64,000 bases of DNA from Streptomyces sp. TS71-3. GTDB lineage: Bacteria; Actinomycetota; Actinomycetes; Streptomycetales; Streptomycetaceae. The stretch's first letter is position 1. Each line of letters begins with the position of its first letter. The notes beneath the pieces are model-generated. The model made no database searches and was not told the DNA's origin. It worked only from the letters and a program-made list of their open reading frames with translations. Below are positions 1-64,000 of the stretch, one piece after another. The stretch lies in NCBI RefSeq assembly GCF_018327685.1, contig NZ_BNEL01000003.1, positions 2,480,001-2,544,000 on the forward strand, given 5' to 3'. A program made the translations under genes and the position numbers.

Positions 1-1299
1 CCCGGAACTGCGCAGGGCGGTCGGGAAGAGTTCCGGCGGATACACCTGGTCCAGGTTGGACGAGGCCGACATGGTGAACGTGAACACCAGGAACAGCGTG
101 AAGAGCAGCAGGGTCGGTGCGTGCGGCCAGATCCCGATCGGCGCCAGCATGACCGCCATGACGACGAACGACCAGATGACGAACCCGCGGCGGGAGAACC
201 GGGCCACGAACCACAGCCCCACCACGCCGCCCAGCAGCAGGAAGACGTTGAGCAGGCCGCCCACGAGGTAGTCCTCGCCGCCCAGGCCGACCCGCGCCAT
301 GATCACCGGGAGGAACGTGTAGATGGCGAAGTACGGGATGACCTGGCAGTTGTAGTAGAGGACGCCGAAGACCGTGTTCGTCCGGTGCTGGGCGCGGAAC
401 AGCTCCCGGTAGTCGTACGACTCCGCCGGCTCCCGGTGTCGCAGCAGCTCCCGGAAGTCGACCCGGGGCCCGATGTGCCGGGCCACCACCCTCCGGGCCT
501 CGTCGATGCGGCCCTTGCTGATCAGCCAGCGCGGCGACTCGGGCGTACCGACCCGCATCACCAGCACGAACACCGCCGGAAGCGCGCTGGAGGCCAGCAG
601 CCAGCGCCAGCTGTCGCCGCCGAAGCCGATCACGTAGTTCCCGAAGAAGTACGCCGCCGTGTACCCGACCGTCCACATGGCGGTCAGGGACGCCAGCAGC
701 CCGCCCCGGTGGCGGCGGGGGCAGAACTCGGCAACCAGCGTCGGCCCGAGCGCGTAGTCCGCGCCGATGCCGAAACCGATCAGTAGCCGCAGCACGAACA
801 GCTCCGCGGGCCCGGTGACGAAGAACTGGGCCGCGGAGGCCACTGCGATGAGCAGGAAGTCCAGCATGTAGAGCCGCTGCCGCCCGTAACGATCGGCGGC
901 CCAGCCGAGCACGATGCTCCCGGCGAAGATCCCGATCAGCGCCGAGGCGCCCAGCAGCCCCTGCCAGGCCGCACCCAGCCGCATCTGCGGGCCCACCAGC
1001 GTCAGCGCGATGCCGATGATGCCGAGGTGGTAGCCGTCGGAGAAGTTCGCGCCGAACGTCAGCGCGGTGATCTTGATGTGGAAGCGGTTCAGAGGGGCGT
1101 CGTCCAGCGAGAGGGCGGGCTCGTCCGGGGCTGGGGCCGTCCGGGCCGGGGTCGGGCCGGTCCCGTTCCGCGCGGTCCCGTTCTGCGCCGGTCCGGTCCC
1201 GCCGGGCGTCCCGCCGGGGGAGGGGTCGGGGTCGTCCGGTGCCCGGCCTGTCCTGGCTGCCTGCGCCACGCCTCGTTGCGTGTCGGGGACGTCTTCCAT
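1..1299 (-). CDS. MFS transporter, C-terminus cut by window edge
   Basis: Cytoplasmic-membrane secondary transporter of the major facilitator superfamily. About 433 residues are visible, starting at ATG 1299 behind a GAGGGG-type ribosome site. The first 70 or so residues are a hydrophilic, Pro/Gly/Thr-rich tail. Membrane segments follow, with the MFS loop signature GWAADRYGR between segments 2 and 3 and a second conserved segment near RVGTPESPRWL, the pattern of sugar-porter and aromatic-acid/H+ symporter types. The gene is divergent from the aromatic amino acid lyase-like gene at 1616, so the two may share control and substrate, but that is inference. The substrate cannot be read from the sequence. 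Confidence 0.85.
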   Translation of the reverse strand, partial: MEDVPDTQRGVAQAARTGRAPDDPDPSPGGTPGGTGPAQNGTARNGTGPTPARTAPAPDEPALSLDDAPLNRFHIKITALTFGANFSDGYHLGIIGIALTLVGPQMRLGAAWQGLLGASALIGIFAGSIVLGWAADRYGRQRLYMLDFLLIAVASAAQFFVTGPAELFVLRLLIGFGIGADYALGPTLVAEFCPRRHRGGLLASLTAMWTVGYTAAYFFGNYVIGFGGDSWRWLLASSALPAVFVLVMRVGTPESPRWLISKGRIDEARRVVARHIGPRVDFRELLRHREPAESYDYRELFRAQHRTNTVFGVLYYNCQVIPYFAIYTFLPVIMARVGLGGEDYLVGGLLNVFLLLGGVVGLWFVARFSRRGFVIWSFVVMAVMLAPIGIWPHAPTLLLFTLFLVFTFTMSASSNLDQVYPPELFPTALRSSG

Positions 1300-1615
1300 G
1301 GGTCTAACCCCTCGTCGTCGCGTACCGGCCGTCGTCGCGAACCGGTCGTCCTCGCGAACCGGGCCCCGGCCCGATCCGCGGACGGCCCGGGGCCCGGGAG
1401 GGCAGGCCGCAGGGCGCACGCAACCAGGGCCCGCGTCCCGCGGCGCGTGCTCCCGGTTCCAGGCGCGCCCTGGGTCGATCACTGCACCGAGTCCGTCCAG
1501 CCAGGCGCCCGGACGGGCCTGAACGAATCCCGGTCCTCCGACTCCTTGCCTCTCGGCTGAATGAAGTGTTTCATTCACCCTTAGTTGTGAATGGAAACCT
1601 GTCAAGGGGGTGGAG
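1300..1615. promoter_or_regulatory. Divergent intergenic region with a perfect palindromic operator
   Basis: This 316-bp gap separates the MFS gene from the lyase gene. At 1558-1577 is a perfect inverted repeat: 8-bp arms TGAATGAA and TTCATTCA around a 4-bp spacer GTGT. It lies about 40 bp before the lyase start, where a repressor or activator would act. A related half site, GTGAATGGAAAC, follows at about 1587. No regulator gene is adjacent. I see no other gene-like content in the gap. Confidence 0.55.
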
Positions 1616-3067
1616 ATGACCGACAGCAGCCGTGTCCTCGTGGACGGCCGGCGGTTGCGCTGCACGGACGTGGTGCGCGTGGCACGCTGGAGCGCCTCCG
1701 CGGAGCTGGACCCGGCAGCACTCAAGCGGGCCCACGAGGCGTATCTCGTCGCCAAGGACATCGGCGCCAAACGCGCGGTGTACGGGCGCACCAGCGGCGT
1801 CGGCGCCAACCGGCACCACATCGTCGACCCCGACACCGCCGACCAGCACGGCCTCCGCCTGCTGAAGAGCCACGCGGGGGGCACCGGACCGGCGGCACCG
1901 GACAGCCTGGTGCGCTCCACCCTCCTCATCAGGCTCAACCAGCTCGCCGCGGCCGGCAGCGGCGTCCACCCCCGGCTGGTGCGCGCCCTCGAAACCGCCC
2001 TCCGCGTCGGGGCCGTCCCGCGCGTCCACTCCCTGGGCGCCATCGGGACCGGCGACCTGAGCGCACTCGCCGAGATAGCGCTCACCCTCGCGGGACACCG
2101 GCCCTTCGCCGTCGGCTCGCTCGATCCCGTGCCCATCAGCCCCGGAGACGCCCTCGCGTTCATCTCCAGCAACGCCGCGACCCTCGCGGAGTCCGTTCTC
2201 GCCTGGCACGACCTGCGCGAACTCCTGCACGCCAGCCACGCCGTGGCCGCGCTGTCCTACTGCGCGCTGCACGGCTCTCCCGAAGCGTTCTCCGAACGCG
2301 TCCACGCCCAGCGGCCCCACCCCGGCTCCCTGCACTGCGCCGCCGAGATGCGCCGCATCCTCTGGGGGGAGGGCGAGCCGGAGCCGGGCAGCCGGCTCCA
2401 GGACCCGTTCGGGCTGCGGGCCTTCCCGCAGGTCCAGGGGCCCGCACTGGACGCCGCGGACGCCCTGGAGAGCACCCTCACCATCGACCTCAACGCCGCC
2501 GCCGAGAACCCGTTCATCGACATCGAGACCAAGGACGCCTACCACCACGGCCACTTCTCCACGGCCTACCTGGCGCTCTCCCTGGACCACCTGCGGGCCG
2601 CGATCCACCACGTGGCCGAGCTGTCCGCGGCACGCCTGAGCGACCTGGTCGAACCCGAACTCACCGGCCTCACCCCGTTCCTCTCGGCGGGGCCGTCCGG
2701 CAGCTCCGGCATCATGATCCTCGAATACGTGGCCCATGACGCCCTCAGCCAGCTCCGCCACGCCGCGGCACCGGTCACCCTCGGCACGGCCGTCATCTCC
2801 CGCGGCCTGGAGGACCACGCCAGCTTCTCCACCCAGGCGGCCCGCAGCGCGACGGCCGTCGTTACCGCCTACCGCACGGTGCTCGCCTGCGAACTCATCG
2901 GCGCCGTACGGGCCTTGCGGCTCGGCACCGCGGAACTCCCGGACGCCCCCGTGTCCGAAGCCTTCCGCACCGCGGCGGAGACCCTGCCGATGATCCCGGA
3001 GGACCACCCCCTCACCCAGGAGATCACCCACGCGGAACACGTCCTCAAGACGTTCGCCAGGCTTTGA
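1616..3067 (+). CDS. Aromatic amino acid ammonia-lyase family protein (HAL/PAL-like) with atypical MIO triad
   Basis: A 483-residue member of the histidine/phenylalanine/tyrosine ammonia-lyase and aminomutase family. The start is ATG 1616 behind AAGGGGGTGGAG; GTG 1610 is the alternative. Family landmarks in order: the catalytic-loop Tyr (Tyr56, YGRTSGVG), the substrate-loop segment NQLAAAGSGVH, QDPFGLRAFPQVQG, ENPF with a GHF segment, and EDHASFSTQAAR. At the site of the self-cyclising Ala-Ser-Gly triad the protein has Gly144-Thr145-Gly146 followed by Asp-Leu. Canonical enzymes need the Ser to form the MIO electrophile, so either Thr replaces it here or the protein is not an ordinary lyase. 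The fold is clear from the motifs; activity and substrate are uncertain. Confidence 0.75.
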   Translation: MTDSSRVLVDGRRLRCTDVVRVARWSASAELDPAALKRAHEAYLVAKDIGAKRAVYGRTSGVGANRHHIVDPDTADQHGLRLLKSHAGGTGPAAPDSLVRSTLLIRLNQLAAAGSGVHPRLVRALETALRVGAVPRVHSLGAIGTGDLSALAEIALTLAGHRPFAVGSLDPVPISPGDALAFISSNAATLAESVLAWHDLRELLHASHAVAALSYCALHGSPEAFSERVHAQRPHPGSLHCAAEMRRILWGEGEPEPGSRLQDPFGLRAFPQVQGPALDAADALESTLTIDLNAAAENPFIDIETKDAYHHGHFSTAYLALSLDHLRAAIHHVAELSAARLSDLVEPELTGLTPFLSAGPSGSSGIMILEYVAHDALSQLRHAAAPVTLGTAVISRGLEDHASFSTQAARSATAVVTAYRTVLACELIGAVRALRLGTAELPDAPVSEAFRTAAETLPMIPEDHPLTQEITHAEHVLKTFARL

Positions 3068-3099
3068 CACGGGCCCGGCGCGCAGGGGTGCGCGTCTCA

Positions 3100-3345
3100 G
3101 AGGGGGATGCGCCGAAGCCGCCCCCCGAGGGGGCGCGGGGCTGTGTCGATGTGCGGCTCCGCCGCGCGGGCGCGACCAGCCACAGCGGACCCGCACGCAT
3201 ACACGGCGACAAGGGGGCAGCCGCAGGTGATGCGCCGAAGGCGCCGCAATAAGGGGCGCGGGGAACTGCGCAACGAACCAGGGCTGACCTGCACACATCC
3301 AGGGCGGTAGAGGGGCGCTCGGGGCTGACGCGCCGAAGGCGCACC
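3100..3345 (+). repeat. Streptomyces-type interspersed intergenic repeats (degenerate, two units)
   Basis: The 388-bp gap before the AfsR-like gene has no gene. It holds two units resembling short GC-rich repeats that recur downstream of genes in many Streptomyces chromosomes. One, at about 3133-3200, contains GGGGCGCGGGGCTG followed by TCGATGTGCGGCTCCGCCGC and GCGACCAGCCAC. The other, at about 3252-3285, contains GGGGCGCGGGGAACTGCGC. The word GCGCCGAAG recurs near 3109, 3232 and 3331. Assignment to this repeat class is from memory of Streptomyces sequences, not from a search. Confidence 0.5.
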
Positions 3346-3455
3346 CGCGGAATTTTCGACCGGCCCAGCCACCCCATATGCTCGGTTGCCATGGCACCGC
3401 CCCAGAGCCCGGATGTACCTCGGGTACGCCCTGCCCCACCGGTACCGGGGGCGCC

Positions 3456-6365
3456 GTGAGCCTGCGCTTCGCCGTCCTGGGGCCGCTGCGGGCCTGGCAT
3501 GGTGAGATCGAACTGGAACTCGGCCCGCCCAAGCAGCGCAGCCTGCTGGCGCTGCTGCTGATCCACGCGGGGCACCCGGTGTCCGTCCACGAGATCGTCG
3601 ACACCCTGTGGGGACAGGACCCGCCGGACAGCGCCGTCAACGTGGTGCAGCGGCACGTCGGCGCCCTGCGCCGGCTGCTCGAACCCGGCCTGCCGGCCCG
3701 GGGCGCCTCCCGGTGGCTCGTGCGCGGCTCGGGCGGATACCGCCTGGAAGTGGAACCCGACTCGCTGGACCTGCTCCGCTTCCGCGCCCTCTGCCAGGAC
3801 GCGGAGCGGTCGGCCGAGGCGGGGCAGCCGGCCGGCGCCGCCGAGCTGCTGATCGCGGCCCTGGACCTGTGGCGGGGATCCACCGCCTCCGGCATCGCAC
3901 CCGAGGTGCGGTCGCACCCGGCGTTCACGGCCGTCGACCGCGAGTACGCGGACGCCGTCACCGCGGCCGCGGACCACGCGCTGGCCGCGGGACCGGCGCT
4001 CGGCGCGCGGGTGCTCGCGGTCCTCAGGCAGGCCGCCGCGCAGCACCCCCTGGACGAGGCGTTGCAGGCCAGGCTGGTCGCGGTGCTCGCGGCCACGGGG
4101 CACCAGGTGGAGGCCCTGGACGTCTACCGCACCGTGGGCACCCGGCTCGCGGAGGACCTGGGCCTGGAGCCCGGACCCGAACTGCGGGCCGCCCAGCAAC
4201 AGGTACTGCACCAGGCCGACACCGCGCCGCCCGCGCCCCCGGCAGAGCCGGAGAGCCGCGAGAGCGCCCCTCAAGGGCCGCCCGCCACCACCGGCGCGGG
4301 ACAGAGCGCGGGCGTCCCGGTGCGGCCGGCGCAGCTGCCGGTGAGCCCCGCGACCTTCACCGGCCGCGGCCACGAACTCGACCGGTTGCAGGAGCTGCTG
4401 GACGCCGCCGACCGCCCGTCCCCGGGCGTGGTGATCGGCCTGATCGGCGGCATGGCGGGCGTCGGCAAGACCACCCTCGCCGTGCACTGGGCGCAGCAGG
4501 TCGCGCACCGCTTCCCCGGCGGGCAGCTCTACGTCGACCTGCGCGGGTTCCACCCGGACGGCTCGATCATGAGCCCGTCGGAGGCGATACGGTCCTTCCT
4601 CGACGCCTTCGGCGTGCCCTCGCACCGCATCCCGGCGGGCCTTGAGGCGCAGGCCATGCTCTACCGCACCCTGCTCGCCGACCGGCGGATGCTGGTCGTC
4701 CTGGACAACGCGCGGGACACCGAACAGGTCCGGCCGCTGCTGCCAGGGGCGCCCGGCAGCCTGGTCATCGTCACCAGCCGCAACCAGCTCTACGGCCTCG
4801 TGGCCCGGCAGGGCGCACGTGTCCTGGCGCTGAACCTGCTGAGCGAGGCCGACGCGCGGGAGTTCCTGACCCGGCGGCTCGGCGCCGACCGGACCGGGAG
4901 CGAGCCCGGCGCCACCGCCGAGATCATCGCCCGGTGCGGCCGGCTGCCGCTGGCGTTGGCCATCGTGAGCGCCCGTGCCGCGATGAGCCCGGCGTTCACC
5001 CTGGCCTCCATCGCCGCCGAACTGCGGGACGGCCGGGACAACCTCGACGCGTTCACGGCCGAGGCGCCCCTCACGGACGCCCGAAGCGTCTTCTCCTGGT
5101 CGTACCGCGCACTGACCCCGGGAGCCGCGCGGCTGTTCCGGCTGCTCGCGCTGCACCCGGGACCGGACTACTGCCTCCCCGCCGCCGCGAGCCTCGCGGG
5201 CCAGGACCGCGAGCACGTGCGTCCGCTCCTGTCCGAGCTGGTGCGGGCCCACCTGGTCACCGCGACGGCGCCCGACCGCTACGGCTGCCACGACCTCCTG
5301 CGCGCCTACGCGACGGAGCTGCTGAAGTCCGAGGAGACGGCCGCGGAGTCGGAGGCCGCCAGGCGCCGCCTGCTGGACCACTACCTGCACAGCGCCCACG
5401 CGGCGGACACCGCGCTCGCCCCCAGCCGTGACCGCGTCGAGCCGCCGCCCCACACGTCCGGCGTGACGGTGATGAAGTTCGACGACCAGCGTGGCGCGGC
5501 GGAATGGCTGGAGGTCAACCGCCCGGTCCTGCTCGCGGTCATCGAGGACGACGCCCGGCACGGCACCGGAGAACACAGCTGGCGGCTCGCCACGGTACTG
5601 GAGTGGTACCTGGACCGGGTCGGCCGCTGGGACGAGCAGCTGGAAGCCCAGGCGGTGGCGGTGGCGGCGGCGGAGCGGCTGGGCGACCGGCGCGGCCAGG
5701 CGCACGCCCACCGGTCGCTGGGCTTCGCCCACGGCAGGACGGAGCGCTGGGCCGAGGCGCGCGAGCACCTCTCGCGGTCGCTGGAGCTCTTCGGCGAGAT
5801 CGCCGACCCGGCCGGTCAGGGGCGCGGCCACCGCTACCTCGCCTACCTGGCCAACAGGCGGCAGCGCCACGAGGAGGCCCTCGACCACTACGAGCGGGCG
5901 AGCGCGCTGTACCGGTCGGCGGGCCGGCGCAGCGGGGTCGCGAGCATCTACAACGAGGTCGGCTGGACGTACATCCTGATGGGCGAGTACGACAAGGCCC
6001 TCGACGAGTGCCGGCGGGCCCTGGGGATGCACCAGGAGATCGCCGACAGCGCCGGCGAGGCGGCGGCCTGGGACAGCATCGGCTACGCCCATCACCATCT
6101 CGGGGAGTACGCCGAGGCGCTGGCGTGCTTCGAGCACGCGCTGGCGGTCTACCGGGAGATCAGCGACCGCTTCAACGAGGCGGACACCCTCGTGCACATC
6201 GGCGACACCCACCACGCCGCGAACCGGAACGCCAGGGCGGAGCTCGCCTGGCGGCAGGCGCTCGGGATCCTCGACGAGATCGGCCATCCGGACGCCGCCC
6301 AGGTCCGCGAGCGGCTGAGCCGCCTGAGGGAGCCCGCCGCCCGCGCCGGCCGCACCGGCACGTGA
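3456..6365 (+). CDS. AfsR/SARP-type transcriptional regulator with NB-ARC and TPR domains
   Basis: A large regulator of about 969 residues. Start GTG 3456 is chosen because GGGGGCGCC precedes it and the OmpR-type winged-helix domain begins immediately (LRFAVLGPLRAW). Order of parts: winged-helix DNA-binding domain (about 1-95), bacterial transcriptional activation domain (about 95-245), Pro/Ala-rich linker, NB-ARC ATPase with Walker A GMAGVGKTT (about 330-340) and a Walker B-like LVVLDNA, then a C-terminal array of tetratricopeptide repeats (about 740-960). This is the AfsR layout: ATP-dependent activators of secondary-metabolism promoters at direct repeats. An upstream in-frame start at 3378 is possible. 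It stands alone, so its target is not clear from context. Confidence 0.85.
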   Translation: MSLRFAVLGPLRAWHGEIELELGPPKQRSLLALLLIHAGHPVSVHEIVDTLWGQDPPDSAVNVVQRHVGALRRLLEPGLPARGASRWLVRGSGGYRLEVEPDSLDLLRFRALCQDAERSAEAGQPAGAAELLIAALDLWRGSTASGIAPEVRSHPAFTAVDREYADAVTAAADHALAAGPALGARVLAVLRQAAAQHPLDEALQARLVAVLAATGHQVEALDVYRTVGTRLAEDLGLEPGPELRAAQQQVLHQADTAPPAPPAEPESRESAPQGPPATTGAGQSAGVPVRPAQLPVSPATFTGRGHELDRLQELLDAADRPSPGVVIGLIGGMAGVGKTTLAVHWAQQVAHRFPGGQLYVDLRGFHPDGSIMSPSEAIRSFLDAFGVPSHRIPAGLEAQAMLYRTLLADRRMLVVLDNARDTEQVRPLLPGAPGSLVIVTSRNQLYGLVARQGARVLALNLLSEADAREFLTRRLGADRTGSEPGATAEIIARCGRLPLALAIVSARAAMSPAFTLASIAAELRDGRDNLDAFTAEAPLTDARSVFSWSYRALTPGAARLFRLLALHPGPDYCLPAAASLAGQDREHVRPLLSELVRAHLVTATAPDRYGCHDLLRAYATELLKSEETAAESEAARRRLLDHYLHSAHAADTALAPSRDRVEPPPHTSGVTVMKFDDQRGAAEWLEVNRPVLLAVIEDDARHGTGEHSWRLATVLEWYLDRVGRWDEQLEAQAVAVAAAERLGDRRGQAHAHRSLGFAHGRTERWAEAREHLSRSLELFGEIADPAGQGRGHRYLAYLANRRQRHEEALDHYERASALYRSAGRRSGVASIYNEVGWTYILMGEYDKALDECRRALGMHQEIADSAGEAAAWDSIGYAHHHLGEYAEALACFEHALAVYREISDRFNEADTLVHIGDTHHAANRNARAELAWRQALGILDEIGHPDAAQVRERLSRLREPAARAGRTGT

Positions 6366-6691
6366 CACCGGGCCCGGACGGGACCCGCGCCTGACCGGAG
6401 CCCGCGCCCGACCGGAGCCCGCGCCCGACCGCGTTCCCACGCCCGCCCCGGCCGCCACGCCCGCCCTTCGGCCTGACGCCCGCCGGGGGACCGCCGTCAC
6501 AGAAGCAGCACTGTTCCGTCAGTGGCCGCTGCCTACGCTCGGTGCGCGTGCCGCTCGACCAGGGCTTGCACCGCGCGGACCGGAACGGGGACCGGTCCGC
6601 GCGGCGGCTGCGCCAGGGGATGCGCGAGGGGAACGGAGGGCCCTGTGGCACGTGCGGAACTCTTACGGCATTCCACTTCGGGGACTGGGGC
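6366..6691. other. Intergenic region upstream of the sigma factor gene
   Basis: 326 bp without a convincing gene. Just after the regulator stop, a 17-bp unit (GACCGGAGCCCGCGCCC) occurs twice in tandem at about 6394-6427, with a degenerate copy before it. An open frame runs from 6542 into the sigma factor gene, but the ribosome site and family start point to 6692. I see no consensus sigma-70 promoter. Confidence 0.4.
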
Positions 6692-7294
6692 ATGAACACG
6701 ACCACCGCCGCCGACGTCTCGACGGCCGGAGGCCACAAGGGCCTCCTGAACACGCTGATGACCGACCACACCACGGCACTCCTCGGCTATGCCGAGAGAC
6801 TGCTGCACGACCGTCACCTGGCCGAGGACGTCGTCCAGGAAACCCTCATCCGCGCCTGGCGCCACAGAGAGCGGCTGCACGGCATGGACACCTCGGTCCG
6901 CGGCTGGCTGTTCACCGTGGCCCGCAACATCGTCATCGACCGGCTGCGCAGCGCCGCCGTCCGCCGCGAGACGGTCGGCACGGACGACCGGGACGTGCCC
7001 CAGCCCGACCACGACGAGTCCGTGCTGCACTCGATCGAGGCGACGGCCCTGCTACGCCAGCTCTCCCACGACCACCGCGAGGTGCTCCTGCACATCTACC
7101 TGTGCGGCAGGACCGTGCAGGAGACGGCCCGGATCATCGGGATACCCGCCGGGACGGTCAAGTCCCGGCAGCACTACGCGCTCCGCAAACTCCGCGCGAC
7201 CAGCGGAACGGCGAGCGAGACGGGGAGGACGCCGGGGAGGACGGCGGAGAGGGCGACGGCTAGGGGAACCGGGACGGTTTCCCGCGTCGGATGA
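6692..7294 (+). CDS. RNA polymerase sigma factor, ECF/SigL-like
   Basis: A 200-residue sigma-70 family factor of the extracytoplasmic-function type. Region 2 covers roughly residues 25-95 (LAEDVVQETLIRAWRHRE, then VRGWLFTVARNIVIDRLR). Region 4.2 covers roughly 120-175, with the helix-turn-helix VQETARIIGIPAGTVKSR. The tail beyond residue 175 is Thr/Arg/Gly-rich and not conserved. Start ATG 6692 follows GGGGACTGGGG. No anti-sigma factor gene lies beside it: the next gene, 79 bp on, is a LysR regulator. How its activity is restrained is therefore not visible here. Confidence 0.88.
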   Translation: MNTTTAADVSTAGGHKGLLNTLMTDHTTALLGYAERLLHDRHLAEDVVQETLIRAWRHRERLHGMDTSVRGWLFTVARNIVIDRLRSAAVRRETVGTDDRDVPQPDHDESVLHSIEATALLRQLSHDHREVLLHIYLCGRTVQETARIIGIPAGTVKSRQHYALRKLRATSGTASETGRTPGRTAERATARGTGTVSRVG

Positions 7295-7373
7295 CCGCCG
7301 CGGCGGCGGGGGAGGCGCGGCCCGGCGCGGGCACGGCTTACGGGCCGCGCGCCGGGAGTGCTGATAATCGCCC

Positions 7374-8288
7374 ATGGACGACACCTACGGCGCCGAGATC
7401 ACCTTCAGCGACCTGGAGATGTTCCTCGTCTTCAGCAAGACCGAGCACTTCGGCCACACCGCCACGGAACTCGACGTCAGCGTGGCCACCGTGCAGCGCG
7501 GCATCCGCGCCCTGGAGCGCAAGCTCGGCGTGCGCCTCGTGGAGCAGGCCGGCCGGCGCGTGCGCATGCTGCACACCGGGCACATCCTCGTCCGCGAGGC
7601 GCACACCGTGCTGCGCGCACGCCACGACGCCGTGGACACCGTCCGCGCCGAGTCCGGCCTGCCGCACCGCAGGCTGCGGATCGCCCACACCTACTCCCTC
7701 GGCCTCGGGTTCGTCCCCGGCGTGCTCGCCGAACTCCTCCAGGACCACCCGGAACTCCGCTTCCGCTGCTGGCAGGGCCCAGCCACCGACGTCGTCTCGG
7801 CCCTGCTCCACGGGGAGGCGGACGTCGCGTTCACGTCGCTGTCGCCCACCGAGTCGGACATCGTCGTGGAGCCGCTGTTCACCCAGGCCCTGCTGCTGAC
7901 CGTCCCCGCGGACGACCCGCTGGCCGGCAGCGGCACCGTGCGGCTCTCCGAGGTGCAGGGCCGCTCGTTCATAGCGATGGAGCCGGGCTCCAGCAGCCGC
8001 ACCCACATGGTCAACGCCTGCGCACGCGCCGGGTTCATCCCCCGCATCACGGTCGAGGGAAGCGACCTGTTCGTCGTCGAGTCGATGGTGGGCGCGGGCA
8101 TCGGCGTCTCCGTCGTACCGGAGGGCATGGACAACCACCTGCATCCCCGGGTGGCCCGGCTGCCCATCGAGGACCCGGGCTCGGCCGGCCGCACCATCTT
8201 CCTCGCCTACGGACGGGGCGACGCCGCGCACGAGAGCGTCCGCTCCCTCGCCAGGATCGCCAGGACGCACGGCCGGCGCCTCGGATGA
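7374..8288 (+). CDS. LysR-family transcriptional regulator
   Basis: A 304-residue LysR-type regulator. The N-terminal helix-turn-helix (about 10-70) reads ITFSDLEMFLVFSKTEHFG, then LDVSVATVQRGIRALERKLG. An effector-binding periplasmic-protein-like domain follows (about 95-295). It lies directly upstream of, and in the same direction as, the MmgE/PrpD-Tct operon. The gap to that operon contains an inverted repeat at 8303-8331 that is a plausible binding site. I infer it senses the carboxylate handled by the operon; the ligand is unknown. Confidence 0.88.
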   Translation: MDDTYGAEITFSDLEMFLVFSKTEHFGHTATELDVSVATVQRGIRALERKLGVRLVEQAGRRVRMLHTGHILVREAHTVLRARHDAVDTVRAESGLPHRRLRIAHTYSLGLGFVPGVLAELLQDHPELRFRCWQGPATDVVSALLHGEADVAFTSLSPTESDIVVEPLFTQALLLTVPADDPLAGSGTVRLSEVQGRSFIAMEPGSSSRTHMVNACARAGFIPRITVEGSDLFVVESMVGAGIGVSVVPEGMDNHLHPRVARLPIEDPGSAGRTIFLAYGRGDAAHESVRSLARIARTHGRRLG

Positions 8289-8302
8289 TCTTTGCGTCAG
8301 AC

Positions 8303-8331
8303 ACAATGATTGCGGCGTGCGCTGTCATTGT
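8303..8331. promoter_or_regulatory. Inverted-repeat operator before the MmgE/PrpD-Tct operon
   Basis: Perfect 7-bp arms, ACAATGA at 8303-8309 and TCATTGT at 8325-8331, are separated by 15 bp. The site is 33 bp before the first operon gene and 15 bp after the LysR stop codon. Its spacing and dyad symmetry suit a LysR-type or similar dimer. It is AT-rich against GC-rich surroundings, so chance is less likely. Confidence 0.6.
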
Positions 8332-8363
8332 TTCGGCCACCCGTGGCTTCTACCGTCCCGTGC

Positions 8364-9794
8364 ATGCCTCTGGGAACCCCACACGCGGCGGCGCCCGCGC
8401 CGTCGACCGTGTCCGCGGCGTTCTGCCGCCACCTGCTGGACGCGTACGCCGCCCCGCTGCCGCCCGAGGTGGCGCGCGCCGCGCGGCGCAGCCTCCTCAA
8501 CGTCCTCGGCACCGCGATCGGCGGCGCCCGCACCGCAGCCGTGGACGCGCTGCTGGCGACGGCACGTGACGAGCGCGTCCGGGGCACCGTCGCGGTGCCG
8601 GGACGGGCGGAGACGGTGGACGCCCACTGGGGCGCGCTCATCGCCGGGACCGCCGCTCACCTCGACGACTTCGACGACACCCACCTGGCGACGGTGATCC
8701 ACCCCGGCGCCGCGACCCTCGGCACCCTGCTCGCGCTGGAACCGGAACTCGACGTGGCCGGATCTCGCTACCTGTCCGCGTTCGCGCTGGGCTGCGAGGC
8801 GCAGTTGCGCATCGGCAACGCCATCTCGCCGCGCCACTACGACCTGGGCTGGCACATCACCGGCACCTGCGGCGTCCTCGGCGCGGCCGTCGCCGCCTCG
8901 CTGCTGCTGGGGCAGGACGCCGCCACCCTGGAACGGGCACTGTCCCTGGCCGGCACCATGGTCCTCGGCCATCGCGAGGGGTTCGGCTCGATGACCAAGC
9001 CCTTCCACCCCGGCAAGGCCGCCGCCAACGGCGTTCTGGCCGCGCGGCTGGCCGCCGCGGGCGCGGGCGGCGGCCCGGACCCGCTCGGCCCGTCGGGCGT
9101 CCTGGACGTGCTCAGCGACCGCGTCGACCGCGGGCGCCTCGGCGGGCCGTGGGACCGGGACTGGGAGCTGGAGGACAACGCCTTCAAGCCCTACCCGTGC
9201 GGCATCGTCGCCCACCCGTGCATCGACGCGGCCATCGCCGCCTCCGCGGAGATCGGCGACCCCGGTGCCGTCACCGCCGTGGAGATCGACTGCCACCCCC
9301 TCGTACCGGAGTTGATGGGGCGCCGGCAGCCGGGGGACCACCTCCAGGCCAGGTTCAGCGCCTACCACGCCGCAGCGGTCGGGCTGATCGACGGCGAGGC
9401 GGGCATCGCCCAGTTCGGGGACGAGCGTGCGCTCGCCCCCGACGTCGTCAGGCTCCGCGGGCTGATCACCCTGCGACCCTCAGAGTCCTGCGCCCGCGAC
9501 GAGGCCACCCTCCGGGCCGCCCGCGAGGACGGGCCCGAGGTCGTCACCCGCGTCCGGCACGCCCGCGGCAGCCTGGACAGGCCGCTCACCGACGGCGAGC
9601 TGTTCGAGAAGGTGCGCAAGCTGATCGAGCCGGAACTGGGAGCGGAGGCCCCCGCACGGATCCGCGACGCGGTGGACGGCCTGGACGGCGCCCCCGGCAT
9701 CGCCGCGCTGGTCGCGGTGATCCGCCCCGAAAACGCCACGCAGCTGGTGCCGGGCAGCGGCACGCCCGGCACCAGCCAGGAGGACCACCGATGA
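8364..9794 (+). CDS. MmgE/PrpD family protein (first copy)
   Basis: About 476 residues of the MmgE/PrpD family, which includes 2-methylcitrate dehydratase and cis-aconitate decarboxylase. ATG 8364 is used because it follows the operator; an upstream in-frame ATG at 8310 lies inside the operator. Family landmarks: DDFDDTHL, then YDLGWHITGT near the middle, the lysine-rich KPFHPGKAAANG segment and YPCGIVAHPCIDA. It is the first gene of a coupled operon with two more family members and a tripartite tricarboxylate transporter. That suggests dehydration, decarboxylation or isomerisation of an imported tricarboxylate-like acid. The exact substrate is not determinable. Confidence 0.82.
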   Translation: MPLGTPHAAAPAPSTVSAAFCRHLLDAYAAPLPPEVARAARRSLLNVLGTAIGGARTAAVDALLATARDERVRGTVAVPGRAETVDAHWGALIAGTAAHLDDFDDTHLATVIHPGAATLGTLLALEPELDVAGSRYLSAFALGCEAQLRIGNAISPRHYDLGWHITGTCGVLGAAVAASLLLGQDAATLERALSLAGTMVLGHREGFGSMTKPFHPGKAAANGVLAARLAAAGAGGGPDPLGPSGVLDVLSDRVDRGRLGGPWDRDWELEDNAFKPYPCGIVAHPCIDAAIAASAEIGDPGAVTAVEIDCHPLVPELMGRRQPGDHLQARFSAYHAAAVGLIDGEAGIAQFGDERALAPDVVRLRGLITLRPSESCARDEATLRAAREDGPEVVTRVRHARGSLDRPLTDGELFEKVRKLIEPELGAEAPARIRDAVDGLDGAPGIAALVAVIRPENATQLVPGSGTPGTSQEDHR

Positions 9795-10492
9795 CCGCCA
9801 CCGAAGACGTCGTCGACTTCGTCCGGAGCACGACCCCGCCGCCCGCCGCACGCGAGTCGGCGACGGCGGAGCTGGCACGGTTCGCCGAGGCCGGCCGCGC
9901 GGGCGCGGAGAGTTCGGCGGTGCGCGCCCTGCGCGCGGCGCTGGGCACCGCGGAGGCCGGCCCCGTGCGGACGGCATGGGTGTCGGCCACCGCCGCGGGC
10001 GCCGGCGCCGAGGCCGGGGCGGACGGCGACGGCGGACCGGAGTGGATCGCGGTCTGCGCCGCCGCCGGCGCGCTGGAAGCCGATCCCGCCCGCGCGGCCG
10101 AGGCCACGGCGCTCGGCTACGCGGTGGCCGAGCACATCGCCACGGCGCTGGGCACCGCGCACACCGACGCGGGCTGGGCCGCCCAGTGCACCGCGGGCGC
10201 GATCGGGGCGGCGGCCGCCGCGGGCCGGCTGCTCGCTCTCGGCGCACTCCCCACGCGCCATCTGCTCGGGCTCGCCGCGACCCAGGCCGCGGGTCTCGCC
10301 GGCGCCCGCGGCACCGACGCCTGGGCCCTGCAACTGGGCAAGACGGCGGCCAACGCCGTGGAGGCGGCGCTGCTCGCGGGGAACGGCTTCACCTCCTCGG
10401 CCGAGCCGCTCGAAGGGCGGCGCGGCCTGTTCGCACTGATGTCCCCGGGCGCCCGCCCGCCACGGGACCGGCTCGGCGCCCACTGGAACTGA
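9791..10492 (+). CDS. Half-length MmgE/PrpD-like protein
   Basis: A 233-residue Ala-rich protein whose start ATG 9791 overlaps the previous stop (ATGA). It shares the family's helical N-domain landmarks (AAQCTAGAIGAAAAAGRLLALG, split here by similarity only; and LGKTAANAVEAALLAGNGFTSS, where full proteins have PGKAA and GFTS). It ends soon afterwards with RDRLGAHW, so the C-terminal lid domain is absent, and the normal His/Asp-rich active-site segment is also missing. It may be a non-catalytic partner of the full-length proteins, or a decaying duplicate. No frameshift is evident and the coupling to its neighbour is intact. Confidence 0.65.
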   Translation: MTATEDVVDFVRSTTPPPAARESATAELARFAEAGRAGAESSAVRALRAALGTAEAGPVRTAWVSATAAGAGAEAGADGDGGPEWIAVCAAAGALEADPARAAEATALGYAVAEHIATALGTAHTDAGWAAQCTAGAIGAAAAAGRLLALGALPTRHLLGLAATQAAGLAGARGTDAWALQLGKTAANAVEAALLAGNGFTSSAEPLEGRRGLFALMSPGARPPRDRLGAHWN

Positions 10493-10577
10493 GCCGCCCG
10501 GCCACCGCCCGGCCACCGGCCGGCCTGCACCGCGGCCGTCGAAGGAGCAGCAGTCACACCAGGACACGGAGGTCGCT

Positions 10578-11060
10578 GTGCGCAAGGCCCACATCGGGAC
10601 AGGTCTGTTCGTGGCGGCGCTCGGCGCCTTCGCGCTGGTAGAGGGCGCCGGACTGCACATGTTCGGCGAACACGGCGTGCCGGGGCCGGGGTTCTTCCCC
10701 GACCTGGCCGCCGGGGCGCTGGTGGTGCTCGGCGTCCTGATGGCCGTGGTCACCCTCGTACGCCGCCAGGCACCGGCGGACAGCGGCACCGAGGAGGCCG
10801 CGGAGGGCTTCGACGCCGCGCGGGCCCTGCGCGCGGGCCGGGTGTGGATCGGCTTCGCCGCAGCCGCACCGCTGCTCCTCGTGGCCGGGTTCCTGCCCGC
10901 CATGGCCCTGCTGGTGGCGTACCTGCTGCTGGCCGTGGAGCGGATCCGCCCCCTCAAGGCGATCCTCGCGGCCGTGTTGATCCCGCTCGTCGTCTACGCC
11001 GTCTTCGCCTACCTGCTCGGCGTCGAACTCCCCACCGGCCTCCTGCTCGGCCAGGCCTGA
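10578..11060 (+). CDS. tctB: Tripartite tricarboxylate transporter, small membrane subunit TctB
   Basis: A 160-residue membrane protein with four hydrophobic segments, the size and shape of TctB. Start GTG 10578 follows ACGGAGGTCGCT. It carries the family's early Gly/Pro motif PGPGFFPDL after the first helix. It works with the large TctA permease and an extracytoplasmic TctC-type receptor in a secondary, binding-protein-dependent carboxylate importer; all three are adjacent here, in the order B-A-C. Its own sequence is poorly conserved, so the neighbours carry much of the assignment. Confidence 0.85.
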   Translation: MRKAHIGTGLFVAALGAFALVEGAGLHMFGEHGVPGPGFFPDLAAGALVVLGVLMAVVTLVRRQAPADSGTEEAAEGFDAARALRAGRVWIGFAAAAPLLLVAGFLPAMALLVAYLLLAVERIRPLKAILAAVLIPLVVYAVFAYLLGVELPTGLLLGQA

Positions 11061-11142
11061 GCGTCGTGGCACCCGGCGGACCGCCGGGGCCCCGAGGCGG
11101 GTCCCGGCACGCTTGCGCGCGGCTCAAGAGACAAGGACAGAC

Positions 11143-12684
11143 ATGGGTGCACTGCACAACCTGATGGACGGCTTCGGGGCCGCGTTCACCCCGCTCAACC
11201 TGTTCTGGGTGGCGGTGGGAGTGGTGATCGGCACCCTGATCGGGATCCTGCCCGGTCTCGGGCCGCCCGCGACGCTCGCGATCCTGCTGCCGCTCACCAC
11301 CAGCCTGCCCCCGGCGACCGGGCTGATCCTGATGGCCGGGATCTACCACGGGGCGAAGTTCGCCGGGTCGACGACGGCGATCCTGCTCAACATCCCGACC
11401 GAACCGTCGTCCGTGGTGCTGTGCATCGACGGCCACCCGCTCGCACGGCAGGGCCGGGCGGGGCCGGCCATGGGCATGTCCGCGATCTCCGGCTTCGCGG
11501 CCAGCACCTTCGGCGTGATCGCGCTGACCTTCGCCGCGCCCTGGGTGGCCGAACTCGCCGTGGACTTCGGACCGCCCGAGTACGCCGCGCTGATGGCCTT
11601 CGCCCTGCTCCTCGTCATCATGATGGCCGGCGAGTCGCCGCTGCGGGGCTTCATCTCGATGGGGCTCGGGCTGCTGCTGTCGACCGTGGGCGTCGACATC
11701 TTCTCCGGGCAGCAGCGGTTCACCTTCGGCAGCACGGGGCTGTCCGACGGCATCGAGTTCATCACCCTCAGCGTCGGCCTCTTCGCCGTCGGCGAGGTGC
11801 TCGTCAACGTCGAGACGGCGATGGGCAGGCCGCTGTTCACCGTCCCCAGCAAGCTGCGCGAGCTGCTGCCCTCCAGGGCCGACCTGGTGCGCAGCCGCTC
11901 GGCCATCGCGCAGGGCTCCGTCCTCGGGTTCGTCGTCGGCGCCCTGCCCGGCGGCGGCTCCACGGTCGCGTCGTTCCTCTCGTACACCCTTGCCAAGCGC
12001 ACGTCACGGACGCCGGAACGCTTCGGCAAGGGTGCCATCGAGGGCGTGGCCGCGCCGGAGGCGGCCAACAACTCCGAGTCGGGCGGCGCCATGATCCCGC
12101 TGCTCAGCCTCGGCCTGCCCGGCACCGCCAGCACGGCCGTCATGCTCGCCGCACTGCTGCTGTACGGGCTCCAGCCCGGGCCGCTGCTGTTCACCCAGCA
12201 CCCCGAGATCGGCTGGCCGGTGATCGCCAGCCTCTACATCGGCAACATGGCCCTGCTCATCCTGAACCTGCCGATGATCCCGGTCTGGGTGAAGATCCTC
12301 AAGATCCCCTACTGGGTGCTGTACCCCGCGATCCTGGTGCTGGCCGTGGTGGGCGTCTACAGCGTGCGCAGCTCGATGCTCGACGTCTACATGCTCGCCG
12401 GGTTCGGCCTGGTCGGCTATGTCTTCCGCAAGCTCGGCATACCCGCCGCGCCGATGCTCATGGCCTTCGTCCTCGGCCCCATGGCGGAGAACGCCGTACG
12501 GCAGTCCCTGGTGCTCTCCGGCAACGACCCGCTGATCTTCGTGGAGCGCCCGATCGCGGCGACCGTCCTCGGCATCGCGCTGCTGGTCGTGCTCGTCATC
12601 CTCCTCACCGGCCGCAGGCGCCGCCCGCCCGCGCCCCGGGCCGCGGCACCGGAGCCCGCCCACCAGACCACCGGCACCCCGTGA
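11143..12684 (+). CDS. tctA: Tripartite tricarboxylate transporter, large permease TctA
   Basis: A 513-residue membrane permease of the TctA family with about 11-12 hydrophobic helices. It carries the signature GILPGLGPPATLAILLPLT near residue 30 and the repeat-like GALPGGGSTVASFLSYT near residue 270. The segment APEAANNSESGGAMIPLLSLG is also typical. ATG 11143 follows AAGGACAGAC. It is the transport core of a proton- or sodium-driven carboxylate importer that receives substrate from the lipoprotein encoded next. Citrate, tricarballylate, itaconate-like and aromatic acids are all handled by relatives, so the substrate is open. Confidence 0.93.
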   Translation: MGALHNLMDGFGAAFTPLNLFWVAVGVVIGTLIGILPGLGPPATLAILLPLTTSLPPATGLILMAGIYHGAKFAGSTTAILLNIPTEPSSVVLCIDGHPLARQGRAGPAMGMSAISGFAASTFGVIALTFAAPWVAELAVDFGPPEYAALMAFALLLVIMMAGESPLRGFISMGLGLLLSTVGVDIFSGQQRFTFGSTGLSDGIEFITLSVGLFAVGEVLVNVETAMGRPLFTVPSKLRELLPSRADLVRSRSAIAQGSVLGFVVGALPGGGSTVASFLSYTLAKRTSRTPERFGKGAIEGVAAPEAANNSESGGAMIPLLSLGLPGTASTAVMLAALLLYGLQPGPLLFTQHPEIGWPVIASLYIGNMALLILNLPMIPVWVKILKIPYWVLYPAILVLAVVGVYSVRSSMLDVYMLAGFGLVGYVFRKLGIPAAPMLMAFVLGPMAENAVRQSLVLSGNDPLIFVERPIAATVLGIALLVVLVILLTGRRRRPPAPRAAAPEPAHQTTGTP

Positions 12685-12701
12685 ACCAAGGAAGGCGAAC
12701 C

Positions 12702-13694
12702 ATGCGCACAGTGACGCGCTGGGCCACGGCGACGACGGCCATGGCGCTGGCCCTCACGGGCTGCGGGCTCCAGCGGGGCGGCATGTCGTCCTCGGGAACG
12801 CCCAACAGGACCGAGATCGTCGTGCACACCGGACCGGGCGGCGGCAGCGACGTCTTCGCCCGGCAGGTCGTGAAGCTGCTCCAGAAGACCCGGCTGATCT
12901 CCGACAACTGGCCGGTGCGCAACCAGGCCGAGGGCTCCGGGATCGGCGCGATGTCCTACCTCATCGGCAGGAAGGGCCGCGTCGACAGCATCGCCGCCGT
13001 CACCCCGACCTGGCTGGTCACCCCGCTGACCCTCAGCGGCGCCTCCGTCTCCGTCGACCAGGTGCAACCCGTCGCCGGAGTCCTCCTCGAACCCCAACTG
13101 CTCGCCGTGCGCGCCGACTCCCCGTACCGCTCCGCGAAGGACCTCGTGGCCGACGCGAAGGCGCACCCCGACCGCCTGGTGCAGGTCGGCGGCTCCGTCA
13201 CCGCGACCGACTCGCTGACCGGCAAGGCCCTTCAGGCGGGGACCGGCGCGAAGTGGAAGTACCTGACGTTCAGCGACAGCGGGCAGCGCATCGCCTCCCT
13301 GCTCAGGGGCGACGCGCAGATGATGATCGGTGCGAGCGGCGACTTCTCGGAGCAGGTCAAGGCTGGCCACATCAGGATCGTCGCCGTCGTGGGGGACCGG
13401 CGGGTCGCGGCCTTCCCGAAGGCCAGCACCCTGAAGGAGCAGGGGTTCGACGTGTCCGACCTGCCCACGGAGTTCCGCGGCTTCGTCGGCCCGCCCGACA
13501 TGCCCGCCGCCGCGCTGACGTACTACCAGAAGGAGTTCGGCAAGCTCGTGAAGACCCCCGAGTGGGCGCGCTACGCCCGGCAGAACGGCGACATCACGCA
13601 GTACATGGACGCGGACCGGTTCGCCGCGTTCCTCGACACCCAGAACGAGCAGCTGAAGACCCTGGTCGACCGGCTCGGGCTGGTGCAGCAGTGA
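12702..13694 (+). CDS. tctC: Tripartite tricarboxylate transporter receptor, TctC-type lipoprotein
   Basis: A 330-residue extracytoplasmic solute receptor. Start ATG 12702 follows AAGGAAGGCGAAC. The signal peptide ends in lipobox LALTGC (Cys at about residue 22), so it should be tethered to the outer face of the membrane. The mature part opens with IVVHTGPGGGSDVFARQVV, the Bug/TctC substrate-loop signature. It captures the acid and hands it to TctA/TctB. Its stop overlaps the GTG start of the next MmgE/PrpD gene, which ties uptake to metabolism. Confidence 0.92.
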   Translation: MRTVTRWATATTAMALALTGCGLQRGGMSSSGTPNRTEIVVHTGPGGGSDVFARQVVKLLQKTRLISDNWPVRNQAEGSGIGAMSYLIGRKGRVDSIAAVTPTWLVTPLTLSGASVSVDQVQPVAGVLLEPQLLAVRADSPYRSAKDLVADAKAHPDRLVQVGGSVTATDSLTGKALQAGTGAKWKYLTFSDSGQRIASLLRGDAQMMIGASGDFSEQVKAGHIRIVAVVGDRRVAAFPKASTLKEQGFDVSDLPTEFRGFVGPPDMPAAALTYYQKEFGKLVKTPEWARYARQNGDITQYMDADRFAAFLDTQNEQLKTLVDRLGLVQQ

Positions 13695-15055
13695 CGGCGG
13701 CCCGGGGAGCGACCGTCGAACTGGCAGCGTTCACCGCCGGACTCGACCTGAAGGACATCCCCGAGGGCGTGGTGCACGAGGCGAAACGGGCCCTCGTCGA
13801 CTGGCTCGCCGCCGCGCTGGCCGGGGCCGGGCAGCCTTCGGCCGACGCCCTGCACCGCGCCTCGGACCGGCTCGCCCCCGGCGAGGCGGCCACCCTGATC
13901 GGCCGCGGCGAACGCGCAAGTGCCCCGCACGCCGCGCTGTTCAACGGCTTCGCCTCCCACCTCCAGGACTACGACGACACCTTCAACCCCGGTGACACGA
14001 CGGTGCACGGCAGCGCCCCCGTGTGGCCGGTGGTCTTCGCCCTCGCCGAGCAGCGGCCCGTCGGCGGGGCGGCGGCGCTCGCCGCGTTCGTCGCCGGGTT
14101 CGAGACCGAGGCGCGGGTGGGCATCGCCGCCGGCCCCGGGCACTACGAGGCCGGCTGGCACGTCACCGGCACGACCGGGCACCTCGGAGCCGCCGCCGCG
14201 GGCGCCCGGCTGCTCGGCCTCGGCCCCGAGCGCACCGCGCACGCCCTCGGCACCGCGGGCACGCAGGCGGCGGGCCTGAAGGAGGTGTACGGCACGGACG
14301 GCAAGGCGCTGCACCCCGGCAAGGCGGCGATGGACGGCCTGCTCTCCGCGGTTCTCGCCGACGAGGGCTTCACCTCGGCCATGACGATCATCGAGGGCGC
14401 CCGCGGCTTCCTCGCCGTCCTGGCACCCGCGCCCACCCACGAGCCCCTGCTGGACCGGCTCGGGGCGCTGTGGCACCTCGCCGCGAACGGCTACAAGGCC
14501 TACCCGAGCGGTTCGCTGACCCACCCCACCATCGACGCGGTCCTCGCACTGCGCGAGCGCCACGGGTTCACCGCGGAGGACGTCGCGGAGGTCGAGGCGC
14601 GGGTGCACCCCTACGCGGCGACCGTGACCGGCAAGGTGCGCCCGCGGACGGGGCTCGACGCCAAGTTCAGCCTCACCCACGGAGCCGCCGTCGCGCTCCT
14701 CGCGCCCCGTCCCGGGCTCGCGCACTTCACCGACGAGGGAGCGTGCGACCCGGCCACCGGCGAGGCACGCGAGCGCGTCACGGTCGTCGCGGATCCGTCG
14801 ATCGGCAAGCAGGGCGCCGAGGTGGCCGTCACCCTGCATGACGGCCGCGTCCTGCGGGAGACCGTCGCCCACAACAAGGGCACCCCCGGCAACCCGCTGC
14901 CCGACGCGGACATAGAGGCGAAGTTCCTCGACGTGGCGGGCCCCCGGCTCGGCGCAGGCGCCGCACGGGCACTGCTCGACCTCTGCCGGCGCGCCGAGGA
15001 GCTCGCCGACTTCGGGGCGCTGGTACGGGCCACCGCGCAGAGGGCCGCCGTATGA
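13691..15055 (+). CDS. MmgE/PrpD family protein (third operon copy)
   Basis: A full-length 454-residue MmgE/PrpD protein. Start GTG 13691 overlaps the receptor stop (GTGA). Landmarks: LQDYDDTF with a nearby TTVHGSAPVWP active-site segment, AGWHVTGTTGHLGAAAA, LHPGKAAMDGLL and AYPSGSLTHPTIDA. These are more complete than in the first copy, including the His of TVHG, so this is the best candidate catalyst of the operon, a dehydratase, decarboxylase or isomerase acting on a tricarboxylate-like acid. Its stop overlaps the next gene by ATGA. The substrate is unknown. Confidence 0.88.
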   Translation: MTAARGATVELAAFTAGLDLKDIPEGVVHEAKRALVDWLAAALAGAGQPSADALHRASDRLAPGEAATLIGRGERASAPHAALFNGFASHLQDYDDTFNPGDTTVHGSAPVWPVVFALAEQRPVGGAAALAAFVAGFETEARVGIAAGPGHYEAGWHVTGTTGHLGAAAAGARLLGLGPERTAHALGTAGTQAAGLKEVYGTDGKALHPGKAAMDGLLSAVLADEGFTSAMTIIEGARGFLAVLAPAPTHEPLLDRLGALWHLAANGYKAYPSGSLTHPTIDAVLALRERHGFTAEDVAEVEARVHPYAATVTGKVRPRTGLDAKFSLTHGAAVALLAPRPGLAHFTDEGACDPATGEARERVTVVADPSIGKQGAEVAVTLHDGRVLRETVAHNKGTPGNPLPDADIEAKFLDVAGPRLGAGAARALLDLCRRAEELADFGALVRATAQRAAV

Positions 15056-15735
15056 CGGGGCTCGGGGTCGCCGTCGTCACCGGCGCGGGCCGCGGTCTCG
15101 GCCGTGCCGTGGTCCTCGCCCTCGCCCGTGCCGGGTTCGACGTCGTGGTCAACACCCGTACCGCGCTGGAGCGGGCCGCGGAGGTGGCACGGGAGGCCGA
15201 GGCGCTGGGCGTCCGCGCGGCGGCTGTGCGCGCGGACGTCACGGACGGCGGCGCGGTCGAGGAGATGATGCGGCGGGCCGCGTCCCTCGGTCCGCTGCGG
15301 GTCCTGGTCAACAACGCGGCCCTGCGCGAGCGCGTGCCGCTCGCGGAGATGACCTTCGAGGACTGGCGGCGAGCCCACACCGTGACGCTGGACGGGGCGT
15401 TCCGCTGCGCGCAGGCCGTGCTGCCCGCGCTCAGGGCCTCGGGCGGCGGCCGCATCGTCAACCTGCTCGGCGCGAACGCGCTGCGCGGAGACCCGGAGCG
15501 CGTGCACGTCTCCGCGGCCAAGCACGGCCTCGTCGGCCTCACGCTCGCCCTGGCGAACGCCTGCGCGTCCGAGGGCATCACCGTCAACGCCGTCTCGCCG
15601 GCGAGGATGCACGCCGACACCGGCGCCGAGAGGGCCCGGCGCCGCGAGCAGGTGGCGGACCTCGTCGCCCACCTCGCCCTGCCGGCGTCGGGCGGCATCA
15701 GCGGGCAGGTCATCGAGGCGGGCGGTCCCCGGTAG
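15052..15735 (+). CDS. SDR-fold protein lacking the catalytic Ser and Tyr
   Basis: A 227-residue classical short-chain dehydrogenase fold. The cofactor motif TGAGRGLG is near residue 11 and the NNAA motif near 84. The catalytic residues are altered: the Ser strand reads IVNLLGANAL instead of IVNISS, and the YxxxK position reads V-S-A-A-K, so Tyr is Val while Lys remains. It probably binds NAD(P) but is unlikely to work as an ordinary dehydrogenase; a structural or non-redox role is possible. It is the last gene of the operon, overlapping its neighbour by ATGA, and is followed by a strong hairpin. Confidence 0.82.
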   Translation: MTGLGVAVVTGAGRGLGRAVVLALARAGFDVVVNTRTALERAAEVAREAEALGVRAAAVRADVTDGGAVEEMMRRAASLGPLRVLVNNAALRERVPLAEMTFEDWRRAHTVTLDGAFRCAQAVLPALRASGGGRIVNLLGANALRGDPERVHVSAAKHGLVGLTLALANACASEGITVNAVSPARMHADTGAERARRREQVADLVAHLALPASGGISGQVIEAGGPR

Positions 15736-15754
15736 GGGGCCTGCAGCTGCCCCG

Positions 15755-15789
15755 GCCCTGGCGCCGGGTTCATGGCCGGCGGCCAGGGC
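15755..15789 (+). terminator. Strong hairpin ending the MmgE/PrpD-Tct operon
   Basis: Arms of about 13-14 bp (GCCCTGGCGCCGG at 15755-15767 and CCGGCGGCCAGGGC at 15776-15789) pair with one bulged base around an 8-bp loop, 19 bp after the SDR stop codon. It has no T-tract, which is common in Streptomyces. From here to 16042 I see no gene or clear promoter. Confidence 0.7.
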
Positions 15790-16042
15790 GGGCGGTGCGG
15801 TGCGTCACGACCCGTTCCGGGCGGTAGGGAGTAGCGCGGAACGCGCCCCCGGGGCACCGGTCACACGCCGGTCGGCTTTCGGTCGACTCCCGGTCTCCGT
15901 GGCGTTCACATCCACCTGGCCCGTACCCGTTCCGGATGATGGGTGGTACCCGTGTCTCGTACAGCGGCCGCGTCGCCACTCGGCGGCCCGCTCCGAGTGC
16001 CGGGTGCGCGGACGGGGGAATCGGGGAGAGGGGGCGGGGCGG

Positions 16043-16895
16043 ATGGGCTCCGGGGGGTACAGCGGGGAGACGGGACGCGATGGCCGGGACGAGCGGGACG
16101 GGACGGGGGCCGGCGACGGTGGTCCCGGACTGCGGGAGCGCGCGGAGCGTGCCGTCGCCGCGGCGACGGCGCTGCTGCCCGCCAGATGGTTCGGCGAGTC
16201 CGCAGCGCAGCCGTCGCAGGCACCGGATCCGGCCGCGGAGCAGCGGGCACTGGAGGAACTCGACGCTCTCGAAGCAGAGCTGGCACCCCTCGTGCCGCCG
16301 GACGATCCGCTGCGCGCGCTCGTCGGAGCGCGGCTCGGAGAGCTGTACGCCCTGCGCTATCTGCGCAGGCCGACGGCTGGGACCGGCGACAGCGACGGTG
16401 ACAGGGACCGGGCTCTCGAACTGCTGCGCGCGGCACGCTCCGGCGCTCTTCCGGCCGAGGAGCGACGCGGTGCCACGGCGTTGCTCGCCGCGGCACTGAC
16501 ACCACTTGGTGGTGGCCGGCCTCGCACCGCCGGACGCGCTGCGAGCCGCGCAACTGTGGATGCTGGACCCGGAGCGCAGCCCGGTACCGGGACTCTCCGG
16601 CGACCTGCTCGCGCTTGCCGAGCGCTCCCGGGATCTGTTCGGCACGGTGCCCGCCTGGGCCGGCTTCATCCACCAGGGCAACCCGCGCAGCGCCGGACGA
16701 GCCCGCGCCCGCCGGCACCGCTTCCGCCAGGCGGGCTCGGCTCCGGCTCAGGCTCGGCAGGCCGGTCGTAGGCGGCGCTCCGGGCGCCCCGGAGCGCTTC
16801 GTGACCGGGCGCGACCGGGGTCCCCTTCCTGGGGGAGCGCTCCCATTTCAACAGATCACTCCAGCCAAAAACTCCTTGCCGCTGCACCGTGCTGA
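16043..16895 (+). pseudogene. CHAT-domain protein remnant, internally deleted and frame-shifted
   Basis: ATG 16043, behind GAGAGGGGGCGGGG, opens a frame resembling the helical N-terminus of actinobacterial CHAT-domain (caspase-like) proteins; LREAERAV-like helices and APLVPPDDPLRALVGARLGELYAL are visible. That frame carries to about 16500. A different frame then gives the last helices of a CHAT domain: HHLVVAGLAPPDALRAAQ, then LWMLDP and VPAWAGFIHQGNP. The several hundred residues normally between these ends, including the His/Cys catalytic pair, are missing. A large deletion with a frame change at about 16495-16505 explains both facts. The reading frame after HQGNP (to 16895) is junk-like. 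Confidence 0.7.
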
Positions 16896-17084
16896 CCGGC
16901 GAAGACGTCACGCGGCAGGAGCGCACCCGTCGACCATCCCCTCTGTTTCTGCCCAGCTCAGAACCCGCGTTCCATCCCCTTGGGGCGGCGCGGCATGCCG
17001 AATTCTGCGGGTGCGCATTATCGCTCGATAGGAAATTCGATTCTGTTGACCGGTGTTGAGGCCGCTGACATCGTGTGGCGCACC

Positions 17085-18164
17085 ATGCGAACAACTGATC
17101 GCTCGCCTGTGCCGCCCCCGAGCGGAGCCTTACGCGAGTTGCCCGTCGACCGGATGATCGAACTGCCGGGCGTGGACCGGATCCGCACCCAGGACCCGAA
17201 CAACCACCTGCACTGCCGGAAGGCCCAGCTCCTCGCGTACGCCGGCAGCCGCACCGCCTGGTCCGACCTGCTGATGTACGGGGCGCTGGGCTCCACTTCG
17301 GACGTCTACCGCCACTGCTACCTGCACGGCAGGGACCGCTGGGCGTTCGACACCCCTTACGTGACCGACGGCGACCTGCGCCTGCTCGGGTTCGAGGTGC
17401 TCTCGGCCGAGCGCGTCGACCTGGACACCTTCGAGTCCGGACTGGCCGGGTTCCTGTCCGCGGGTCAGCCGGTGCTCTTCTACGCGCCCCGGAACCACTT
17501 CCCCTACTGGGTCGAGTTCATGGGCCGGACCGGCACGGTTCGCGAGGAGTACGGCCTGCTGCACTCGTTCCTCGTCTGCGGGGCGGGCCCCGACGGCGTG
17601 CTGCTGGTGGACAACACCGCAGACGACCACGAGTACGCGCCGTTGATGGTGGGCTGGGACGTGCTGCGCGACGGCTACGCCCGGGAACCCGAGCGCTGGT
17701 TCACCGGCTGCAGCACCGTCCGGCAGGCGTCCGGCCCCGACCGGGAGGGGTTCGAGGCCGCGTACCGCGCGTTCCTGGCCGGGTTCCGCGACGGCTTCGA
17801 ACTCTACGACGTCGTCGGCGACAACCTTGTCATGGAGCGTGCGTCGGCCGATGCCACGTACCGCTCGCCCGGTGTCAACAGCATGGCGCTGCTGGCCGGT
17901 TCACGGGCCCTGTTCCGCCGGTTCCTCGCACGCACCGGCCACGGCGAGCAGGTGCGCACCGCGTACGCACGCATCGCGCAGCTCGCCACCGTGCTGTCGG
18001 ACCGGGTGGGCGCCTTCCAGGCCGGGTTGCACGCCCTGTCGGCGGACCAGATCCGCCGCGGCCTCGCGCACCTGCGGCTGAGCGAGCAGCGGGCGGCGCG
18101 GCTGCTCGTCGACGAGGCGGCCGGCCTCCCGCAGATCCTGCCGGCCGCGGCCAGTGTCCGGTAG
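17085..18164 (+). CDS. BtrH-like acyltransferase of a biosynthetic cluster
   Basis: A 359-residue protein resembling the butirosin BtrH family, cysteine-protease-fold enzymes that move an acyl group from an acyl carrier protein to an amine. A papain-like triad can be proposed: Cys44 in NHLHCRKAQ, His160 in YGLLHSFLVCG and Asp176 in LLVDNTADD. ATG 17085 is preferred; in-frame upstream starts reach back to 16980, and no strong ribosome site decides. Codon 16 (17130-17132) is TTA, the bldA-dependent codon. It heads the polyketide locus, so I infer it releases the ACP-bound product onto an amine or alcohol. The family match is from motifs and size, not a search. Confidence 0.6.
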   Translation: MRTTDRSPVPPPSGALRELPVDRMIELPGVDRIRTQDPNNHLHCRKAQLLAYAGSRTAWSDLLMYGALGSTSDVYRHCYLHGRDRWAFDTPYVTDGDLRLLGFEVLSAERVDLDTFESGLAGFLSAGQPVLFYAPRNHFPYWVEFMGRTGTVREEYGLLHSFLVCGAGPDGVLLVDNTADDHEYAPLMVGWDVLRDGYAREPERWFTGCSTVRQASGPDREGFEAAYRAFLAGFRDGFELYDVVGDNLVMERASADATYRSPGVNSMALLAGSRALFRRFLARTGHGEQVRTAYARIAQLATVLSDRVGAFQAGLHALSADQIRRGLAHLRLSEQRAARLLVDEAAGLPQILPAAASVR

Positions 18165-18183
18165 CGCCACCCCCGGGGGACAA

Positions 18184-19218
18184 GTGCGACAGTTATACCT
18201 GTTCAGCGGCATGGCGGGCATGCACGGCCCGCCGCTTGCCGCGCTGCGAGCGCTCTACGCGCGGCCGGAGAACGCCCGGTACTTCACCACCGCGGCCGAG
18301 GCGGTGGCGCGCGTCCTCGACCACGTCGGCGCGGACGCCTACCGCGGGGAGCTGCCCGAAGGCATCCCGCTGACCGCCTGGCTGCGCGGAGAGGCGCCGG
18401 ACGCCGGTGTCCTGCAGCACTCCATCGTGGACGGCCTGTGCGCCCACATCTACCACCTGTGCATGCTGCAACCCGCCGTCGGCGGCGCGGACGGCGACCG
18501 GCCCCCGCCGGTGGCCGCCATCGGCCACAGCATGGGGCTGATCGGCGCGATGGTCGCCGGGATGCGGATGACCAGCCGCCGCGAGTACACCGCGCTCTGC
18601 CACGACCTGATCGCGATGACCGCGCTCACCCTGATCCGCTGCCACCAGCTGGCACCGCCGCAGACGGACGCGGCCACGCCGATGGCGGCGGTCCTGGGCA
18701 TGCCCGCCGAGGAGCTGCGCGAGCTGGTGAGGGGCACACGGGTTCACCTGGCTCTCGCGAACTCCGACCGCTCGCATGTACTGGCCGGCGTTCCGGCCGA
18801 ACTCGCGGAGTTCCGGGGGACGCACGCCGAGCGGCTGGCCGCGCCCGGGGTGCGGTGGGCCTACCTGCGCAGCACCGCGCCGTTCCACACCGCGCTGCTG
18901 GCACCGGCGGTGCGTGCGGCGCTGGAGGACCGGCACTTCATGACGTTCCCGCTCACCGGCGACCGGCTGGCCGTGCCTGTTTACGTCGCCGACGCGCCGG
19001 TCAACCTCCAGCACCGCGGTGACCTGCTGCCCGACGTCCTCGCCCACGCGGTGAGTCGCCCGCTGGACTGGCCCGGCACGGTCCACGCCGCGATCGAGGA
19101 CTGCCGTCCCGACCAGGTGGTCGACTTCGGACCGGGCGCGTCGGCCCTGGTGTTCACCCGGGAGAGCCTGCGCGGCAGCGACGACGACCTGCGCTACCGC
19201 CGCATCCCCGAACCCTAG
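18184..19218 (+). CDS. Acyltransferase-fold protein (possible acyl hydrolase), first of two
   Basis: A 344-residue FabD-like fold. GTG 18184 is chosen because GGGGGA lies just upstream and the fold begins at once (QLYLFSGMAG); GTG 18154, overlapping the previous stop, is the alternative. The nucleophile elbow is GHSMG (Ser116) and the second His lies in APFHTALL. The Arg that grips the malonyl carboxylate in FabD aligns by eye with a His (LIRCHQLA). This suggests it does not load malonyl; proofreading hydrolysis or transfer of another acyl group is more likely. TTA is codon 4 (18193-18195). Its stop codon overlaps the first base of a MITE-like element. Confidence 0.68.
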   Translation: MRQLYLFSGMAGMHGPPLAALRALYARPENARYFTTAAEAVARVLDHVGADAYRGELPEGIPLTAWLRGEAPDAGVLQHSIVDGLCAHIYHLCMLQPAVGGADGDRPPPVAAIGHSMGLIGAMVAGMRMTSRREYTALCHDLIAMTALTLIRCHQLAPPQTDAATPMAAVLGMPAEELRELVRGTRVHLALANSDRSHVLAGVPAELAEFRGTHAERLAAPGVRWAYLRSTAPFHTALLAPAVRAALEDRHFMTFPLTGDRLAVPVYVADAPVNLQHRGDLLPDVLAHAVSRPLDWPGTVHAAIEDCRPDQVVDFGPGASALVFTRESLRGSDDDLRYRRIPEP

Positions 19219-19473
19219 GGGCTTCTGATGGATCTCCGTGGCGTCGCGAACGCCCGACAGGTTCCCCCACTGCCTCAAGGGCGTGGGAGGTGCCCCCACT
19301 CGCCGCACCGGGCACAAGCCCAAGTACGTCCGGTCCACCGGCGGGGCCTTGCACCCGGCACTCCCCCAGCCTCCGGCCGGGGGGATGTCCAGAGCACGCA
19401 CTGGGGGCACCTCCCACGCCTTCGGGCAGTGGGGGAGCCGCTCGTTCTCCCCCGGAGATCCACCAGAAGCCCC
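19218..19473. mobile_element. MITE-like element with long imperfect terminal inverted repeats
   Basis: About 256 bp with no gene, lying between the two AT genes. The 21-bp ends (19218-19238 and 19453-19473) match as an inverted repeat at 20 of 21 positions: GGGGCTTCTGATGGATCTCC against GGGGCTTCTGGTGGATCTCC. A second inverted pair lies inside, CCCCCACTGCC...GGCGTGGGAGGTGCCCCCA at about 19264-19298 and its complement at about 19402-19436. The first G of the left end is the last base of the upstream TAG stop. I could not see a target-site duplication. Similar GC-rich inverted elements are scattered in Streptomyces genomes (recollection, not searched). It could also fold as a terminator. Confidence 0.7.
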
Positions 19474-19494
19474 CTCGCCTGAGAAGGAGCACGA

Positions 19495-20349
19495 ATGCAC
19501 TGTCTGGTCTTTCCGGGCCAGGGCGTACAGCACAAGGGCATGGGAGAGGACCTGTTCGAGCGGTACCCGCGGGAGACCGCGGCGGCGGACGAGTTGCTCG
19601 GTTACTCCGTGGCGCGCCTGTGCCGCGACGACCCCGACGACCGGCTCGCCGACACCCGCTACGCGCAACCCGCCGTCTTCCTCGTCAACGCGCTGTCCTG
19701 GCTGGATCTCGAACGCGGCGGCCGCCGGTACGACTACGTGGCCGGCCACAGCCTGGGCGAGTTCAACGCGCTGGTGGCCGCCGGCGTCCTCGACCTGATG
19801 GACGGCCTGGCACTGGTCCGGCGCCGCGCCGAGCTGATGGCCGGCGTCACCCGCGGCGCGATGGTCGCGGTCGTCGGGCTGGGCTCCGCGCGGGTCGAGG
19901 CGACGCTGCACGGAGCCGGTCTCAACCTCGTGCACGTCGCCAACCGCAACAGCGACACGCAGGTGACGGTGGCCGGAGACCGGTCGCAGCTGGCGCTCGC
20001 GGTCAGGGTACTGCGCGGCCCGGGCGTCCGGGTCCTGCCGGTCGCCGTCAGCGGTCCGTTCCACACGCCCCTGATGGCCTCGGCCGGCCGGGCGTTCGCG
20101 AAGGTCCTGCGCGAGTACGAGTTCCGTGCCGGGCACACGCCGGTGATGTCGAGCGTCACCGGCACACGGTTCATCACCGACCAGGCGGTCGAGCTGCTCA
20201 GCAGGCAGATCCACCGCCCCGTGGAGTGGGTCCGGGCGGTCACGGCCCTCCGCGCCGAGGGCGTCGCCCACTTCGACGAAGTGGGCGGCAAGACCCTCAC
20301 CGCCTTCATCACCCGGATCGCGGCCCAGCCGACGGAGGAACGCTTGTGA
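19495..20349 (+). CDS. Free-standing malonyl-CoA:ACP acyltransferase (trans-AT)
   Basis: A 284-residue FabD/trans-AT enzyme. Start ATG 19495 follows GAGAAGGAGCACGA. Motifs: LVFPGQGVQ at the N-terminus, nucleophile GHSLGEF (Ser86), the malonate-binding Arg in VRRRAELM (Arg111) and GPFHTPLM with the catalytic His. All are intact, so it should load malonyl onto the ACP of the PKS encoded next, which has no AT domain of its own. Its stop overlaps the GTG start of that PKS gene (GTGA), supporting stoichiometric co-production. Confidence 0.9.
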   Translation: MHCLVFPGQGVQHKGMGEDLFERYPRETAAADELLGYSVARLCRDDPDDRLADTRYAQPAVFLVNALSWLDLERGGRRYDYVAGHSLGEFNALVAAGVLDLMDGLALVRRRAELMAGVTRGAMVAVVGLGSARVEATLHGAGLNLVHVANRNSDTQVTVAGDRSQLALAVRVLRGPGVRVLPVAVSGPFHTPLMASAGRAFAKVLREYEFRAGHTPVMSSVTGTRFITDQAVELLSRQIHRPVEWVRAVTALRAEGVAHFDEVGGKTLTAFITRIAAQPTEERL

Positions 20350-23300
20350 CCACGGACATCGCCGTCATCGGCCTCTCGGTCGAGGTGCCGGACGCACCGG
20401 ACCAGCACGCCTTCTGGGACATCGTCCGCACCGGCCGGAGCCTCACCCGGCCCTTCCCGGCGCGGCGGCGCCGGGAGGTCGAGGAGTACCTGAACTACTA
20501 CTGGGAATCGGCGCTGGTTCCGGACACCGAGGACGGTGTCGCCTTCCACGACGGCAGCTTCCTGGACCGGGTCGACCTGTTCGACCACGAGTTCTTCGGC
20601 ATGAGCCCGAAGCAGGCCGCGGTCACCGACCCGCACCAGCGGCTGGTCCTGCGGACGATGTACCGCGCCCTGGAGGACGCCGGCCACGTCGGCGACCGGT
20701 TGGCCGGCAGCCGCACCGGCGTGTACGTCGGCTACGCGGGCAACCCCGGCTGGTCGTACATGGAGTACTTCTCCCGCGTCGACCCGACGCTGGGGCAGCT
20801 GGGCATCACCGGCAACATCGTCACGATGCTGGCCAACCGGCTCTCGTACCTGTTCGACCTGCGCGGCCCCAGCATGGTGGTCGACAGTGCCTGCTCGGCG
20901 TCGCTGCTGGCGCTGCACCAGGCCAGGGCGGGGCTGCTGCTGGGCGACTGCGAGATGGCGGTGGTGGCCGGCACCCGGATCGTGCTGGCACCCGTGCGGC
21001 ACCCGCACACCCGGATCGGCATCGAGTCGTCCGACGGTGTGACCCGTACGTTCGACGAGAGCGCGGACGGCACCGGCTTCGGCGAGGGCTCCGGGGCCGT
21101 CGTGCTCAAGCGCCTCGACAGGGCGCTGGCGGACGGCGACCAGGTGTACGCGGTCATCAAGGGCAGCGCGGTCAACCACGACGGCCGCTCCGAGATGATG
21201 ACCGCGCCGGACGCCCGGGCCCAGGCCGACCTGCTTGAGGCCGCGTGGCAGGACGCGGGCGTGGACCCCCGCACGATCGGCTACCTGGAGGTGCACGGCA
21301 CCGCCACCCGGGTCGGGGACCCGATCGAGTTCGAGGGACTGCGGCGGGCCTTCGCCGCCCGCACCGACGACCGGCGGTTCTGCGCGGTGGGCACGGTGAA
21401 GGCCAACATCGGCCACCTCTTCGAGGGCTCGGGTGTGATGGGCGTGATCAAGACCGCCCTCGCGCTGCGGCACCGCGTGATCCCGCCGCTGGCCAACTAC
21501 GTGCGCCCGAACAACGCGATCGACCTCAACGACGGCCCGGTGTACGTGCCGCTGGAAGCACGCGAGTGGCAGGCAGGGGACGGCCCCCGCCGGGCCGGGG
21601 TCAGCGCGTTCGGCCTCGGCGGGACCAACGCGCACGCGGTACTGGAGGAGTTCGACGCGGCGACGGCCGCCTCCGGGCTCCCCGCGGCTCCCGCCGCGCC
21701 CCGGTCCCAGGCGGCTCCCGCCGCATCCGGGTCCCCCATGGCCCCCGCCGCGTCCGGCGAAGGCAGACCCTCCTACCTGTTCACGCTCAGCGCGCAGAGC
21801 CCGGCGTCGCTCGGCCGGCTGGTCACCCGCTACCGCGAGTCGATCGACGACGGCCGGATCGGCGGGAGCATCCGGGACGTGTGCTGGACCTCGAACGTCT
21901 CGCGCGCCGGACACCGGCACCGGCTCGCCTACACGGTCACGGACCTGTCCGCTCTGCGTGCGGCGCTGGCGGCCACCGAGGCCGGCGAGGTGCCCGAGGC
22001 CGCAGGCACCGACGCCGCCCGAGGCTGGACGGGCGGCGCCGAACTCGACCTGCACGCGCTGTACGCCGAGTCCGCCGAGTACTCCGCGGACCGCGCCGGC
22101 GACCGTCCGCGGATCGTGCACCTGCCACCGTACGAGTTCGAGGAGACCCGGGCCTGGATCGACTTCCCCGAGACCTGGCGCGACCGGTTCACGCTCGCGG
22201 CGCCGCAGGACAGGCACCCGCTCACCCACGAGGTGGAGTTCGCGCCGGCGCCGCTCGCGGAAGCCGGCGACCCGTCGGGCCGCGTGCTGGCGCTGGTCAG
22301 CCCGGCCTCCGCCGGCGCCGTGGCCGCCGCCCTGCCGGACGCGGTGCTGCGCACGCCGGGCGACAAGGACGCCGAACCGGACCTGCTCGCCGAGGAACTC
22401 GTCGACGAGGGGTTCACCCACCTGGTGTACGCACCGGCCTTCGACGACCGGCCGGCAGCCGATCCCGCGGAACTCGACCGCCGCGTCGACGAGCACCTGA
22501 TGGGCCTCTTCCATCTGGCGAAGGCGCTGATGGAGGCGGGCGCTGCCATCGACCTCGTGGTACTGACCCGGCAGGCGCTGGCGGCCCGGCCGGGCGAGTC
22601 CGGCGTGGTCGCGGAACACGCGGCGCTCGCCGGGCTGGCGAAGGCGATCGGCCGGGAGTTCCCGTACCTGACCGTCCGGTTCCTCGACGTCGACGACGCG
22701 GTGCCGGCCACGCTGCTGCGGGACGAGATCCTCGCCCGGCAGGCCGGCGTGTACGTGCTGCGCGGCACGGACAAGTACCGGGAATCCTTCGCCGAGTTGC
22801 CTCAGATTCCGGCGGTCCGCGACGCGTACCTGCGGCCGGGTGGCGCGTACCTGATCACCGGCGGTCTCGGCGGCATCGGCCTGGAGGCGGCCCGGCACTT
22901 CGCGGCCGGCACCCCCGGCATCCACCTGTATCTGCTCGGCCGCACCGGCCTGCCACCGGAGGCCGAATGGGACGCGGTGGCCGCCGACCCGCGGCACCCT
23001 GCCGCCGGACGCGTCACGGCGGTACGCGAGATCGCCTCCCTCGGCGCCACCGTGCACCCGGTGGCCGCCGATATCGCCGACGAAGCCGCGCTGGCGGCCG
23101 TGCTGGAGTCGATCCGCGCCGCGCACGGCCGGGTGGACGGCATCGTGCACGCCGCCGGCGTGCCCGGTGACAACCTCATCGTGTACCGGGACGCGGACGC
23201 GTTCGCGTCCGTGCTCCGGCCGAAGCTGCGCGGCGCGTTCCTCCTGCACCACCTGACGCGGGACGACCGCCCCGACTTCGTGCTGCACATGTCCTCGGTG

Positions 23301-24029
23301 GCCGCGGTGTTCCCGGCACTCGGCCAGGCCGACTACGCGGCCGCGAACTTCTACCTGGACCACCTGGCACGGGCGCTGAACACGCCGGAGCACCGCGTGA
23401 TCAGCATCGACTGGGTGGCCTGGCGGGAGGTGGGGATGGCCGTCGCCGCCGGCGTGGGCGGAGACCTGGCGTTCCGCTCGCTGCGCACCCGCGCGGGCCT
23501 CGACCTGGTCGACGCGGCGCTGCGCGGGGACCGGGCCGGGTTCTTCGCCGGCGAGGTCAACTACACGAGCGAGCTGATGAGCGTCCTGCCCTCGTACAAC
23601 CTGGCCCTCTCCGCGGACGTCCAGGGCAAGATCGACAAGGGCATGGAGGCGCTCGCGGAGCGGACCGAGCAGGTCAACACCCGCCTGCGCGAGGCCGTGG
23701 AGTCCACCGAGGTGCGGCTCACCGGACGCCTCGACGGCGTGTACACCGACGGGGAACTGATGGTGGGCCGCTGCCTGGCGCACGCCCTCGGCCACCCGAC
23801 GATCGATGTGCGGGCCGACTTCCGGGACCTGGGCGCCGACTCGATCATGGCGATGACCATCGGCAACAACATCTCCGCCTGCCTCGGCCGCCCCTTCGAC
23901 ACCATCGACCTGATGAGCGAGCGGACCGTGGTCGCCGTCAGCCGGCTCATCGAGGACAAGTACGCCGCAGGCGGGCCGGGCGACGACGACGCGTGGCTCG
24001 ACGACCTGCTGACCCTGCCCGGAGACTGA
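20346..24029 (+). CDS. Single-module type I polyketide synthase, KS-KR-ACP, AT-less
   Basis: A 1,227-residue PKS. The KS occupies about residues 3-435, with Cys183 (DSACSAS), His317 (EVHGTAT) and His357 (NIGHLFEG) all present. A linker and KR structural subdomain follow to about 830. The KR catalytic half runs about 832-1015: cofactor motif TGGLGGIG, a Ser in HMSSVAAVF and Tyr997 in QADYAAANF. The ACP is at about 1130-1210, with phosphopantetheine Ser1166 in LGADSIM. There is no AT, DH, ER or thioesterase, so extender units must come in trans, presumably from the adjacent AT. One ketoreducing module, used once or iteratively, would give a short hydroxyacyl chain. Start GTG 20346 overlaps the AT stop. 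Confidence 0.9.
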   Translation: MTTDIAVIGLSVEVPDAPDQHAFWDIVRTGRSLTRPFPARRRREVEEYLNYYWESALVPDTEDGVAFHDGSFLDRVDLFDHEFFGMSPKQAAVTDPHQRLVLRTMYRALEDAGHVGDRLAGSRTGVYVGYAGNPGWSYMEYFSRVDPTLGQLGITGNIVTMLANRLSYLFDLRGPSMVVDSACSASLLALHQARAGLLLGDCEMAVVAGTRIVLAPVRHPHTRIGIESSDGVTRTFDESADGTGFGEGSGAVVLKRLDRALADGDQVYAVIKGSAVNHDGRSEMMTAPDARAQADLLEAAWQDAGVDPRTIGYLEVHGTATRVGDPIEFEGLRRAFAARTDDRRFCAVGTVKANIGHLFEGSGVMGVIKTALALRHRVIPPLANYVRPNNAIDLNDGPVYVPLEAREWQAGDGPRRAGVSAFGLGGTNAHAVLEEFDAATAASGLPAAPAAPRSQAAPAASGSPMAPAASGEGRPSYLFTLSAQSPASLGRLVTRYRESIDDGRIGGSIRDVCWTSNVSRAGHRHRLAYTVTDLSALRAALAATEAGEVPEAAGTDAARGWTGGAELDLHALYAESAEYSADRAGDRPRIVHLPPYEFEETRAWIDFPETWRDRFTLAAPQDRHPLTHEVEFAPAPLAEAGDPSGRVLALVSPASAGAVAAALPDAVLRTPGDKDAEPDLLAEELVDEGFTHLVYAPAFDDRPAADPAELDRRVDEHLMGLFHLAKALMEAGAAIDLVVLTRQALAARPGESGVVAEHAALAGLAKAIGREFPYLTVRFLDVDDAVPATLLRDEILARQAGVYVLRGTDKYRESFAELPQIPAVRDAYLRPGGAYLITGGLGGIGLEAARHFAAGTPGIHLYLLGRTGLPPEAEWDAVAADPRHPAAGRVTAVREIASLGATVHPVAADIADEAALAAVLESIRAAHGRVDGIVHAAGVPGDNLIVYRDADAFASVLRPKLRGAFLLHHLTRDDRPDFVLHMSSVAAVFPALGQADYAAANFYLDHLARALNTPEHRVISIDWVAWREVGMAVAAGVGGDLAFRSLRTRAGLDLVDAALRGDRAGFFAGEVNYTSELMSVLPSYNLALSADVQGKIDKGMEALAERTEQVNTRLREAVESTEVRLTGRLDGVYTDGELMVGRCLAHALGHPTIDVRADFRDLGADSIMAMTIGNNISACLGRPFDTIDLMSERTVVAVSRLIEDKYAAGGPGDDDAWLDDLLTLPGD

Positions 24030-24030
24030 C

Positions 24031-25428
24031 GTGCCGGACCTCACGCGGGGCCCGATCCTGACCGGGATCGTCGGGATCGCGGCCCCGCTGGCCCTGGCCA
24101 ATCTGCTCCAGCAGGGCTACCTGCTGGTCGACAGCGCGGTCGTCGGCCGGTACGTGGGCGTCGCCGGCCTGGCCGCGATGGGCGCGGCGCAGCCGCTCTA
24201 CGCGATCCTCAGCTCGCTGTTCACCGGTGTCTCGGGCGCGTTCGCCGTACGGCTCGGGCAGCTCACCGGCGCCGGGAAGCTCAGCGGCCCCGGGCGGCAC
24301 GACGACCGGAGCGCGCTGCTGGCGCTCGCGCTCTGCACGGGCGCGTGGTCGGTGCTCTGCGCCGCGATCGCGGTGCCGGCCGCGGGGCCGCTGCTGGCGC
24401 TGACGGGCGTGACCGGCGAGGTCGCCGCCGAGGCACGCACCTTCGTGGTGACGCTGTGCTCGGGCATGGTCGCGATCTACGCGCTCGGCGCGGTGTGCGC
24501 GGTACTGACCGGCCGCGGCGACGCCCGCGGTGCCACCGGCCTGCAGATCACCGCGAGCGCGTTGAACGCGACGTTCGCGTGGCTGTTCGTGGGCCCCTGG
24601 CGATTCGGGATCGCGGGCGCCGCGCTCGCGGTGCTGGCCGCCAACTCCCTGGCGGCGGTGGCCGGGCTGGTCCGCCTGGTGCGCGAGGAGCGGCGGCGGC
24701 CGTCCCCGGCCGCCGCGGTCACGGCCGCGACGGTGCGCGCCGAGGTACGGCGCGGCCTGCGGGTCGGCGCCCCGATGGGCGCCCAGTACCTGCTGATCGG
24801 CGTCGGCATCCTGGTGCTGGTGTGGATCATCACGCCGTTCGGGGAGCCGGCCCTCGCGGCGCTGACCGTCGTCTCCCGGCTGGAGCTGCTGACCACGGTG
24901 CTGTTCCTGAACCTCTCCGGTGCGCTGATGGTGTTCACCGCACAGAACACCGGCGCGGGCCAGAGCGCGCGCATCCGCGAAGGGGTCCGCAGCACCGCCT
25001 GGTTGGGCGCCGCGCTCACCGTGGTGGTGTCCCTGCTGCTGCTCGCCGAACGCGGGCCGATCGCCGCGCTGTTCTCCGGCAACCCGGAGACCCGGCTGGT
25101 GACCGAGCGGTACGTCCTCATCACGGCACCCTTCTTCCTGTGCTACACGCTGACGATCGTGCTGCACGGCTGGTTCAACGGCATCACCCGCGCCGTCGTG
25201 CCGCTGATCTGCACGGTGGCGTCGCTGGGCGTGGTCAGGCTGCCGTTGTCGTACGTGCTGGGACACGCATGGGGCGTCGACGGCGTCATGTGGGCGACGG
25301 TGATCGGCTGGGCCGTGGGACTGGGCTACACGCTGCTGGCCACCTGGCAGACGGCGAGGGCGACCGCACCCCGGCCACCGCGCAGGAGCCGGCCCGCCGT
25401 GAAACCGGACGACAGGGTCGACCGGTGA
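24031..25428 (+). CDS. MATE-family efflux transporter
   Basis: A 465-residue integral membrane protein with about 12 helices. The GTG 24031 start lies 1 bp after the PKS stop. The N-terminal signature of multidrug and toxic compound extrusion proteins is clear (GIAAPLALANLLQQGYLLVDSAVVG, seen as two blocks; then AAMGAAQPLY). Such proteins use Na+ or H+ gradients to expel small molecules. Its position inside the PKS operon points to product export and self-protection. Sequence alone does not show the substrate. Confidence 0.9.
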   Translation: MPDLTRGPILTGIVGIAAPLALANLLQQGYLLVDSAVVGRYVGVAGLAAMGAAQPLYAILSSLFTGVSGAFAVRLGQLTGAGKLSGPGRHDDRSALLALALCTGAWSVLCAAIAVPAAGPLLALTGVTGEVAAEARTFVVTLCSGMVAIYALGAVCAVLTGRGDARGATGLQITASALNATFAWLFVGPWRFGIAGAALAVLAANSLAAVAGLVRLVREERRRPSPAAAVTAATVRAEVRRGLRVGAPMGAQYLLIGVGILVLVWIITPFGEPALAALTVVSRLELLTTVLFLNLSGALMVFTAQNTGAGQSARIREGVRSTAWLGAALTVVVSLLLLAERGPIAALFSGNPETRLVTERYVLITAPFFLCYTLTIVLHGWFNGITRAVVPLICTVASLGVVRLPLSYVLGHAWGVDGVMWATVIGWAVGLGYTLLATWQTARATAPRPPRRSRPAVKPDDRVDR

Positions 25429-25436
25429 CGAGGCCG

Positions 25437-25506
25437 CCGTCCGCCGTATGCCTTCCGCCGCCGCCGGCCTCCCGTCCGCCGTATGCCTTCTCCGGGCTCG
25501 GCATCC
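25437..25506. repeat. 35-bp-period direct repeat upstream of the FkbM gene
   Basis: CCGTCCGCCGTATGCCTTC occurs twice, at 25437-25455 and 25472-25490. The period is 35 bp, but the rest of the unit has diverged. It lies in the 140-bp gap between the MATE and methyltransferase genes. It may reflect replication slippage. No function is evident. Confidence 0.7.
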
Positions 25507-25568
25507 AGGGTCCAGATGCCTCCGTCGAGGGATCAGGTGCCTCTCATCTCCTAGAAGGGTCTCAGAGC

Positions 25569-26312
25569 ATGTCGGGATACGAGCTGGTCAGCTTCGACGG
25601 CGAACTGCGGTGCTACGCGCAGAGTCCGGACGAGGCCCGCTTCCAGTACAGGGAGATATTCGAGCTGGGCTGCTACGACAAGGTGAGCCTTCCCGCCCGG
25701 CCCTTCGTCGTCGACGTCGGAGCGAACATCGGCCTCTTCTCGCTGTACGTGAAGCAGCGGTGGCCGAAAGCCGAGATACTGGCCTTCGAACCGATCCCGG
25801 AAACGCTGGACGTGCTGCGGCTGAACGTGAAGATGCACGGCCTTGAGGACGTCACCGTGCAGCCGTGCGCGCTGGGCTCGGAACGCGATTCCGACGTGCC
25901 GTTCACCTACTATCCGGTCATCCCCGGCAATTCGACGCGTTACCCCGCCCAGAAGGAACTGCAGAAGTCGGTGCTGGTGCCCATCGAGGGAGCGTCCGTC
26001 GTCGATCGGAAGCACACCGGCCGCCAGGTCCGGGCCGCCGTGGAGCGGCTTTCCAGCTTCCTCGGCGACCGGAGCAGGGTCGACCTCGTGGAGGTGGACG
26101 TCGAAGGGGCGGAACTCGATGTGCTTCTCGGAATCGACGCCGGGGACTGGACGAAGATCGACCAGGTCATCCTGGAGGTCCAGGACATCGACGGCAGGCT
26201 CGACGCGATCCGCGCCCTCCTGGACCGCCACGGCCTGCCGTCCACCGTCGAGCTCTCCCCGCTGATTCCGCCCGAGATACTGACCTATGTCGTGCACGCG
26301 GCCCGCCCGTGA
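25569..26312 (+). CDS. FkbM-family SAM-dependent methyltransferase
   Basis: A 247-residue class I methyltransferase of the FkbM family, which O-methylates natural products and sugars. ATG 25569 is used, with AAGGGTCTC upstream. The SAM site is VVDVGANIGLFSLY (about residue 45-60) with the acidic strand end LAFEPIPE. The late FkbM segment VDLVEVDVEGAELDVLLGI (about 175-195) is intact. It follows the exporter in the same direction after 140 bp, so it is likely the tailoring enzyme of the polyketide locus, methylating the hydroxyl made by the KR or one on the acceptor. The target is inference. Confidence 0.88.
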   Translation: MSGYELVSFDGELRCYAQSPDEARFQYREIFELGCYDKVSLPARPFVVDVGANIGLFSLYVKQRWPKAEILAFEPIPETLDVLRLNVKMHGLEDVTVQPCALGSERDSDVPFTYYPVIPGNSTRYPAQKELQKSVLVPIEGASVVDRKHTGRQVRAAVERLSSFLGDRSRVDLVEVDVEGAELDVLLGIDAGDWTKIDQVILEVQDIDGRLDAIRALLDRHGLPSTVELSPLIPPEILTYVVHAARP

Positions 26313-26360
26313 ACGGGTGACTCTCCAGCACGCGGCCCCGCCCGTGAACGGGTGACTCTC
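26294..26360. repeat. Tandem duplication spanning the FkbM gene 3' end, with hairpins
   Basis: A unit ending in CCCGTGAACGGGTGACTCTC occurs at 26294-26325 and again at 26328-26360, differing by one inserted C. The first copy includes the methyltransferase stop codon. Each copy carries the self-complementary CCCGTGAACGGG, so the duplication doubled a possible terminator hairpin. Confidence 0.75.
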
Positions 26361-26431
26361 GTGGGCGGCCTCGCCCGTGACCGAGCGGCGACCGGTCTTC
26401 GGGCCGCCGCAGGGTCACGTCCGCGGATCCC

Positions 26432-27424
26432 TCAGGGGCGAGGGCCGAGAGCGCGGGCGAGTGATGCGAGGGACGCCGGGACGTCGGGGCCCGCGGGGGC
26501 GAGGACGACGCTGGTCGCGCCTGCCGCGTGGCGGGCCTCGATCGCTTCCCGTGCCTGGTCGGGGGTGCCGGAGATGCTGAGCTCGCGGACCCAGTCGGCG
26601 GGCATGGTCCGGGCGAACTGCCGGGCGTCGGCGCAGGCGGCGCGGTGTTCGCGCAGCTGCGCCGCGAAGGGCAGGGGGCCGATGTGCGGGGCCCAGTCCG
26701 GCTCGCCGACGACCGACAGGCCGTCGCGGACGCGGTCGAGCGCGGCGGCCTCGTCGTCGTCGACGGCGGCGATGTCGTAGGTGACGACTTCCAGGTCGCC
26801 CCCGTAGGCGGCACCGCCCAGGTTCCGGAGCGAGGACGTGACGTAGGCGGGGTTCGCGGGCTCGGCCAGGAGGAGCCCGTCCGCCACCTCGCCCGCGGCC
26901 GCCTGCGACCTGGGGCCGCGCACGCCGAGGATGACGGGAGGGACGACGTCGGGGATCTCGGTGAGGCGGACGCCCTCGCAGTGCACGTAGCGGCCGGCTG
27001 CCGGGCCGGGCTCGCCGCGCACGAGCAGGCGCAGCGCGGTCGTGTACTCCTTGATCAGCGTCAGGGGACTGGCGGGCCAGGCTCCGGCCTGGCGCATCCA
27101 GTCGGGCATGCCGTGTCCTATGCCGGCGATCAGCCGGCCGGGGTGGAGCTGGGCGAGCGTGGCCAGTTCCATCGCGGCGAAGCACACGTTGCGGGCGCCG
27201 GCGGGCAGGATGCCGATGCCCACGGTGATGCCGGTGGTGCTGGCGAGGACGGAGGCGGCCTGCGCGAGCCCGCCGCGGAAACCGAGGTCCTCCACCACCC
27301 ACACCTGGTCGAACCCCAGCTCCTCGGCACGCCGGGCATAAGGCAGCACCTCCCGCACGGGCAGGTCGCGGGGGAGCATGACACCGACCCGGTTGCGGGC
27401 GGCGGTGGCGTCTGTCTGGGGCAT
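26432..27424 (-). CDS. LLM-class (F420-dependent-like) oxidoreductase
   Basis: A 330-residue TIM-barrel luciferase-like monooxygenase-class protein, of the kind that uses F420 or FMN. It begins VGVMLPRDLPVREVLPYARRAEELGFD (seen as two blocks). The family's substrate/flavin segment IAGIGHGMPDWMRQAG is near residue 105, and VPPVILGVRGPRSQAAAGEVADG near 165. The C-terminal ISGTPDQAREAIEARHAAGAT is typical. It converges toward the polyketide locus and has the same orientation as the enoyl-CoA hydratase behind it (about 100 bp). Whether it belongs to either locus is unclear. Confidence 0.85.
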   Translation of the reverse strand: MPQTDATAARNRVGVMLPRDLPVREVLPYARRAEELGFDQVWVVEDLGFRGGLAQAASVLASTTGITVGIGILPAGARNVCFAAMELATLAQLHPGRLIAGIGHGMPDWMRQAGAWPASPLTLIKEYTTALRLLVRGEPGPAAGRYVHCEGVRLTEIPDVVPPVILGVRGPRSQAAAGEVADGLLLAEPANPAYVTSSLRNLGGAAYGGDLEVVTYDIAAVDDDEAAALDRVRDGLSVVGEPDWAPHIGPLPFAAQLREHRAACADARQFARTMPADWVRELSISGTPDQAREAIEARHAAGATSVVLAPAGPDVPASLASLARALGPRP

Positions 27425-27521
27425 CGGGGGCTCTTTCCTTGTCCACGACCGTGAGCGCCGCGGGTCCTGAGGACCATGCGGTCACGGTCTGTGAGGGATG
27501 TGCGGACGCGGGCTGTGAGGG

Positions 27522-28343
27522 TCATGCGGGCACAGGCCCCGAGGGCGGTGCGGAGGGGAAGCGGGGGGCGCGCTTCTCACGGAGAGCGGTGTAGCCCTCG
27601 ACGACGTCCGGGCCGAGGAAGGTCAGCATCTCGTACGCCGCCGACTGGTCGAAGGTGGGGCCGAAGGTGCGCAGCCAGTTGTTGAGCGTCCGCTTGGTGA
27701 GGCGGATCGCCGGCTGGGAACCGGTGGCCAGCGCGTCGGCGATCCTCAGTGCCTCGTCGAGTACCTGGTCACGGGGCAGGGCCTTGGCGACCATGCCGAT
27801 GCGCTCGGCCTCGGCACCGGTGATCATCTCGCCGGTGAGCAGGTAGTAGCGCGCCTTGGCCATGCCGGCGAGCAGGGGCCAGATGATGGCGGCGTGGTCG
27901 CCCGCGGCGACGCCGAGCTTCACATGGCCGTCGCCGATCTTCGCGTCCTCGGCGGCGATGGCGACGTCGGCGAGCAGCGCGGCGACGGTACCGGCGCCCA
28001 CGGCGACGCCGTTGATCGCCGAGACGATCGGCTTCTCGCAGTTGACGATGTTGTAGACGAGGTCGCTCATCTCCTTGAGCATGTGCGACACCCGGTCGTA
28101 GTCGCCTGCCATCCGCTCGACCATGGCCAGGTCCCCGCCGGCGGAGAACGCCTTGCCCGCGCCGGTGATGACGGCGACGCGGGTCCCGGGGTCGGCGGAG
28201 ACGTCGTTCCAGACCCTGGCGAGCTCGGTGTGCATCCCCTCGTCGGCCGCGTTGTACTTCTCGGGCCGGTCGAGGGTGATGAGCAGAACACCGTTGTCGC
28301 GGCGGGAGAATGCCAGTTGCTCGTATCCGTCGAAGGTCACCAC
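27522..28343 (-). CDS. Enoyl-CoA hydratase/isomerase family protein
   Basis: A 273-residue crotonase-fold protein. GTG 28343 follows ACGGAGGAAC. It has the fold's oxyanion-hole segments [12 protein letters not shown] (about residue 60-72) and [24 protein letters not shown] (about 108-130, in two blocks). The Glu pair of classical enoyl-CoA hydratases is not obvious: the second position reads [17 protein letters not shown], with Asp and His, which fits hydratases or hydrolases of less common acyl-CoAs. Together with the LLM oxidoreductase it may be a small acyl-CoA catabolic unit. The reaction cannot be fixed. Confidence 0.85.
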
Positions 28344-28573
28344 GTTCCTCCGTTGCGTCGGGGCTCGCCGGGTCCCGACACTACATCCGGGCAGCTCAGG
28401 CAGCTCGCTGATACGCCTGGGTATCCGCCGAGCGCCTCTCGCGGGTTGACTTCCGGGCGGGCGAGCCGGGCTTGCCGGGCCTGGGCGCCGGCGGGGGCCG
28501 TGGATCGGCTCGCTCCGGAGCCTTCGATGCCTGTCCTTCGATCCCTCGGAACGAGGTCGTCGAGGCGCCGGCG

Positions 28574-30229
28574 TCAGAAGCCGCGTGTGCGCTTCGCCGC
28601 GCGGCGTGCCTGGGCGCCGGGGACGCGGATCAGCATCCGGGAGGCCTCCGCGCCCAGATTCACCCCGATCGCGATGGCCATGGCCAGTGCCACGGCTTTC
28701 GTCAACGACACGAGCCCCGCGTTCACATCGTTCTGGGCGAACCCCAGCAACCCGAAGTACGTGGAGGAGCCGGGAAGCAGGGGCCCGATCGCCGCGGTGA
28801 CGTACGGCAGCGCGGACGCGAACCGGTACCGCGAGAAGAACTGGCCGAAGAGGCCGACGACTCCCGCGGCCGCGGCCGTGGACGCCACGGGCGAGATGTG
28901 GCCGGTGAAGTGCATCGCCCCGTAGACGACCCAGGCCACGCCTCCGTTGAGCGTCACCATCAGGACAGTCGAACGTTCCTGCTGGAGCAGCACGGCGAAG
29001 GCCAGGGAGAGCATCATCGCGGCGAGTATCTGCCAGTACGGCCGGTCCACGTTCGGCAGCGCCTCATCCGGGTTGAGCTTGGCGTTCAGGCGCACGCCGA
29101 AGTAGAGGACGATCAGCACGCCCATGACGATGCCGACGACGAAGTACACCACCTCCAGCAGGCGGGCCGCGGCGGTGATGTAGTAGCCGGTGAGCCCGTC
29201 CTGCACGCCCGCCACCAGCGCCCGACCCGGCAGCAGCGCGAACAGCCCACCGGTGATCACCGCGGAGGCGGGCACCTGCGCGTGGAGGACGGTGAGCGTC
29301 ACCCCGATCGCGGCGGGCGGCATCGCGGCCACCGTGAACTGGTAGAACTCCGGCAGCCCCCGCCCCGAGCAGAGCCAGGCCAGCCGGTCGCCCAGCATGG
29401 CGCCCACCGCCGCCGCGATGAAGACCAACAGGTTGCCGCCGACGAGCACCGAGGCCGAGCCCGCCAGCAGCCCGTTCGCCGCGGTCAGCGCCCACCCGGG
29501 AAAGGGGTGGCGGTTGCGCCGGATCTCGGCGAGCCGCCGGTAGGCCTCCTCCAGGGGGATCCCGTTCTCGTCCTCGCTGAGGTCGTCGACCAGCCGGAAG
29601 ACGGCCGCGAGCCGCGTGTAGTCGGTGCCGCGGCGGCGTACGGTCCGGGAGGCCGTCACCGGGTCGTGCACCAGGGACGGCTGGTAGGAGATGGACAGCA
29701 GGGTGAAGGTGGCCGTCGGCTCGCAGCGGTCGAGCCCGTAGCTGTGGCAGACGGCGAACATCGCCGCCTCCACGTCCTCGGCGCCCTCCCCGCCCGCCAG
29801 CAGCAGCTCCCCGATGCGCAGGGTGAGGTCGAGTACGCGCGGGACCGCGGGCCCCGAGTCGTCCTCGTGCTTGGCCACCGGCTCCAGCGCGGGCCGCTCG
29901 GCCACCGGCAGGCGCAGGATCGTGCGCATACGGTCCTGCCAAGGCGCCTCCTTGGCCAGCCCGTTGACGACCGGCGCGTCGGCCCGTGGGATGAACGCCG
30001 GTGGCGCGTGCCGCGCGCGGTAGGTGCGCGGCGGGCTGAACGCGGAGCCTTCCTGGTCGTGGAGCGAGCCCGCGGGCACGAGCCCCTGCGGCACCGCGAA
30101 CTCCGACGTCGTGTGCGACTCGTCCTCGGCTACGGCGTGACCCGGGACCACGCCCACCGGCTGCGTGAACGCGCTCCTCGCTTCGTCCGACTTCAGCTTG
30201 CGGTCGTCACTGTCACCCGACTCGATCAC
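28574..30229 (-). CDS. Threonine/serine exporter ThrE-family protein
   Basis: A 551-residue membrane protein. GTG 30229 follows GGGGCGGAGCA. The first 110 or so residues are a hydrophilic tail. Next is a soluble ThrE domain (RVLDLTLRIGELLLAGGEGAEDVE, then AVCHSYGLDRCEPTATFTLL), then two sets of membrane helices corresponding to the ThrE and ThrE-like halves fused in one chain, as in Corynebacterium ThrE. The length matches actinobacterial single-chain members. It exports small neutral amino acids or related metabolites. It is divergent from the SDR gene at 30667. Confidence 0.88.
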   Translation of the reverse strand: MIESGDSDDRKLKSDEARSAFTQPVGVVPGHAVAEDESHTTSEFAVPQGLVPAGSLHDQEGSAFSPPRTYRARHAPPAFIPRADAPVVNGLAKEAPWQDRMRTILRLPVAERPALEPVAKHEDDSGPAVPRVLDLTLRIGELLLAGGEGAEDVEAAMFAVCHSYGLDRCEPTATFTLLSISYQPSLVHDPVTASRTVRRRGTDYTRLAAVFRLVDDLSEDENGIPLEEAYRRLAEIRRNRHPFPGWALTAANGLLAGSASVLVGGNLLVFIAAAVGAMLGDRLAWLCSGRGLPEFYQFTVAAMPPAAIGVTLTVLHAQVPASAVITGGLFALLPGRALVAGVQDGLTGYYITAAARLLEVVYFVVGIVMGVLIVLYFGVRLNAKLNPDEALPNVDRPYWQILAAMMLSLAFAVLLQQERSTVLMVTLNGGVAWVVYGAMHFTGHISPVASTAAAAGVVGLFGQFFSRYRFASALPYVTAAIGPLLPGSSTYFGLLGFAQNDVNAGLVSLTKAVALAMAIAIGVNLGAEASRMLIRVPGAQARRAAKRTRGF

Positions 30230-30551
30230 CTGCTCCGCCCCACTCCTGTTCTGTCCGTTGCTGTGATTTCCGTCCGTTCGCCGAACGTCCCCCTGCTGTA
30301 CCAGCGCGCACGGCTGAGTATTCCCACGCCGGACCCCCTACGACCCGCTTGTGGATGCCGCCGGCACCGGGCACGCGCGCTCCCAGGCGCGCACGGAAGC
30401 GGCGGGTCACACGACCTGTGACCAGGTCATGCGGCTCGCCGCGAGAGATTCGTACGGGGCCCGCCGCGGGCGTCGGCCACCGCGTCGTGCGCTCAATCAT
30501 ATCGGCGCCGGAGCCGTGCTCCGCCCACGGCGGGCGGGGCCGTGGAGGCTT
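30230..30551. other. Intergenic region, ThrE gene side of a divergent pair
   Basis: This part of the 437-bp gap between the ThrE and SDR genes has no credible gene. A GC-rich dyad (GCGCGC...GCGCGC) lies near 30378-30395. I could not identify a consensus promoter for the ThrE gene. Confidence 0.4.
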
Positions 30552-30604
30552 TTGACGGGCACATCTACAACTGTATACTTTTAGGGAAGTCTACAGTTGT
30601 ATAC
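30552..30604 (+). promoter_or_regulatory. Sigma-70 promoter with two opposed operator copies before the SDR gene
   Basis: A near-consensus promoter reads forward: -35 TTGACG (30552-30557), 16-bp spacer, -10 TATACT (30574-30579). Two 13-bp sites overlap and follow it, TACAACTGTATAC at 30566-30578 and TACAGTTGTATAC at 30592-30604. Their first ten bases are exact reverse complements of each other, and the sites start 26 bp apart. A repressor bound here would cover the -10 and the start site. This fits a TetR- or MarR-type dimer; no such regulator gene adjoins it. Confidence 0.78.
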
Positions 30605-30666
30605 CCGCGGTGACGTGGCCTTTCGCCGCACCGCAGGGGTGCATCAGTACCTCGACGGAGGAATGG

Positions 30667-31467
30667 ATGAAACTCGATCTCAACGGAAAACGTGCTCTCG
30701 TCACCGGTTCGAGCACGGGACTCGGCGAGGCCACCGCAAGGCTCCTGGCCGCCGAAGGCGCGGCGGTCGTCGTCCACGGACGGGACAGGAAGCGCACCGA
30801 GGACGTCGCCGAGGCGGTCCGGGGGGCCGGAGGCACCGCCACCACCGCACTGGGCGACCTCTCCACCGACGAGGGCGCCGAAGCAGTGGCCCGGGCGGCC
30901 ACCGCGGACGGCCCGGTGGACGTCCTCGTCAACAACGCCGGCTTCTACCGCCACGTGACCTGGAGCGACGCCACCCCCCAGGAGTGGAGCGACACCTACA
31001 ACGTCAACGTCGTCTCCGGCGTGCGCATGATCGGGCACCTGGTGCCGGCGATGCGCGAGCGCGGCTGGGGCCGGGTCATCACGATCGGCGGCGGCCTCGC
31101 CAGCCAGCCGATGAACACGCACCCGCAGTACAACGCCACGCTGGCGGCCCGGCACAACCTGGCGGTGTCCCTGGCGCGCGACCTGCGGGGCACCGGGGTC
31201 ACGTCGAACGTCGTATCTCCCGGCGCGATCCTCGTCGAGGCGACGAAGGAGCTGGTCACGGGGATCGGACCTGAGCGCGGCTGGGGCGAGACCTGGGAGG
31301 AGATCCAGCCCAACGCCGTCGAGGCCCTCATCCCGAACGACCACAACCGCTTCGGCAGGCCCGACGAGATCGCGGCGGCGGTCGCCTACCTCTGCAGCGG
31401 CTACGCCGAGTACGTCAGCGGGGCGACCATCCGCGTGGACGGCGGCCTCATCCGCTCCGCGTTCTGA
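30667..31467 (+). CDS. SDR-family oxidoreductase-like protein
   Basis: A 266-residue short-chain dehydrogenase fold. ATG 30667 follows GACGGAGGA, and the cofactor motif TGSSTGLGEATA begins at about residue 14; an earlier in-frame ATG at 30610 has no ribosome site. NNAGFY is near residue 88. The active-site helix reads HPQYNATLAARHN, so Tyr is kept but the usual Lys of YxxxK is Leu, and the Ser strand is ITIGGGLAS. Some SDR subfamilies look like this, so activity is not excluded. It is controlled by the strong promoter-operator at 30552-30604. The substrate is unknown. Confidence 0.83.
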   Translation: MKLDLNGKRALVTGSSTGLGEATARLLAAEGAAVVVHGRDRKRTEDVAEAVRGAGGTATTALGDLSTDEGAEAVARAATADGPVDVLVNNAGFYRHVTWSDATPQEWSDTYNVNVVSGVRMIGHLVPAMRERGWGRVITIGGGLASQPMNTHPQYNATLAARHNLAVSLARDLRGTGVTSNVVSPGAILVEATKELVTGIGPERGWGETWEEIQPNAVEALIPNDHNRFGRPDEIAAAVAYLCSGYAEYVSGATIRVDGGLIRSAF

Positions 31468-31501
31468 CCGGGCCGGTGTGAGCCGGCGTGAGCGGGCGTG
31501 T

Positions 31502-32347
31502 TCACTTCACGCTTCCGCTCACCAGGCCGCTGACGATGTACCGGTTGAGCGAGATCGCGATGACGGCGGGCACGGCGATGGTGATCACGCCCGCCGCGCT
31601 GAGCAGGGTGGACGGCACCACGTGCTGGCCCTGCAACGCGGCGATGACCACCGTGAGCGGCTCGGTGGACTGGTCGGTGGAGAGCACCAGCGGGAAGAGG
31701 AACTGCGTCCACGAGAACAGGAAGGTGATGACCGTCGTCGAGATGAGCCCCGGGACGGCCAGCGGGAGAAGGACGTACCGCAGGACCTCCAGCCGGCTCG
31801 CCCCGTCCACGAGCCCGGCCTCCTCGATGGAGGGAGGCAGCGTGCGCAGGTAGTTGTACATGATCCAGGTCGCCAGCGGCAGGAAGCCGGACACGTAGAC
31901 CAGGACGATGCCGGTGTAGGTGTTGACCAGGCGGAATTCTCCGAGGATCCGGTAGAGCGGGATCAGCGTCGTGTAGGCGGGGAAGGCCATGGTGGCGAGC
32001 ACGCCGTAGAAGAGGACGCCCCTGCCGCGGAACGTCATCCGCGCGAAGGCGTAGGCGGCCAGCGTGGACAGCACGACGGTGATGACCGTGGCGGCCCCGC
32101 ACTCGATGAAGATGTTGGCCGCGGACTGCCGGATCTGCCCCGGGACCTCTCCGGAGCCGCCCAGCAGGGTCGAGTAGTTCCGCAGACTCGGCGTGGGCGG
32201 CAGGTAGTGCGCCGGTTTGCTGCCGGCCTGCGCCTCGTTCTGGAGGCTGGTGTTGATCGTCCAGTAGATGGGGACCAGCGACCACAGCAGGATGAACGCG
32301 ATGCCGAGCCAGCGGGCGCGGATCCGGCGGGCCACGCGGAAGGACAT
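31502..32347 (-). CDS. Carbohydrate ABC transporter permease (MalG-like)
   Basis: A 281-residue membrane protein with six helices. It has the permease ATPase-docking loop, EEAGLVDGASRLEVLRYVLLP near residue 190 (EAA motif), which matches MalG-type carbohydrate permeases. ATG 32347 shares a base with the upstream permease stop (TGATG), so the two subunits are translationally coupled. It forms the pore with the 32347-33300 protein, fed by the lipoprotein at 33332. No ATPase gene is present; in Streptomyces a shared ATPase such as MsiK often serves such systems (established for several sugar transporters). Confidence 0.92.
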   Translation of the reverse strand: MSFRVARRIRARWLGIAFILLWSLVPIYWTINTSLQNEAQAGSKPAHYLPPTPSLRNYSTLLGGSGEVPGQIRQSAANIFIECGAATVITVVLSTLAAYAFARMTFRGRGVLFYGVLATMAFPAYTTLIPLYRILGEFRLVNTYTGIVLVYVSGFLPLATWIMYNYLRTLPPSIEEAGLVDGASRLEVLRYVLLPLAVPGLISTTVITFLFSWTQFLFPLVLSTDQSTEPLTVVIAALQGQHVVPSTLLSAAGVITIAVPAVIAISLNRYIVSGLVSGSVK

Positions 32348-33300
32348 CAGAACTCCACCGTCCGGTGCACGAACTTGACGACGAGGAAGGACAGGATCAG
32401 GGTGACCGCGGTGACCAGCAGGGACAGGGCGTAACCGGCGCCGAAGTCGAGGTTCTGGAAGCTGATGAAGTACGTCTGCGCCATCACCGACGACCCGGTG
32501 GAGGCCGCGCCGTTGAGCACGTACGGCTGGTCGAAGACGTTCAGCGTCGCGATCACCGCCTGCACCATGGCCACGGCGATACCGGGCCTGGCCAGCGGCA
32601 GCGTGACCCGCCGGAAGGCGCCCCAGGAGGAGCAGCCGTCGAGCGTGGCCGCCTCGTACAGGTCGTCGGGGATGTTCTGCAGCGAGGCGAGCACCAGCAG
32701 GGCCGACAGCGGGGTGATCTGCCAGACCTGCACGAGCTCGATCAGCGCGATCGTCTCCAGGCGGTTCTGGCCCAGGAAGTTCTGGTACTGGTCGATCAGG
32801 TGCAGCGAGCTGAGCACGCTGTTCAGCAGTCCGGAGTTCCCGTCCCAGATGCCGCTCCACACGATGCCCTCGACGACGCCGGGCAGCGCCCACGGCAGGA
32901 TGAGGACGGCGATCAGCACGGAGCGGCCGGTGAACCGGCGTTGCAGGGTGATCGCCATGGCGATGCCGAGGACGGTCGACAGGGCCACGCCGATCACCAC
33001 GTAGAGCATGGTGTTGCCGGCTGCGGCGCGCACCGCGGGGGAGTGGAACAGGCCCCGGAAGTTGCCCAGCCCGAAGAAGCGCGTCGGCGGATCGAGCGCG
33101 TCGACCCGGAAGAACGACTCGACGATCGTGAAGAGCGCGGGCACCACCGCCAGGAGCACGATGAACAGCACGAGCGGGGCGACGAGTACGTAGGGCAGCG
33201 GATCGAAGCGGCGCCGTCGCGCTCTCGCGGGCTGCCGGCCGGTGGGCGCGCCGCTGTCCGGCGCCGTGGCCGGCGGTGTGTCGAGTCGGGGGCGTGTCAT
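32347..33300 (-). CDS. Carbohydrate ABC transporter permease (MalF-like)
   Basis: A 317-residue membrane protein with six helices after a 40-residue cytoplasmic tail. ATG 33300 follows AGGAACAGCCC. Its EAA-type loop is YEAATLDGCSSWGAFRRVTLPLARPG near residue 225 (shown in part). It is the partner of the MalG-like permease; the gene order binding protein, MalF-like, MalG-like is typical of sugar uptake operons. The substrate is likely an oligosaccharide or glycoside, judging from the GH4 enzyme encoded across the regulator gene. Confidence 0.92.
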   Translation of the reverse strand: MTRPRLDTPPATAPDSGAPTGRQPARARRRRFDPLPYVLVAPLVLFIVLLAVVPALFTIVESFFRVDALDPPTRFFGLGNFRGLFHSPAVRAAAGNTMLYVVIGVALSTVLGIAMAITLQRRFTGRSVLIAVLILPWALPGVVEGIVWSGIWDGNSGLLNSVLSSLHLIDQYQNFLGQNRLETIALIELVQVWQITPLSALLVLASLQNIPDDLYEAATLDGCSSWGAFRRVTLPLARPGIAVAMVQAVIATLNVFDQPYVLNGAASTGSSVMAQTYFISFQNLDFGAGYALSLLVTAVTLILSFLVVKFVHRTVEF

Positions 33301-33331
33301 GGGCTGTTCCTCATGGCCGGCGCGTGCCCGG

Positions 33332-34660
33332 TCACGATCCGCCGGCGAGCCGGTTGGCGGTGGCGGCGATCGCCTTGATCGCCGCGCCGACGCTCTGGCT
33401 CCCGGTGGCGGCGGCGTGCAGGTTCGTGTAGACGGAGTTGGAGAACTGCGGGTACCACGAGGGCGCGCCCTGGGGGAACACCGGCCGGGTGCTGGACGCC
33501 AGCATGCTGCTCATGGCGCCGGCCTGGACCAGGTCGCCCTTGGCGCCGAGCCGGTGCACCGCGCTCAGCCGGGACGGCAGGCTGTAGGTGTGCAGCGTCT
33601 TGTCGGGACCGTCGATGCCCGCGAACGCGGCCTGTTGGTCGGCCGACGTGAACCACTTGATGAACTTGGCCGCCGCCGCCGGGTACTTGGCGGTGCGCGG
33701 GATGCCGATGCCGTCGGGGTTGCTCAGATTGGGTGCGGGCCCGGTTGCGCCGGGGGTGGGAACGTAGACGACCTGCTTGGTGACGGTGGAGGCGGACGGC
33801 ACGTCGTAGAGGCTTCCGACGTTGCCCGAGTAGTCGCTGAAGACGCTCGCGACCCTGCCCTTCGCCATCTCCGTCTGGGTGCCCTGGCTGTCGGTGGTGT
33901 TGATGTTCCCCGGTGCCACGAGACCCTGCTTGATCGCGTCGGTCATCCACTGCGCGGCCTTGTAGCCGGCCGAGCCGGGGGAGGTGAACTGCGGTTTCCC
34001 GTGCGCGTCGAGCACGGTGCCGCCGAACGCCGCCGTGGCCTGGTACCAGTAGGTCGACAGGCCCTCCGCCGCGGCGAACGGGATGTCCAGGGGGTGGTCG
34101 ACGACGCCCTTGGCCTTGACCTTCTTGAGATCGGCCGTGTACTCCGCCAGCGTCTTCGGCATGGTGGTGATGCCGGCCTTCGCGAACATCTCCTTGTTCA
34201 CGGTGGTCGTCAGGAAGGACGCGTCGAACGGGACGCCGACCACCTCCTTGCCCACGGTGAAGGAGGTGAGCTGGGGCATGTCCGGTGCCAGGGCCTTGGT
34301 GTCGACGTAGTCCTGCATCGGATAGAACCACTTGAGCTTGCTCAGCTGGCCCACCCGGGACCAGTCGACGTCCGTGGCGTCCGCGAAGTAGGTGTGCGCG
34401 GTGGCGGCGGCCGCGATCTTCGTCTGGAGGCTGTCCCAGTCGATGTTCGTCCAGTGGACGGTGATGCCCGTGGACTTGGTGAAGGCGTCGAGGGAGGCCT
34501 TGGGAGGCGAGGGTATGGCCAGGGCGACGTTGATCGTCACGCCTCGGGTCGCCGACGACGCCGTGTCGCCGCCGCCACCGCATGCGGTGGCGGCCAGGGC
34601 GAGACACGACAGGAGGGAGAGTGCCACCCCGCCTCTGACGCCTCGTCGTGTGGAGAGCAT
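33332..34660 (-). CDS. Extracellular sugar-binding lipoprotein of ABC transporter
   Basis: A 442-residue solute-binding protein of the extracellular family 1 type. Start ATG 34660 is selected over a longer upstream frame because GAGAGGTG precedes it and a signal peptide starts there. The lipobox is AATACGGGG (Cys at about residue 27). A WYP/WFTSADQQAAF segment and the periodic Tyr/Trp of the sugar cleft are visible. It captures a sugar for the two permeases downstream. Its promoter region carries the perfect palindrome at 34917-34930 that resembles sites before the DeoR and GH4 genes. Confidence 0.9.
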   Translation of the reverse strand: MLSTRRGVRGGVALSLLSCLALAATACGGGGDTASSATRGVTINVALAIPSPPKASLDAFTKSTGITVHWTNIDWDSLQTKIAAAATAHTYFADATDVDWSRVGQLSKLKWFYPMQDYVDTKALAPDMPQLTSFTVGKEVVGVPFDASFLTTTVNKEMFAKAGITTMPKTLAEYTADLKKVKAKGVVDHPLDIPFAAAEGLSTYWYQATAAFGGTVLDAHGKPQFTSPGSAGYKAAQWMTDAIKQGLVAPGNINTTDSQGTQTEMAKGRVASVFSDYSGNVGSLYDVPSASTVTKQVVYVPTPGATGPAPNLSNPDGIGIPRTAKYPAAAAKFIKWFTSADQQAAFAGIDGPDKTLHTYSLPSRLSAVHRLGAKGDLVQAGAMSSMLASSTRPVFPQGAPSWYPQFSNSVYTNLHAAATGSQSVGAAIKAIAATANRLAGGS

Positions 34661-35177
34661 TGGACGACACCTCTCTCGTTCGGAAGACGTCCCACCGCGC
34701 GGAGGACACGGCGGGGAGGTGGAACCCCTCGGACGTGTCGGGGCGGTGGAACCTCCCACCGCCACCGTCCGGTGCCGGAAGCAGGAGCGGACGCCTGACA
34801 GGCGGGATGCCCACCCGGGCGTGGCGGCACCGGTGTGCGCACGCCCCGGTGGACGACGGGCTAGGGCAATCAAGTCGGCCATCGTGAGTGAGCATTTCGC
34901 GCAGAATCCAAGCAGTGAAACGCGCGTTTCTCGATCACGACGCTTGCTTGCGTAGGACTGTTGCAGCGGAGGGGTCGGGCGTCAACCGTTCGCCGCACAG
35001 AACTTTCCCAGGACTTCCCCGGCGCTTACCCTCTGAGGCACCCTCGGTGTGTCCGTCGAGACAGTGCCGGCATTCAACCCCATTCCGGTGCATATCTCCG
35101 AGTCGGTGCGCAGCTTGCGTGCAGTCGGCCGGTGAAACGCGCATCCAATCCGCTCACCCGTGCGTTAGGTTCCGATC
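34661..35177. promoter_or_regulatory. Divergent control region with repeated GAAACGCGC operators
   Basis: 517 bp between the sugar transporter and the DeoR gene; no gene is seen. It holds a perfect 14-bp palindrome GAAACGCGCGTTTC at 34917-34930. A second GTGAAACGCGC is at 35132-35142, 36 bp before the DeoR start; the same 11-mer begins at 34915. The first site extends to GCGCGTTTCTCG (34922-34933), which recurs before the GH4 gene. These look like binding sites for the DeoR protein encoded next. Confidence 0.62.
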
Positions 35178-35936
35178 ATGCGACGCAGAGAACGCCTCAA
35201 CCAGATACTCTCCGTGATCGTCGGGCACGGCTCCATGGACGTGGAGGCCCTGGCCCGGCAGTTCGACGTGTCCCACGCGACCATCCGGCGCGATCTCGAA
35301 CTGCTGGAGCAGCAGCGCCTGGTGAGCCGCACCAGGGGAGGTGCGACCACCCACTCCGCGTTCACCGACATGCCGCTGAACTACAAGACGGCCCAGGACC
35401 TGGACGAGAAGCGCAGGATCGCGCACGAGGCCCGGCGGCAGGTGCAGGGCGCCCGGGTGGTCGGCATGACCGGCGGCACCACGGTGGCGGAGTTCGCCCA
35501 CCTGCTGCTGGACCACGAGGGCCTCACCGTCGTGACCAACGCCCTCAACGTCGCGCTGCACCTGCTGGACAACCCGCGGCTGCGGGTCTTCGTCGGGGGC
35601 GGCGAGCTGCGCAGCAGCAGCCAGGAGACGGTGGGCCACAACACGGAGTCGTTCTTCACGCAGTACAACCTCGACGTGGCGTTCCTCGGTGTGGACGGGG
35701 TGGACGCCTCCGCCGGCTGCACCAACTACGACCCGGCCGGCGCACGGGCCAACGGCGAGCTGCTGCGGCGGGCCCGGCGGCGGATCGTGCTCGCCGACGC
35801 GACCAAGATCGGCCGTCTGGCGCTCGCGCAGGTCTGCGCACTGTCGGACGTCGACGTCCTGATCACCGACGAACGGGCCGAGCAGGGCCAGGTGGAGCGG
35901 ATCCGGGAGCAGGGCTGCGACGTCGTCCTGGTCTGA
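35178..35936 (+). CDS. DeoR/GlpR-family transcriptional regulator
   Basis: A 252-residue repressor-type protein. The N-terminal winged helix (about 1-57) carries the DeoR signature: RRERLNQILSVIVGHGSMDVEALAR (in two blocks), then VSHATIRRDLELLEQQ. The sugar-phosphate sensor domain (about 75-235) contains GMTGGTTVAEFA, TNALNVALHL and GVDGVDASAGCTN. It sits between the sugar ABC transporter and the GH4 glycosidase, facing the latter. I infer it represses both until a phosphorylated sugar accumulates. A GAAACGCGC site in its own promoter suggests autoregulation. Confidence 0.9.
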   Translation: MRRRERLNQILSVIVGHGSMDVEALARQFDVSHATIRRDLELLEQQRLVSRTRGGATTHSAFTDMPLNYKTAQDLDEKRRIAHEARRQVQGARVVGMTGGTTVAEFAHLLLDHEGLTVVTNALNVALHLLDNPRLRVFVGGGELRSSSQETVGHNTESFFTQYNLDVAFLGVDGVDASAGCTNYDPAGARANGELLRRARRRIVLADATKIGRLALAQVCALSDVDVLITDERAEQGQVERIREQGCDVVLV

Positions 35937-35992
35937 TCGCCGCCGCCATCACCCGGCCGATGATCCATCGCGCAAGTCCGCGCATTATTTCT

Positions 35993-36004
35993 GCGCGTTT
36001 CTCG
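35993..36004. promoter_or_regulatory. Candidate DeoR operator before the GH4 gene
   Basis: GCGCGTTTCTCG at 35993-36004 is an exact 12-bp copy of the sequence at 34922-34933 in the transporter promoter. It lies 36 bp before the GH4 start, preceded by a looser copy GCGCATTATTTC at about 35980. Confidence 0.6.
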
Positions 36005-36039
36005 CTCGTCATTGTGCACACGTCGGCACGGGAGTCATA

Positions 36040-37347
36040 GTGCCGACCATGACCAAGGTTGCGTTCATCGGCGCCGGCAGTGTCGAGTTCACCCGGAATG
36101 TCGTCAGCGATCTGTGCTCCTATCCGGAGCTGCAGGGGCAGCTCGAACTGTCCCTGCACGACATCGACGCCGACCGGCTGGCCCACGCCGAGGCGTTGGT
36201 GCGCCGGATCGACGAGGAGACCGGAGCGGGTGCCCGGGTCTCGTCGAGCGTCGACCGGCGCACGGCCGTCGAGGGTGCCGACTACGTCATCAACGAGATC
36301 CAGGTCGGCGGGTACCAGGCGACCCGCGCGGACTTCGACATCCCCGAGCGCTACGGCGTCCACCAGACCATCTCGGACACCATCGGCATCGGCGGTGTCT
36401 TCCGGGGGCTGCGCACGATCCCGGTCCTGATCGGGATCGGCGCGGACCTCGCCGAGGTCGCGCCGGACTCCTACCTGCTGAACTACAGCAACCCCATGGC
36501 GATGCTGCCGTGGGCCGTGCATGCCGGCTCGCCCTTCCACCGGGTCGTCGGCATGTGCCACTCGGTGCGCGACACGCACAAGACGCTCGCGGAACTCGTG
36601 GGCCTGCCCGTCGAGGAGATCGACTTCGTCACCGCGGGCTTCAACCACCAGGCGTTCGTGCTGCGCTTCGAGCACCAGGGCCGGGACCTGTATCCGGCGC
36701 TGCGCGCCGCCATCGACGCCGATCCCGAGCTCCAGCGCCGCGTCCGCGTCGAGATCTTCCGGCGCTTCGGCTACTTTCCCACCGAGTCCAGCGAGCACAG
36801 CGCCGAGTACGTGCCGTGGTTCATGCACCATCCCGGCGAGGTCGAGCACTTCCGGGTGCCGATCGGCGAGTACCTGCGCCGCTCGGAGCGGAACATCGAC
36901 GAGTTCGCGGCGACCCAGCAAGCACTGAAGGGTGGCGGGCCGCTGCCCGTCGACGCCACCTCGGAGCTCGCCTCGGAGTTCATCCACGCCCACCAGACCG
37001 GCCGGGCACGGGAGATCTACCTCAACGTCCGCAACGACGGCCTGATCAGCAACCTGCCCGACGAGTGCTGCGTCGAGGTGCCCACCCTCGTGGACGCAAG
37101 CGGACCGCACCCGAGGCCGGTCGGCGCCCTGCCCCCGCAACTCGCCGCGCTGAACCGCACGTTCCTGAACGTCGTGGAGCTCACCGTGCGCGCCGTCCTC
37201 GACGGCAACCGCGATCACGTCTACCAGGCGGCCCTGCTCGACCCCAACACCGCGAGCGTGCTCACCACCCGCCAGACGGTGCAGATGTGCGACGAGCTCT
37301 TCGCCGCCCACGGGGACCTGATCCCGGAGGCGCTGCGCAAGGCCTGA
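36040..37347 (+). CDS. Glycoside hydrolase family 4 (NAD-dependent alpha-galactosidase/glucosidase-like)
   Basis: A 435-residue GH4 enzyme. These use NAD+ and a metal ion to open glycosidic bonds by transient oxidation at C3. GTG 36040 has GGGAG five bases upstream; ATG 36049 is the alternative. The NAD motif is FIGAGSVEFTRN, near the N-terminus. The metal Cys lies in GMCHSVRDT and the His in GFNHQAFV. The CHS motif and the segment YLLNYSNPMAM favour alpha-galactosidase/alpha-glucosidase relatives over phospho-glucosidases, but only loosely. It probably cleaves the glycoside imported by the ABC system, inside the cell. Confidence 0.9.
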   Translation: MPTMTKVAFIGAGSVEFTRNVVSDLCSYPELQGQLELSLHDIDADRLAHAEALVRRIDEETGAGARVSSSVDRRTAVEGADYVINEIQVGGYQATRADFDIPERYGVHQTISDTIGIGGVFRGLRTIPVLIGIGADLAEVAPDSYLLNYSNPMAMLPWAVHAGSPFHRVVGMCHSVRDTHKTLAELVGLPVEEIDFVTAGFNHQAFVLRFEHQGRDLYPALRAAIDADPELQRRVRVEIFRRFGYFPTESSEHSAEYVPWFMHHPGEVEHFRVPIGEYLRRSERNIDEFAATQQALKGGGPLPVDATSELASEFIHAHQTGRAREIYLNVRNDGLISNLPDECCVEVPTLVDASGPHPRPVGALPPQLAALNRTFLNVVELTVRAVLDGNRDHVYQAALLDPNTASVLTTRQTVQMCDELFAAHGDLIPEALRKA

Positions 37348-37572
37348 GGGCGGCCTGCGACGGGCTTTACGCCAGGTCGAGCAGCCCACCCATGTCAGGG
37401 AGTAATCACTCGGTGACAGGGAGTGGACGATCTCGGGCCCGTCCGTTCGCCGGCATCGGCTCGCCCGTTCATGAGTGGCGCCGCGGGGGAGCGGATCGCT
37501 CTCGTGCCGGCGCGGTCCGCAGTGGACGGGACCCGGGAGCGGGGAAACGTTAGTATCTTAAGGGGTGAATAG

Positions 37573-39813
37573 GTGCATATAGCGCAGCGGGGTGTGCGTA
37601 AGGCAGGTGAGGGCGTGCGCGGGAGCGAGGACGGCGCCGCAGCGGCGGAGGCGGCGGCGCGCCTCGACCGGATGCTGGAGCGCGTCACGCACGACCTCGG
37701 CGCCCACATCGGGCTCACGTACCTGCCGGTCCCCGAGCGCCAGGTGCTCCAGATGGCCGCGGTGGTCGGCGCCCCCAGAAGGCTGGCCTGGCCCTGGCGG
37801 CGCCTGGCCCTCGCGGCGCCCGCGCCCGTGCAGGAGGCCGTCCGCACGCGGCGCCCCGTGTGGCTTGCGGACCAGCAGGAACTGGCCCGCCGCTTTCCCC
37901 GCGCCGCGCTCGCCTTCCCCTACGCCGTCGCCCATTACGCTGCCCCTCTGGTGGCGGGCGGGGTCTGCTGGGGTGCCTTGAACCTGCTCTGGCCGGGCAG
38001 CCGCCCGGAGGGGCTGTCCGGCGCAGAGCGGGCGCGACTCGACGAGGCCGCCGGCCGGATGGCCGAGGTGCTGAGGGATGCCGCCGCCGGGGGCCGGCCG
38101 ATAGCCCCGAGGGACGAGCCACTGGTCATGGAGCCGTCCTCGGCCGGCCGGGTCGAGCCCGCCGCCGCTCTCGCCGAGCGCTTCCCCGAGGGCTCCGCCT
38201 CGCTGGACCTGGCCGGGCGGATGACCTTCGTCACCGACAGCGCCGCCCGGCTGCTCGGCTGCGACCGCGCGGAGCTGCTGGACGCCGAGCTGTGGGACGC
38301 GCTGCCCTGGCTGGACGACCCGGCCTACGAGAACGCCTTCGTTGCCGCCCTCTTCAGCCGCCGGCCCACCGGGTTCGCCGCCCGCCGGCCGGACGGCTCC
38401 TGGCTGTCGTTCATGTTCTATCCGGACGCCACCGGCATCAGCGTGCGCATCAGGCCCGGCACCGCTCGCGACGGCGAGCAGGAGCCGGCCGAGGAGGGCC
38501 TGCCGACCAGGCCCGCCCGCGCGGGCACCCTCTTCCAGCTCCTGCACCTGGGCTCCGCGCTCACGGAAGCCGCGGGCGTCAGCGAGGTGGCCGACTCGCT
38601 CATGGGGCAGATACGGCCTGTCGTCGACGCGCAGGGACTGGCCCTGGTGGTCGCCGAGGAGGGCCGGATGCGGCTGGTGGCGGCCCGCGGCTTCCCGTCG
38701 GAGCTGCGGGAGTACTTCGACGACGTGCCCCTGGCGACCCCTACCGAAGGCATCCGGACCATCGAGACCGGCATCCCGGCCTTCCACGCCACCAACGACG
38801 AGCTGTTGCGCGGCTACCCCCGGCACCGGCGGTACTACGAGGCCATGACCGCGTTCGCCTTCCTGCCCCTGGCGGTCCCCAGCGGAACGTTCGGATGCCT
38901 GGTGCTGGGATACGACAAACCGCGGTCCTTCCCCGCGGACGAGCGCGCGGAACTCACCTCGCTGGCCGGGGTGATCGCGCAGGCGCTGGACCGCGCCCGG
39001 CTGTACGACGCCAACGCGCAGGTCGCGCGGGGCCTCCAGGACGGGCTCCTGCCTCGCCACCTGCCGCGGCCGCCCGGGTTGGAGGTCGCCGCCCGCTACC
39101 GCCCCGCCACGCACGCCCTGGAGGTGGGCGGCGACTTCTACGACCTGATCGACTTCGGCGCCGGCGGCGCGGCCGCGGTGATCGGCGACGTACAGGGGCA
39201 CAGCGTCCAGGCCGCCGCCCTGATGGGCCAGATCCGCACCGCCATGCACAGCTACGCCCGGATGGGTGCGCCGCCCGAGGACGTCCTCGCGCGCACCAAC
39301 CAGCTCCTCATGGAACTGGACATCGACCTGTTCTGCAGCTGCCTCTACGCGTGCATCGACGTGCCCGGGCGGCGCGTCATGCTCGCCTCGGCCGGGCACC
39401 CTCCGCCGATCCTCCGGCACGCCGACCGCCGCACCGAGGTGCTCGACCCGCCGCCGGGGCTGCTGCTCGGCATCGACGCGGACACCCGCTACGAGACGGC
39501 CGAGGTGCCGCTGGCCCCGGGTGCGCTGCTCGCCCTCTACACCGACGGCCTGGTGGAGCGGCGCGGCACGGACCTGGGCTTCGCCGTCGACGACCTCGCG
39601 GAACGGCTCGCCGCGGCGGAGGGGGATTCGCTCGACGCGCTCGCCGACATGATCGTCGAACGCGCCCAGGAGACCGCGGCCCCGCGGAGCAACGACGACA
39701 TCGCCCTGCTGCTGGTGGCGTGCGGCGAGGCGAGCGGGCGCACCGGGCGCACCGGGCGCACCGGCGGCGGCCGGCCGGGGCGGACCGGGGGCGGCCGCGG
39801 GGCCGGCGGCTGA
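37573..39813 (+). CDS. GAF/PAS-domain SpoIIE-type protein phosphatase
   Basis: A 746-residue signalling protein. GTG 37573 follows AAGGGG. It has an N-terminal GAF-like domain (about 25-160), a PAS-like region (about 195-300), a second GAF domain (about 320-480) and a C-terminal PP2C/SpoIIE phosphatase (about 500-715). The metal-binding motifs are intact: EVGGDFYDL, IGDVQGHSVQAA, ASAGHPPP, YTDGLVERR and NDDIALLL. Such proteins dephosphorylate anti-anti-sigma factors in stress and development. The tail is a (GRT)n/Gly-rich repeat ending at 39813. No partner sigma or anti-sigma gene adjoins it. It is unrelated by content to the box operon that follows. Confidence 0.9.
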   Translation: MHIAQRGVRKAGEGVRGSEDGAAAAEAAARLDRMLERVTHDLGAHIGLTYLPVPERQVLQMAAVVGAPRRLAWPWRRLALAAPAPVQEAVRTRRPVWLADQQELARRFPRAALAFPYAVAHYAAPLVAGGVCWGALNLLWPGSRPEGLSGAERARLDEAAGRMAEVLRDAAAGGRPIAPRDEPLVMEPSSAGRVEPAAALAERFPEGSASLDLAGRMTFVTDSAARLLGCDRAELLDAELWDALPWLDDPAYENAFVAALFSRRPTGFAARRPDGSWLSFMFYPDATGISVRIRPGTARDGEQEPAEEGLPTRPARAGTLFQLLHLGSALTEAAGVSEVADSLMGQIRPVVDAQGLALVVAEEGRMRLVAARGFPSELREYFDDVPLATPTEGIRTIETGIPAFHATNDELLRGYPRHRRYYEAMTAFAFLPLAVPSGTFGCLVLGYDKPRSFPADERAELTSLAGVIAQALDRARLYDANAQVARGLQDGLLPRHLPRPPGLEVAARYRPATHALEVGGDFYDLIDFGAGGAAAVIGDVQGHSVQAAALMGQIRTAMHSYARMGAPPEDVLARTNQLLMELDIDLFCSCLYACIDVPGRRVMLASAGHPPPILRHADRRTEVLDPPPGLLLGIDADTRYETAEVPLAPGALLALYTDGLVERRGTDLGFAVDDLAERLAAAEGDSLDALADMIVERAQETAAPRSNDDIALLLVACGEASGRTGRTGRTGGGRPGRTGGGRGAGG

Positions 39814-39963
39814 GCCTGCGGGGGCTCCCTCGACGCCGACGCCGACGCCAGCGCCAACCTCGACGCCGGCGCACGCCGACGTCGAGGTCCACCGCCTGCT
39901 CACCGACGAGAACGGCGCGCGCCTCGAACCAGCCCCGAGCTGCCTGGTGGCGAACCGTCAGCG

Positions 39964-40008
39964 ATCTTCTACTTAACCTTGACGCACGTGTTATGTGATG
40001 TAGAAGAT
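39964..40008 (+). promoter_or_regulatory. Promoter of the box operon flanked by a 9-bp inverted repeat
   Basis: Perfect arms ATCTTCTAC (39964-39972) and GTAGAAGAT (40000-40008), 27 bp apart, enclose a forward promoter: -35 TTGACG (39979-39984), 16-bp spacer, -10 TAGAAG (40001-40006) inside the right arm. The boxC start is 41 bp on. The layout suits repression relieved by benzoyl-CoA or a similar ligand; PaaX (45799) is the nearest candidate regulator. Confidence 0.7.
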
Positions 40009-40048
40009 TGATGAGTGGAGTCACGCCCAGCGCGAGGAGGCGCTCGTC

Positions 40049-41800
40049 ATGGTGGCCGCAAGCAAGCCGGACCTCGTCGGCGCCGCCGGCGAAGCACCCG
40101 CCACCGGATCCGACGGCCTGCCCCCGGACTCTCCGGTGGTCTCGTTCGACCGGAGCCCCGACGCGTACCGCCACTGGAAGCTCCGCATCGACGCACCGGT
40201 CGCCTGGCTGGAGATGGACGTCGACGAGCAGGGCGGCCTGGTGCCCGGCTACGAGCTGAAGCTCAACTCCTACGACCTGGGCGTGGACATCGAGCTGCAC
40301 GACGCGCTGCAGCGGCTGCGGTTCGAGCACCCCGAGGTGCAGTCGGTCGTGCTGACCGGCGCCAAGGAGAAGGTGTTCTGCGCGGGCGCCAACATCCGGA
40401 TGCTCGCGGGCTCGCCACACCACTGGAAGGTCAACTTCTGCAAGTTCACCAACGAGACCCGCAACAGCATGGAGGACGCGACCGACCACTCGGGGATGAC
40501 CTTCATCGCCGCGGTCAACGGCACCTGTGCGGGCGGCGGTTACGAGCTCGCGCTGGCCTGTGACCGGATCCTGCTGATCGACGACAACTCCTCCGGCGTC
40601 GCCCTGCCCGAGGTGCCGCTCCTCGGCGTGCTGCCCGGCACCGGCGGGCTGACGCGCGTCACCGACAAGCGCCGCGTACGCAAGGACCTGGCGGACGTCT
40701 TCGCCACCCGCAGCGACGGCGTCCGGGGCAAGACGGCGGTGGAGTGGCGGCTGGTCGACGAGCTCGTGCCACGCCGCGTCTTCCGCGAGGTCGCCGGCCA
40801 GCGCGCCGTGGAGGCGGCCCAGGGCAGCAGCCGGCCGGGACCCGGCGCGAGAGGCATCGAGCTGACGCCGCTGCACCGCGAGGTCACCGAGGACGGCATC
40901 ACCTACCGCCACGTCCGCGCGGAGTTCGACCGCCGCCTGTCCCTCGCCACCATCACCGTGCGGGGCCCCGCGACGGAGCCCCCGGCGGACACCGGCGCGC
41001 TCCACGCCCAGGGCGCGGGCAACTGGCTGCTCGCGGTCACCCGCGAGCTGGACGACCTGATCCTGCGGCTGCGTACGAACGAGACGGAACTGGGCACCTG
41101 GGTGCTGCGCACGGAAGGCAACCTGGAAGCCGTCCTGGCCCACGAGAAGGCCGTGCTCGCGGCCGCGGCCGGCGGCGACTGGCTCGGCAACGAGATCCTG
41201 CACTACTACAAGCGGACCGTGAAGCGGCTGGACGTGACCAGCCGCAGCCTCGTCGCGCTGATCGAGCCGGGCAGTTGCTTCGCCGGCCTCCTGCTGGAAC
41301 TGGCGCTGGCCTGCGACCGCCAGTACATGCTGGACGGGCCGCCCCTCGACGACCCCGACAGCCGCCACCGCGCGCACCTCGTCCTGTCGCGGGCGAACTT
41401 CGGCGCGTTCCCCATGGGCAACGGCCTGTCGCGCCTCCAGTCGCGCTTCTACCGGGAGGACGACCACATCGAAGCGCTGCGCCGCGAGGTGGACCGGCCC
41501 CTGAGCGCGGGCGAGGCGCGCGAGTTCGGCCTGGTCACCGACGCGCCCGACGACATCGACTGGGAGGACGAGGTCCGCCTCGTACTGGAGAGCCGATCCG
41601 CTCTCAGCCCCGACGCGCTGACCGGCATGGAGGCGAACCACCGGTTCGTCGGCCCGGAGACCATGGAGACCAAGATCTTCGGCAGGCTCGCCGCCTGGCA
41701 GAACTGGATCTTCATCCGCCCGAGCGCCTCGGGCCCCGAAGGCGCGCTGCGCCGCTACGGCACCGGCCAGAAGGCAGTCCACGACCGGAAGCGAGTGTGA
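40049..41800 (+). CDS. boxC: Benzoyl-CoA-dihydrodiol lyase / 2,3-epoxybenzoyl-CoA dihydrolase BoxC
   Basis: A 583-residue double crotonase-fold enzyme, the length of BoxC. It opens the ring of 2,3-epoxybenzoyl-CoA to 3,4-dehydroadipyl-CoA semialdehyde and formate. ATG 40049 follows GAGGAGG. Visible blocks: the first oxyanion-hole segment AKEKVFCAGANIRMLA (about 110), AVNGTCAGGGYELALACD (about 155) and, in the second half, ALIEPGSCFAGLLLELALACDR (split; about 410). It leads the box operon. Its stop overlaps the start of boxB. Placement beside BoxB and a CoA ligase makes the assignment firm. Confidence 0.95.
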   Translation: MVAASKPDLVGAAGEAPATGSDGLPPDSPVVSFDRSPDAYRHWKLRIDAPVAWLEMDVDEQGGLVPGYELKLNSYDLGVDIELHDALQRLRFEHPEVQSVVLTGAKEKVFCAGANIRMLAGSPHHWKVNFCKFTNETRNSMEDATDHSGMTFIAAVNGTCAGGGYELALACDRILLIDDNSSGVALPEVPLLGVLPGTGGLTRVTDKRRVRKDLADVFATRSDGVRGKTAVEWRLVDELVPRRVFREVAGQRAVEAAQGSSRPGPGARGIELTPLHREVTEDGITYRHVRAEFDRRLSLATITVRGPATEPPADTGALHAQGAGNWLLAVTRELDDLILRLRTNETELGTWVLRTEGNLEAVLAHEKAVLAAAAGGDWLGNEILHYYKRTVKRLDVTSRSLVALIEPGSCFAGLLLELALACDRQYMLDGPPLDDPDSRHRAHLVLSRANFGAFPMGNGLSRLQSRFYREDDHIEALRREVDRPLSAGEAREFGLVTDAPDDIDWEDEVRLVLESRSALSPDALTGMEANHRFVGPETMETKIFGRLAAWQNWIFIRPSASGPEGALRRYGTGQKAVHDRKRV

Positions 41801-43227
41801 GCCTCGTGAGCACGAAGATCGACTACGAGTCCAAGATCCCCAACAACGTCGACCTGTCGTCCGACCGCAGGCTCCAGCGCGCGCTGGAGGGCTGGCAGCC
41901 GAAGTTCCTCAACTGGTGGGGCGAGATGGGCCCCAAGGTGGAGAACCACGGGGTCTACCTGCGCACGGCCGTCGCCGTCGGCCGGGAGGGGTGGGCGCAC
42001 TTCGACCACGTCAACGTGCCCGACTACCGGTGGGGCATCTTCCTGACGGAGCACGACCCCGACCGCCGGATCGCCTTCGGCGAGCACATGGGCGAGCCCG
42101 TCTGGCAGCAGGTGCCCGGCGAGTACCGGGCCGATCTGCAGCGGCTGATCGTCGTCCAGGGCGACACCGAGCCCGCTTCCGTCGAGCAGCAACGCCTGCT
42201 CGGGCTGACCGCGCCGAGCCTGTACGACCTGCGCAACCTCTTCCAGGTCAACGTGGAGGAGGGGCGGCACCTGTGGGCGATGGTCTACCTCCTGCACGCC
42301 TACTTCGGCAGGGAGGGCCGCGAGGAGGCCGAGGGGCTCCTCTACCGCAACTCCGGCAGCCCGGACTCGCCGCGCATCCTCGGTGCGTTCAACGAGGAGA
42401 CGGCCGACTGGCTGGCGTTCTACATGTTCACGTACTTCACCGACCGGGACGGCAAGTACCAGCTCGGCACGTTGAAGGAGAGCGCCTTCGACCCGCTCTC
42501 GCGCACCTGCGAGTTCATGCTGAAGGAGGAGGCCCACCACATGTTCGTCGGCACCACCGGCGTCGACCGCGTGGTGGCCCGCAGCGCGCAGCTGATCGAC
42601 GAGCACGACACCCTGGACATCGCCGCGTGCGGCGGCATCCCGCTCGACGTCATCCAGAAGTACATCAACTTCCACTACACGGTCTCCCTGGACCTGTTCG
42701 GCAGCGAGACGTCGACCAACGCGGCGAACTACTACACCGCCGGGCTCAAGGGCCGCTGGCAGGAGGGGCGCCGCAAGGACGACCACCGGCTCACCGGGGA
42801 CGGCCTGTTCATGGAGAAGCCGACCGAGCACGGCACCTGGGAACTGGAGGAGATCCCCGCGCTCCTCGGCCTCAACCTGGACCTCCGCGGGGAGTACATC
42901 TCCGACTGCTCCAACGGCGTGACCCGCTGGAACCGGATCCTCCAGGACCACGGCATCGACTTCCGCTTCGAACTGCCCCACCCGGGCTTCAACCGGCGCG
43001 TCGGCCTGGCCTCGGGGCAGCACATCACCCCGGACGGGACCATCGTCGACGAGCAGACCTGGGAAGCGAGCCGCCGCCACTGGCTGCCCACGGCCGAGGA
43101 CCTGGCCTTCGTGCGCTCGCTCATGCAGCCGGTCTACGAGCGCGGGAAGATAGCCGGGTGGATCGCGCCACCGGGCCACGGCATCAACGGCCACCCGTTC
43201 GACTACGAGTACGTTCGCCTCGTGTGA
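41797..43227 (+). CDS. boxB: Benzoyl-CoA 2,3-epoxidase oxygenase subunit BoxB
   Basis: A 476-residue class I di-iron oxygenase subunit that epoxidises benzoyl-CoA with O2 and electrons from the reductase BoxA. GTG 41797 overlaps the boxC stop, with GGAAG five bases before. Di-iron ligands sit in NVEEGRHLWAM (ExxH) and in LKEEAHHMFVG (ExxH), with the extra Glu in FNEETADWLAF. Size and motifs match BoxB closely. BoxA, needed as its electron donor, is not found in the window and must lie elsewhere or be replaced by another reductase. Confidence 0.95.
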   Translation: MSLVSTKIDYESKIPNNVDLSSDRRLQRALEGWQPKFLNWWGEMGPKVENHGVYLRTAVAVGREGWAHFDHVNVPDYRWGIFLTEHDPDRRIAFGEHMGEPVWQQVPGEYRADLQRLIVVQGDTEPASVEQQRLLGLTAPSLYDLRNLFQVNVEEGRHLWAMVYLLHAYFGREGREEAEGLLYRNSGSPDSPRILGAFNEETADWLAFYMFTYFTDRDGKYQLGTLKESAFDPLSRTCEFMLKEEAHHMFVGTTGVDRVVARSAQLIDEHDTLDIAACGGIPLDVIQKYINFHYTVSLDLFGSETSTNAANYYTAGLKGRWQEGRRKDDHRLTGDGLFMEKPTEHGTWELEEIPALLGLNLDLRGEYISDCSNGVTRWNRILQDHGIDFRFELPHPGFNRRVGLASGQHITPDGTIVDEQTWEASRRHWLPTAEDLAFVRSLMQPVYERGKIAGWIAPPGHGINGHPFDYEYVRLV

Positions 43228-43237
43228 GGTGAGGGCC

Positions 43238-44851
43238 ATGACCGACGTGTTCAACGCGACGGACTACCTGGTCGACCGGCACCTGCGGGAGGGGAACGGC
43301 GCCCGCACGGCCGTCGTCGCACCCGGCCGGACGCTGACCTACGCGCAACTCGCCACCGACATACGGCGGGTGGCGGGCGGGCTGCTGGAGCTCGGTGTGC
43401 GCCCGGAGGAGCGGGTGCTGATGTGCATGACGGACGACATCGAGCTGTTCACCGGCATCCTCGCCACCCTCTACCTCGGCGCGGTCGCCGTGCCCTCCTC
43501 GACCATGCTGACCGGCCCCGAACTGCACAAGCTGGTCACCGACTCCCGCTGCCGCGTGGTGCTCGCCTCCGCGGAGTTCGCGCCGATGGTGGGCGCCGCC
43601 GTCGAGGCCGCTCCCGAGGTCAGGCACACGGTGGTGACCGGCGACGACGCCGGACAGCTGCCGTGCAGCGGCCGCACCTGGCGCCAGTTGCTGCAAGCCG
43701 GCGACCGCGCGGACCCGGTCCCGTACGTCACCTGGCCGGACTCGCCCGCCCTGTGGCTGTACACCTCCGGCACGACGGGCACGCCCAAGGCGGCGATGCA
43801 CCGGCACCGCGACATCAGGACCGTCGCCGAGGACTACGCACTGCAAGTGCTGCGCATCGGCCCGGAGGACCGCTGCCTGTCCGTCGCCAAGCTCTTCTTC
43901 GCCTACGGCATCGGCAACTCGATGTTCTTCCCCCTGGCCGCTGGCGCGGCGGCGCTGCTGGAGCCCTCGCGGCCCTCCCCGGCCGTGTTCGCCAAGCGGG
44001 TGGCCGGCGACGGGGCGACGCTGTTCTTCGGCACGCCCAGCTTCTGGGGGCCGCTGCTCGCCAGTGACGGCATCCCCGACGACACCTTCGCCTCGGTGCG
44101 CCAAGGTGTCTCCGCGGGCGAGCCGCTGCCCCCGCGCATGTACCACGGCATGCGGGAGCGCTTCGGGGTCGAGGTCCTGGACGGCATCGGTTCCACCGAG
44201 ATGCTGCACATCTACATCTCCAACCGCCCCGGCGGATCCCGCCCCAGCTGCTCCGGCGTGCCCGTACCCGGCTACGAGGTCGAGCTGCGCGACGAGACGG
44301 GCGCACCGATCGACGAGAGGGGCACGCCGGGCGAGCTCTACGTCCGCGGGGACTCCGCGGCCATCGGCTACTGGTGCCGGGCGGAGACCAGCCGCCGGGT
44401 GTTCCTCGGCGACTGGGTACGCACCGGGGACACCTACGTCCGCAACGAGGACGGCACCTACACCTACCTGGGCCGCACGAACGACCTCCTGAAGGCGGGC
44501 GGCATCTGGGTCTCGCCGGTCGAGGTCGAGGAGCGGCTGCAGGCCCATCCGGACGTGGCCGAGGCCGCCGTGATCGGTGTGCCGGACGCCGACGGCCTCG
44601 ACAGGGCCATCGCCTACGTGGTGCTCAGGCCCGGCAGGAGGTTCGAGCCGGACGGCCTGATCGCCTGGTGCCGCGAGGGGCTCGCCGCCTTCAAGCGCCC
44701 CCGTGCCATCGTCGAGTTGGCCGAACTTCCCCGCACGGCCACCGGCAAGGTCCGCCGCACCGTCCTCCGCGAGAGTGCGCGGAGCGGGAGCCCGGCCGAT
44801 CCACCGGCGCCGCCCGTGACGGTCGAGCGTCCAGTGAAGGAGCCGCAGTGA
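43238..44851 (+). CDS. Benzoate-CoA ligase family enzyme
   Basis: A 537-residue AMP-forming acyl-CoA ligase. It should activate benzoate (or a close aromatic acid) to its CoA ester, the entry step of the box pathway. ATG 43238 follows GAGGTGAGGG. Motifs: the P-loop LYTSGTTGTPKAAMH (about residue 170), DGIGSTEMLHIYIS (about 320), YLGRTNDLLKAGGIWVSP (about 415) and the C-terminal Lys in TATGKVRR. DGIGSTEMLHI is characteristic of benzoate-CoA ligases. Its stop overlaps the next start (GTGA). The substrate is inferred from the motif and the operon. Confidence 0.92.
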   Translation: MTDVFNATDYLVDRHLREGNGARTAVVAPGRTLTYAQLATDIRRVAGGLLELGVRPEERVLMCMTDDIELFTGILATLYLGAVAVPSSTMLTGPELHKLVTDSRCRVVLASAEFAPMVGAAVEAAPEVRHTVVTGDDAGQLPCSGRTWRQLLQAGDRADPVPYVTWPDSPALWLYTSGTTGTPKAAMHRHRDIRTVAEDYALQVLRIGPEDRCLSVAKLFFAYGIGNSMFFPLAAGAAALLEPSRPSPAVFAKRVAGDGATLFFGTPSFWGPLLASDGIPDDTFASVRQGVSAGEPLPPRMYHGMRERFGVEVLDGIGSTEMLHIYISNRPGGSRPSCSGVPVPGYEVELRDETGAPIDERGTPGELYVRGDSAAIGYWCRAETSRRVFLGDWVRTGDTYVRNEDGTYTYLGRTNDLLKAGGIWVSPVEVEERLQAHPDVAEAAVIGVPDADGLDRAIAYVVLRPGRRFEPDGLIAWCREGLAAFKRPRAIVELAELPRTATGKVRRTVLRESARSGSPADPPAPPVTVERPVKEPQ

Positions 44852-45705
44852 TCGACGGCGAGACCGTGGTCGACGCCCACGTCCACGCCCCGCGACTGTC
44901 CACCCTCAAGCACGGCTGGCTGGACTGGGCGGACGCCTTCTCCGGGGCCCACCCCTGGCGGAGCGCCTACGACGAGCACGGCGATCCCGTACCGGAGCGG
45001 CTGGACGCGCTCCTCGACGCCGAGGGCGTCGACCGCGCGCTGCTCTTCTGCGAGTACAGTCCGCGGGCCACCGGCATCCAGCCGATCGAGGACCTCCTGC
45101 CCGTCCTCGCCCACAACCCGGTGCGGTTCCGGTTGGTGGCGAACGTCAACCCGCACCTGCACCACCCGCTCCGCTCGGAGGCCGAACGCCAGCTCGACCT
45201 GGGCGCGGTGGCGGTCAAACTGCACCCGGTGCACGGCTGCTTCTCGCCCGCCGACAAGGAGCTCTACCCCCTCTACGCACTGTGCGCCGAACGCGGGGTG
45301 CCGGTGATCCTGCACTCCGGCACGTCGAGTTTCGCCGGTGCGCGGTCGGCGTTCGGCAACCCGGAACTGCTCATCGACGTCATCGAGGACTTCCCCGACG
45401 TGCAGTTCGTCCTCGCGCACGGAGGCCGCGGCTGGTGGTACGACACCGCGGCCTTCCTCGCCCTCAACAAGGCGAACGTATGGATGGACCTGGCCGGTCT
45501 GCCGCCGAAGAAGCTCCCCGAGTACTACGGGCGCTTCGGCCTGGCCAGGCTGGCGACGAAGTGGATCTTCGGCACGGACTGGCCGGGCGTGCCGGGCACG
45601 GCCCGCAACGTCACCGCGCTCCGCGGCCTCGGCCTGCCCGACGAGACGCTCGCGGGCGTGCTGTCCGGCAACGCCGCCAAGGTCTTCCCCGGCCTCGGGG
45701 TGTGA
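44848..45705 (+). CDS. Amidohydrolase-family protein in box operon
   Basis: A 285-residue amidohydrolase 2-type TIM barrel. GTG 44848 overlaps the ligase stop and follows GAAGGAGCC. The metal site starts with VDAHVHAP (HxH). Later ligands are in VILHSGTSSF and VLAHGGRGWW, and the catalytic Asp is in IFGTDWPG. Members include non-oxidative decarboxylases and C-C hydrolases. It is not a classical box gene. As the last gene of the operon it could act on benzoate precursors (e.g. decarboxylate a substituted benzoate) or on a ring-opened intermediate. That is inference. Confidence 0.85.
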   Translation: MIDGETVVDAHVHAPRLSTLKHGWLDWADAFSGAHPWRSAYDEHGDPVPERLDALLDAEGVDRALLFCEYSPRATGIQPIEDLLPVLAHNPVRFRLVANVNPHLHHPLRSEAERQLDLGAVAVKLHPVHGCFSPADKELYPLYALCAERGVPVILHSGTSSFAGARSAFGNPELLIDVIEDFPDVQFVLAHGGRGWWYDTAAFLALNKANVWMDLAGLPPKKLPEYYGRFGLARLATKWIFGTDWPGVPGTARNVTALRGLGLPDETLAGVLSGNAAKVFPGLGV

Positions 45706-45798
45706 GGAAGGAGCCTCAGCCGATGGCAGGGGCCTGAGCCGACGGCGCGACGGCGCCATCGGCGCGGTGCGGTCCGGCGGTGCGGTCCGTGGGACCGG

Positions 45799-46719
45799 CT
45801 ACCTCTTCGCGCCGACCGGTTCGTGACCGTCCTGCAGCTCGTCCCATCGCTGCAGCGCCGCCGGGCGCCACTCGACGTGCTTCTCGTGGAACAGCTCGGC
45901 GGCCTTGGAGCCGCTCCAGTTCTCCGGAAGCAGCGCGCGCGGCAGCCGCGGGTCGAGGAAGGGGAAGCGGCGCCACTCGTGGACCAGCCGGGTCTGGGCT
46001 CGCAGCACATCGTCGCCGCCCGCCGGGTTGAGGCCGGTGAACTCGTCGATGAACGCCTCGTAGTGCTCTTCCAGCTCGGTGAGGTCCCAGGCGCGGCCCA
46101 CCATCGCCGCCTCGCTGCCCACGGCACCGTAGGAGGCGGCGAAGGACATCGCCTCGTCGGCGAGGCCGAGTTCCGCCAGGACAGCGCGCGCCTCGGACTC
46201 CCGGTTCATGTGCGGCGTGACCCAGACGCCGGATTCGGGCGAGCCGAAGCCCGCCCAGCTCAGCCGGGTGCGCAGCCGGGGCCGCAGATCGCGCTTGGCC
46301 TCCGGCACGGACACCAGGACCACCAGCCACCTGCCGTCCCAGGTGTCCTCGTCGGTGCCGAAGCCGTAGATCCGCTGCGCACCCTCGGTGAGCAGCCTCC
46401 GCCCGGGCGGTGTGAGCTCCCAGCGCACCTGGCGGCCCATCCGTTCGGAGACGAGCCAGCCTTCGGTGGCCGTGCGCGCGAGTGACTGCCGGGCCGACTT
46501 CTCCTCGACGTCGAACATTGCCAGCGCCTCCACCAGGACCGCCGTCCACACCGGGCGGCCCTTCGGCAGGACGAACTCGCCGAGCATGGTCATCAGGAGC
46601 GACCGGGCGCTGGTGTGGCTGACCTCCCGGCGCCGGGTGACCACCGGCCGGGCTCCGGACGACGCGCGGCCACCGGCCCCGCTCCGGCCGCTCGCGCGTG
46701 GCGCCTTGCCCGCCGTCAT
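45799..46719 (-). CDS. PaaX-family transcriptional regulator
   Basis: A 306-residue PaaX-type (GntR-like) repressor that responds to aryl-CoA thioesters in known members. ATG 46719 follows GAGGAAGTGGAGC. The N-terminal 35 residues are basic and disordered. The winged helix is around 40-105 (SLLMTMLGEFVLP, then EEKSARQSLARTATEGWL, MGRQVRWELT). The PaaX core includes WDGRWLVVLVSVPEAKRDLR and WVTPHMN. It converges on the box operon and is divergent from the gamma-CA gene. I infer control of box genes through benzoyl-CoA, but phenylacetyl-CoA is the classical ligand. Confidence 0.9.
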   Translation of the reverse strand: MTAGKAPRASGRSGAGGRASSGARPVVTRRREVSHTSARSLLMTMLGEFVLPKGRPVWTAVLVEALAMFDVEEKSARQSLARTATEGWLVSERMGRQVRWELTPPGRRLLTEGAQRIYGFGTDEDTWDGRWLVVLVSVPEAKRDLRPRLRTRLSWAGFGSPESGVWVTPHMNRESEARAVLAELGLADEAMSFAASYGAVGSEAAMVGRAWDLTELEEHYEAFIDEFTGLNPAGGDDVLRAQTRLVHEWRRFPFLDPRLPRALLPENWSGSKAAELFHEKHVEWRPAALQRWDELQDGHEPVGAKR

Positions 46720-46806
46720 GCTCCACTTCCTCCGCACTCGTCCGGGTCGCCGTGGCACGCCCCTGGGACCGATGCCGGCGGACCGGCCACCCGATCGGGA
46801 CATTTC

Positions 46807-46841
46807 ATTCCACAACAAGGTATCGCATCTTTCAATTAAAG
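46807..46841 (-). promoter_or_regulatory. paaX promoter with overlapping palindrome
   Basis: Reading leftward: -35 TTGAAA (complement of 46830-46835), 17-bp spacer, -10 TGGAAT (complement of 46807-46812). The short dyad CTTTCAATTAAAG (46829-46841) overlaps the -35 and sits in an AT-rich patch unusual for this chromosome. It is a candidate PaaX autoregulatory site, also placed to affect the divergent gamma-CA gene. Confidence 0.58.
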
Positions 46842-46890
46842 TAGACTGACGGGCCGGGTTGGAGCCGACCAGGAACGCGAGGTGTCCGTC

Positions 46891-47415
46891 ATGCCGGTCT
46901 ACGCTCTCGGGGACGATGTGCCGCGGATCCACCGCACGGCCTTCGTCCACCCGGACGCCGTGGTGATCGGGCGTGTCTCCATCGGCGAGGAGGCCACCGT
47001 CTGGCCGGGCGCGGTGTTGCGCGGGGACCACGGAGGCCACATCGACGTGGGGGACCGCACGTCCATACAGGACGGCACGGTGCTGCACACCACCCGTGAC
47101 TGGCCGACGGTGATAGGCCCCGAGTGCGTCGTCGGCCACAACGCGCACCTGGAAGGCTGCACGGTGGAACGCCGCTGCCTCATCGGCTCCGGTTCCGTCA
47201 CCCTCAACCGCGCCACCGTCCGCGAGGGTGCGGTGGTCGGCGCCGCGGCGCTGGTCCCCGAGGACTTCGAGGTGCCGCCCGGGGTGATGGCCCTCGGCGT
47301 GCCGGCGAGGCTGCGCGAAGCGAGCATCGACCCGGTCTGGATGGACTACGCCGTGCGCAGCTACGTCGAGGCGGGCGCCCGGTACCGGAGCGAGCTGCGG
47401 CGGATCGGTCCCTGA
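46891..47415 (+). CDS. Gamma-carbonic anhydrase family protein (PaaY-like)
   Basis: A 174-residue left-handed beta-helix (hexapeptide-repeat) protein. ATG 46891 is preferred (AGGTG six bases upstream) over GTG 46882. Repeats run about residues 10-125, with RGDHGGHIDVGDRTSIQDG (split here by similarity), VLHTTRDWP and VVGHNAHLEGC. PaaY relatives act as thioesterases that rescue CoA from dead-end aryl-CoAs. The third zinc His normally reads LHGC; here it is LEGC, with a His two residues earlier (NAHLEGC), so metal geometry may differ. It is divergent from paaX, which supports an aryl-CoA role. Confidence 0.85.
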   Translation: MPVYALGDDVPRIHRTAFVHPDAVVIGRVSIGEEATVWPGAVLRGDHGGHIDVGDRTSIQDGTVLHTTRDWPTVIGPECVVGHNAHLEGCTVERRCLIGSGSVTLNRATVREGAVVGAAALVPEDFEVPPGVMALGVPARLREASIDPVWMDYAVRSYVEAGARYRSELRRIGP

Positions 47416-47484
47416 CGCCGTCCGGGACCGTTGAAGGCGCTCGGGCCCTTCGCCGTGCCCGGCTCCCGCTCCCGGCCTCCGCGC

Positions 47485-47916
47485 CTACGGCGACTGCGTG
47501 GACGCACCGCCCCTGAGGACGCGGCTGCGGCCCCGGAACTCCGCCACCACCTCGTCACCGCGCACCACCGTGACGTCGTAGATGCCGCTGCGTCCGAACC
47601 GGGTCCGCTCCTGGGCGGTGGCCACCAGAACATCGCCCTCGCGGGCCGGTGCCACGAAGTCGATGTCGGCGCCGGCCGCCACCGTCGCGGGCCCGTGGCT
47701 GTTGCACGCACAGGCGAAGGCGGTGTCGGCGAAGAGGAAGAGGTAGCCGCCATGGGCGATGCCGTGTCCGTTGACCATGGCACGGGTCACGGTCATGCGG
47801 AGCACGGCGGCCCCCGCGCCGTACTCCAGGAGCTCGATCCCCAGCCGGCGGGATGCCTCGTCCGCGGCGAACATCGCCCCGGCCGGACCGCCGGCGCCCC
47901 CGGCCGCGTGCGTCAC
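47485..47916 (-). CDS. PaaI-family (hotdog) acyl-CoA thioesterase
   Basis: A 143-residue hotdog-fold thioesterase. GTG 47916 is used, with GGTGGA upstream; GTG 47925 is equally in frame. The catalytic-helix motif is NGHGIAHGGYLFLFADTAFACACNS (in two blocks), the PaaI signature with the HGG turn and the Asp. PaaI hydrolyses misrouted ring-hydroxylated phenylacetyl-CoAs and similar esters. Converging with the gamma-CA gene, it probably serves CoA recovery in the aromatic pathway. The precise substrate is unknown. Confidence 0.87.
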   Translation of the reverse strand: MTHAAGGAGGPAGAMFAADEASRRLGIELLEYGAGAAVLRMTVTRAMVNGHGIAHGGYLFLFADTAFACACNSHGPATVAAGADIDFVAPAREGDVLVATAQERTRFGRSGIYDVTVVRGDEVVAEFRGRSRVLRGGASTQSP

Positions 47917-48014
47917 TGAATCCACCGTCCCGTGTCCCGACCGACCATTCGGCTGGCTTTGGGGCCTAGTAATCCAGCATCGTCCATGGCTGTCAAGACA
48001 CCCACCGGCGTCGC

Positions 48015-49010
48015 CTACCGAGGCCCGGCCGGCCATGACCGCTGATCCTGGCTGGCGGCACGGTACTCGCTCGGAGTCATGCCCATGGCCGCGCGGAATG
48101 CGCGGGTGAGGTCGGACGGCCTCGGGTAGCCCCAGCGCATTCCGATGGCGGAGATGGGGACGCCGCGCTGGGAAGGGTCGGCAAGATCCCGCCGGCAGCG
48201 GGCGAGACGCTGTTGCCGGATGGCGTCGCCGACCGTGCTGCCCTGTTGCTGGAAGATGCGGTGCAGATAGCGCGTGGAGATGAAGTGCGCCGCGGCGATG
48301 GCGCCCGGTGTGAGACAGGGATCGTGCAGGTGCGTCGCGATGTAGGCGCTGACGCGTTCGAACAGTGCGTACTGTCGTGACTGAGGCGGAAGAAGGCACT
48401 GGCGGTCCGTGTAATGGGCCAGCAGGTCCGCTGTGAGACTGACGGCCGTGGTGCCCAGCCGAACGCGGTCCCCGGACGCGAGATCGGAGTGCACGTCGAC
48501 GAGGCCGGTCAGCATCTGGCCCAGGAGCCGGCCGACGCCTGCCCGCCCGGGAATCGCCGTCGCGCACATGGGTGCCACGACCTTGTCCGGCAGCGGCAGG
48601 AGACATCGAGGAAACTGCAGCAGCACCGCCCGGGCTCCCGGAAGGTGCGGGCCCGCGACAGCGGTGAACGGCCGCGAGCTGTCGTACAGGAGCAGCTCGC
48701 CGGGACATACGGTTGCGTGGGTCCGGCCCTGCTCGATGCTCTGCTGCCCCGCGAGGGTCAGCGCGACTTGGTACATCTCGGGATCGCTCTGCCGGATCAG
48801 CCTGGGCGTGCGCTGAGACTCCAACGGCGTGTAGGACATCACCGTCAGTTGGGCCGGTCCAAGGGCCACGGTCCGGATCCAGGCATTGATCCGGTCAGGG
48901 TCGAGGAAGCGTAATCGAGTCGCCATCAGAGCCTGTCGTGTCGTCTCCGTCCATGCCTGCGCCCGGTCGCCGACGGCCAGATGAGAAGTGTCCAACACGG
49001 TTGTCACCAT
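48015..49010 (-). CDS. AraC-family transcriptional regulator
   Basis: A 331-residue regulator. ATG 49010 follows a G-rich site (GGGGGG, spacing 4), chosen over a longer upstream frame. The N-terminal cupin-like sensor (about 1-190) matches AraC-binding-like 2 types. The C-terminal double helix-turn-helix (about 220-320) has YLHRIFQQQGSTVGDAIRQQRL and IGMRWGYPRPSDLTRAFRAAMGMTPSEYR (in part). It is the last leftward gene before two outward-reading secreted-protein genes. The target is unknown; self-control or the neighbouring thioesterase is possible. Confidence 0.9.
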   Translation of the reverse strand: MVTTVLDTSHLAVGDRAQAWTETTRQALMATRLRFLDPDRINAWIRTVALGPAQLTVMSYTPLESQRTPRLIRQSDPEMYQVALTLAGQQSIEQGRTHATVCPGELLLYDSSRPFTAVAGPHLPGARAVLLQFPRCLLPLPDKVVAPMCATAIPGRAGVGRLLGQMLTGLVDVHSDLASGDRVRLGTTAVSLTADLLAHYTDRQCLLPPQSRQYALFERVSAYIATHLHDPCLTPGAIAAAHFISTRYLHRIFQQQGSTVGDAIRQQRLARCRRDLADPSQRGVPISAIGMRWGYPRPSDLTRAFRAAMGMTPSEYRAASQDQRSWPAGPR

Positions 49011-49236
49011 GACGTCCCCCCGATTAACGGCACCGATGCGACAGGCGCCCGTCCAGCAGCCCCGATCATCCTTTGTCGGGAGTGGCACCGAAAGTGCGTT
49101 GTGCGCCAAGCCGGGTGCGCTCGCCGCTAAAGACCGCACGCCGCCGTGACGGAAAGCTGGGCGCCCTGGTCAGGACGACAGGGCGGGGTGCCGCAGCCGG
49201 TGGCTCCCGGTCGGCAGTCGACCCGAGAGGGACCCC

Positions 49237-50187
49237 ATGTCTGAACGCAACCGCCGCAGGTCCACGACGCGCGGTGCCATCCTGTGCGCTGTACTGGCGG
49301 TCTGTGTCGGAGCACTTCCAGGCTGCACACGGGCGCCTGACAGGACCTCGTTGGTCGGAACGCCGACCGTCGACTCCCGTCGAGACCTCACCTTCGCCGA
49401 ACACGCCACTGTGCGGCGTGCGGAAGAGCGGCTCACCAAGGAGTGCATGCGGGCCAAGGGCTTTCCCTACTGGGCCGAACCCGTCCACGACGTCCCGGAC
49501 CTGCTCAGCCACGGCTACGTGCTCACCGACGTGCACTGGGCCAAGACCTACGGGTACGGAAGGAAGTTGGATGAGCAAGCCCGGAAGGAACGGCTTGCCG
49601 ACAAGAACGTCGCGTTCGCCAAGAGCCTTCCGAAAAGTGACGTCCTCCGGTACAACGCCGCGCTCTACGGCACCCCCTCCCATGGACTGGTCACCGTCGA
49701 CCTGCCGACGGGCGGCACCGTCAGGACGACCCAGGACGGCTGTCAGGCGGAGACGACGCGGCGGCTCTACGGCGATCTGCCGACATGGTTCCGCGCCGAG
49801 GAGACCGCTACCAACCTCACCGCCCTCTACGCGCCCGCCATCGTCAAGGACCCGCGCCTTCGGAAAGCGCTGAGCGCGTGGTCGGCCTGCATGAGTGCCA
49901 AAGGCCACCCCTTCACGGATCCGCCCGAGATCAGACGTGAACGGCCTGCTCTCACTGCCGGCCTGGGCGCCGCGGAGGCTCAGGCCCTTGAGGTGGAACT
50001 CGCCGTCGCCGAAGCCACCTGTGCCACCACCACGCCGCTGGAGCGCACCGCGCGTGCGCTGGAGCGCGAGTACCGGGCGAAGAGGCTGGGGCGATACCGC
50101 GATGCCATCGCCACCTACCAGCGGATGAGCCATGCCGCGTTGACGCGGGCCACCGCTCTTCTCAACCGGGTCCCCTCGGCCCCCTGA
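49237..50187 (+). CDS. Putative lipoprotein of unknown function
   Basis: A 316-residue protein. It has a basic start (MSERNRRRSTTRG), a hydrophobic stretch and lipobox GALPGCTRA (Cys at about residue 30), so it should be membrane-anchored and outside the cell. The mature part is mostly helical and hydrophilic. Two similar Cys-containing motifs, ECMRAKGFPYW (about 70) and ACMSAKGHPF (about 220), suggest an internal repeat. A further Cys pair (DGCQAE, ATCATT) could form disulfides. I recognise the type from Streptomyces genomes but know no function. The following gene also encodes a secreted protein. Confidence 0.8.
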   Translation: MSERNRRRSTTRGAILCAVLAVCVGALPGCTRAPDRTSLVGTPTVDSRRDLTFAEHATVRRAEERLTKECMRAKGFPYWAEPVHDVPDLLSHGYVLTDVHWAKTYGYGRKLDEQARKERLADKNVAFAKSLPKSDVLRYNAALYGTPSHGLVTVDLPTGGTVRTTQDGCQAETTRRLYGDLPTWFRAEETATNLTALYAPAIVKDPRLRKALSAWSACMSAKGHPFTDPPEIRRERPALTAGLGAAEAQALEVELAVAEATCATTTPLERTARALEREYRAKRLGRYRDAIATYQRMSHAALTRATALLNRVPSAP

Positions 50188-50261
50188 CCGCATCTCCGCA
50201 GCACTCACCACGGCAATCCCGCCGCTGATTCACCACCACCGAAGAAAGGAAACGACGCAGC

Positions 50262-50720
50262 ATGCGCAAACTCTCAGCCGTCGTGGCCGCTCTGGCTCTG
50301 GCCGGGCTAGGCGCCGTCGTCCCTGCCGGGACCGCGCAGGCCTCCACCGCCTGTGACAACGCCTGGGCAGGTGCCACCTCCGGCGACTTCTACGCCTACT
50401 CCAATGCCAACTGCAGCGGATTCCTCGGCAAGGCCGCCGGGGACGACTCCAACTGGGGCGACGGTTCCGGCTCCTTCCAGGGCAGCGACACCAACAGCGC
50501 CAGTTCGGTCCTCACCCGCGGTACCTCCGGCCTTGCCGTGGCCGTGTACAACGGCACCGGCACCGACTGGGGCGGCGGCTACACCTGCCTCCGCAAGAGC
50601 GAGTACTACGCGAGCAACCTCAGCGACAACAAGTTCACCAGCGGGGCCGGCGTCGACAACGCCATCAGCTCACACCGCTGGGCGTCCGAGTCGGCCTGCT
50701 ACGGCCACTGGCTGACGTGA
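50262..50720 (+). CDS. Small secreted protein, peptidase-inhibitor I36/crystallin-like
   Basis: A 152-residue secreted protein. ATG 50262 follows AAAGGAAACGACGCAGC. The signal peptide ends at GTAQAS (cleavage near residue 28). The mature part of about 125 residues is rich in Gly, Ser, Asn, Trp and Tyr, with Cys at CDNAW, NANCSGF, YTCLRK and SACYGHW giving two likely disulfides. The YSNANCSG, W-D-G-S-G and SSVLTRGTSGLAVAVYNG pattern resembles the I36 (SMI) beta/gamma-crystallin-like family. Inhibitory activity is inference. It is followed at once by a strong bidirectional hairpin. Confidence 0.75.
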   Translation: MRKLSAVVAALALAGLGAVVPAGTAQASTACDNAWAGATSGDFYAYSNANCSGFLGKAAGDDSNWGDGSGSFQGSDTNSASSVLTRGTSGLAVAVYNGTGTDWGGGYTCLRKSEYYASNLSDNKFTSGAGVDNAISSHRWASESACYGHWLT

Positions 50721-50736
50721 CCTGATCGCCGATGAG

Positions 50737-50769
50737 GGAGCCCCGGCGCCGGCAACGGCCCGGGGCTCC
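50737..50769. terminator. Bidirectional terminator between convergent genes
   Basis: A perfect 10-bp stem, GGAGCCCCGG (50737-50746) with CCGGGGCTCC (50760-50769), encloses a 13-bp loop. It lies 16 bp after the small secreted protein and 42 bp after the aldehyde dehydrogenase on the other strand. It serves both directions. Confidence 0.75.
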
Positions 50770-50811
50770 GCCGGCGCCGGTCCTTCCGGCGGTTCGCCGG
50801 CCCTCGGGGGA

Positions 50812-52257
50812 TCAGGCGACCATCGCCCCCGTGTGGGACATGACGTGCTTGATGCGCGTGTAGTCCTCCAGGCTGTAGGACGACAGGTCCTTCCCGTAGC
50901 CGGACTGCTTGAAGCCGCCGTGCGGCATCTCCGCGGCCACCGGGATGTGGCAGTTGATCCAGACACATCCCGCGTCGATCTCCGCGGCCATCCGCATGGC
51001 CCTGTCGTGGGCCCGCGTCCACACCGAGGAGGCGAGGCCGTAGCGTACGTCGTTCGCCCAGCGCACCGCCTCCTCGTCGCCGCGGGACGGCTGCACGGTG
51101 ATCACCGGGCCGAAGATCTCCTCCTGTACGGCCTCGTCGTCCTGCCGCAGGCCGGTCACGACGGTGGGCTCGTGGAAGTAGCCCTCTCCCCTCACCGCGG
51201 AGCCGCCGGTGGTGATGGTGGCGTGGTCGGGAAGCCGGGTCAGGAACCCCTTGACCCGGGAGAGCTGCGTGGGGTTGTTCAACGGCCCGTAGGCGGCGGA
51301 CGGATCGTCCGGGGGACCGGTGCGGGTCCTGGCGGCCTCCCGGGTGAGGGCCTCGACGAAGGTGTCGTGCACCTCGGAGTCGACGATGACCCGGCAGGCC
51401 GAGGCGCAGTCCTGGCCCGCGTTGAAGAGGGCGGCCTCCGCGATGCCGCGCGCCGCGGCGTCGATGTCCGCGTCGGCGCTCACGATGACCGGCGCCTTGC
51501 CGCCCAGTTCGAGGTGGACGCGCTTGACGTCCTGGGCCGCCGTGCCCGCGACCTCCTTGCCGGCCCGGACGCTCCCGGTGATCGAGACCATGTCCGGACC
51601 GGGGTGGGCCACCAGGGAGCGCCCGGTGTCCCGGTCCCCGCACACCACGTTGAAGACGCCGTCCGGCAGGAACTCGGAGGCGAGCTCCGCGAGGGCGGCC
51701 GTGGTGGCCGGCGTCGAGTCGGCGGGCTTGAGGATCACGCTGTTGCCCGCGGCGACCGCCGGGGCGAACTTCCACACCGCCATCATCAGCGGGTAGTTCC
51801 AGGGGGTCACCTGGGCGCACACACCCACCGGCTCCCGCCGCAGCATCGACGTGTGGCCCGGGAAGTACTCCCCGGCCGCCCGGCCCTCCAGATGCCGTGC
51901 GGCGCCCGCGAAGAACCGGATCTGGTCGATCATCGGGCCCATCTCCTCCGAGGAGGTGATGTGCAGCGGCTTGCCGGTGTGCCGCGCCTCCAGCCGGACG
52001 AACTCCTCCGCCCTGGCCTCCAGCGCGTCGGCGATCCGGTGCAGGGCGAGCTGGCGTTCCCCCGGCGTGGTGCGCCGCCACCGTTCGAACCCGGCGCGCG
52101 CGGCCTTCGCCGCACGGTCGACGTCCTCGGGGCCCGACAGCGCGGCCGTCCCCGACGGCTTGCCGGCGGACGGGTCGAGAAGGTCCGTGGTGCGGCCCGA
52201 CGCCGCGGCCGCCGGGGATCCCGCGATGAAGTTGCGCACGCTCTCGTCGTCGTTCAC
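50812..52257 (-). CDS. NAD(P)-dependent aldehyde dehydrogenase (aminoaldehyde-type)
   Basis: A 481-residue aldehyde dehydrogenase. GTG 52257 overlaps the EctD-like stop (GTGA), so the two are coupled. Cofactor and active-site motifs: VTPWNYPLMMAVWK (about residue 145), LELGGKAPVIV with the general-base Glu (about 250) and the nucleophile Cys in NAGQDCASACR (about 285). The sequence resembles gamma-aminobutyraldehyde/betaine-aldehyde types. Given the copper amine oxidase two genes upstream, I infer it oxidises the aldehyde made by that enzyme to an acid. It ends the long leftward operon at a terminator. Confidence 0.92.
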   Translation of the reverse strand: MNDDESVRNFIAGSPAAAASGRTTDLLDPSAGKPSGTAALSGPEDVDRAAKAARAGFERWRRTTPGERQLALHRIADALEARAEEFVRLEARHTGKPLHITSSEEMGPMIDQIRFFAGAARHLEGRAAGEYFPGHTSMLRREPVGVCAQVTPWNYPLMMAVWKFAPAVAAGNSVILKPADSTPATTAALAELASEFLPDGVFNVVCGDRDTGRSLVAHPGPDMVSITGSVRAGKEVAGTAAQDVKRVHLELGGKAPVIVSADADIDAAARGIAEAALFNAGQDCASACRVIVDSEVHDTFVEALTREAARTRTGPPDDPSAAYGPLNNPTQLSRVKGFLTRLPDHATITTGGSAVRGEGYFHEPTVVTGLRQDDEAVQEEIFGPVITVQPSRGDEEAVRWANDVRYGLASSVWTRAHDRAMRMAAEIDAGCVWINCHIPVAAEMPHGGFKQSGYGKDLSSYSLEDYTRIKHVMSHTGAMVA

Positions 52258-53168
52258 ACCGTCCCCCTCGGGGTGACGGGGGTGAAGTCGTGCTTGGCGA
52301 TGTGCTCCGGGCGGGGCTGGGGCGCCGCGTACGGCTCGCGCAGCGTGTTGTCGACGCTGTTGAAGACGACGAACACGTTCGAGCGCGAGTACGGGGTGAT
52401 GTTCCCGTTGGACCCGTGCATGCAGTTGGAGTCGAAGATGGTCGCCGAGCCCGCGGGGCCGGTGAACTGCTCGATGCCCCGCCCCTCGGCGAGTTCGGTG
52501 ACGGACTCCGTGTCCGGCATGCCGATGGCGACCTTGTGGGTGCGCAGCGAGTTGCGGTGGTGGTCCTTCGGCGTCTCGCCGACGCACGGCACGTACGTCC
52601 GGTGCGAGCCCGGAATGATCATCAGGCTGCCGTTGTACGGGTAGTTCTCCGTGAGCGCGATGGACACGCTGACCGCGCGCGGGGTGGGCATCCCGTCCTC
52701 GGCGTGCCAGGTCTCGAAGTCGGAGTGCCAGTAGAACGGCCCACCGCCGAAGCCGGGCTTGTAGTTGACGCGGCTCTGGTGGACGTAGACCTCCGAGCCG
52801 AGGATCTGCCGCACCGGCCCGAGCACCCGCGGATCCCGTACGAGATCCCGGAAGACACCGCTGATGAGGTGCACGTCGAAGATCGAGCGCACCTCCTGCG
52901 AGTTCTCCTCGATGACACTGAGGTCGCCGGCCCGTATCTCCTCGTCGGCCGCGAGGACGCCGATCTCCTCGGTCAGCCTCGACACGTCGGCCGCGCTGAC
53001 CAGCGCCTCGTCGTTGTGGTATCCGCGCTCGTCGAACCCGGCCAGCGCCCGGTCGGACAGCGGCCCGTCCGCCGGGGCGCCGTACACCACCGGATCGTGG
53101 CGGGGCACGGCGGCGGTCCGCTCCGGAACGCGGGTGCGGTACGGGTCTGTCAGGACGGCGGAGTTCAT
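52254..53168 (-). CDS. Ectoine hydroxylase-like Fe(II)/2-oxoglutarate dioxygenase (EctD/PhyH)
   Basis: A 304-residue phytanoyl-CoA-dioxygenase-family hydroxylase. ATG 53168 follows AAGAAGGGATCGC. It carries the EctD signature: FYWHSDFETWHAEDGMP with iron ligands His148 and Asp150, LMIIPGSHRTYV, and the third ligand His251 in NCMHGSNG. By sequence I would call it EctD, which makes 5-hydroxyectoine. However, ectA, ectB and ectC are not near. It sits between an amine oxidase and an aldehyde dehydrogenase in a peptide-type locus, so it may hydroxylate another cyclic amidine or amino acid. Its leader carries a perfect tandem repeat. Confidence 0.85.
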   Translation of the reverse strand: MNSAVLTDPYRTRVPERTAAVPRHDPVVYGAPADGPLSDRALAGFDERGYHNDEALVSAADVSRLTEEIGVLAADEEIRAGDLSVIEENSQEVRSIFDVHLISGVFRDLVRDPRVLGPVRQILGSEVYVHQSRVNYKPGFGGGPFYWHSDFETWHAEDGMPTPRAVSVSIALTENYPYNGSLMIIPGSHRTYVPCVGETPKDHHRNSLRTHKVAIGMPDTESVTELAEGRGIEQFTGPAGSATIFDSNCMHGSNGNITPYSRSNVFVVFNSVDNTLREPYAAPQPRPEHIAKHDFTPVTPRGTV

Positions 53169-53177
53169 GCGATCCCT

Positions 53178-53215
53178 TCTTCCGATGTGGTGCGTCTCTT
53201 CCGATGTGGTGCGTC
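53178..53215. repeat. Perfect 19-bp tandem duplication in the ectD-like leader
   Basis: TCTTCCGATGTGGTGCGTC is repeated head to tail at 53178-53196 and 53197-53215, starting 10 bp upstream of the EctD-like start. Looser GTGTGG/GTGGTG words continue to about 53270. It could alter ribosome access or simply be slippage. Confidence 0.85.
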
Positions 53216-53275
53216 CGGTTTGCAGTGTGGTCCGTTCGGTGTGGTGCACGTCGCTGTGTGGCCCGTGCCGTTCGC

Positions 53276-55285
53276 TCAGTGGCCGGCGTGGCCGGTGTGT
53301 CCCCCGCCCCGGGCCCCTTCTCCGGCTCCGGCGGCGTGCGATGCGCAGGCGTCCGGGGGCGGCACGTCCAGCGCCGGGTTGCCGTCGAAGAAGCCGTTCG
53401 GGCGGAGGCTGAAGCCGGTGGTGACGACCGGCATGGCGGGCCAGTCCTCGGCGCGCACGACGTGGTGCTCCCCGAAGGTGTGCCAGAGCACGACGTCGCC
53501 GTCGGCGAGCGGGCGGTCGGCGGCGGCGTAGGCGGGCAGGCCGTCGCCGCCCCTGCTCTGGTTGGGATAGTCGCCGGCCGCGTACATCTGGGCCGGGTCG
53601 TAGGCGGTCACCCACAGGTGCCCGTACACGAACCGGGCCCGGTGCCAGGCCTCGCTGCCCTCCGGCTGCATGGGCAGCAGCCCCGATCCGGGGACGAGTT
53701 TGTACGACACGGGCTCCCCGACGCCGTTGCGGCTCCCGGAGTTGACGATGCTCCAGAACCGTCCGGTGGCGGGGTCGGCCAGGCGCTGTTGCGCGGTGGA
53801 CTCCGAGGCGAGGGGGGTCGCCCGGGTGCGCCACGCGTTCCCGCGCGGGTTGTGCTCGTCCATCGGCAGCGGCTCGGAGTCGACCTCGTACACCGTGTTC
53901 TTCTCGCCGTCGACGCTCATGTCCAGCCGCATGTTGAAGAAGTGCTGGTGGTGCGGGCCGTAGAGGCCGGGCGCCACGACGGCGCCGTGGCCGGGGGGCA
54001 CCTCCGAGTAGGCGCCGGTGGAGATCATGCCGGTGAGCTTGATCTCGAACTGCACGGTGCCGTCGAGGTAGAGGTACCAGAAGTAGCCGTACTGGTAGTT
54101 GCCGAGCACGGCGAACGACGAGACGACCAGGCGCCGCTGCCGCCGCGTGACGACGCTGCCGGTGCGGAAGTCGGTGTGCTTCCAGCCGACCCCCACGTCC
54201 TCCTCGTGCATGCAGATCGCGTTCGGGAGGGTGACCGGTTCGCCGCTCTGGTCGTGCACCACGGCGTCGAGGTAGTGGATCTCGCCGAGGCAGTCGCAGC
54301 CCAGCTCCAGCGCGTTCACCATGAAACCGGCGCCGTACTCGCCCTCGTCGAACGCGTTCTTGCGGTGGTGGGTGAGGCCGGGATCGCCGTACGGGGTGTA
54401 CATCTCGGCGAGCGAGGCGCGGTGGACGACGGGGCGCACCCGCCCGCCGTCCCGGTAGCCGACCTGGTGCAGGACCAGGCCCTCCCGGACGGTGAAGCCG
54501 ATGCGGAAGGACCACTTCTGCCACTTGACCGCATACCCGTCCACCGTGAAGCTCGGTCCCTGCGGCTGGGTGATGTCGATGGGGCGCAGGCCCTCCCGCT
54601 GCCTGGTGACACCCGGCCAGTTGCCCTCCGGCTCCCACAGCTGCGGGTCGTAGTTGCCGCTGAGTTCGGGCAGCGGTACCGGGCCGTGGTCGGTGACGTC
54701 GAGCACCTCCATGCTGTCCAGGTCGACCAGGACTTCGAGGTTCTCGACCGGCCTGGCGTACCCGTTGTCCCCCGGGTGGGCCCGTACGAAGGTCAGCGGG
54801 CAGCACAGCCGCCTGCCCGTCGCGTCGTCGAGGTCACCGGCGAAACCGGCGGGCCAGGCGTCCACCATCGCCAGCGAGAAGTCCTGCACGCCGCGCCGGC
54901 GCATGGCCTCCTGCCAGCGCCCGTCCCGGCGCACCGCCTCGTCGCACTGGCCGAACTCCTCCTCGGTGATCGCCGGCTGGGCGCCGGGACGGTGGGCGAA
55001 CTCGGCGAGCTCCATACGGCTGAGGGAGACGACCGCCTCGTACGTGCGCCGCACCGCCCGGTCCCGCAGGACCATGGCGACCTCGCGGTCGGGTACCTCA
55101 CCCTCCTGCTCGTACCGGGTGAGGGCGCTCTTCACCGGTTCCCTGAGGGAGATCATGACGAACCGCACGTCGGGAGTGATCTCGCGTGCCCGCTTCAGCA
55201 CCTCCACCGCCGTCCGGATCTCCTCCGGTGACAGGGGTTCCAGCGGATGCTTCGTGTGGGTCCGCTCCTCGGCCAGTACGGACAT
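53276..55285 (-). CDS. Copper amine oxidase (primary-amine oxidase, TPQ-type)
   Basis: A 669-residue enzyme that oxidises a primary amine to an aldehyde, NH3 and H2O2 using copper and topaquinone. ATG 55285 is used; a longer frame upstream lacks support. The catalytic base is Asp313 in AFDEGEYGAG. The TPQ precursor is Tyr397 in GNYQYGYFWY (consensus N-Y-D/E-Y). Copper His446 and His448 lie in HHQHFFNMRLD. The C-terminus adds a His/Gly-rich tail (GGGHTGHAGH). There is no signal peptide, so it acts in the cytosol. With the downstream aldehyde dehydrogenase it forms an amine-to-acid pair within the operon. The substrate is inferred to be a pathway amine. Confidence 0.92.
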   Translation of the reverse strand: MSVLAEERTHTKHPLEPLSPEEIRTAVEVLKRAREITPDVRFVMISLREPVKSALTRYEQEGEVPDREVAMVLRDRAVRRTYEAVVSLSRMELAEFAHRPGAQPAITEEEFGQCDEAVRRDGRWQEAMRRRGVQDFSLAMVDAWPAGFAGDLDDATGRRLCCPLTFVRAHPGDNGYARPVENLEVLVDLDSMEVLDVTDHGPVPLPELSGNYDPQLWEPEGNWPGVTRQREGLRPIDITQPQGPSFTVDGYAVKWQKWSFRIGFTVREGLVLHQVGYRDGGRVRPVVHRASLAEMYTPYGDPGLTHHRKNAFDEGEYGAGFMVNALELGCDCLGEIHYLDAVVHDQSGEPVTLPNAICMHEEDVGVGWKHTDFRTGSVVTRRQRRLVVSSFAVLGNYQYGYFWYLYLDGTVQFEIKLTGMISTGAYSEVPPGHGAVVAPGLYGPHHQHFFNMRLDMSVDGEKNTVYEVDSEPLPMDEHNPRGNAWRTRATPLASESTAQQRLADPATGRFWSIVNSGSRNGVGEPVSYKLVPGSGLLPMQPEGSEAWHRARFVYGHLWVTAYDPAQMYAAGDYPNQSRGGDGLPAYAAADRPLADGDVVLWHTFGEHHVVRAEDWPAMPVVTTGFSLRPNGFFDGNPALDVPPPDACASHAAGAGEGARGGGHTGHAGH

Positions 55286-55355
55286 CGCTCTGCACCGTCC
55301 TTCTCTCGGTTCGTGGTGGTGTGGTGGGAGGCGGAGGGATGGGACCGCCGCAGGG

Positions 55356-56153
55356 TCAGCGCCGCGCTGCCCCCGAGCCGGCGGTGCGGGCGAGGGCGAG
55401 GTCGTCTCTGAGGGCCGCGGTGACCGCCTGCCGGTTCCCCGCCAGGTAGAAGTGGCCACCGGAGAAGACCCTGGGGGGCATCGGCCCGGCGGTGCTGAGG
55501 GCGCCCCATCCGGCCGCGGCGGCGTCGGGCCGCACGCTGTCGTCCCGCGCCCCGTGGTAGGTGCGCACGGCGCACGGCAGCGCGGGGCCCGTACCGGCGA
55601 AGCGGTAGGTCTCCGCCACGGCGTAGTCGGCGCGCAGCCGGGGCAGCACGAGCTCCAGCAGCTCCGGTTCCTCCAGGGTCTCCGGTGTGGTCCCCCCGAT
55701 GGCGAGGACGGCCTGGAGGAACTGATCGTCGGGCAGCAGGTGCCGGTCCCGTCCCGCGGCGGCCGCGGCGGCGGGCGGCGGGCTGCCCGAGGCCACCAGC
55801 AGGGACGGTGGCCGGCCGAGCAGGGTCAGCTCCCGGGCGGCCTCGAAGGCCACGACGGCGCCGAGGCTGTGCCCGAAGAGGCAGTACGGCACGTCCGCGA
55901 GCGGCAGCAGCCCCTGCGCGAGGGCGCCGGCCAGTGCCGGCATGCCGGTCAACGGCGGTTCGCCGTACCGCTTGCCGCGGCCCGGCAGCACCACGGGAAG
56001 CACCTGGGCGGTGTCCGCCAGGGGATCGGCCCACGTCTGGTAGGTGCCGGTGTCGCCGCCCGCGTGCGGCAGGCAGAACACGCGGGGCCGCCCGTCCGGT
56101 TCGAGTCGGCCGGGAGGCACGGCCACCCAGCGGGTCGCGGGGTCCTCGGTCAT
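55356..56153 (-). CDS. Type II thioesterase of the NRPS-like locus
   Basis: A 265-residue alpha/beta-hydrolase of the external thioesterase (GrsT/TEII) type. ATG 56153 overlaps the preceding stop (ATGA). Motifs: FCLPHAGGDTGTY (about 25), the nucleophile GHSLGAVVAFE (about 95) and a late GGHFYL with the catalytic His (about 228). It clears misloaded groups from the PCP, or could release the product because the synthetase has no thioesterase domain. It is coupled directly to the adenylation-PCP gene. Confidence 0.92.
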   Translation of the reverse strand: MTEDPATRWVAVPPGRLEPDGRPRVFCLPHAGGDTGTYQTWADPLADTAQVLPVVLPGRGKRYGEPPLTGMPALAGALAQGLLPLADVPYCLFGHSLGAVVAFEAARELTLLGRPPSLLVASGSPPPAAAAAAGRDRHLLPDDQFLQAVLAIGGTTPETLEEPELLELVLPRLRADYAVAETYRFAGTGPALPCAVRTYHGARDDSVRPDAAAAGWGALSTAGPMPPRVFSGGHFYLAGNRQAVTAALRDDLALARTAGSGAARR

Positions 56154-59100
56154 GGCCTTCCGCCTCCCGACGCCGGCGCGAGGGCGGTGGCCAGGGCCCG
56201 GACCGAGGGGGAGGCGAGGAAGACCTCCAGGGGCACGTCGCCCCCGGTCTCCCGGCGGGCCCGGGTGAGGAAGCGCGCGGCCTGAAGGGAGCTCCCGCCC
56301 AGCGTGAAGAAGTCGTCCTCGGGCCGGACCTCCTCGCACCCGAGCACCTGCGCGGCCAGGTCGAGCAGCGCGGCCTCGACGTTCCTCGCCGCCCGCTCGC
56401 CGCCGGCCCGCCCGCCGGAGGCCCCTTCGCCGGCGTCCTGCCCGTCCCGGCGGCAGTCCGGACCGGTGGGTCCGGTGGGTCCGGTGGCCGGACGGTGCCA
56501 GGACACCGGTGGCAGGGCGTCCACGTCCACCTTGCCGTTGGGCGTGCTCGGCACGGCTTCGAGGAACGCGACGGCGGCGGGCACCATGTAGTGCGGGAGC
56601 CGTTCTTCGAGGTGCCGCAGCAGTTCCGGGGCGTCGGGTGTCCGGCCGTCGGCGGGTACCACGTACGCGGCGATCCGCTCGTCCACGGGGCGTACGACCG
56701 CGGTGCGCACCGCCGGGTGGCGTTCCAGCTGGTTCCTGATCTCGCCCAGTTCGATCCGGTAGCCGTTGATCTTGACCTGGTCGTCGGTGCGCCCGCCGAA
56801 CAGCAGCACGCCGTTCGGGTCCTGCCGAACCATGTCGCCCGTGCGGTACAGGACGCCGGCGGGGGCGGCAGGAGTGTCGGGGGTGCCCGAGGGGGTCGGG
56901 GTGTTCGGAGGGGGCGTGGCCTCCGAGGTGCGCGTGGTGTTCGTGAGCTCCCTGGTGTCCGTGGCACCCGTGGCACCCATGGCGCTTGTGGTACCTGAAG
57001 TACCCGAGGTGCCGGTGGCGTCCGAGAACGGGTCCGGGACGAAGTTCTCCGCCGTCAGCTCCGGCCGCTCCCTATAGCCCCGGGCGATGCCCGCGCCGCC
57101 GACCCACAGCTCGCCCGGGAAGCCCGGTGGCACGGGCATGCCGTACTCGTCGACCACGTGGACGCGCACGTTCGCCAGCGGCCTGCCGATGGGCACCGAC
57201 CCGTCGTGGGCGGCACTGTCGTGGCCGGCACCGTCGTCCGGGCCGGCGGGATCCGTGGCGCAGGCCCAGTGGGTGACGTCGATGGTGCATTCCGTCGGCC
57301 CGTAGAAGTTGTGCAGGCCGGCCCCGAGCCCCGCGGCGGCGAAGCGCCGGCAGAGCTCCGGTGAGAGGGTCTCCCCACCGCAGAAGACATACCGCAGTCC
57401 GGCGACGTCGCGCAGCCCCGGTCCCCTCTGTTCGAGCAGCAGGTCCAGGAGCGACGGCACGCAGGCGAGCACGGTGATCCGGTGGTCCACGAGGTCGCGG
57501 ACCAGCAGCCGCGGGTCCTGGTCGGCGCCGGCCCGTGCCAGCACGAGGCGCGCTCCGGACACCAGCGGTGCGAAGAGCTCCCACACCGAGATGTCGAACC
57601 CGAGCGAGGTGTGCTGGAGGACGGCGTCGCGTTCCGTGAGGGGGAAGGCGCGGGCGTCCCAGGCGAGCCGGTTGGTGAGGTTGCGGTGTTCGACCTCGAC
57701 GCCCTTGGGCAGGCCCGTGGAGCCGGACGTGTAGATCAGGTAGGCCAGGTCGGACGGTGCCGTACTCGTCGGCATCGGCGTCGGCGTCGGCATCGGTTCC
57801 GGTACCGGCCCCGGGGACCGTGCCGTCCCCGGCGGTTCACCGACGCGTCCGTCCGGGGGCGCCTCCTCGCCGCCCCCGTCCAGGGGGACGACCGTGACGC
57901 CGGCCGAGGTGAGGGCCGGGGGCCGGCCGTGTGCGAGGACGAGTTCCGCCCCGCTGTCGCGCAGCATGAACTCGATGCGCTCCGGCGGATGGTCGGGGTG
58001 GAGCGGCAAGTAGGCGCCGCCCGCCTTGAGTACCGCGAGGACGGCCACGACGGTGGCGGTGCTCCGCTCGCCCCAGACCCCGACCGGGCTCTGCGGCGAC
58101 AGTCCGCGGGCTCGCAGCTCGTGGGCCAGCCGGTCCGCCCGCTCGTCCAGCTCGCGATAGGTCGTCCGCGTGTCGCCGGACTCCACCGCGACGCGATCCG
58201 GCCACCGGCGGGCCGCGCTCTCCACCATGCCGTGCACGCTCACGGATGCCGGGTCCTCCCCGGAGGGCGTGGTCAGCTCCGTAGCCGCCGGGTCTCCGGC
58301 GGGGGCCCGGTGCCAGGGCGAGCGGGCGCGGGACAGCGCCGGTCCCTGTGCCGTACGCGGGCGGCCGATGGCGCGGAGCGGGTCCTCGCCTGCCTCGCCC
58401 GTCACGCGGGGGAGACGGACCCGCGCCGGGCTGGTCTCCTGTGCTCCGGTTCCGGGCGCGAGTCCGGCACCGGTCTCGGACGGGTGGTCCTGGCGTGTGA
58501 TGTGTGGCGCGGAAGGGAGCAGTGCACGGCGGTAGGCCACCGCCGGCACGCTGTCCGAGGTGAGCCCGGAGGCGCCGTGCGTCTGGAGGCAGTGCAGGGC
58601 CGTCTCGCGAACCGTCCGGGCGACGGCGTCGGCCGTGGCCGCGGCGCGCCCGAAGGCGTCGGGGCCGGGCTCCCGCTCGTCCAGGGCGAGCAGTTGCTCG
58701 GCCACCGACAGCCGCAGCCCTTCGAGCCGGCTGCGCGCCGCGGCCAGCGGCTGGCTCACCGCCTGGTGGTGACCGACGGGAGCGCCGAACTGGCGTCGTG
58801 CGCGCGCCCTTCGCGCCGCCGCGGCCACGGCGGTGAGGCCGACCCCCAGCAGGTGCGCCGACCGCAGCAGGACGGTCGTCGTACCCGGGTGCAGGGCGCA
58901 GGGGTTCTGAGCGGCCGGTTCTCCGCCGGCCTCGGCGGGGGCGGCCGGCTCCTCCGGTACGTGGTCCTGCGCACCGCCATCCTGCGCACCGCCGTCCTGC
59001 GTCCCGCCATCCCGCCGGACCGTGAAGCGCACGGTGACGCGCTCTTCCCCCAGCCGGCTGTGCCAGGTCGTCCCGGTGCCGGTGTCCCGTAGCGGCGCGA

Positions 59101-59749
59101 TGCCGAGGTGGGCCGTGTCGGTGCCCACCAGGACCAGCAAGTCCGGTGGCGGACCGGGAACGTCCACGGCGACACGGAACGGGGACGCCGCGGCGGCGCC
59201 GCGGTACGCGCCCGAGCCCGGAGTGCCGTTGGACGGGTCCGTGCACGTCTCCGCCGTGCTCCCACCGGCGGCCGGAGGCTCCGAGGCGGTCATGGCGAGG
59301 GGACACACGCGTGCCGTGACCTGCCCGGACAGCAGGGCGGCGGTGGTGTCTCCCGCCGGGTCCAGGGCGGCTACGAGGGGGGCGGCCAGCAGGTCGTCCA
59401 GGACCTCGCCGGGCAGCAGGGCCTTGCCGGCCTCTTCCGCGAGCAGCTGGGCCTCGCGGCGGGCTAGGCCCCGGCCCTGACGCGACACCGGCAGCAGTGC
59501 ACCGGTGAAGTCCCGGTCCGCCATGGCCCGGCGGACGCGTGCGACGTCCGGCGCGTACGGTGCCGGGGTGTGCGGTGCCGGGGTGTGCGGTGCCGGGGTG
59601 TGCGGCGCGAGTGCGTCCGCATTTGGTGCCGGACGCCCCTCATCCGGTGGGCCCGCACCCGTGTACGGCCGAAGCCCGTCGCCGGCCTCGGACAGCAGGT
59701 CACGGAACTCCTCCCGGAGCTGGTGGTGCCATGACGCGAGTAGGGGCAT
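56150..59749 (-). CDS. Fused acyl-CoA-dehydrogenase-like / adenylation / PCP protein
   Basis: A 1,199-residue fusion. Residues 1-430 resemble the C-terminal half of an acyl-CoA dehydrogenase: GVGLTAVAAAARRARARRQFGAP (in part), then HHQAVSQPLAAARSRLEGLRLSVAEQL. It lacks the N-terminal flavin/substrate motif, as partner subunits do. An adenylation domain (about 505-1030) follows: LIYTSGSTGLPKG, FDISVWELF, NFYGPTECTID, YRTGDMV and NGKVDVDAL. A PCP (about 1105-1180) has Ser1154 in TLGGSSLQA. No condensation or thioesterase domain is present. It would load one amino acid and present it to a built-in or adjacent dehydrogenase. Low-complexity inserts interrupt the domains. My hand-read specificity code (D-I-W-F-H-F-V-I, uncertain) matches no standard code I know. 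Confidence 0.85.
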   Translation of the reverse strand: MPLLASWHHQLREEFRDLLSEAGDGLRPYTGAGPPDEGRPAPNADALAPHTPAPHTPAPHTPAPYAPDVARVRRAMADRDFTGALLPVSRQGRGLARREAQLLAEEAGKALLPGEVLDDLLAAPLVAALDPAGDTTAALLSGQVTARVCPLAMTASEPPAAGGSTAETCTDPSNGTPGSGAYRGAAAASPFRVAVDVPGPPPDLLVLVGTDTAHLGIAPLRDTGTGTTWHSRLGEERVTVRFTVRRDGGTQDGGAQDGGAQDHVPEEPAAPAEAGGEPAAQNPCALHPGTTTVLLRSAHLLGVGLTAVAAAARRARARRQFGAPVGHHQAVSQPLAAARSRLEGLRLSVAEQLLALDEREPGPDAFGRAAATADAVARTVRETALHCLQTHGASGLTSDSVPAVAYRRALLPSAPHITRQDHPSETGAGLAPGTGAQETSPARVRLPRVTGEAGEDPLRAIGRPRTAQGPALSRARSPWHRAPAGDPAATELTTPSGEDPASVSVHGMVESAARRWPDRVAVESGDTRTTYRELDERADRLAHELRARGLSPQSPVGVWGERSTATVVAVLAVLKAGGAYLPLHPDHPPERIEFMLRDSGAELVLAHGRPPALTSAGVTVVPLDGGGEEAPPDGRVGEPPGTARSPGPVPEPMPTPTPMPTSTAPSDLAYLIYTSGSTGLPKGVEVEHRNLTNRLAWDARAFPLTERDAVLQHTSLGFDISVWELFAPLVSGARLVLARAGADQDPRLLVRDLVDHRITVLACVPSLLDLLLEQRGPGLRDVAGLRYVFCGGETLSPELCRRFAAAGLGAGLHNFYGPTECTIDVTHWACATDPAGPDDGAGHDSAAHDGSVPIGRPLANVRVHVVDEYGMPVPPGFPGELWVGGAGIARGYRERPELTAENFVPDPFSDATGTSGTSGTTSAMGATGATDTRELTNTTRTSEATPPPNTPTPSGTPDTPAAPAGVLYRTGDMVRQDPNGVLLFGGRTDDQVKINGYRIELGEIRNQLERHPAVRTAVVRPVDERIAAYVVPADGRTPDAPELLRHLEERLPHYMVPAAVAFLEAVPSTPNGKVDVDALPPVSWHRPATGPTGPTGPDCRRDGQDAGEGASGGRAGGERAARNVEAALLDLAAQVLGCEEVRPEDDFFTLGGSSLQAARFLTRARRETGGDVPLEVFLASPSVRALATALAPASGGGRP
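59561..59605. repeat. Three perfect 15-bp repeats inside the fusion gene
   Basis: TGCCGGGGTGTGCGG occurs three times head to tail, encoding APHTP pentapeptides near residue 50 of the fusion protein. A fourth degenerate unit (APYAP) precedes them on the plus strand. The length keeps the reading frame. Confidence 0.9.
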
Positions 59750-59750
59750 G

Positions 59751-61145
59751 TCACTCTCCCTCCCAGGGGTCGCCGCCGTCGAGCAGTTCCGTGGCGACGG
59801 CGTCGAGTTGCATCGGGGAGGTGCCGGCCGCGAGCGTCAGACCGGGTGCCTCCGCCAGGGCGACGGCGAGGTCGGGGAAGGCCTCGGCGAACGGAAGATC
59901 CTCCTGGGCGCCGGAAGCGACGGCGTCCGGACCGGTGACGGTGCCGGCCGTGCTCGCCTCGCCCGCCGCGCCGGCCGCGCCCACTGCACCTGCCGGGTCA
60001 GCGCCGGCCGTGTCAGCCCAGGCCGGGGCGCCGAGAAGCTGTCCTGCCAACAGGGCCACGCGTTGCGCGAGTTCGCTGGCCCACCACTTGGCACCCGCGG
60101 CCGCGGCGCCGTTCTGCCGTCCGGTGTCCAGGTCCTGCACGGCGCGCCAGGACAGCAGGCGTGCGGCGCGCAGTTCGGCGTCGAGTTCGTCGAGCGCGTG
60201 CCGTTTCGTCTCCTCTTCCAGCCGGCCGGACGCGTCGAGCGCGCTGACCAGGTTGTCGAACCACCTGCGTGCCCGCCCGGCGAAGCAGATGCCCGTACGT
60301 TCGAGGCCGAGCGCCTCCGTGATCAGAGGCCAGCCACCGCCGGGGGCTCCCACCAGCGCGTCCGGCCCGGTCTCGACACCGTCGAGGCGTACCCGGAAGA
60401 GCTGCTCGGGGTTGAGGGTGTCGAGGGGGTCGACGTGTACGCCGGGCGTGTCGAGCGGCACGATGAAGAGGCTGAGCCCCGCGTGCTTGCCACCGCTGCG
60501 TGCACCGGCCCGGCCGCCGGATTCCGCGTGGCCCCCCGGCGCCGCTTTCGCACCGCGTTCCGCCCGGCCTCCGAGCCCCGCCCGGTCCGCCGGAGTCTCG
60601 CTCCCGCCCGGCGGCGGTACGGCGCGTGCGGCGCAGACGGCGAACTCCGCTTCCGCGGTGCGCCCGTTCCAGACCTTGACCCCGTCCAGCCGCCAGCCTT
60701 CTCCGGCCGGCTCCGCCGTGGTGGTGAGCGCCGCCAGGTCGCTCCCGGCGTCGGGCTCGGTGTAGAGGACGGAGAAGAGGCTTCTGCCCTCGGCCATCGC
60801 CGGCAGGTGGCGGCTTCGCTGTTCCCCGGTGCCGCCGGTGAGGAGGGAAGCGCCGGCGTTGTCGATCGTGTTCACCCGCGCGCTGTCCGGTACGCCGGCG
60901 AGTGCGAGTTCCTCGGCGACCACGGCCGCGGCGTAGGGACCCGCTCCCAGCCCTCCGTACCGTTCGGGCCAGTGCGGTGCCAGCCACCTGCGTGCGCCCA
61001 GCTCCCGGTAGACGGCAGCGGCGTGGGGCATGCCGTGCTCGGCCGCAGCCCAGCAGCGGCGCGTCTCGTCGCGTAACCGCGGTTCGGACAGCAGGCTCCT
61101 GACGGCCTTGCGCAGTCCTTCGTGCGTGTCGGGTGAACCCTGCAC
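59751..61145 (-). CDS. Acyl-CoA dehydrogenase family protein
   Basis: A 464-residue flavoprotein of the acyl-CoA dehydrogenase family. GTG 61145 follows a G-rich site (GGGGG). It has the N-terminal helical domain (ELGARRWLAPHWPERYGGLG), the flavin/substrate motif TEPDAGSDLAAL (about 125) and the beta-domain KVWNGRTAEAEF. The C-terminal helical domain is interrupted by Ala/Gly/Thr-rich stretches near 185-230 and 380-415. Its stop is 1 bp before the fused dehydrogenase-A-PCP gene. The two may form a heteromeric dehydrogenase that desaturates an aminoacyl-S-PCP, as homologues do to prolyl-PCP in pyrrole formation. That role is inference. Confidence 0.88.
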   Translation of the reverse strand: MQGSPDTHEGLRKAVRSLLSEPRLRDETRRCWAAAEHGMPHAAAVYRELGARRWLAPHWPERYGGLGAGPYAAAVVAEELALAGVPDSARVNTIDNAGASLLTGGTGEQRSRHLPAMAEGRSLFSVLYTEPDAGSDLAALTTTAEPAGEGWRLDGVKVWNGRTAEAEFAVCAARAVPPPGGSETPADRAGLGGRAERGAKAAPGGHAESGGRAGARSGGKHAGLSLFIVPLDTPGVHVDPLDTLNPEQLFRVRLDGVETGPDALVGAPGGGWPLITEALGLERTGICFAGRARRWFDNLVSALDASGRLEEETKRHALDELDAELRAARLLSWRAVQDLDTGRQNGAAAAGAKWWASELAQRVALLAGQLLGAPAWADTAGADPAGAVGAAGAAGEASTAGTVTGPDAVASGAQEDLPFAEAFPDLAVALAEAPGLTLAAGTSPMQLDAVATELLDGGDPWEGE

Positions 61146-61269
61146 GGAAGAACCCCCAAACTCTCGTGAGTGGTGACCTCGAACCTTGTGAACAACCCTG
61201 TGAACGGCTGGGCATTCCGTACCTCAGTGCCCACATATCCCGTTGTGTGGCGGAGGCATGCAATCCGAG

Positions 61270-61298
61270 TATGTACGCCCGGCCCGACGGCGTGTCAA
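61270..61298 (-). promoter_or_regulatory. Near-consensus promoter of the leftward operon
   Basis: Reading leftward: -35 TTGACA (complement of 61293-61298), 17-bp spacer, -10 TACATA (complement of 61270-61275). Initiation near 61263 would give a leader of about 120 bases before the acyl-CoA dehydrogenase start. It is one of two divergent promoters in the 691-bp gap 61146-61836. Confidence 0.65.
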
Positions 61299-61353
61299 CT
61301 CAGGGCGGTAAGCGACAAAAACGCTGTACGTGTAACCCAGGAGGCGAAAAAGA

Positions 61354-61524
61354 ATGGCGAGTTACCCTTCGGGGTTCCCGCAAACATCCCTGAATAAAGA
61401 ATCTTGGAATTCGGGTTTCACCGTACGGTCACGGATGTGCCTGCTCCCGCCTCACCCCAGTTCACGCCTCTGTGGCCGGTCACAGGCCGGCTTGATCGGG
61501 GTAAGGGGCACATGCGCAAGTTGA
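61354..61524 (+). CDS. Possible 56-residue small ORF with a strong ribosome site
   Basis: ATG 61354 follows AGGAGG (spacing 9) in an A-rich leader and runs 56 codons to TGA 61524. The product begins MASYPSGFPQTSLNKESW and ends GVRGTCAS. It has no signal peptide and only two Cys. Its composition (Ser, Asn, Lys) is unlike the chromosome average. Codon bias is not clearly Streptomyces-like, so it may be non-coding. If real, it is transcribed toward the arginine deiminase gene. It might be a leader peptide or a precursor. Confidence 0.25.
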   Translation: MASYPSGFPQTSLNKESWNSGFTVRSRMCLLPPHPSSRLCGRSQAGLIGVRGTCAS

Positions 61525-61549
61525 CATGGATATGCGGCACACCTAGCGT
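61521..61549 (+). promoter_or_regulatory. Near-consensus promoter for the arginine deiminase arm
   Basis: Forward -35 TTGACA (61521-61526), 17-bp spacer, -10 TAGCGT (61544-61549). Initiation near 61556 gives a leader of about 280 bases before ATG 61837. The rest of the gap (61550-61836) has no gene I can support. Confidence 0.65.
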
Positions 61550-61836
61550 CATAAATCGCTACTCGAATGCGGCAGAGCGCTGGATGCGCAGTTCTTGATC
61601 TCACCCGGATCCGTCATCTGCGCCGTTACGGTGTTCTGGTCCGCGTATTCGCACGTCGTCGCAGTCTCTTGATCGAAATTGTTCGGTGTGCTGATCCACG
61701 CGCCGATTGTCACGACCGCCGCGGGAATCCAGCACCGACGCCTCCTCAAAGCTGCGCATGGCACGGCCACGCGTGATTTCCCACCTCTGCGTGCCGTCCA
61801 CATCTGTCTATGCCGTCCACGTCCGGAAGGCGCCTC

Positions 61837-63240
61837 ATGCAGCCGTTACAAGCCGGCAGTTCCTCCCTTTCCGCTCCGCGAACGGACACCGAAGCGCCAT
61901 CCCCACCGCCTACGGGGCGCCTCGCCGTGCCCCGTCAGGCGGGCGGAGTCGCCCCAGCCCGGCGGCAGGTGGCCGGAGCCGAACCGGCGGAACCGGCGCC
62001 TGTGCCGACGGAGGCCGAGCAGACGCTGTGCTCGGCTTTTCACGGCGCCCGCGTGACCAGCGAGGTCGGCTCGCTGCGCCGGGTGCTCGTGCACCGGCCC
62101 GGCGAAGAACTGGAGCGGCTGCTCCCGGACAACCACCGGGACCTGCTGTTCGACGACATCCCCTGGCTCCACGCCGCCCAGGCGGAGCACGACACCTTCA
62201 CCTCCCTGCTGCGCGGCGAGGGCGCCGAGGTGGTCGAACTGACCACCGTGCTCGCCGCCGCGCTGGCCGACCCCGGGGCCCGCGAGGAACTGGCCACCGC
62301 GGCAGCGGACGGAGGGCGGCTCGGCCGGCCGCTGGCCGCGGCCGTGCGGCAGCACCTGCTGGAAGCCGAGGCGGGGCCTCTGGCGCGGCGTCTGCTCCGG
62401 GGTATCACCCTCGGCGAACTCCAGGAGTGGGCCCCGCACCGGACCCGGTACGCGCTGGCGGCATCCACCAGGCCACCCGAGTGGTTCGTCCTCCCGCCCC
62501 TGGTCAACTCCCTCTTCGTGCGCGACAGCAGCAGCTGGATCGACGGTGTCTGCGGCACCCACCACATGTCGTCGGCGGCCCGCTTCTTCGAGGGCCGGCA
62601 GTTGAGGACCGTGATGCGGGTCGCGGGCGCCGACGATGTCTGGGCCGGGGCCACGCCGCCCGTCGCCATGGAAGGCGGCGACCTGCTGCTGCTCGGCGAG
62701 GGCTGCGTCCTCATCGGCATCGGGGAACGCACCACCCCGGCGGCCGCCGAGGCGTTCGCGCAGCGGCTCCTCACCACCGGCGCGGCACGCCGGGTGTTCG
62801 GGGTGATCATGCCGCGGGAGCGGCAGAGCATGCACCTCGACACCGTCATGACGATGGTGGACCGGGAGACCTTCCTCGTCAGCAACGTGCACGAACAGCG
62901 CTGCCACTACGTCGAACTCTCCCTGGCCCGGCAGGGCGAGGTCAGGGCCGTGCCGCTCGACGACCCGTTCGCCTCCTTCGCCGGGGCCCTCGGCCTGCCC
63001 GCCCTGCGGCGGGTGGAGACCGGCGGCGACGACTTCGGGACCCGCAGGGAGCAGTGGAGCGACTCGGCGAACGTCCTGGCCCTGCGCCCCGGAACGGTCG
63101 TGGCCTACGACCGCAACACGGTGGCCAACCAGCGGCTCGACGAGGCGGGCATCGAGGTGCTCGTCATTCCCAGCTCGGAGCTCATCCGCGGCAGGGGCGG
63201 CCCGCACTGCCTGACCTGCCCGCTGCTGCGAGACCGCTGA
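61837..63240 (+). CDS. Arginine deiminase family protein with early TTA codon
   Basis: A 467-residue guanidino-group-modifying enzyme that resembles arginine deiminase (arginine to citrulline and NH3). ATG 61837 follows GGAAGG (spacing 6); ATG 61810 is a weaker option. Codon 4 (61846-61848) is TTA, so translation should need the bldA tRNA. The first 75 residues are Pro/Ala-rich. The catalytic domain follows: SEVGSLRRVLVHRPG, LLFDDIPWLHAAQAEHD, EGGDLLLLG, the His in SMHLDTVM, and the nucleophile Cys458 in GGPHCLTCP near the end. The first Cys motif is usually GPRCM, so Arg to His is a deviation. It may supply citrulline or modify a guanidino product. Confidence 0.85.
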   Translation: MQPLQAGSSSLSAPRTDTEAPSPPPTGRLAVPRQAGGVAPARRQVAGAEPAEPAPVPTEAEQTLCSAFHGARVTSEVGSLRRVLVHRPGEELERLLPDNHRDLLFDDIPWLHAAQAEHDTFTSLLRGEGAEVVELTTVLAAALADPGAREELATAAADGGRLGRPLAAAVRQHLLEAEAGPLARRLLRGITLGELQEWAPHRTRYALAASTRPPEWFVLPPLVNSLFVRDSSSWIDGVCGTHHMSSAARFFEGRQLRTVMRVAGADDVWAGATPPVAMEGGDLLLLGEGCVLIGIGERTTPAAAEAFAQRLLTTGAARRVFGVIMPRERQSMHLDTVMTMVDRETFLVSNVHEQRCHYVELSLARQGEVRAVPLDDPFASFAGALGLPALRRVETGGDDFGTRREQWSDSANVLALRPGTVVAYDRNTVANQRLDEAGIEVLVIPSSELIRGRGGPHCLTCPLLRDR

Positions 63241-63354
63241 ACGCGCGTAACGGCAGCGGACGGCACCGGACCGGACCACCGGGCGAGCACGAGGAATCAC
63301 AGGAAATCCCAAGGAATCACAAGGAATGCAGGCAAACACAGAAAAAGGAGCATC

Positions 63355-64000
63355 ATGACACTCTCACCCCAACGCGCCGCCCACGACGGCCGGTCCACGG
63401 CCACGATCACGCCGCCGCCCGACGAGCAGAAGGACACCGTCCGGTCGGTCTACCAGCGCGTCGCCGAGGAGTACGACGAGCGGATTCCCGGCGCCGGACC
63501 CTCGGACGACATGTTCACCGAGGCGGAGCGTGACTTCCTGCTGAAGCAGATCCGCCCGGGGGAGGACGTCCTCGACGTGGGATGCGGAACCGGACGGTTC
63601 ACCGTCCCGATGGCGGCCGCGGGAGCGCGGGTGAGCGGGCTGGACATCTCCGCCCCCATGCTGGACGTGGCGCGGCGCAAGCTGGAGGCCGAGAACGTCA
63701 CGGCCGACCTGCGGGAGGGGGACATGGCGAGGATGCCGTTCCCCGACGCGTCGTTCGACACGGTCAGCAGCATGCTGGCGCTGATGCACCTGCCGCTTGA
63801 GGACCGCCCCGCGGTGTTCGCCGAGATCCAGCGGGTGCTGCGGCCCGGCGGAAGGATGCTGCTGGGCGTGAAGAACTCCCTCTTCGAGCAGCTCTTCAAG
63901 GGCGACCGGTTCGCCTCGGTGGACGTCACCGACGTCGAGGACAAGCAGCTGCGGTTCACCGGGACCCGCAGCGGCGAGGAGTACACCGCGCCCTGGTACA
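63355..64000 (+). CDS. SAM-dependent methyltransferase, C-terminus cut by window edge
   Basis: At least 215 residues of a class I methyltransferase. ATG 63355 has a strong site, AAAAAGGAGCATC. The SAM motif is VLDVGCGTGRFTVPMA (about residue 72-87), the acidic strand VSGLDISAPML, and the post-I motif region DASFDTVSSMLALMHL. The reading frame stays open to the window end. It is 114 bp after the arginine deiminase and in the same direction, so it is probably part of the same transcript and tailors the product. The acceptor atom is unknown. Confidence 0.88.
   Translation, partial: MTLSPQRAAHDGRSTATITPPPDEQKDTVRSVYQRVAEEYDERIPGAGPSDDMFTEAERDFLLKQIRPGEDVLDVGCGTGRFTVPMAAAGARVSGLDISAPMLDVARRKLEAENVTADLREGDMARMPFPDASFDTVSSMLALMHLPLEDRPAVFAEIQRVLRPGGRMLLGVKNSLFEQLFKGDRFASVDVTDVEDKQLRFTGTRSGEEYTAPWY

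What the first reader, a model, noticed from the sequence alone, without database searches (positions are those of the whole stretch)
50812..64000. Candidate new NRPS-type pathway linking deiminase, amine oxidase and EctD-like hydroxylase
Divergent arms bring together a single A-PCP, two dehydrogenase parts, thioesterase, copper amine oxidase, EctD-like hydroxylase, aldehyde dehydrogenase, arginine deiminase and methyltransferase. Every step points to a modified amino acid derived from arginine or a related amine. No condensation domain is present. I know no described locus with this set. The right edge is cut, so more genes may exist.
Basis: inference. Interest (0 to 1): 0.78.

Follow-up and report, generated by a model that had tools for sequence, protein, structure and literature searches.

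The report
Orphan cluster for a modified amino acid
A group of ten Streptomyces genes, kept together in a second species, looks able to load one amino acid onto a carrier, put a double bond into it, release it and trim it further; the product is unknown and may start from arginine.

Summary
Of 87 genes called in 120.9 kb, exactly ten (g39-g48, 50,812-66,091, running past the right edge) have reciprocal best hits in one 31-kb contig of another Streptomyces with unrelated flanks. The core is a Fic32-33-type pair of acyl-CoA-dehydrogenase subunits (one with the conserved Glu, one with the flavin motif and fused to the A-PCP), a type II thioesterase and a methyltransferase; Embleya keeps only this core. 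Deiminase, copper amine oxidase, EctD paralogue and aldehyde dehydrogenase are an add-on, with a MarR regulator and an EamA transporter. Likeliest job: load one amino acid, desaturate it on the carrier, release, tailor and export it. 'Every step points to arginine' is too strong. Unexpected: both cluster amine oxidases read V-x-x-N-Y-Q where 8 of 8 relatives examined read T-x-x-N-Y-[D/E], and the EctD paralogue keeps the ectoine-hydroxylase signature beside a separate canonical EctD. Nine searches of an open-access library showed no description of this set. New variant of a known kind.

The parts
50812..52257 (-). g39: aldehyde dehydrogenase, aminobutyraldehyde-dehydrogenase subfamily; overlaps g40 by 4 bases
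   Evidence: PF00171 527 bits; NF010000 684 bits over cut-off; 72% identical reciprocal best hit in G541
52254..53168 (-). g40: EctD-family Fe(II)/2-oxoglutarate hydroxylase paralogue
   Evidence: TIGR02408 407.9 bits over cut-off; canonical EctD elsewhere in the genome; signature kept; 70% reciprocal best hit in G541
53276..55285 (-). g41: copper amine oxidase with unusual V-L-G-N-Y-Q at the TPQ site
   Evidence: PF01179 499 bits; NF008559 899 bits; best solved relative phenylethylamine oxidase; motif comparison; 74% reciprocal best hit in G541
55356..56153 (-). g42: type II thioesterase, GHSLG motif; overlaps g43 by 4 bases
   Evidence: PF00975 139 bits; motif; reciprocal best hits 48% in G541 and 46% in G395
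56150..59749 (-). g43: fusion of acyl-CoA-dehydrogenase-like subunit (ACAD2), adenylation domain and peptidyl carrier protein; no condensation domain
   Evidence: PF00441, PF00501, PF13193, PF00550; nine other fusions among the 120 listed hits; code DIWAFGFIDK; reciprocal best hits 47% in G541 and 45% in G395
59751..61145 (-). g44: acyl-CoA-dehydrogenase subunit ACAD1 with the conserved Glu, Fic32-33-type
61146..62001 (.). 856-bp divergent promoter region between the two arms
   Evidence: no palindrome with arms of 7 bases or more and gap up to 8 in this region or in those of G541 and G395; only three scattered shared 10-mers, no clear common operator
62002..63240 (+). g45: arginine-deiminase-family protein, paralogue of a second deiminase gene elsewhere in the genome; start uncertain by about 51 bases
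   Evidence: PF02274 286 bits; TIGR01078 340.5 bits against 476.3 for the other copy, both below the cut-off 489.1; catalytic motifs kept; 59% reciprocal best hit in G541
63355..64000 (+). g46: class I SAM-dependent methyltransferase, cut by the window edge (ends at 64,224); followed outside the window by g47 MarR (64,501-65,235) and g48 EamA transporter (65,225-66,091), which belong to the cluster
   Evidence: PF13649/PF08241; 76% identical in G541 and 74% in G395; MarR (58%) and EamA (51%) also reciprocal best hits in G541

Best explanation
A ten-gene pathway (50,812-66,091) that makes and exports one small non-proteinogenic amino acid. (1) The A domain of g43 activates one alpha-amino acid and loads it on its own PCP (inferred; the Asp at the start of the code and the PCP serine are seen). 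(2) ACAD1 (g44, with the Glu) and ACAD2 (the N-terminal part of g43, with the flavin-binding motif) form one heteromeric flavin dehydrogenase that desaturates the PCP-bound amino acid (inferred from the subunit pattern and the match to the Fic32-33 complex; the fusion would place the flavin subunit next to the carrier). (3) The type II thioesterase g42 releases the product (inferred). (4) The methyltransferase g46 belongs to the core; its step is unknown. (5) In this lineage an add-on module (deiminase g45, amine oxidase g41, EctD paralogue g40, aldehyde dehydrogenase g39) supplies the precursor or tailors the product: guanidine to urea, amine to aldehyde to acid, and a hydroxylation; the order is not known. 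(6) EamA exports it and MarR regulates (inferred from family). Arginine or citrulline as precursor is the leading guess, not shown.
Against: No chemistry was tested. PigA-type prolyl-PCP dehydrogenases lie only 5 Z units lower (39.2 against 44.4), and the other heteromeric entries (6wy8/6wy9, 4x28) are not among the 50 rows shown there. ACAD2 is a weak match to known structures (best 36.9 bits), and ordinary acyl-CoA dehydrogenases score as high as or higher than the partner chains (4l1f_A 36.9, 6fah_C 36.4, 7szv_A 35.2 against 6wy8_A 35.1, 4x28_D 32.8, 8hk0_C 27.0). The A code differs in 2 of 12 relatives (DAWTFGLIDK), so the substrate may vary. No decarboxylase or aminotransferase is among the ten genes to make an obvious substrate for the amine oxidase, whose cofactor motif is altered. 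A PCP-bound product could also serve the NRPS gene about 29 kb beyond the cluster.
Confidence: 0.6

Rival explanations
1. The core makes an unsaturated building block that is handed to another assembly line, for example the NRPS gene about 29 kb beyond the right end of the cluster, instead of a free exported amino acid.
For: An NRPS with condensation, A, PCP and TE domains lies at about 95.3-101.2 kb of the extended region; free-standing A-PCP units often supply other lines (recalled).
Against: No gene of that NRPS cluster has a reciprocal best hit in the 31-kb G541 contig; the cluster has its own thioesterase and an EamA transporter gene.
Confidence: 0.15
2. Two unrelated neighbours: an amine-catabolic operon (amine oxidase, hydroxylase, aldehyde dehydrogenase) beside a small NRPS-like cluster.
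For: Two amine-oxidase relatives on Rhodococcus plasmids sit beside permease genes; Embleya has the core without these genes in the 34 kb examined.
Against: All ten genes recur together in G541 with different flanks; the left arm has short overlaps and gaps (4-base overlaps, gaps of 1 to 107 bases) consistent with one operon.
Confidence: 0.1
3. A proline-type pathway: prolyl-PCP is oxidised to pyrroline or pyrrole, as by RedW and PigA.
Against: Both are far below the cut-offs of 650 and 500; two complementary subunits instead of one enzyme; the Fic32-33 complex is closer.
Confidence: 0.07
4. The deiminase (with or without the methyltransferase) is a self-protection or regulatory gene against an arginine-like product, not a biosynthetic step.
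For: The genome has another deiminase gene that fits the arcA model better (476 bits), and the core exists in Embleya without a deiminase in the 34 kb examined.
Against: The catalytic motifs are intact and the gene lies first in the divergent arm with the core methyltransferase, in both genomes that have the whole set. This does not exclude the rival.
Confidence: 0.15

Closest known systems
Fic32-33 complex of Streptomyces ficellus (PDB 8hk0; ficellomycin pathway by recall)
   Different: Only 42% identity over the aligned chain A; here the second subunit is fused to A-PCP; the ficellomycin genes themselves were not compared
Heteromeric actinobacterial acyl-CoA dehydrogenases (6wy8/6wy9 Tcur3481-Tcur3483; 4x28, FadE26-27 by recall)
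   Same: Glu on one subunit and flavin-binding motif on the other (recalled), each matched by the corresponding part
   Different: Those act on CoA thioesters in degradation (recalled); here the partner is an amino-acid carrier protein. They are not among the 50 structural rows shown
PigA, RedW and ColB1 (carrier-tethered aminoacyl dehydrogenases)
   Same: Acyl-CoA-dehydrogenase fold; the ColB1 entry title states assembly-line-tethered cysteine dehydrogenation
   Different: Single-gene enzymes (recalled); cut-offs for RedW and PigA models not reached
Ectoine hydroxylase EctD
   Same: Over the TIGR02408 cut-off, signature kept, 56% identical to the canonical EctD at C1:4801006
   Different: Not among ectABC genes; a second copy in the two genomes with the whole set, which also have the canonical one
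Arginine deiminase ArcA
   Same: PF02274, catalytic motifs
   Different: Below the arcA cut-off (340.5 against 489.1), next to a methyltransferase, separate from the better arcA match, which is itself below the cut-off at 476.3

Membership tests
Fic32-33-type heteromeric acyl-CoA dehydrogenase | Catalytic-Glu subunit closest to 8hk0 chain A | tested here: met
Fic32-33-type heteromeric acyl-CoA dehydrogenase | Partner subunit with flavin-binding R-R-Q-F-G and without the Glu | tested here: met
   R-x-Q-F-G invariant in 10 of 10 fusions (second Arg nearly so); L-[L/M/S]-R where ACAD1 has x-E-R, by my reading of the alignments
Fic32-33-type heteromeric acyl-CoA dehydrogenase | Partner subunit closest to 8hk0 chain C | tested here: inconclusive
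   8hk0_C is reached (25.7 and 27.0 bits) but ordinary acyl-CoA dehydrogenases score higher
Fic32-33-type heteromeric acyl-CoA dehydrogenase | The two subunits form a complex | not testable with these tools
   needs co-purification
Modular NRPS elongation cluster | Condensation domain | tested here: not met
   No PF00668 among the ten proteins scanned
Ectoine hydroxylase EctD | TIGR02408 curated cut-off and EctD signature F-x-WHSDFETWHxEDGMP (signature recalled) | tested here: met
   407.9 bits against 336.5; alignment
Ectoine hydroxylase EctD | Lies with ectABC | tested here: not met
   No ectABC-type family among the ten proteins; neighbours are amine oxidase and aldehyde dehydrogenase
Ectoine hydroxylase EctD | Hydroxylates ectoine | not testable with these tools
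   needs enzyme assay
Arginine deiminase ArcA | TIGR01078 cut-off | tested here: not met
   340.5 against 489.1
Arginine deiminase superfamily (PF02274) | Domain and catalytic Asp, Glu, His-x-Asp, Cys motifs (roles recalled) | tested here: met
TPQ copper amine oxidase | Curated model and three copper His (ligands recalled) | tested here: met
   NF008559 899 bits against 651; HQH and the later His align with phenylethylamine oxidase
TPQ copper amine oxidase | T-x-x-N-Y-[D/E] cofactor site (consensus recalled) | tested here: not met
   V-L-G-N-Y-Q in both cluster enzymes; T and D/E in 8 of 8 others examined and in phenylethylamine oxidase
L-prolyl-PCP dehydrogenase (RedW, PigA) | NCBIfam cut-offs | tested here: not met
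   89.7 against 650; 56.9 against 500

The most novel reading that the evidence does not exclude
The pathway is a carrier-bound route to a cyclic guanidine or urea amino acid: arginine (or citrulline) is desaturated on the PCP, the guanidine or urea nitrogen adds to the double bond to give a six-membered ring like that of capreomycidine, and the EctD paralogue hydroxylates that ring because it resembles ectoine. Ring formation would then use a dehydrogenase instead of the hydroxylase and PLP enzyme of viomycin biosynthesis (recalled).
Probability: 0.1. Interest if true: 0.8.

Novelty: new variant of a known kind. Interest (0 to 1): 0.5.

Why it matters
The cluster joins a two-subunit dehydrogenase that probably works on a carrier-bound amino acid, with one subunit fused to the loading module, to an EctD paralogue and an amine oxidase with a changed cofactor site. 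It is compact (about 15 kb), was found whole in two of the genomes examined and in part in Embleya, and can be moved to a host whole. It would test whether EctD-type enzymes serve natural-product pathways, how Fic32-33-type pairs work on carrier-bound amino acids, and whether a copper amine oxidase can form its cofactor at V-x-x-N-Y-Q.

Tried and rejected
PLSDB gave no ACAD1 match at 1e-40. In the genus of G395 the ACAD1 profile matched 1 of 4 genomes at 1e-120, G395 itself. Structure names did not identify the methyltransferase's reaction. No palindrome with arms of 7 bases or more was found in the promoter regions of three genomes, and no clear common operator. Nine paper searches showed no description of this gene set; I saw only the listings and the printed starts of abstracts, and opened no paper. 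In the fold comparison the heteromeric entries 6wy8/6wy9 and 4x28 are not among the 50 rows shown. Considered and rejected as the main reading: the proline-to-pyrrole route (far below the RedW and PigA cut-offs) and plain arginine catabolism (a better arcA match lies elsewhere in the genome). The contig-length link was made on 21 ACAD1, 9 fusion and 29 deiminase rows that I chose from capped listings by identity; equal length of the longest contig is indirect, the 31,382-base pair is probably G541's own species (G541's contig is 31,352 bases and its fusion reads like P0054), and contigs of 1.1, 2.0 and 9.2 Mb show no closeness. Of the distant matches (41 rows, 37, some shared) I fetched 12 as wide regions; two of the 12 (L174, L177) showed no ACAD2-like match and the match in L173 (3e-6) is in the ACAD1-like ORF itself.
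Full report
WHAT WAS CHECKED. The window is bases 2,480,001-2,544,000 of contig C3 of a 9.79-Mb genome. I extended it to the right by 56.9 kb and called 87 genes in the joined 120.9 kb with a codon-usage script. Past the window edge follow a MarR regulator and an EamA transporter. No condensation domain was reported in these ten proteins.

IS IT ONE UNIT? ACAD1 alone found no close relative in 246 genomes of the genus other than the window's own (best other 7e-42). A profile of ACAD1 relatives (A1) was then run on 392 genomes of the genus, and on 297 and later 335 of the family (the draws overlap). Strong matches (E <= 1e-115) occurred in 1 of 392, 3 of 297 and 3 of 335 genomes: the window's own, G541 (same genus) and G395 (Embleya by its contig length of 1,125,638, which equals that of P0134; inference). 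In G541 ten genes, exactly g39-g48, are reciprocal best hits of the 87 (47-76% identity); no flanking gene is. G541 has transposase-like genes on its flanks (proteins read by eye), and its MarR and EamA genes lie beside the aldehyde dehydrogenase instead of beside the methyltransferase. So the set is conserved while its surroundings are not. In G395 only thioesterase, fusion, ACAD1 and methyltransferase are reciprocal best hits, beside a RidA-family gene and another EamA gene. RidA proteins act on enamine or imine intermediates (recalled), which fits a dehydroamino acid. G395 has no EctD over the cut-off anywhere (best 27 bits).

THE ADENYLATION DOMAIN. The ten-residue code, read by motif, is DIWAFGFIDK in 10 of 12 proteins and DAWTFGLIDK in 2 of 12; G541 and P0054 are probably the same protein, so the 12 are not all independent. 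By recall the second resembles a glutamine code. This does not fix the substrate.

THE DEIMINASE AND METHYLTRANSFERASE. The deiminase scores 340.5 bits on the arcA model (cut-off 489.1); another copy in the genome scores 476.3, also below it. The catalytic motifs align with solved arginine deiminases. In Nonomuraea gerenzanensis a 54% methyltransferase lies about 3 kb from a 43% deiminase, with a YqcI/YcgG protein, a GNAT and a MarR gene. In G243 a 72% methyltransferase lies in a different NRPS cluster with an amino-acid kinase and a carbamoyltransferase. The methyltransferase is rare: 2 of 322 genus genomes at 1e-80, namely G541, from which the query came, and G243; 1 of 394 class genomes at 1e-60, the window's own. 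Contig lengths tie deiminase to ACAD1 in four listed pairs and to the fusion in two; one of the six is probably G541's own species and three contigs exceed 1 Mb, so this is co-occurrence, not closeness.

THE ADD-ON ENZYMES. The EctD paralogue is 56-57% identical to three canonical Streptomyces EctDs and 69% to that of G541 over the alignment. Where the two cluster proteins agree and five canonical ones are invariant, 88 positions are the same and 7 differ. G000 and G541 both also have a canonical EctD. The amine oxidase resembles phenylethylamine oxidase, but both cluster enzymes read V-L-G-N-Y-Q at the cofactor site; 8 of 8 other oxidases examined have T and D or E there (these 8 are from the 12 listed of 58 records), as does phenylethylamine oxidase. 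The Thr and Asp/Glu are part of the textbook TPQ consensus (recalled).

HOW IT PROBABLY WORKS. Load one amino acid on the PCP, desaturate it with the split flavin dehydrogenase, release it by the thioesterase, methylate at an unknown step, and, in this lineage, deiminate, oxidise an amine to an acid and hydroxylate; export by EamA. Shown: gene content, subunit pattern, conserved set. Inferred: every reaction, their order, and the substrate.

COMPARED WITH WHAT IS KNOWN. It works like Fic32-33 and other carrier-tethered dehydrogenases, and ACAD1 belongs by sequence and model with the Fic32-33 type; ACAD2's place there and complex formation are not settled. The fusion and the set of tailoring genes differ from what I could find. 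A claim of novelty rests on nine searches of an open-access library (listings and starts of abstracts), in which subscription papers are missing.

Noticed in passing
window 53276-55285 (g41) and L163:13817-15796: The copper amine oxidases of this cluster and of G541 read V-x-x-N-Y-Q at the TPQ site, against T-x-x-N-Y-[D/E] in 8 of 8 others examined; whether the cofactor forms is unknown.
   Followed up: partly
L191 (Streptomyces sp. CA-256286 plasmid p65_CHABEC, locus 1-9900): ectA and ectB lie with a free-standing PCP, an adenylate-forming enzyme, a holo-ACP synthase and lysA, plus a gene annotated ectoine hydroxylase (52% to the window EctD); no ectC is listed in the stretch, which ends within ectA and whose gene table may be incomplete. 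It may be a carrier-bound ectoine-like pathway.
   Followed up: no
L003:3292-19173 (21-37 kb right of the window edge): Another cluster: PvcA-like protein, two adenylation enzymes (one with KR and PCP), MFS exporter and an NRPS with two condensation-domain stretches and TE.
   Followed up: partly
G243:C1, L181/L182: An NRPS cluster with the same methyltransferase family, an ArgB-like kinase, a carbamoyltransferase, and a run of A domain, acyl-CoA dehydrogenase, TrpB-like PLP enzyme and small PCP (the run read by eye).
   Followed up: no
L184:14950-20829 (Nonomuraea gerenzanensis): Methyltransferase, deiminase, YqcI/YcgG protein, GNAT, MFS and MarR genes together: a possible relative of the deiminase-methyltransferase arm; no A or PCP relative of g43 was matched in the 30.8-kb stretch.
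   Followed up: partly
L176:8106-10163: In one distant relative both acyl-CoA-dehydrogenase profiles match a single called ORF of 685 aa, so the pair may also exist as one fused protein.
   Followed up: no
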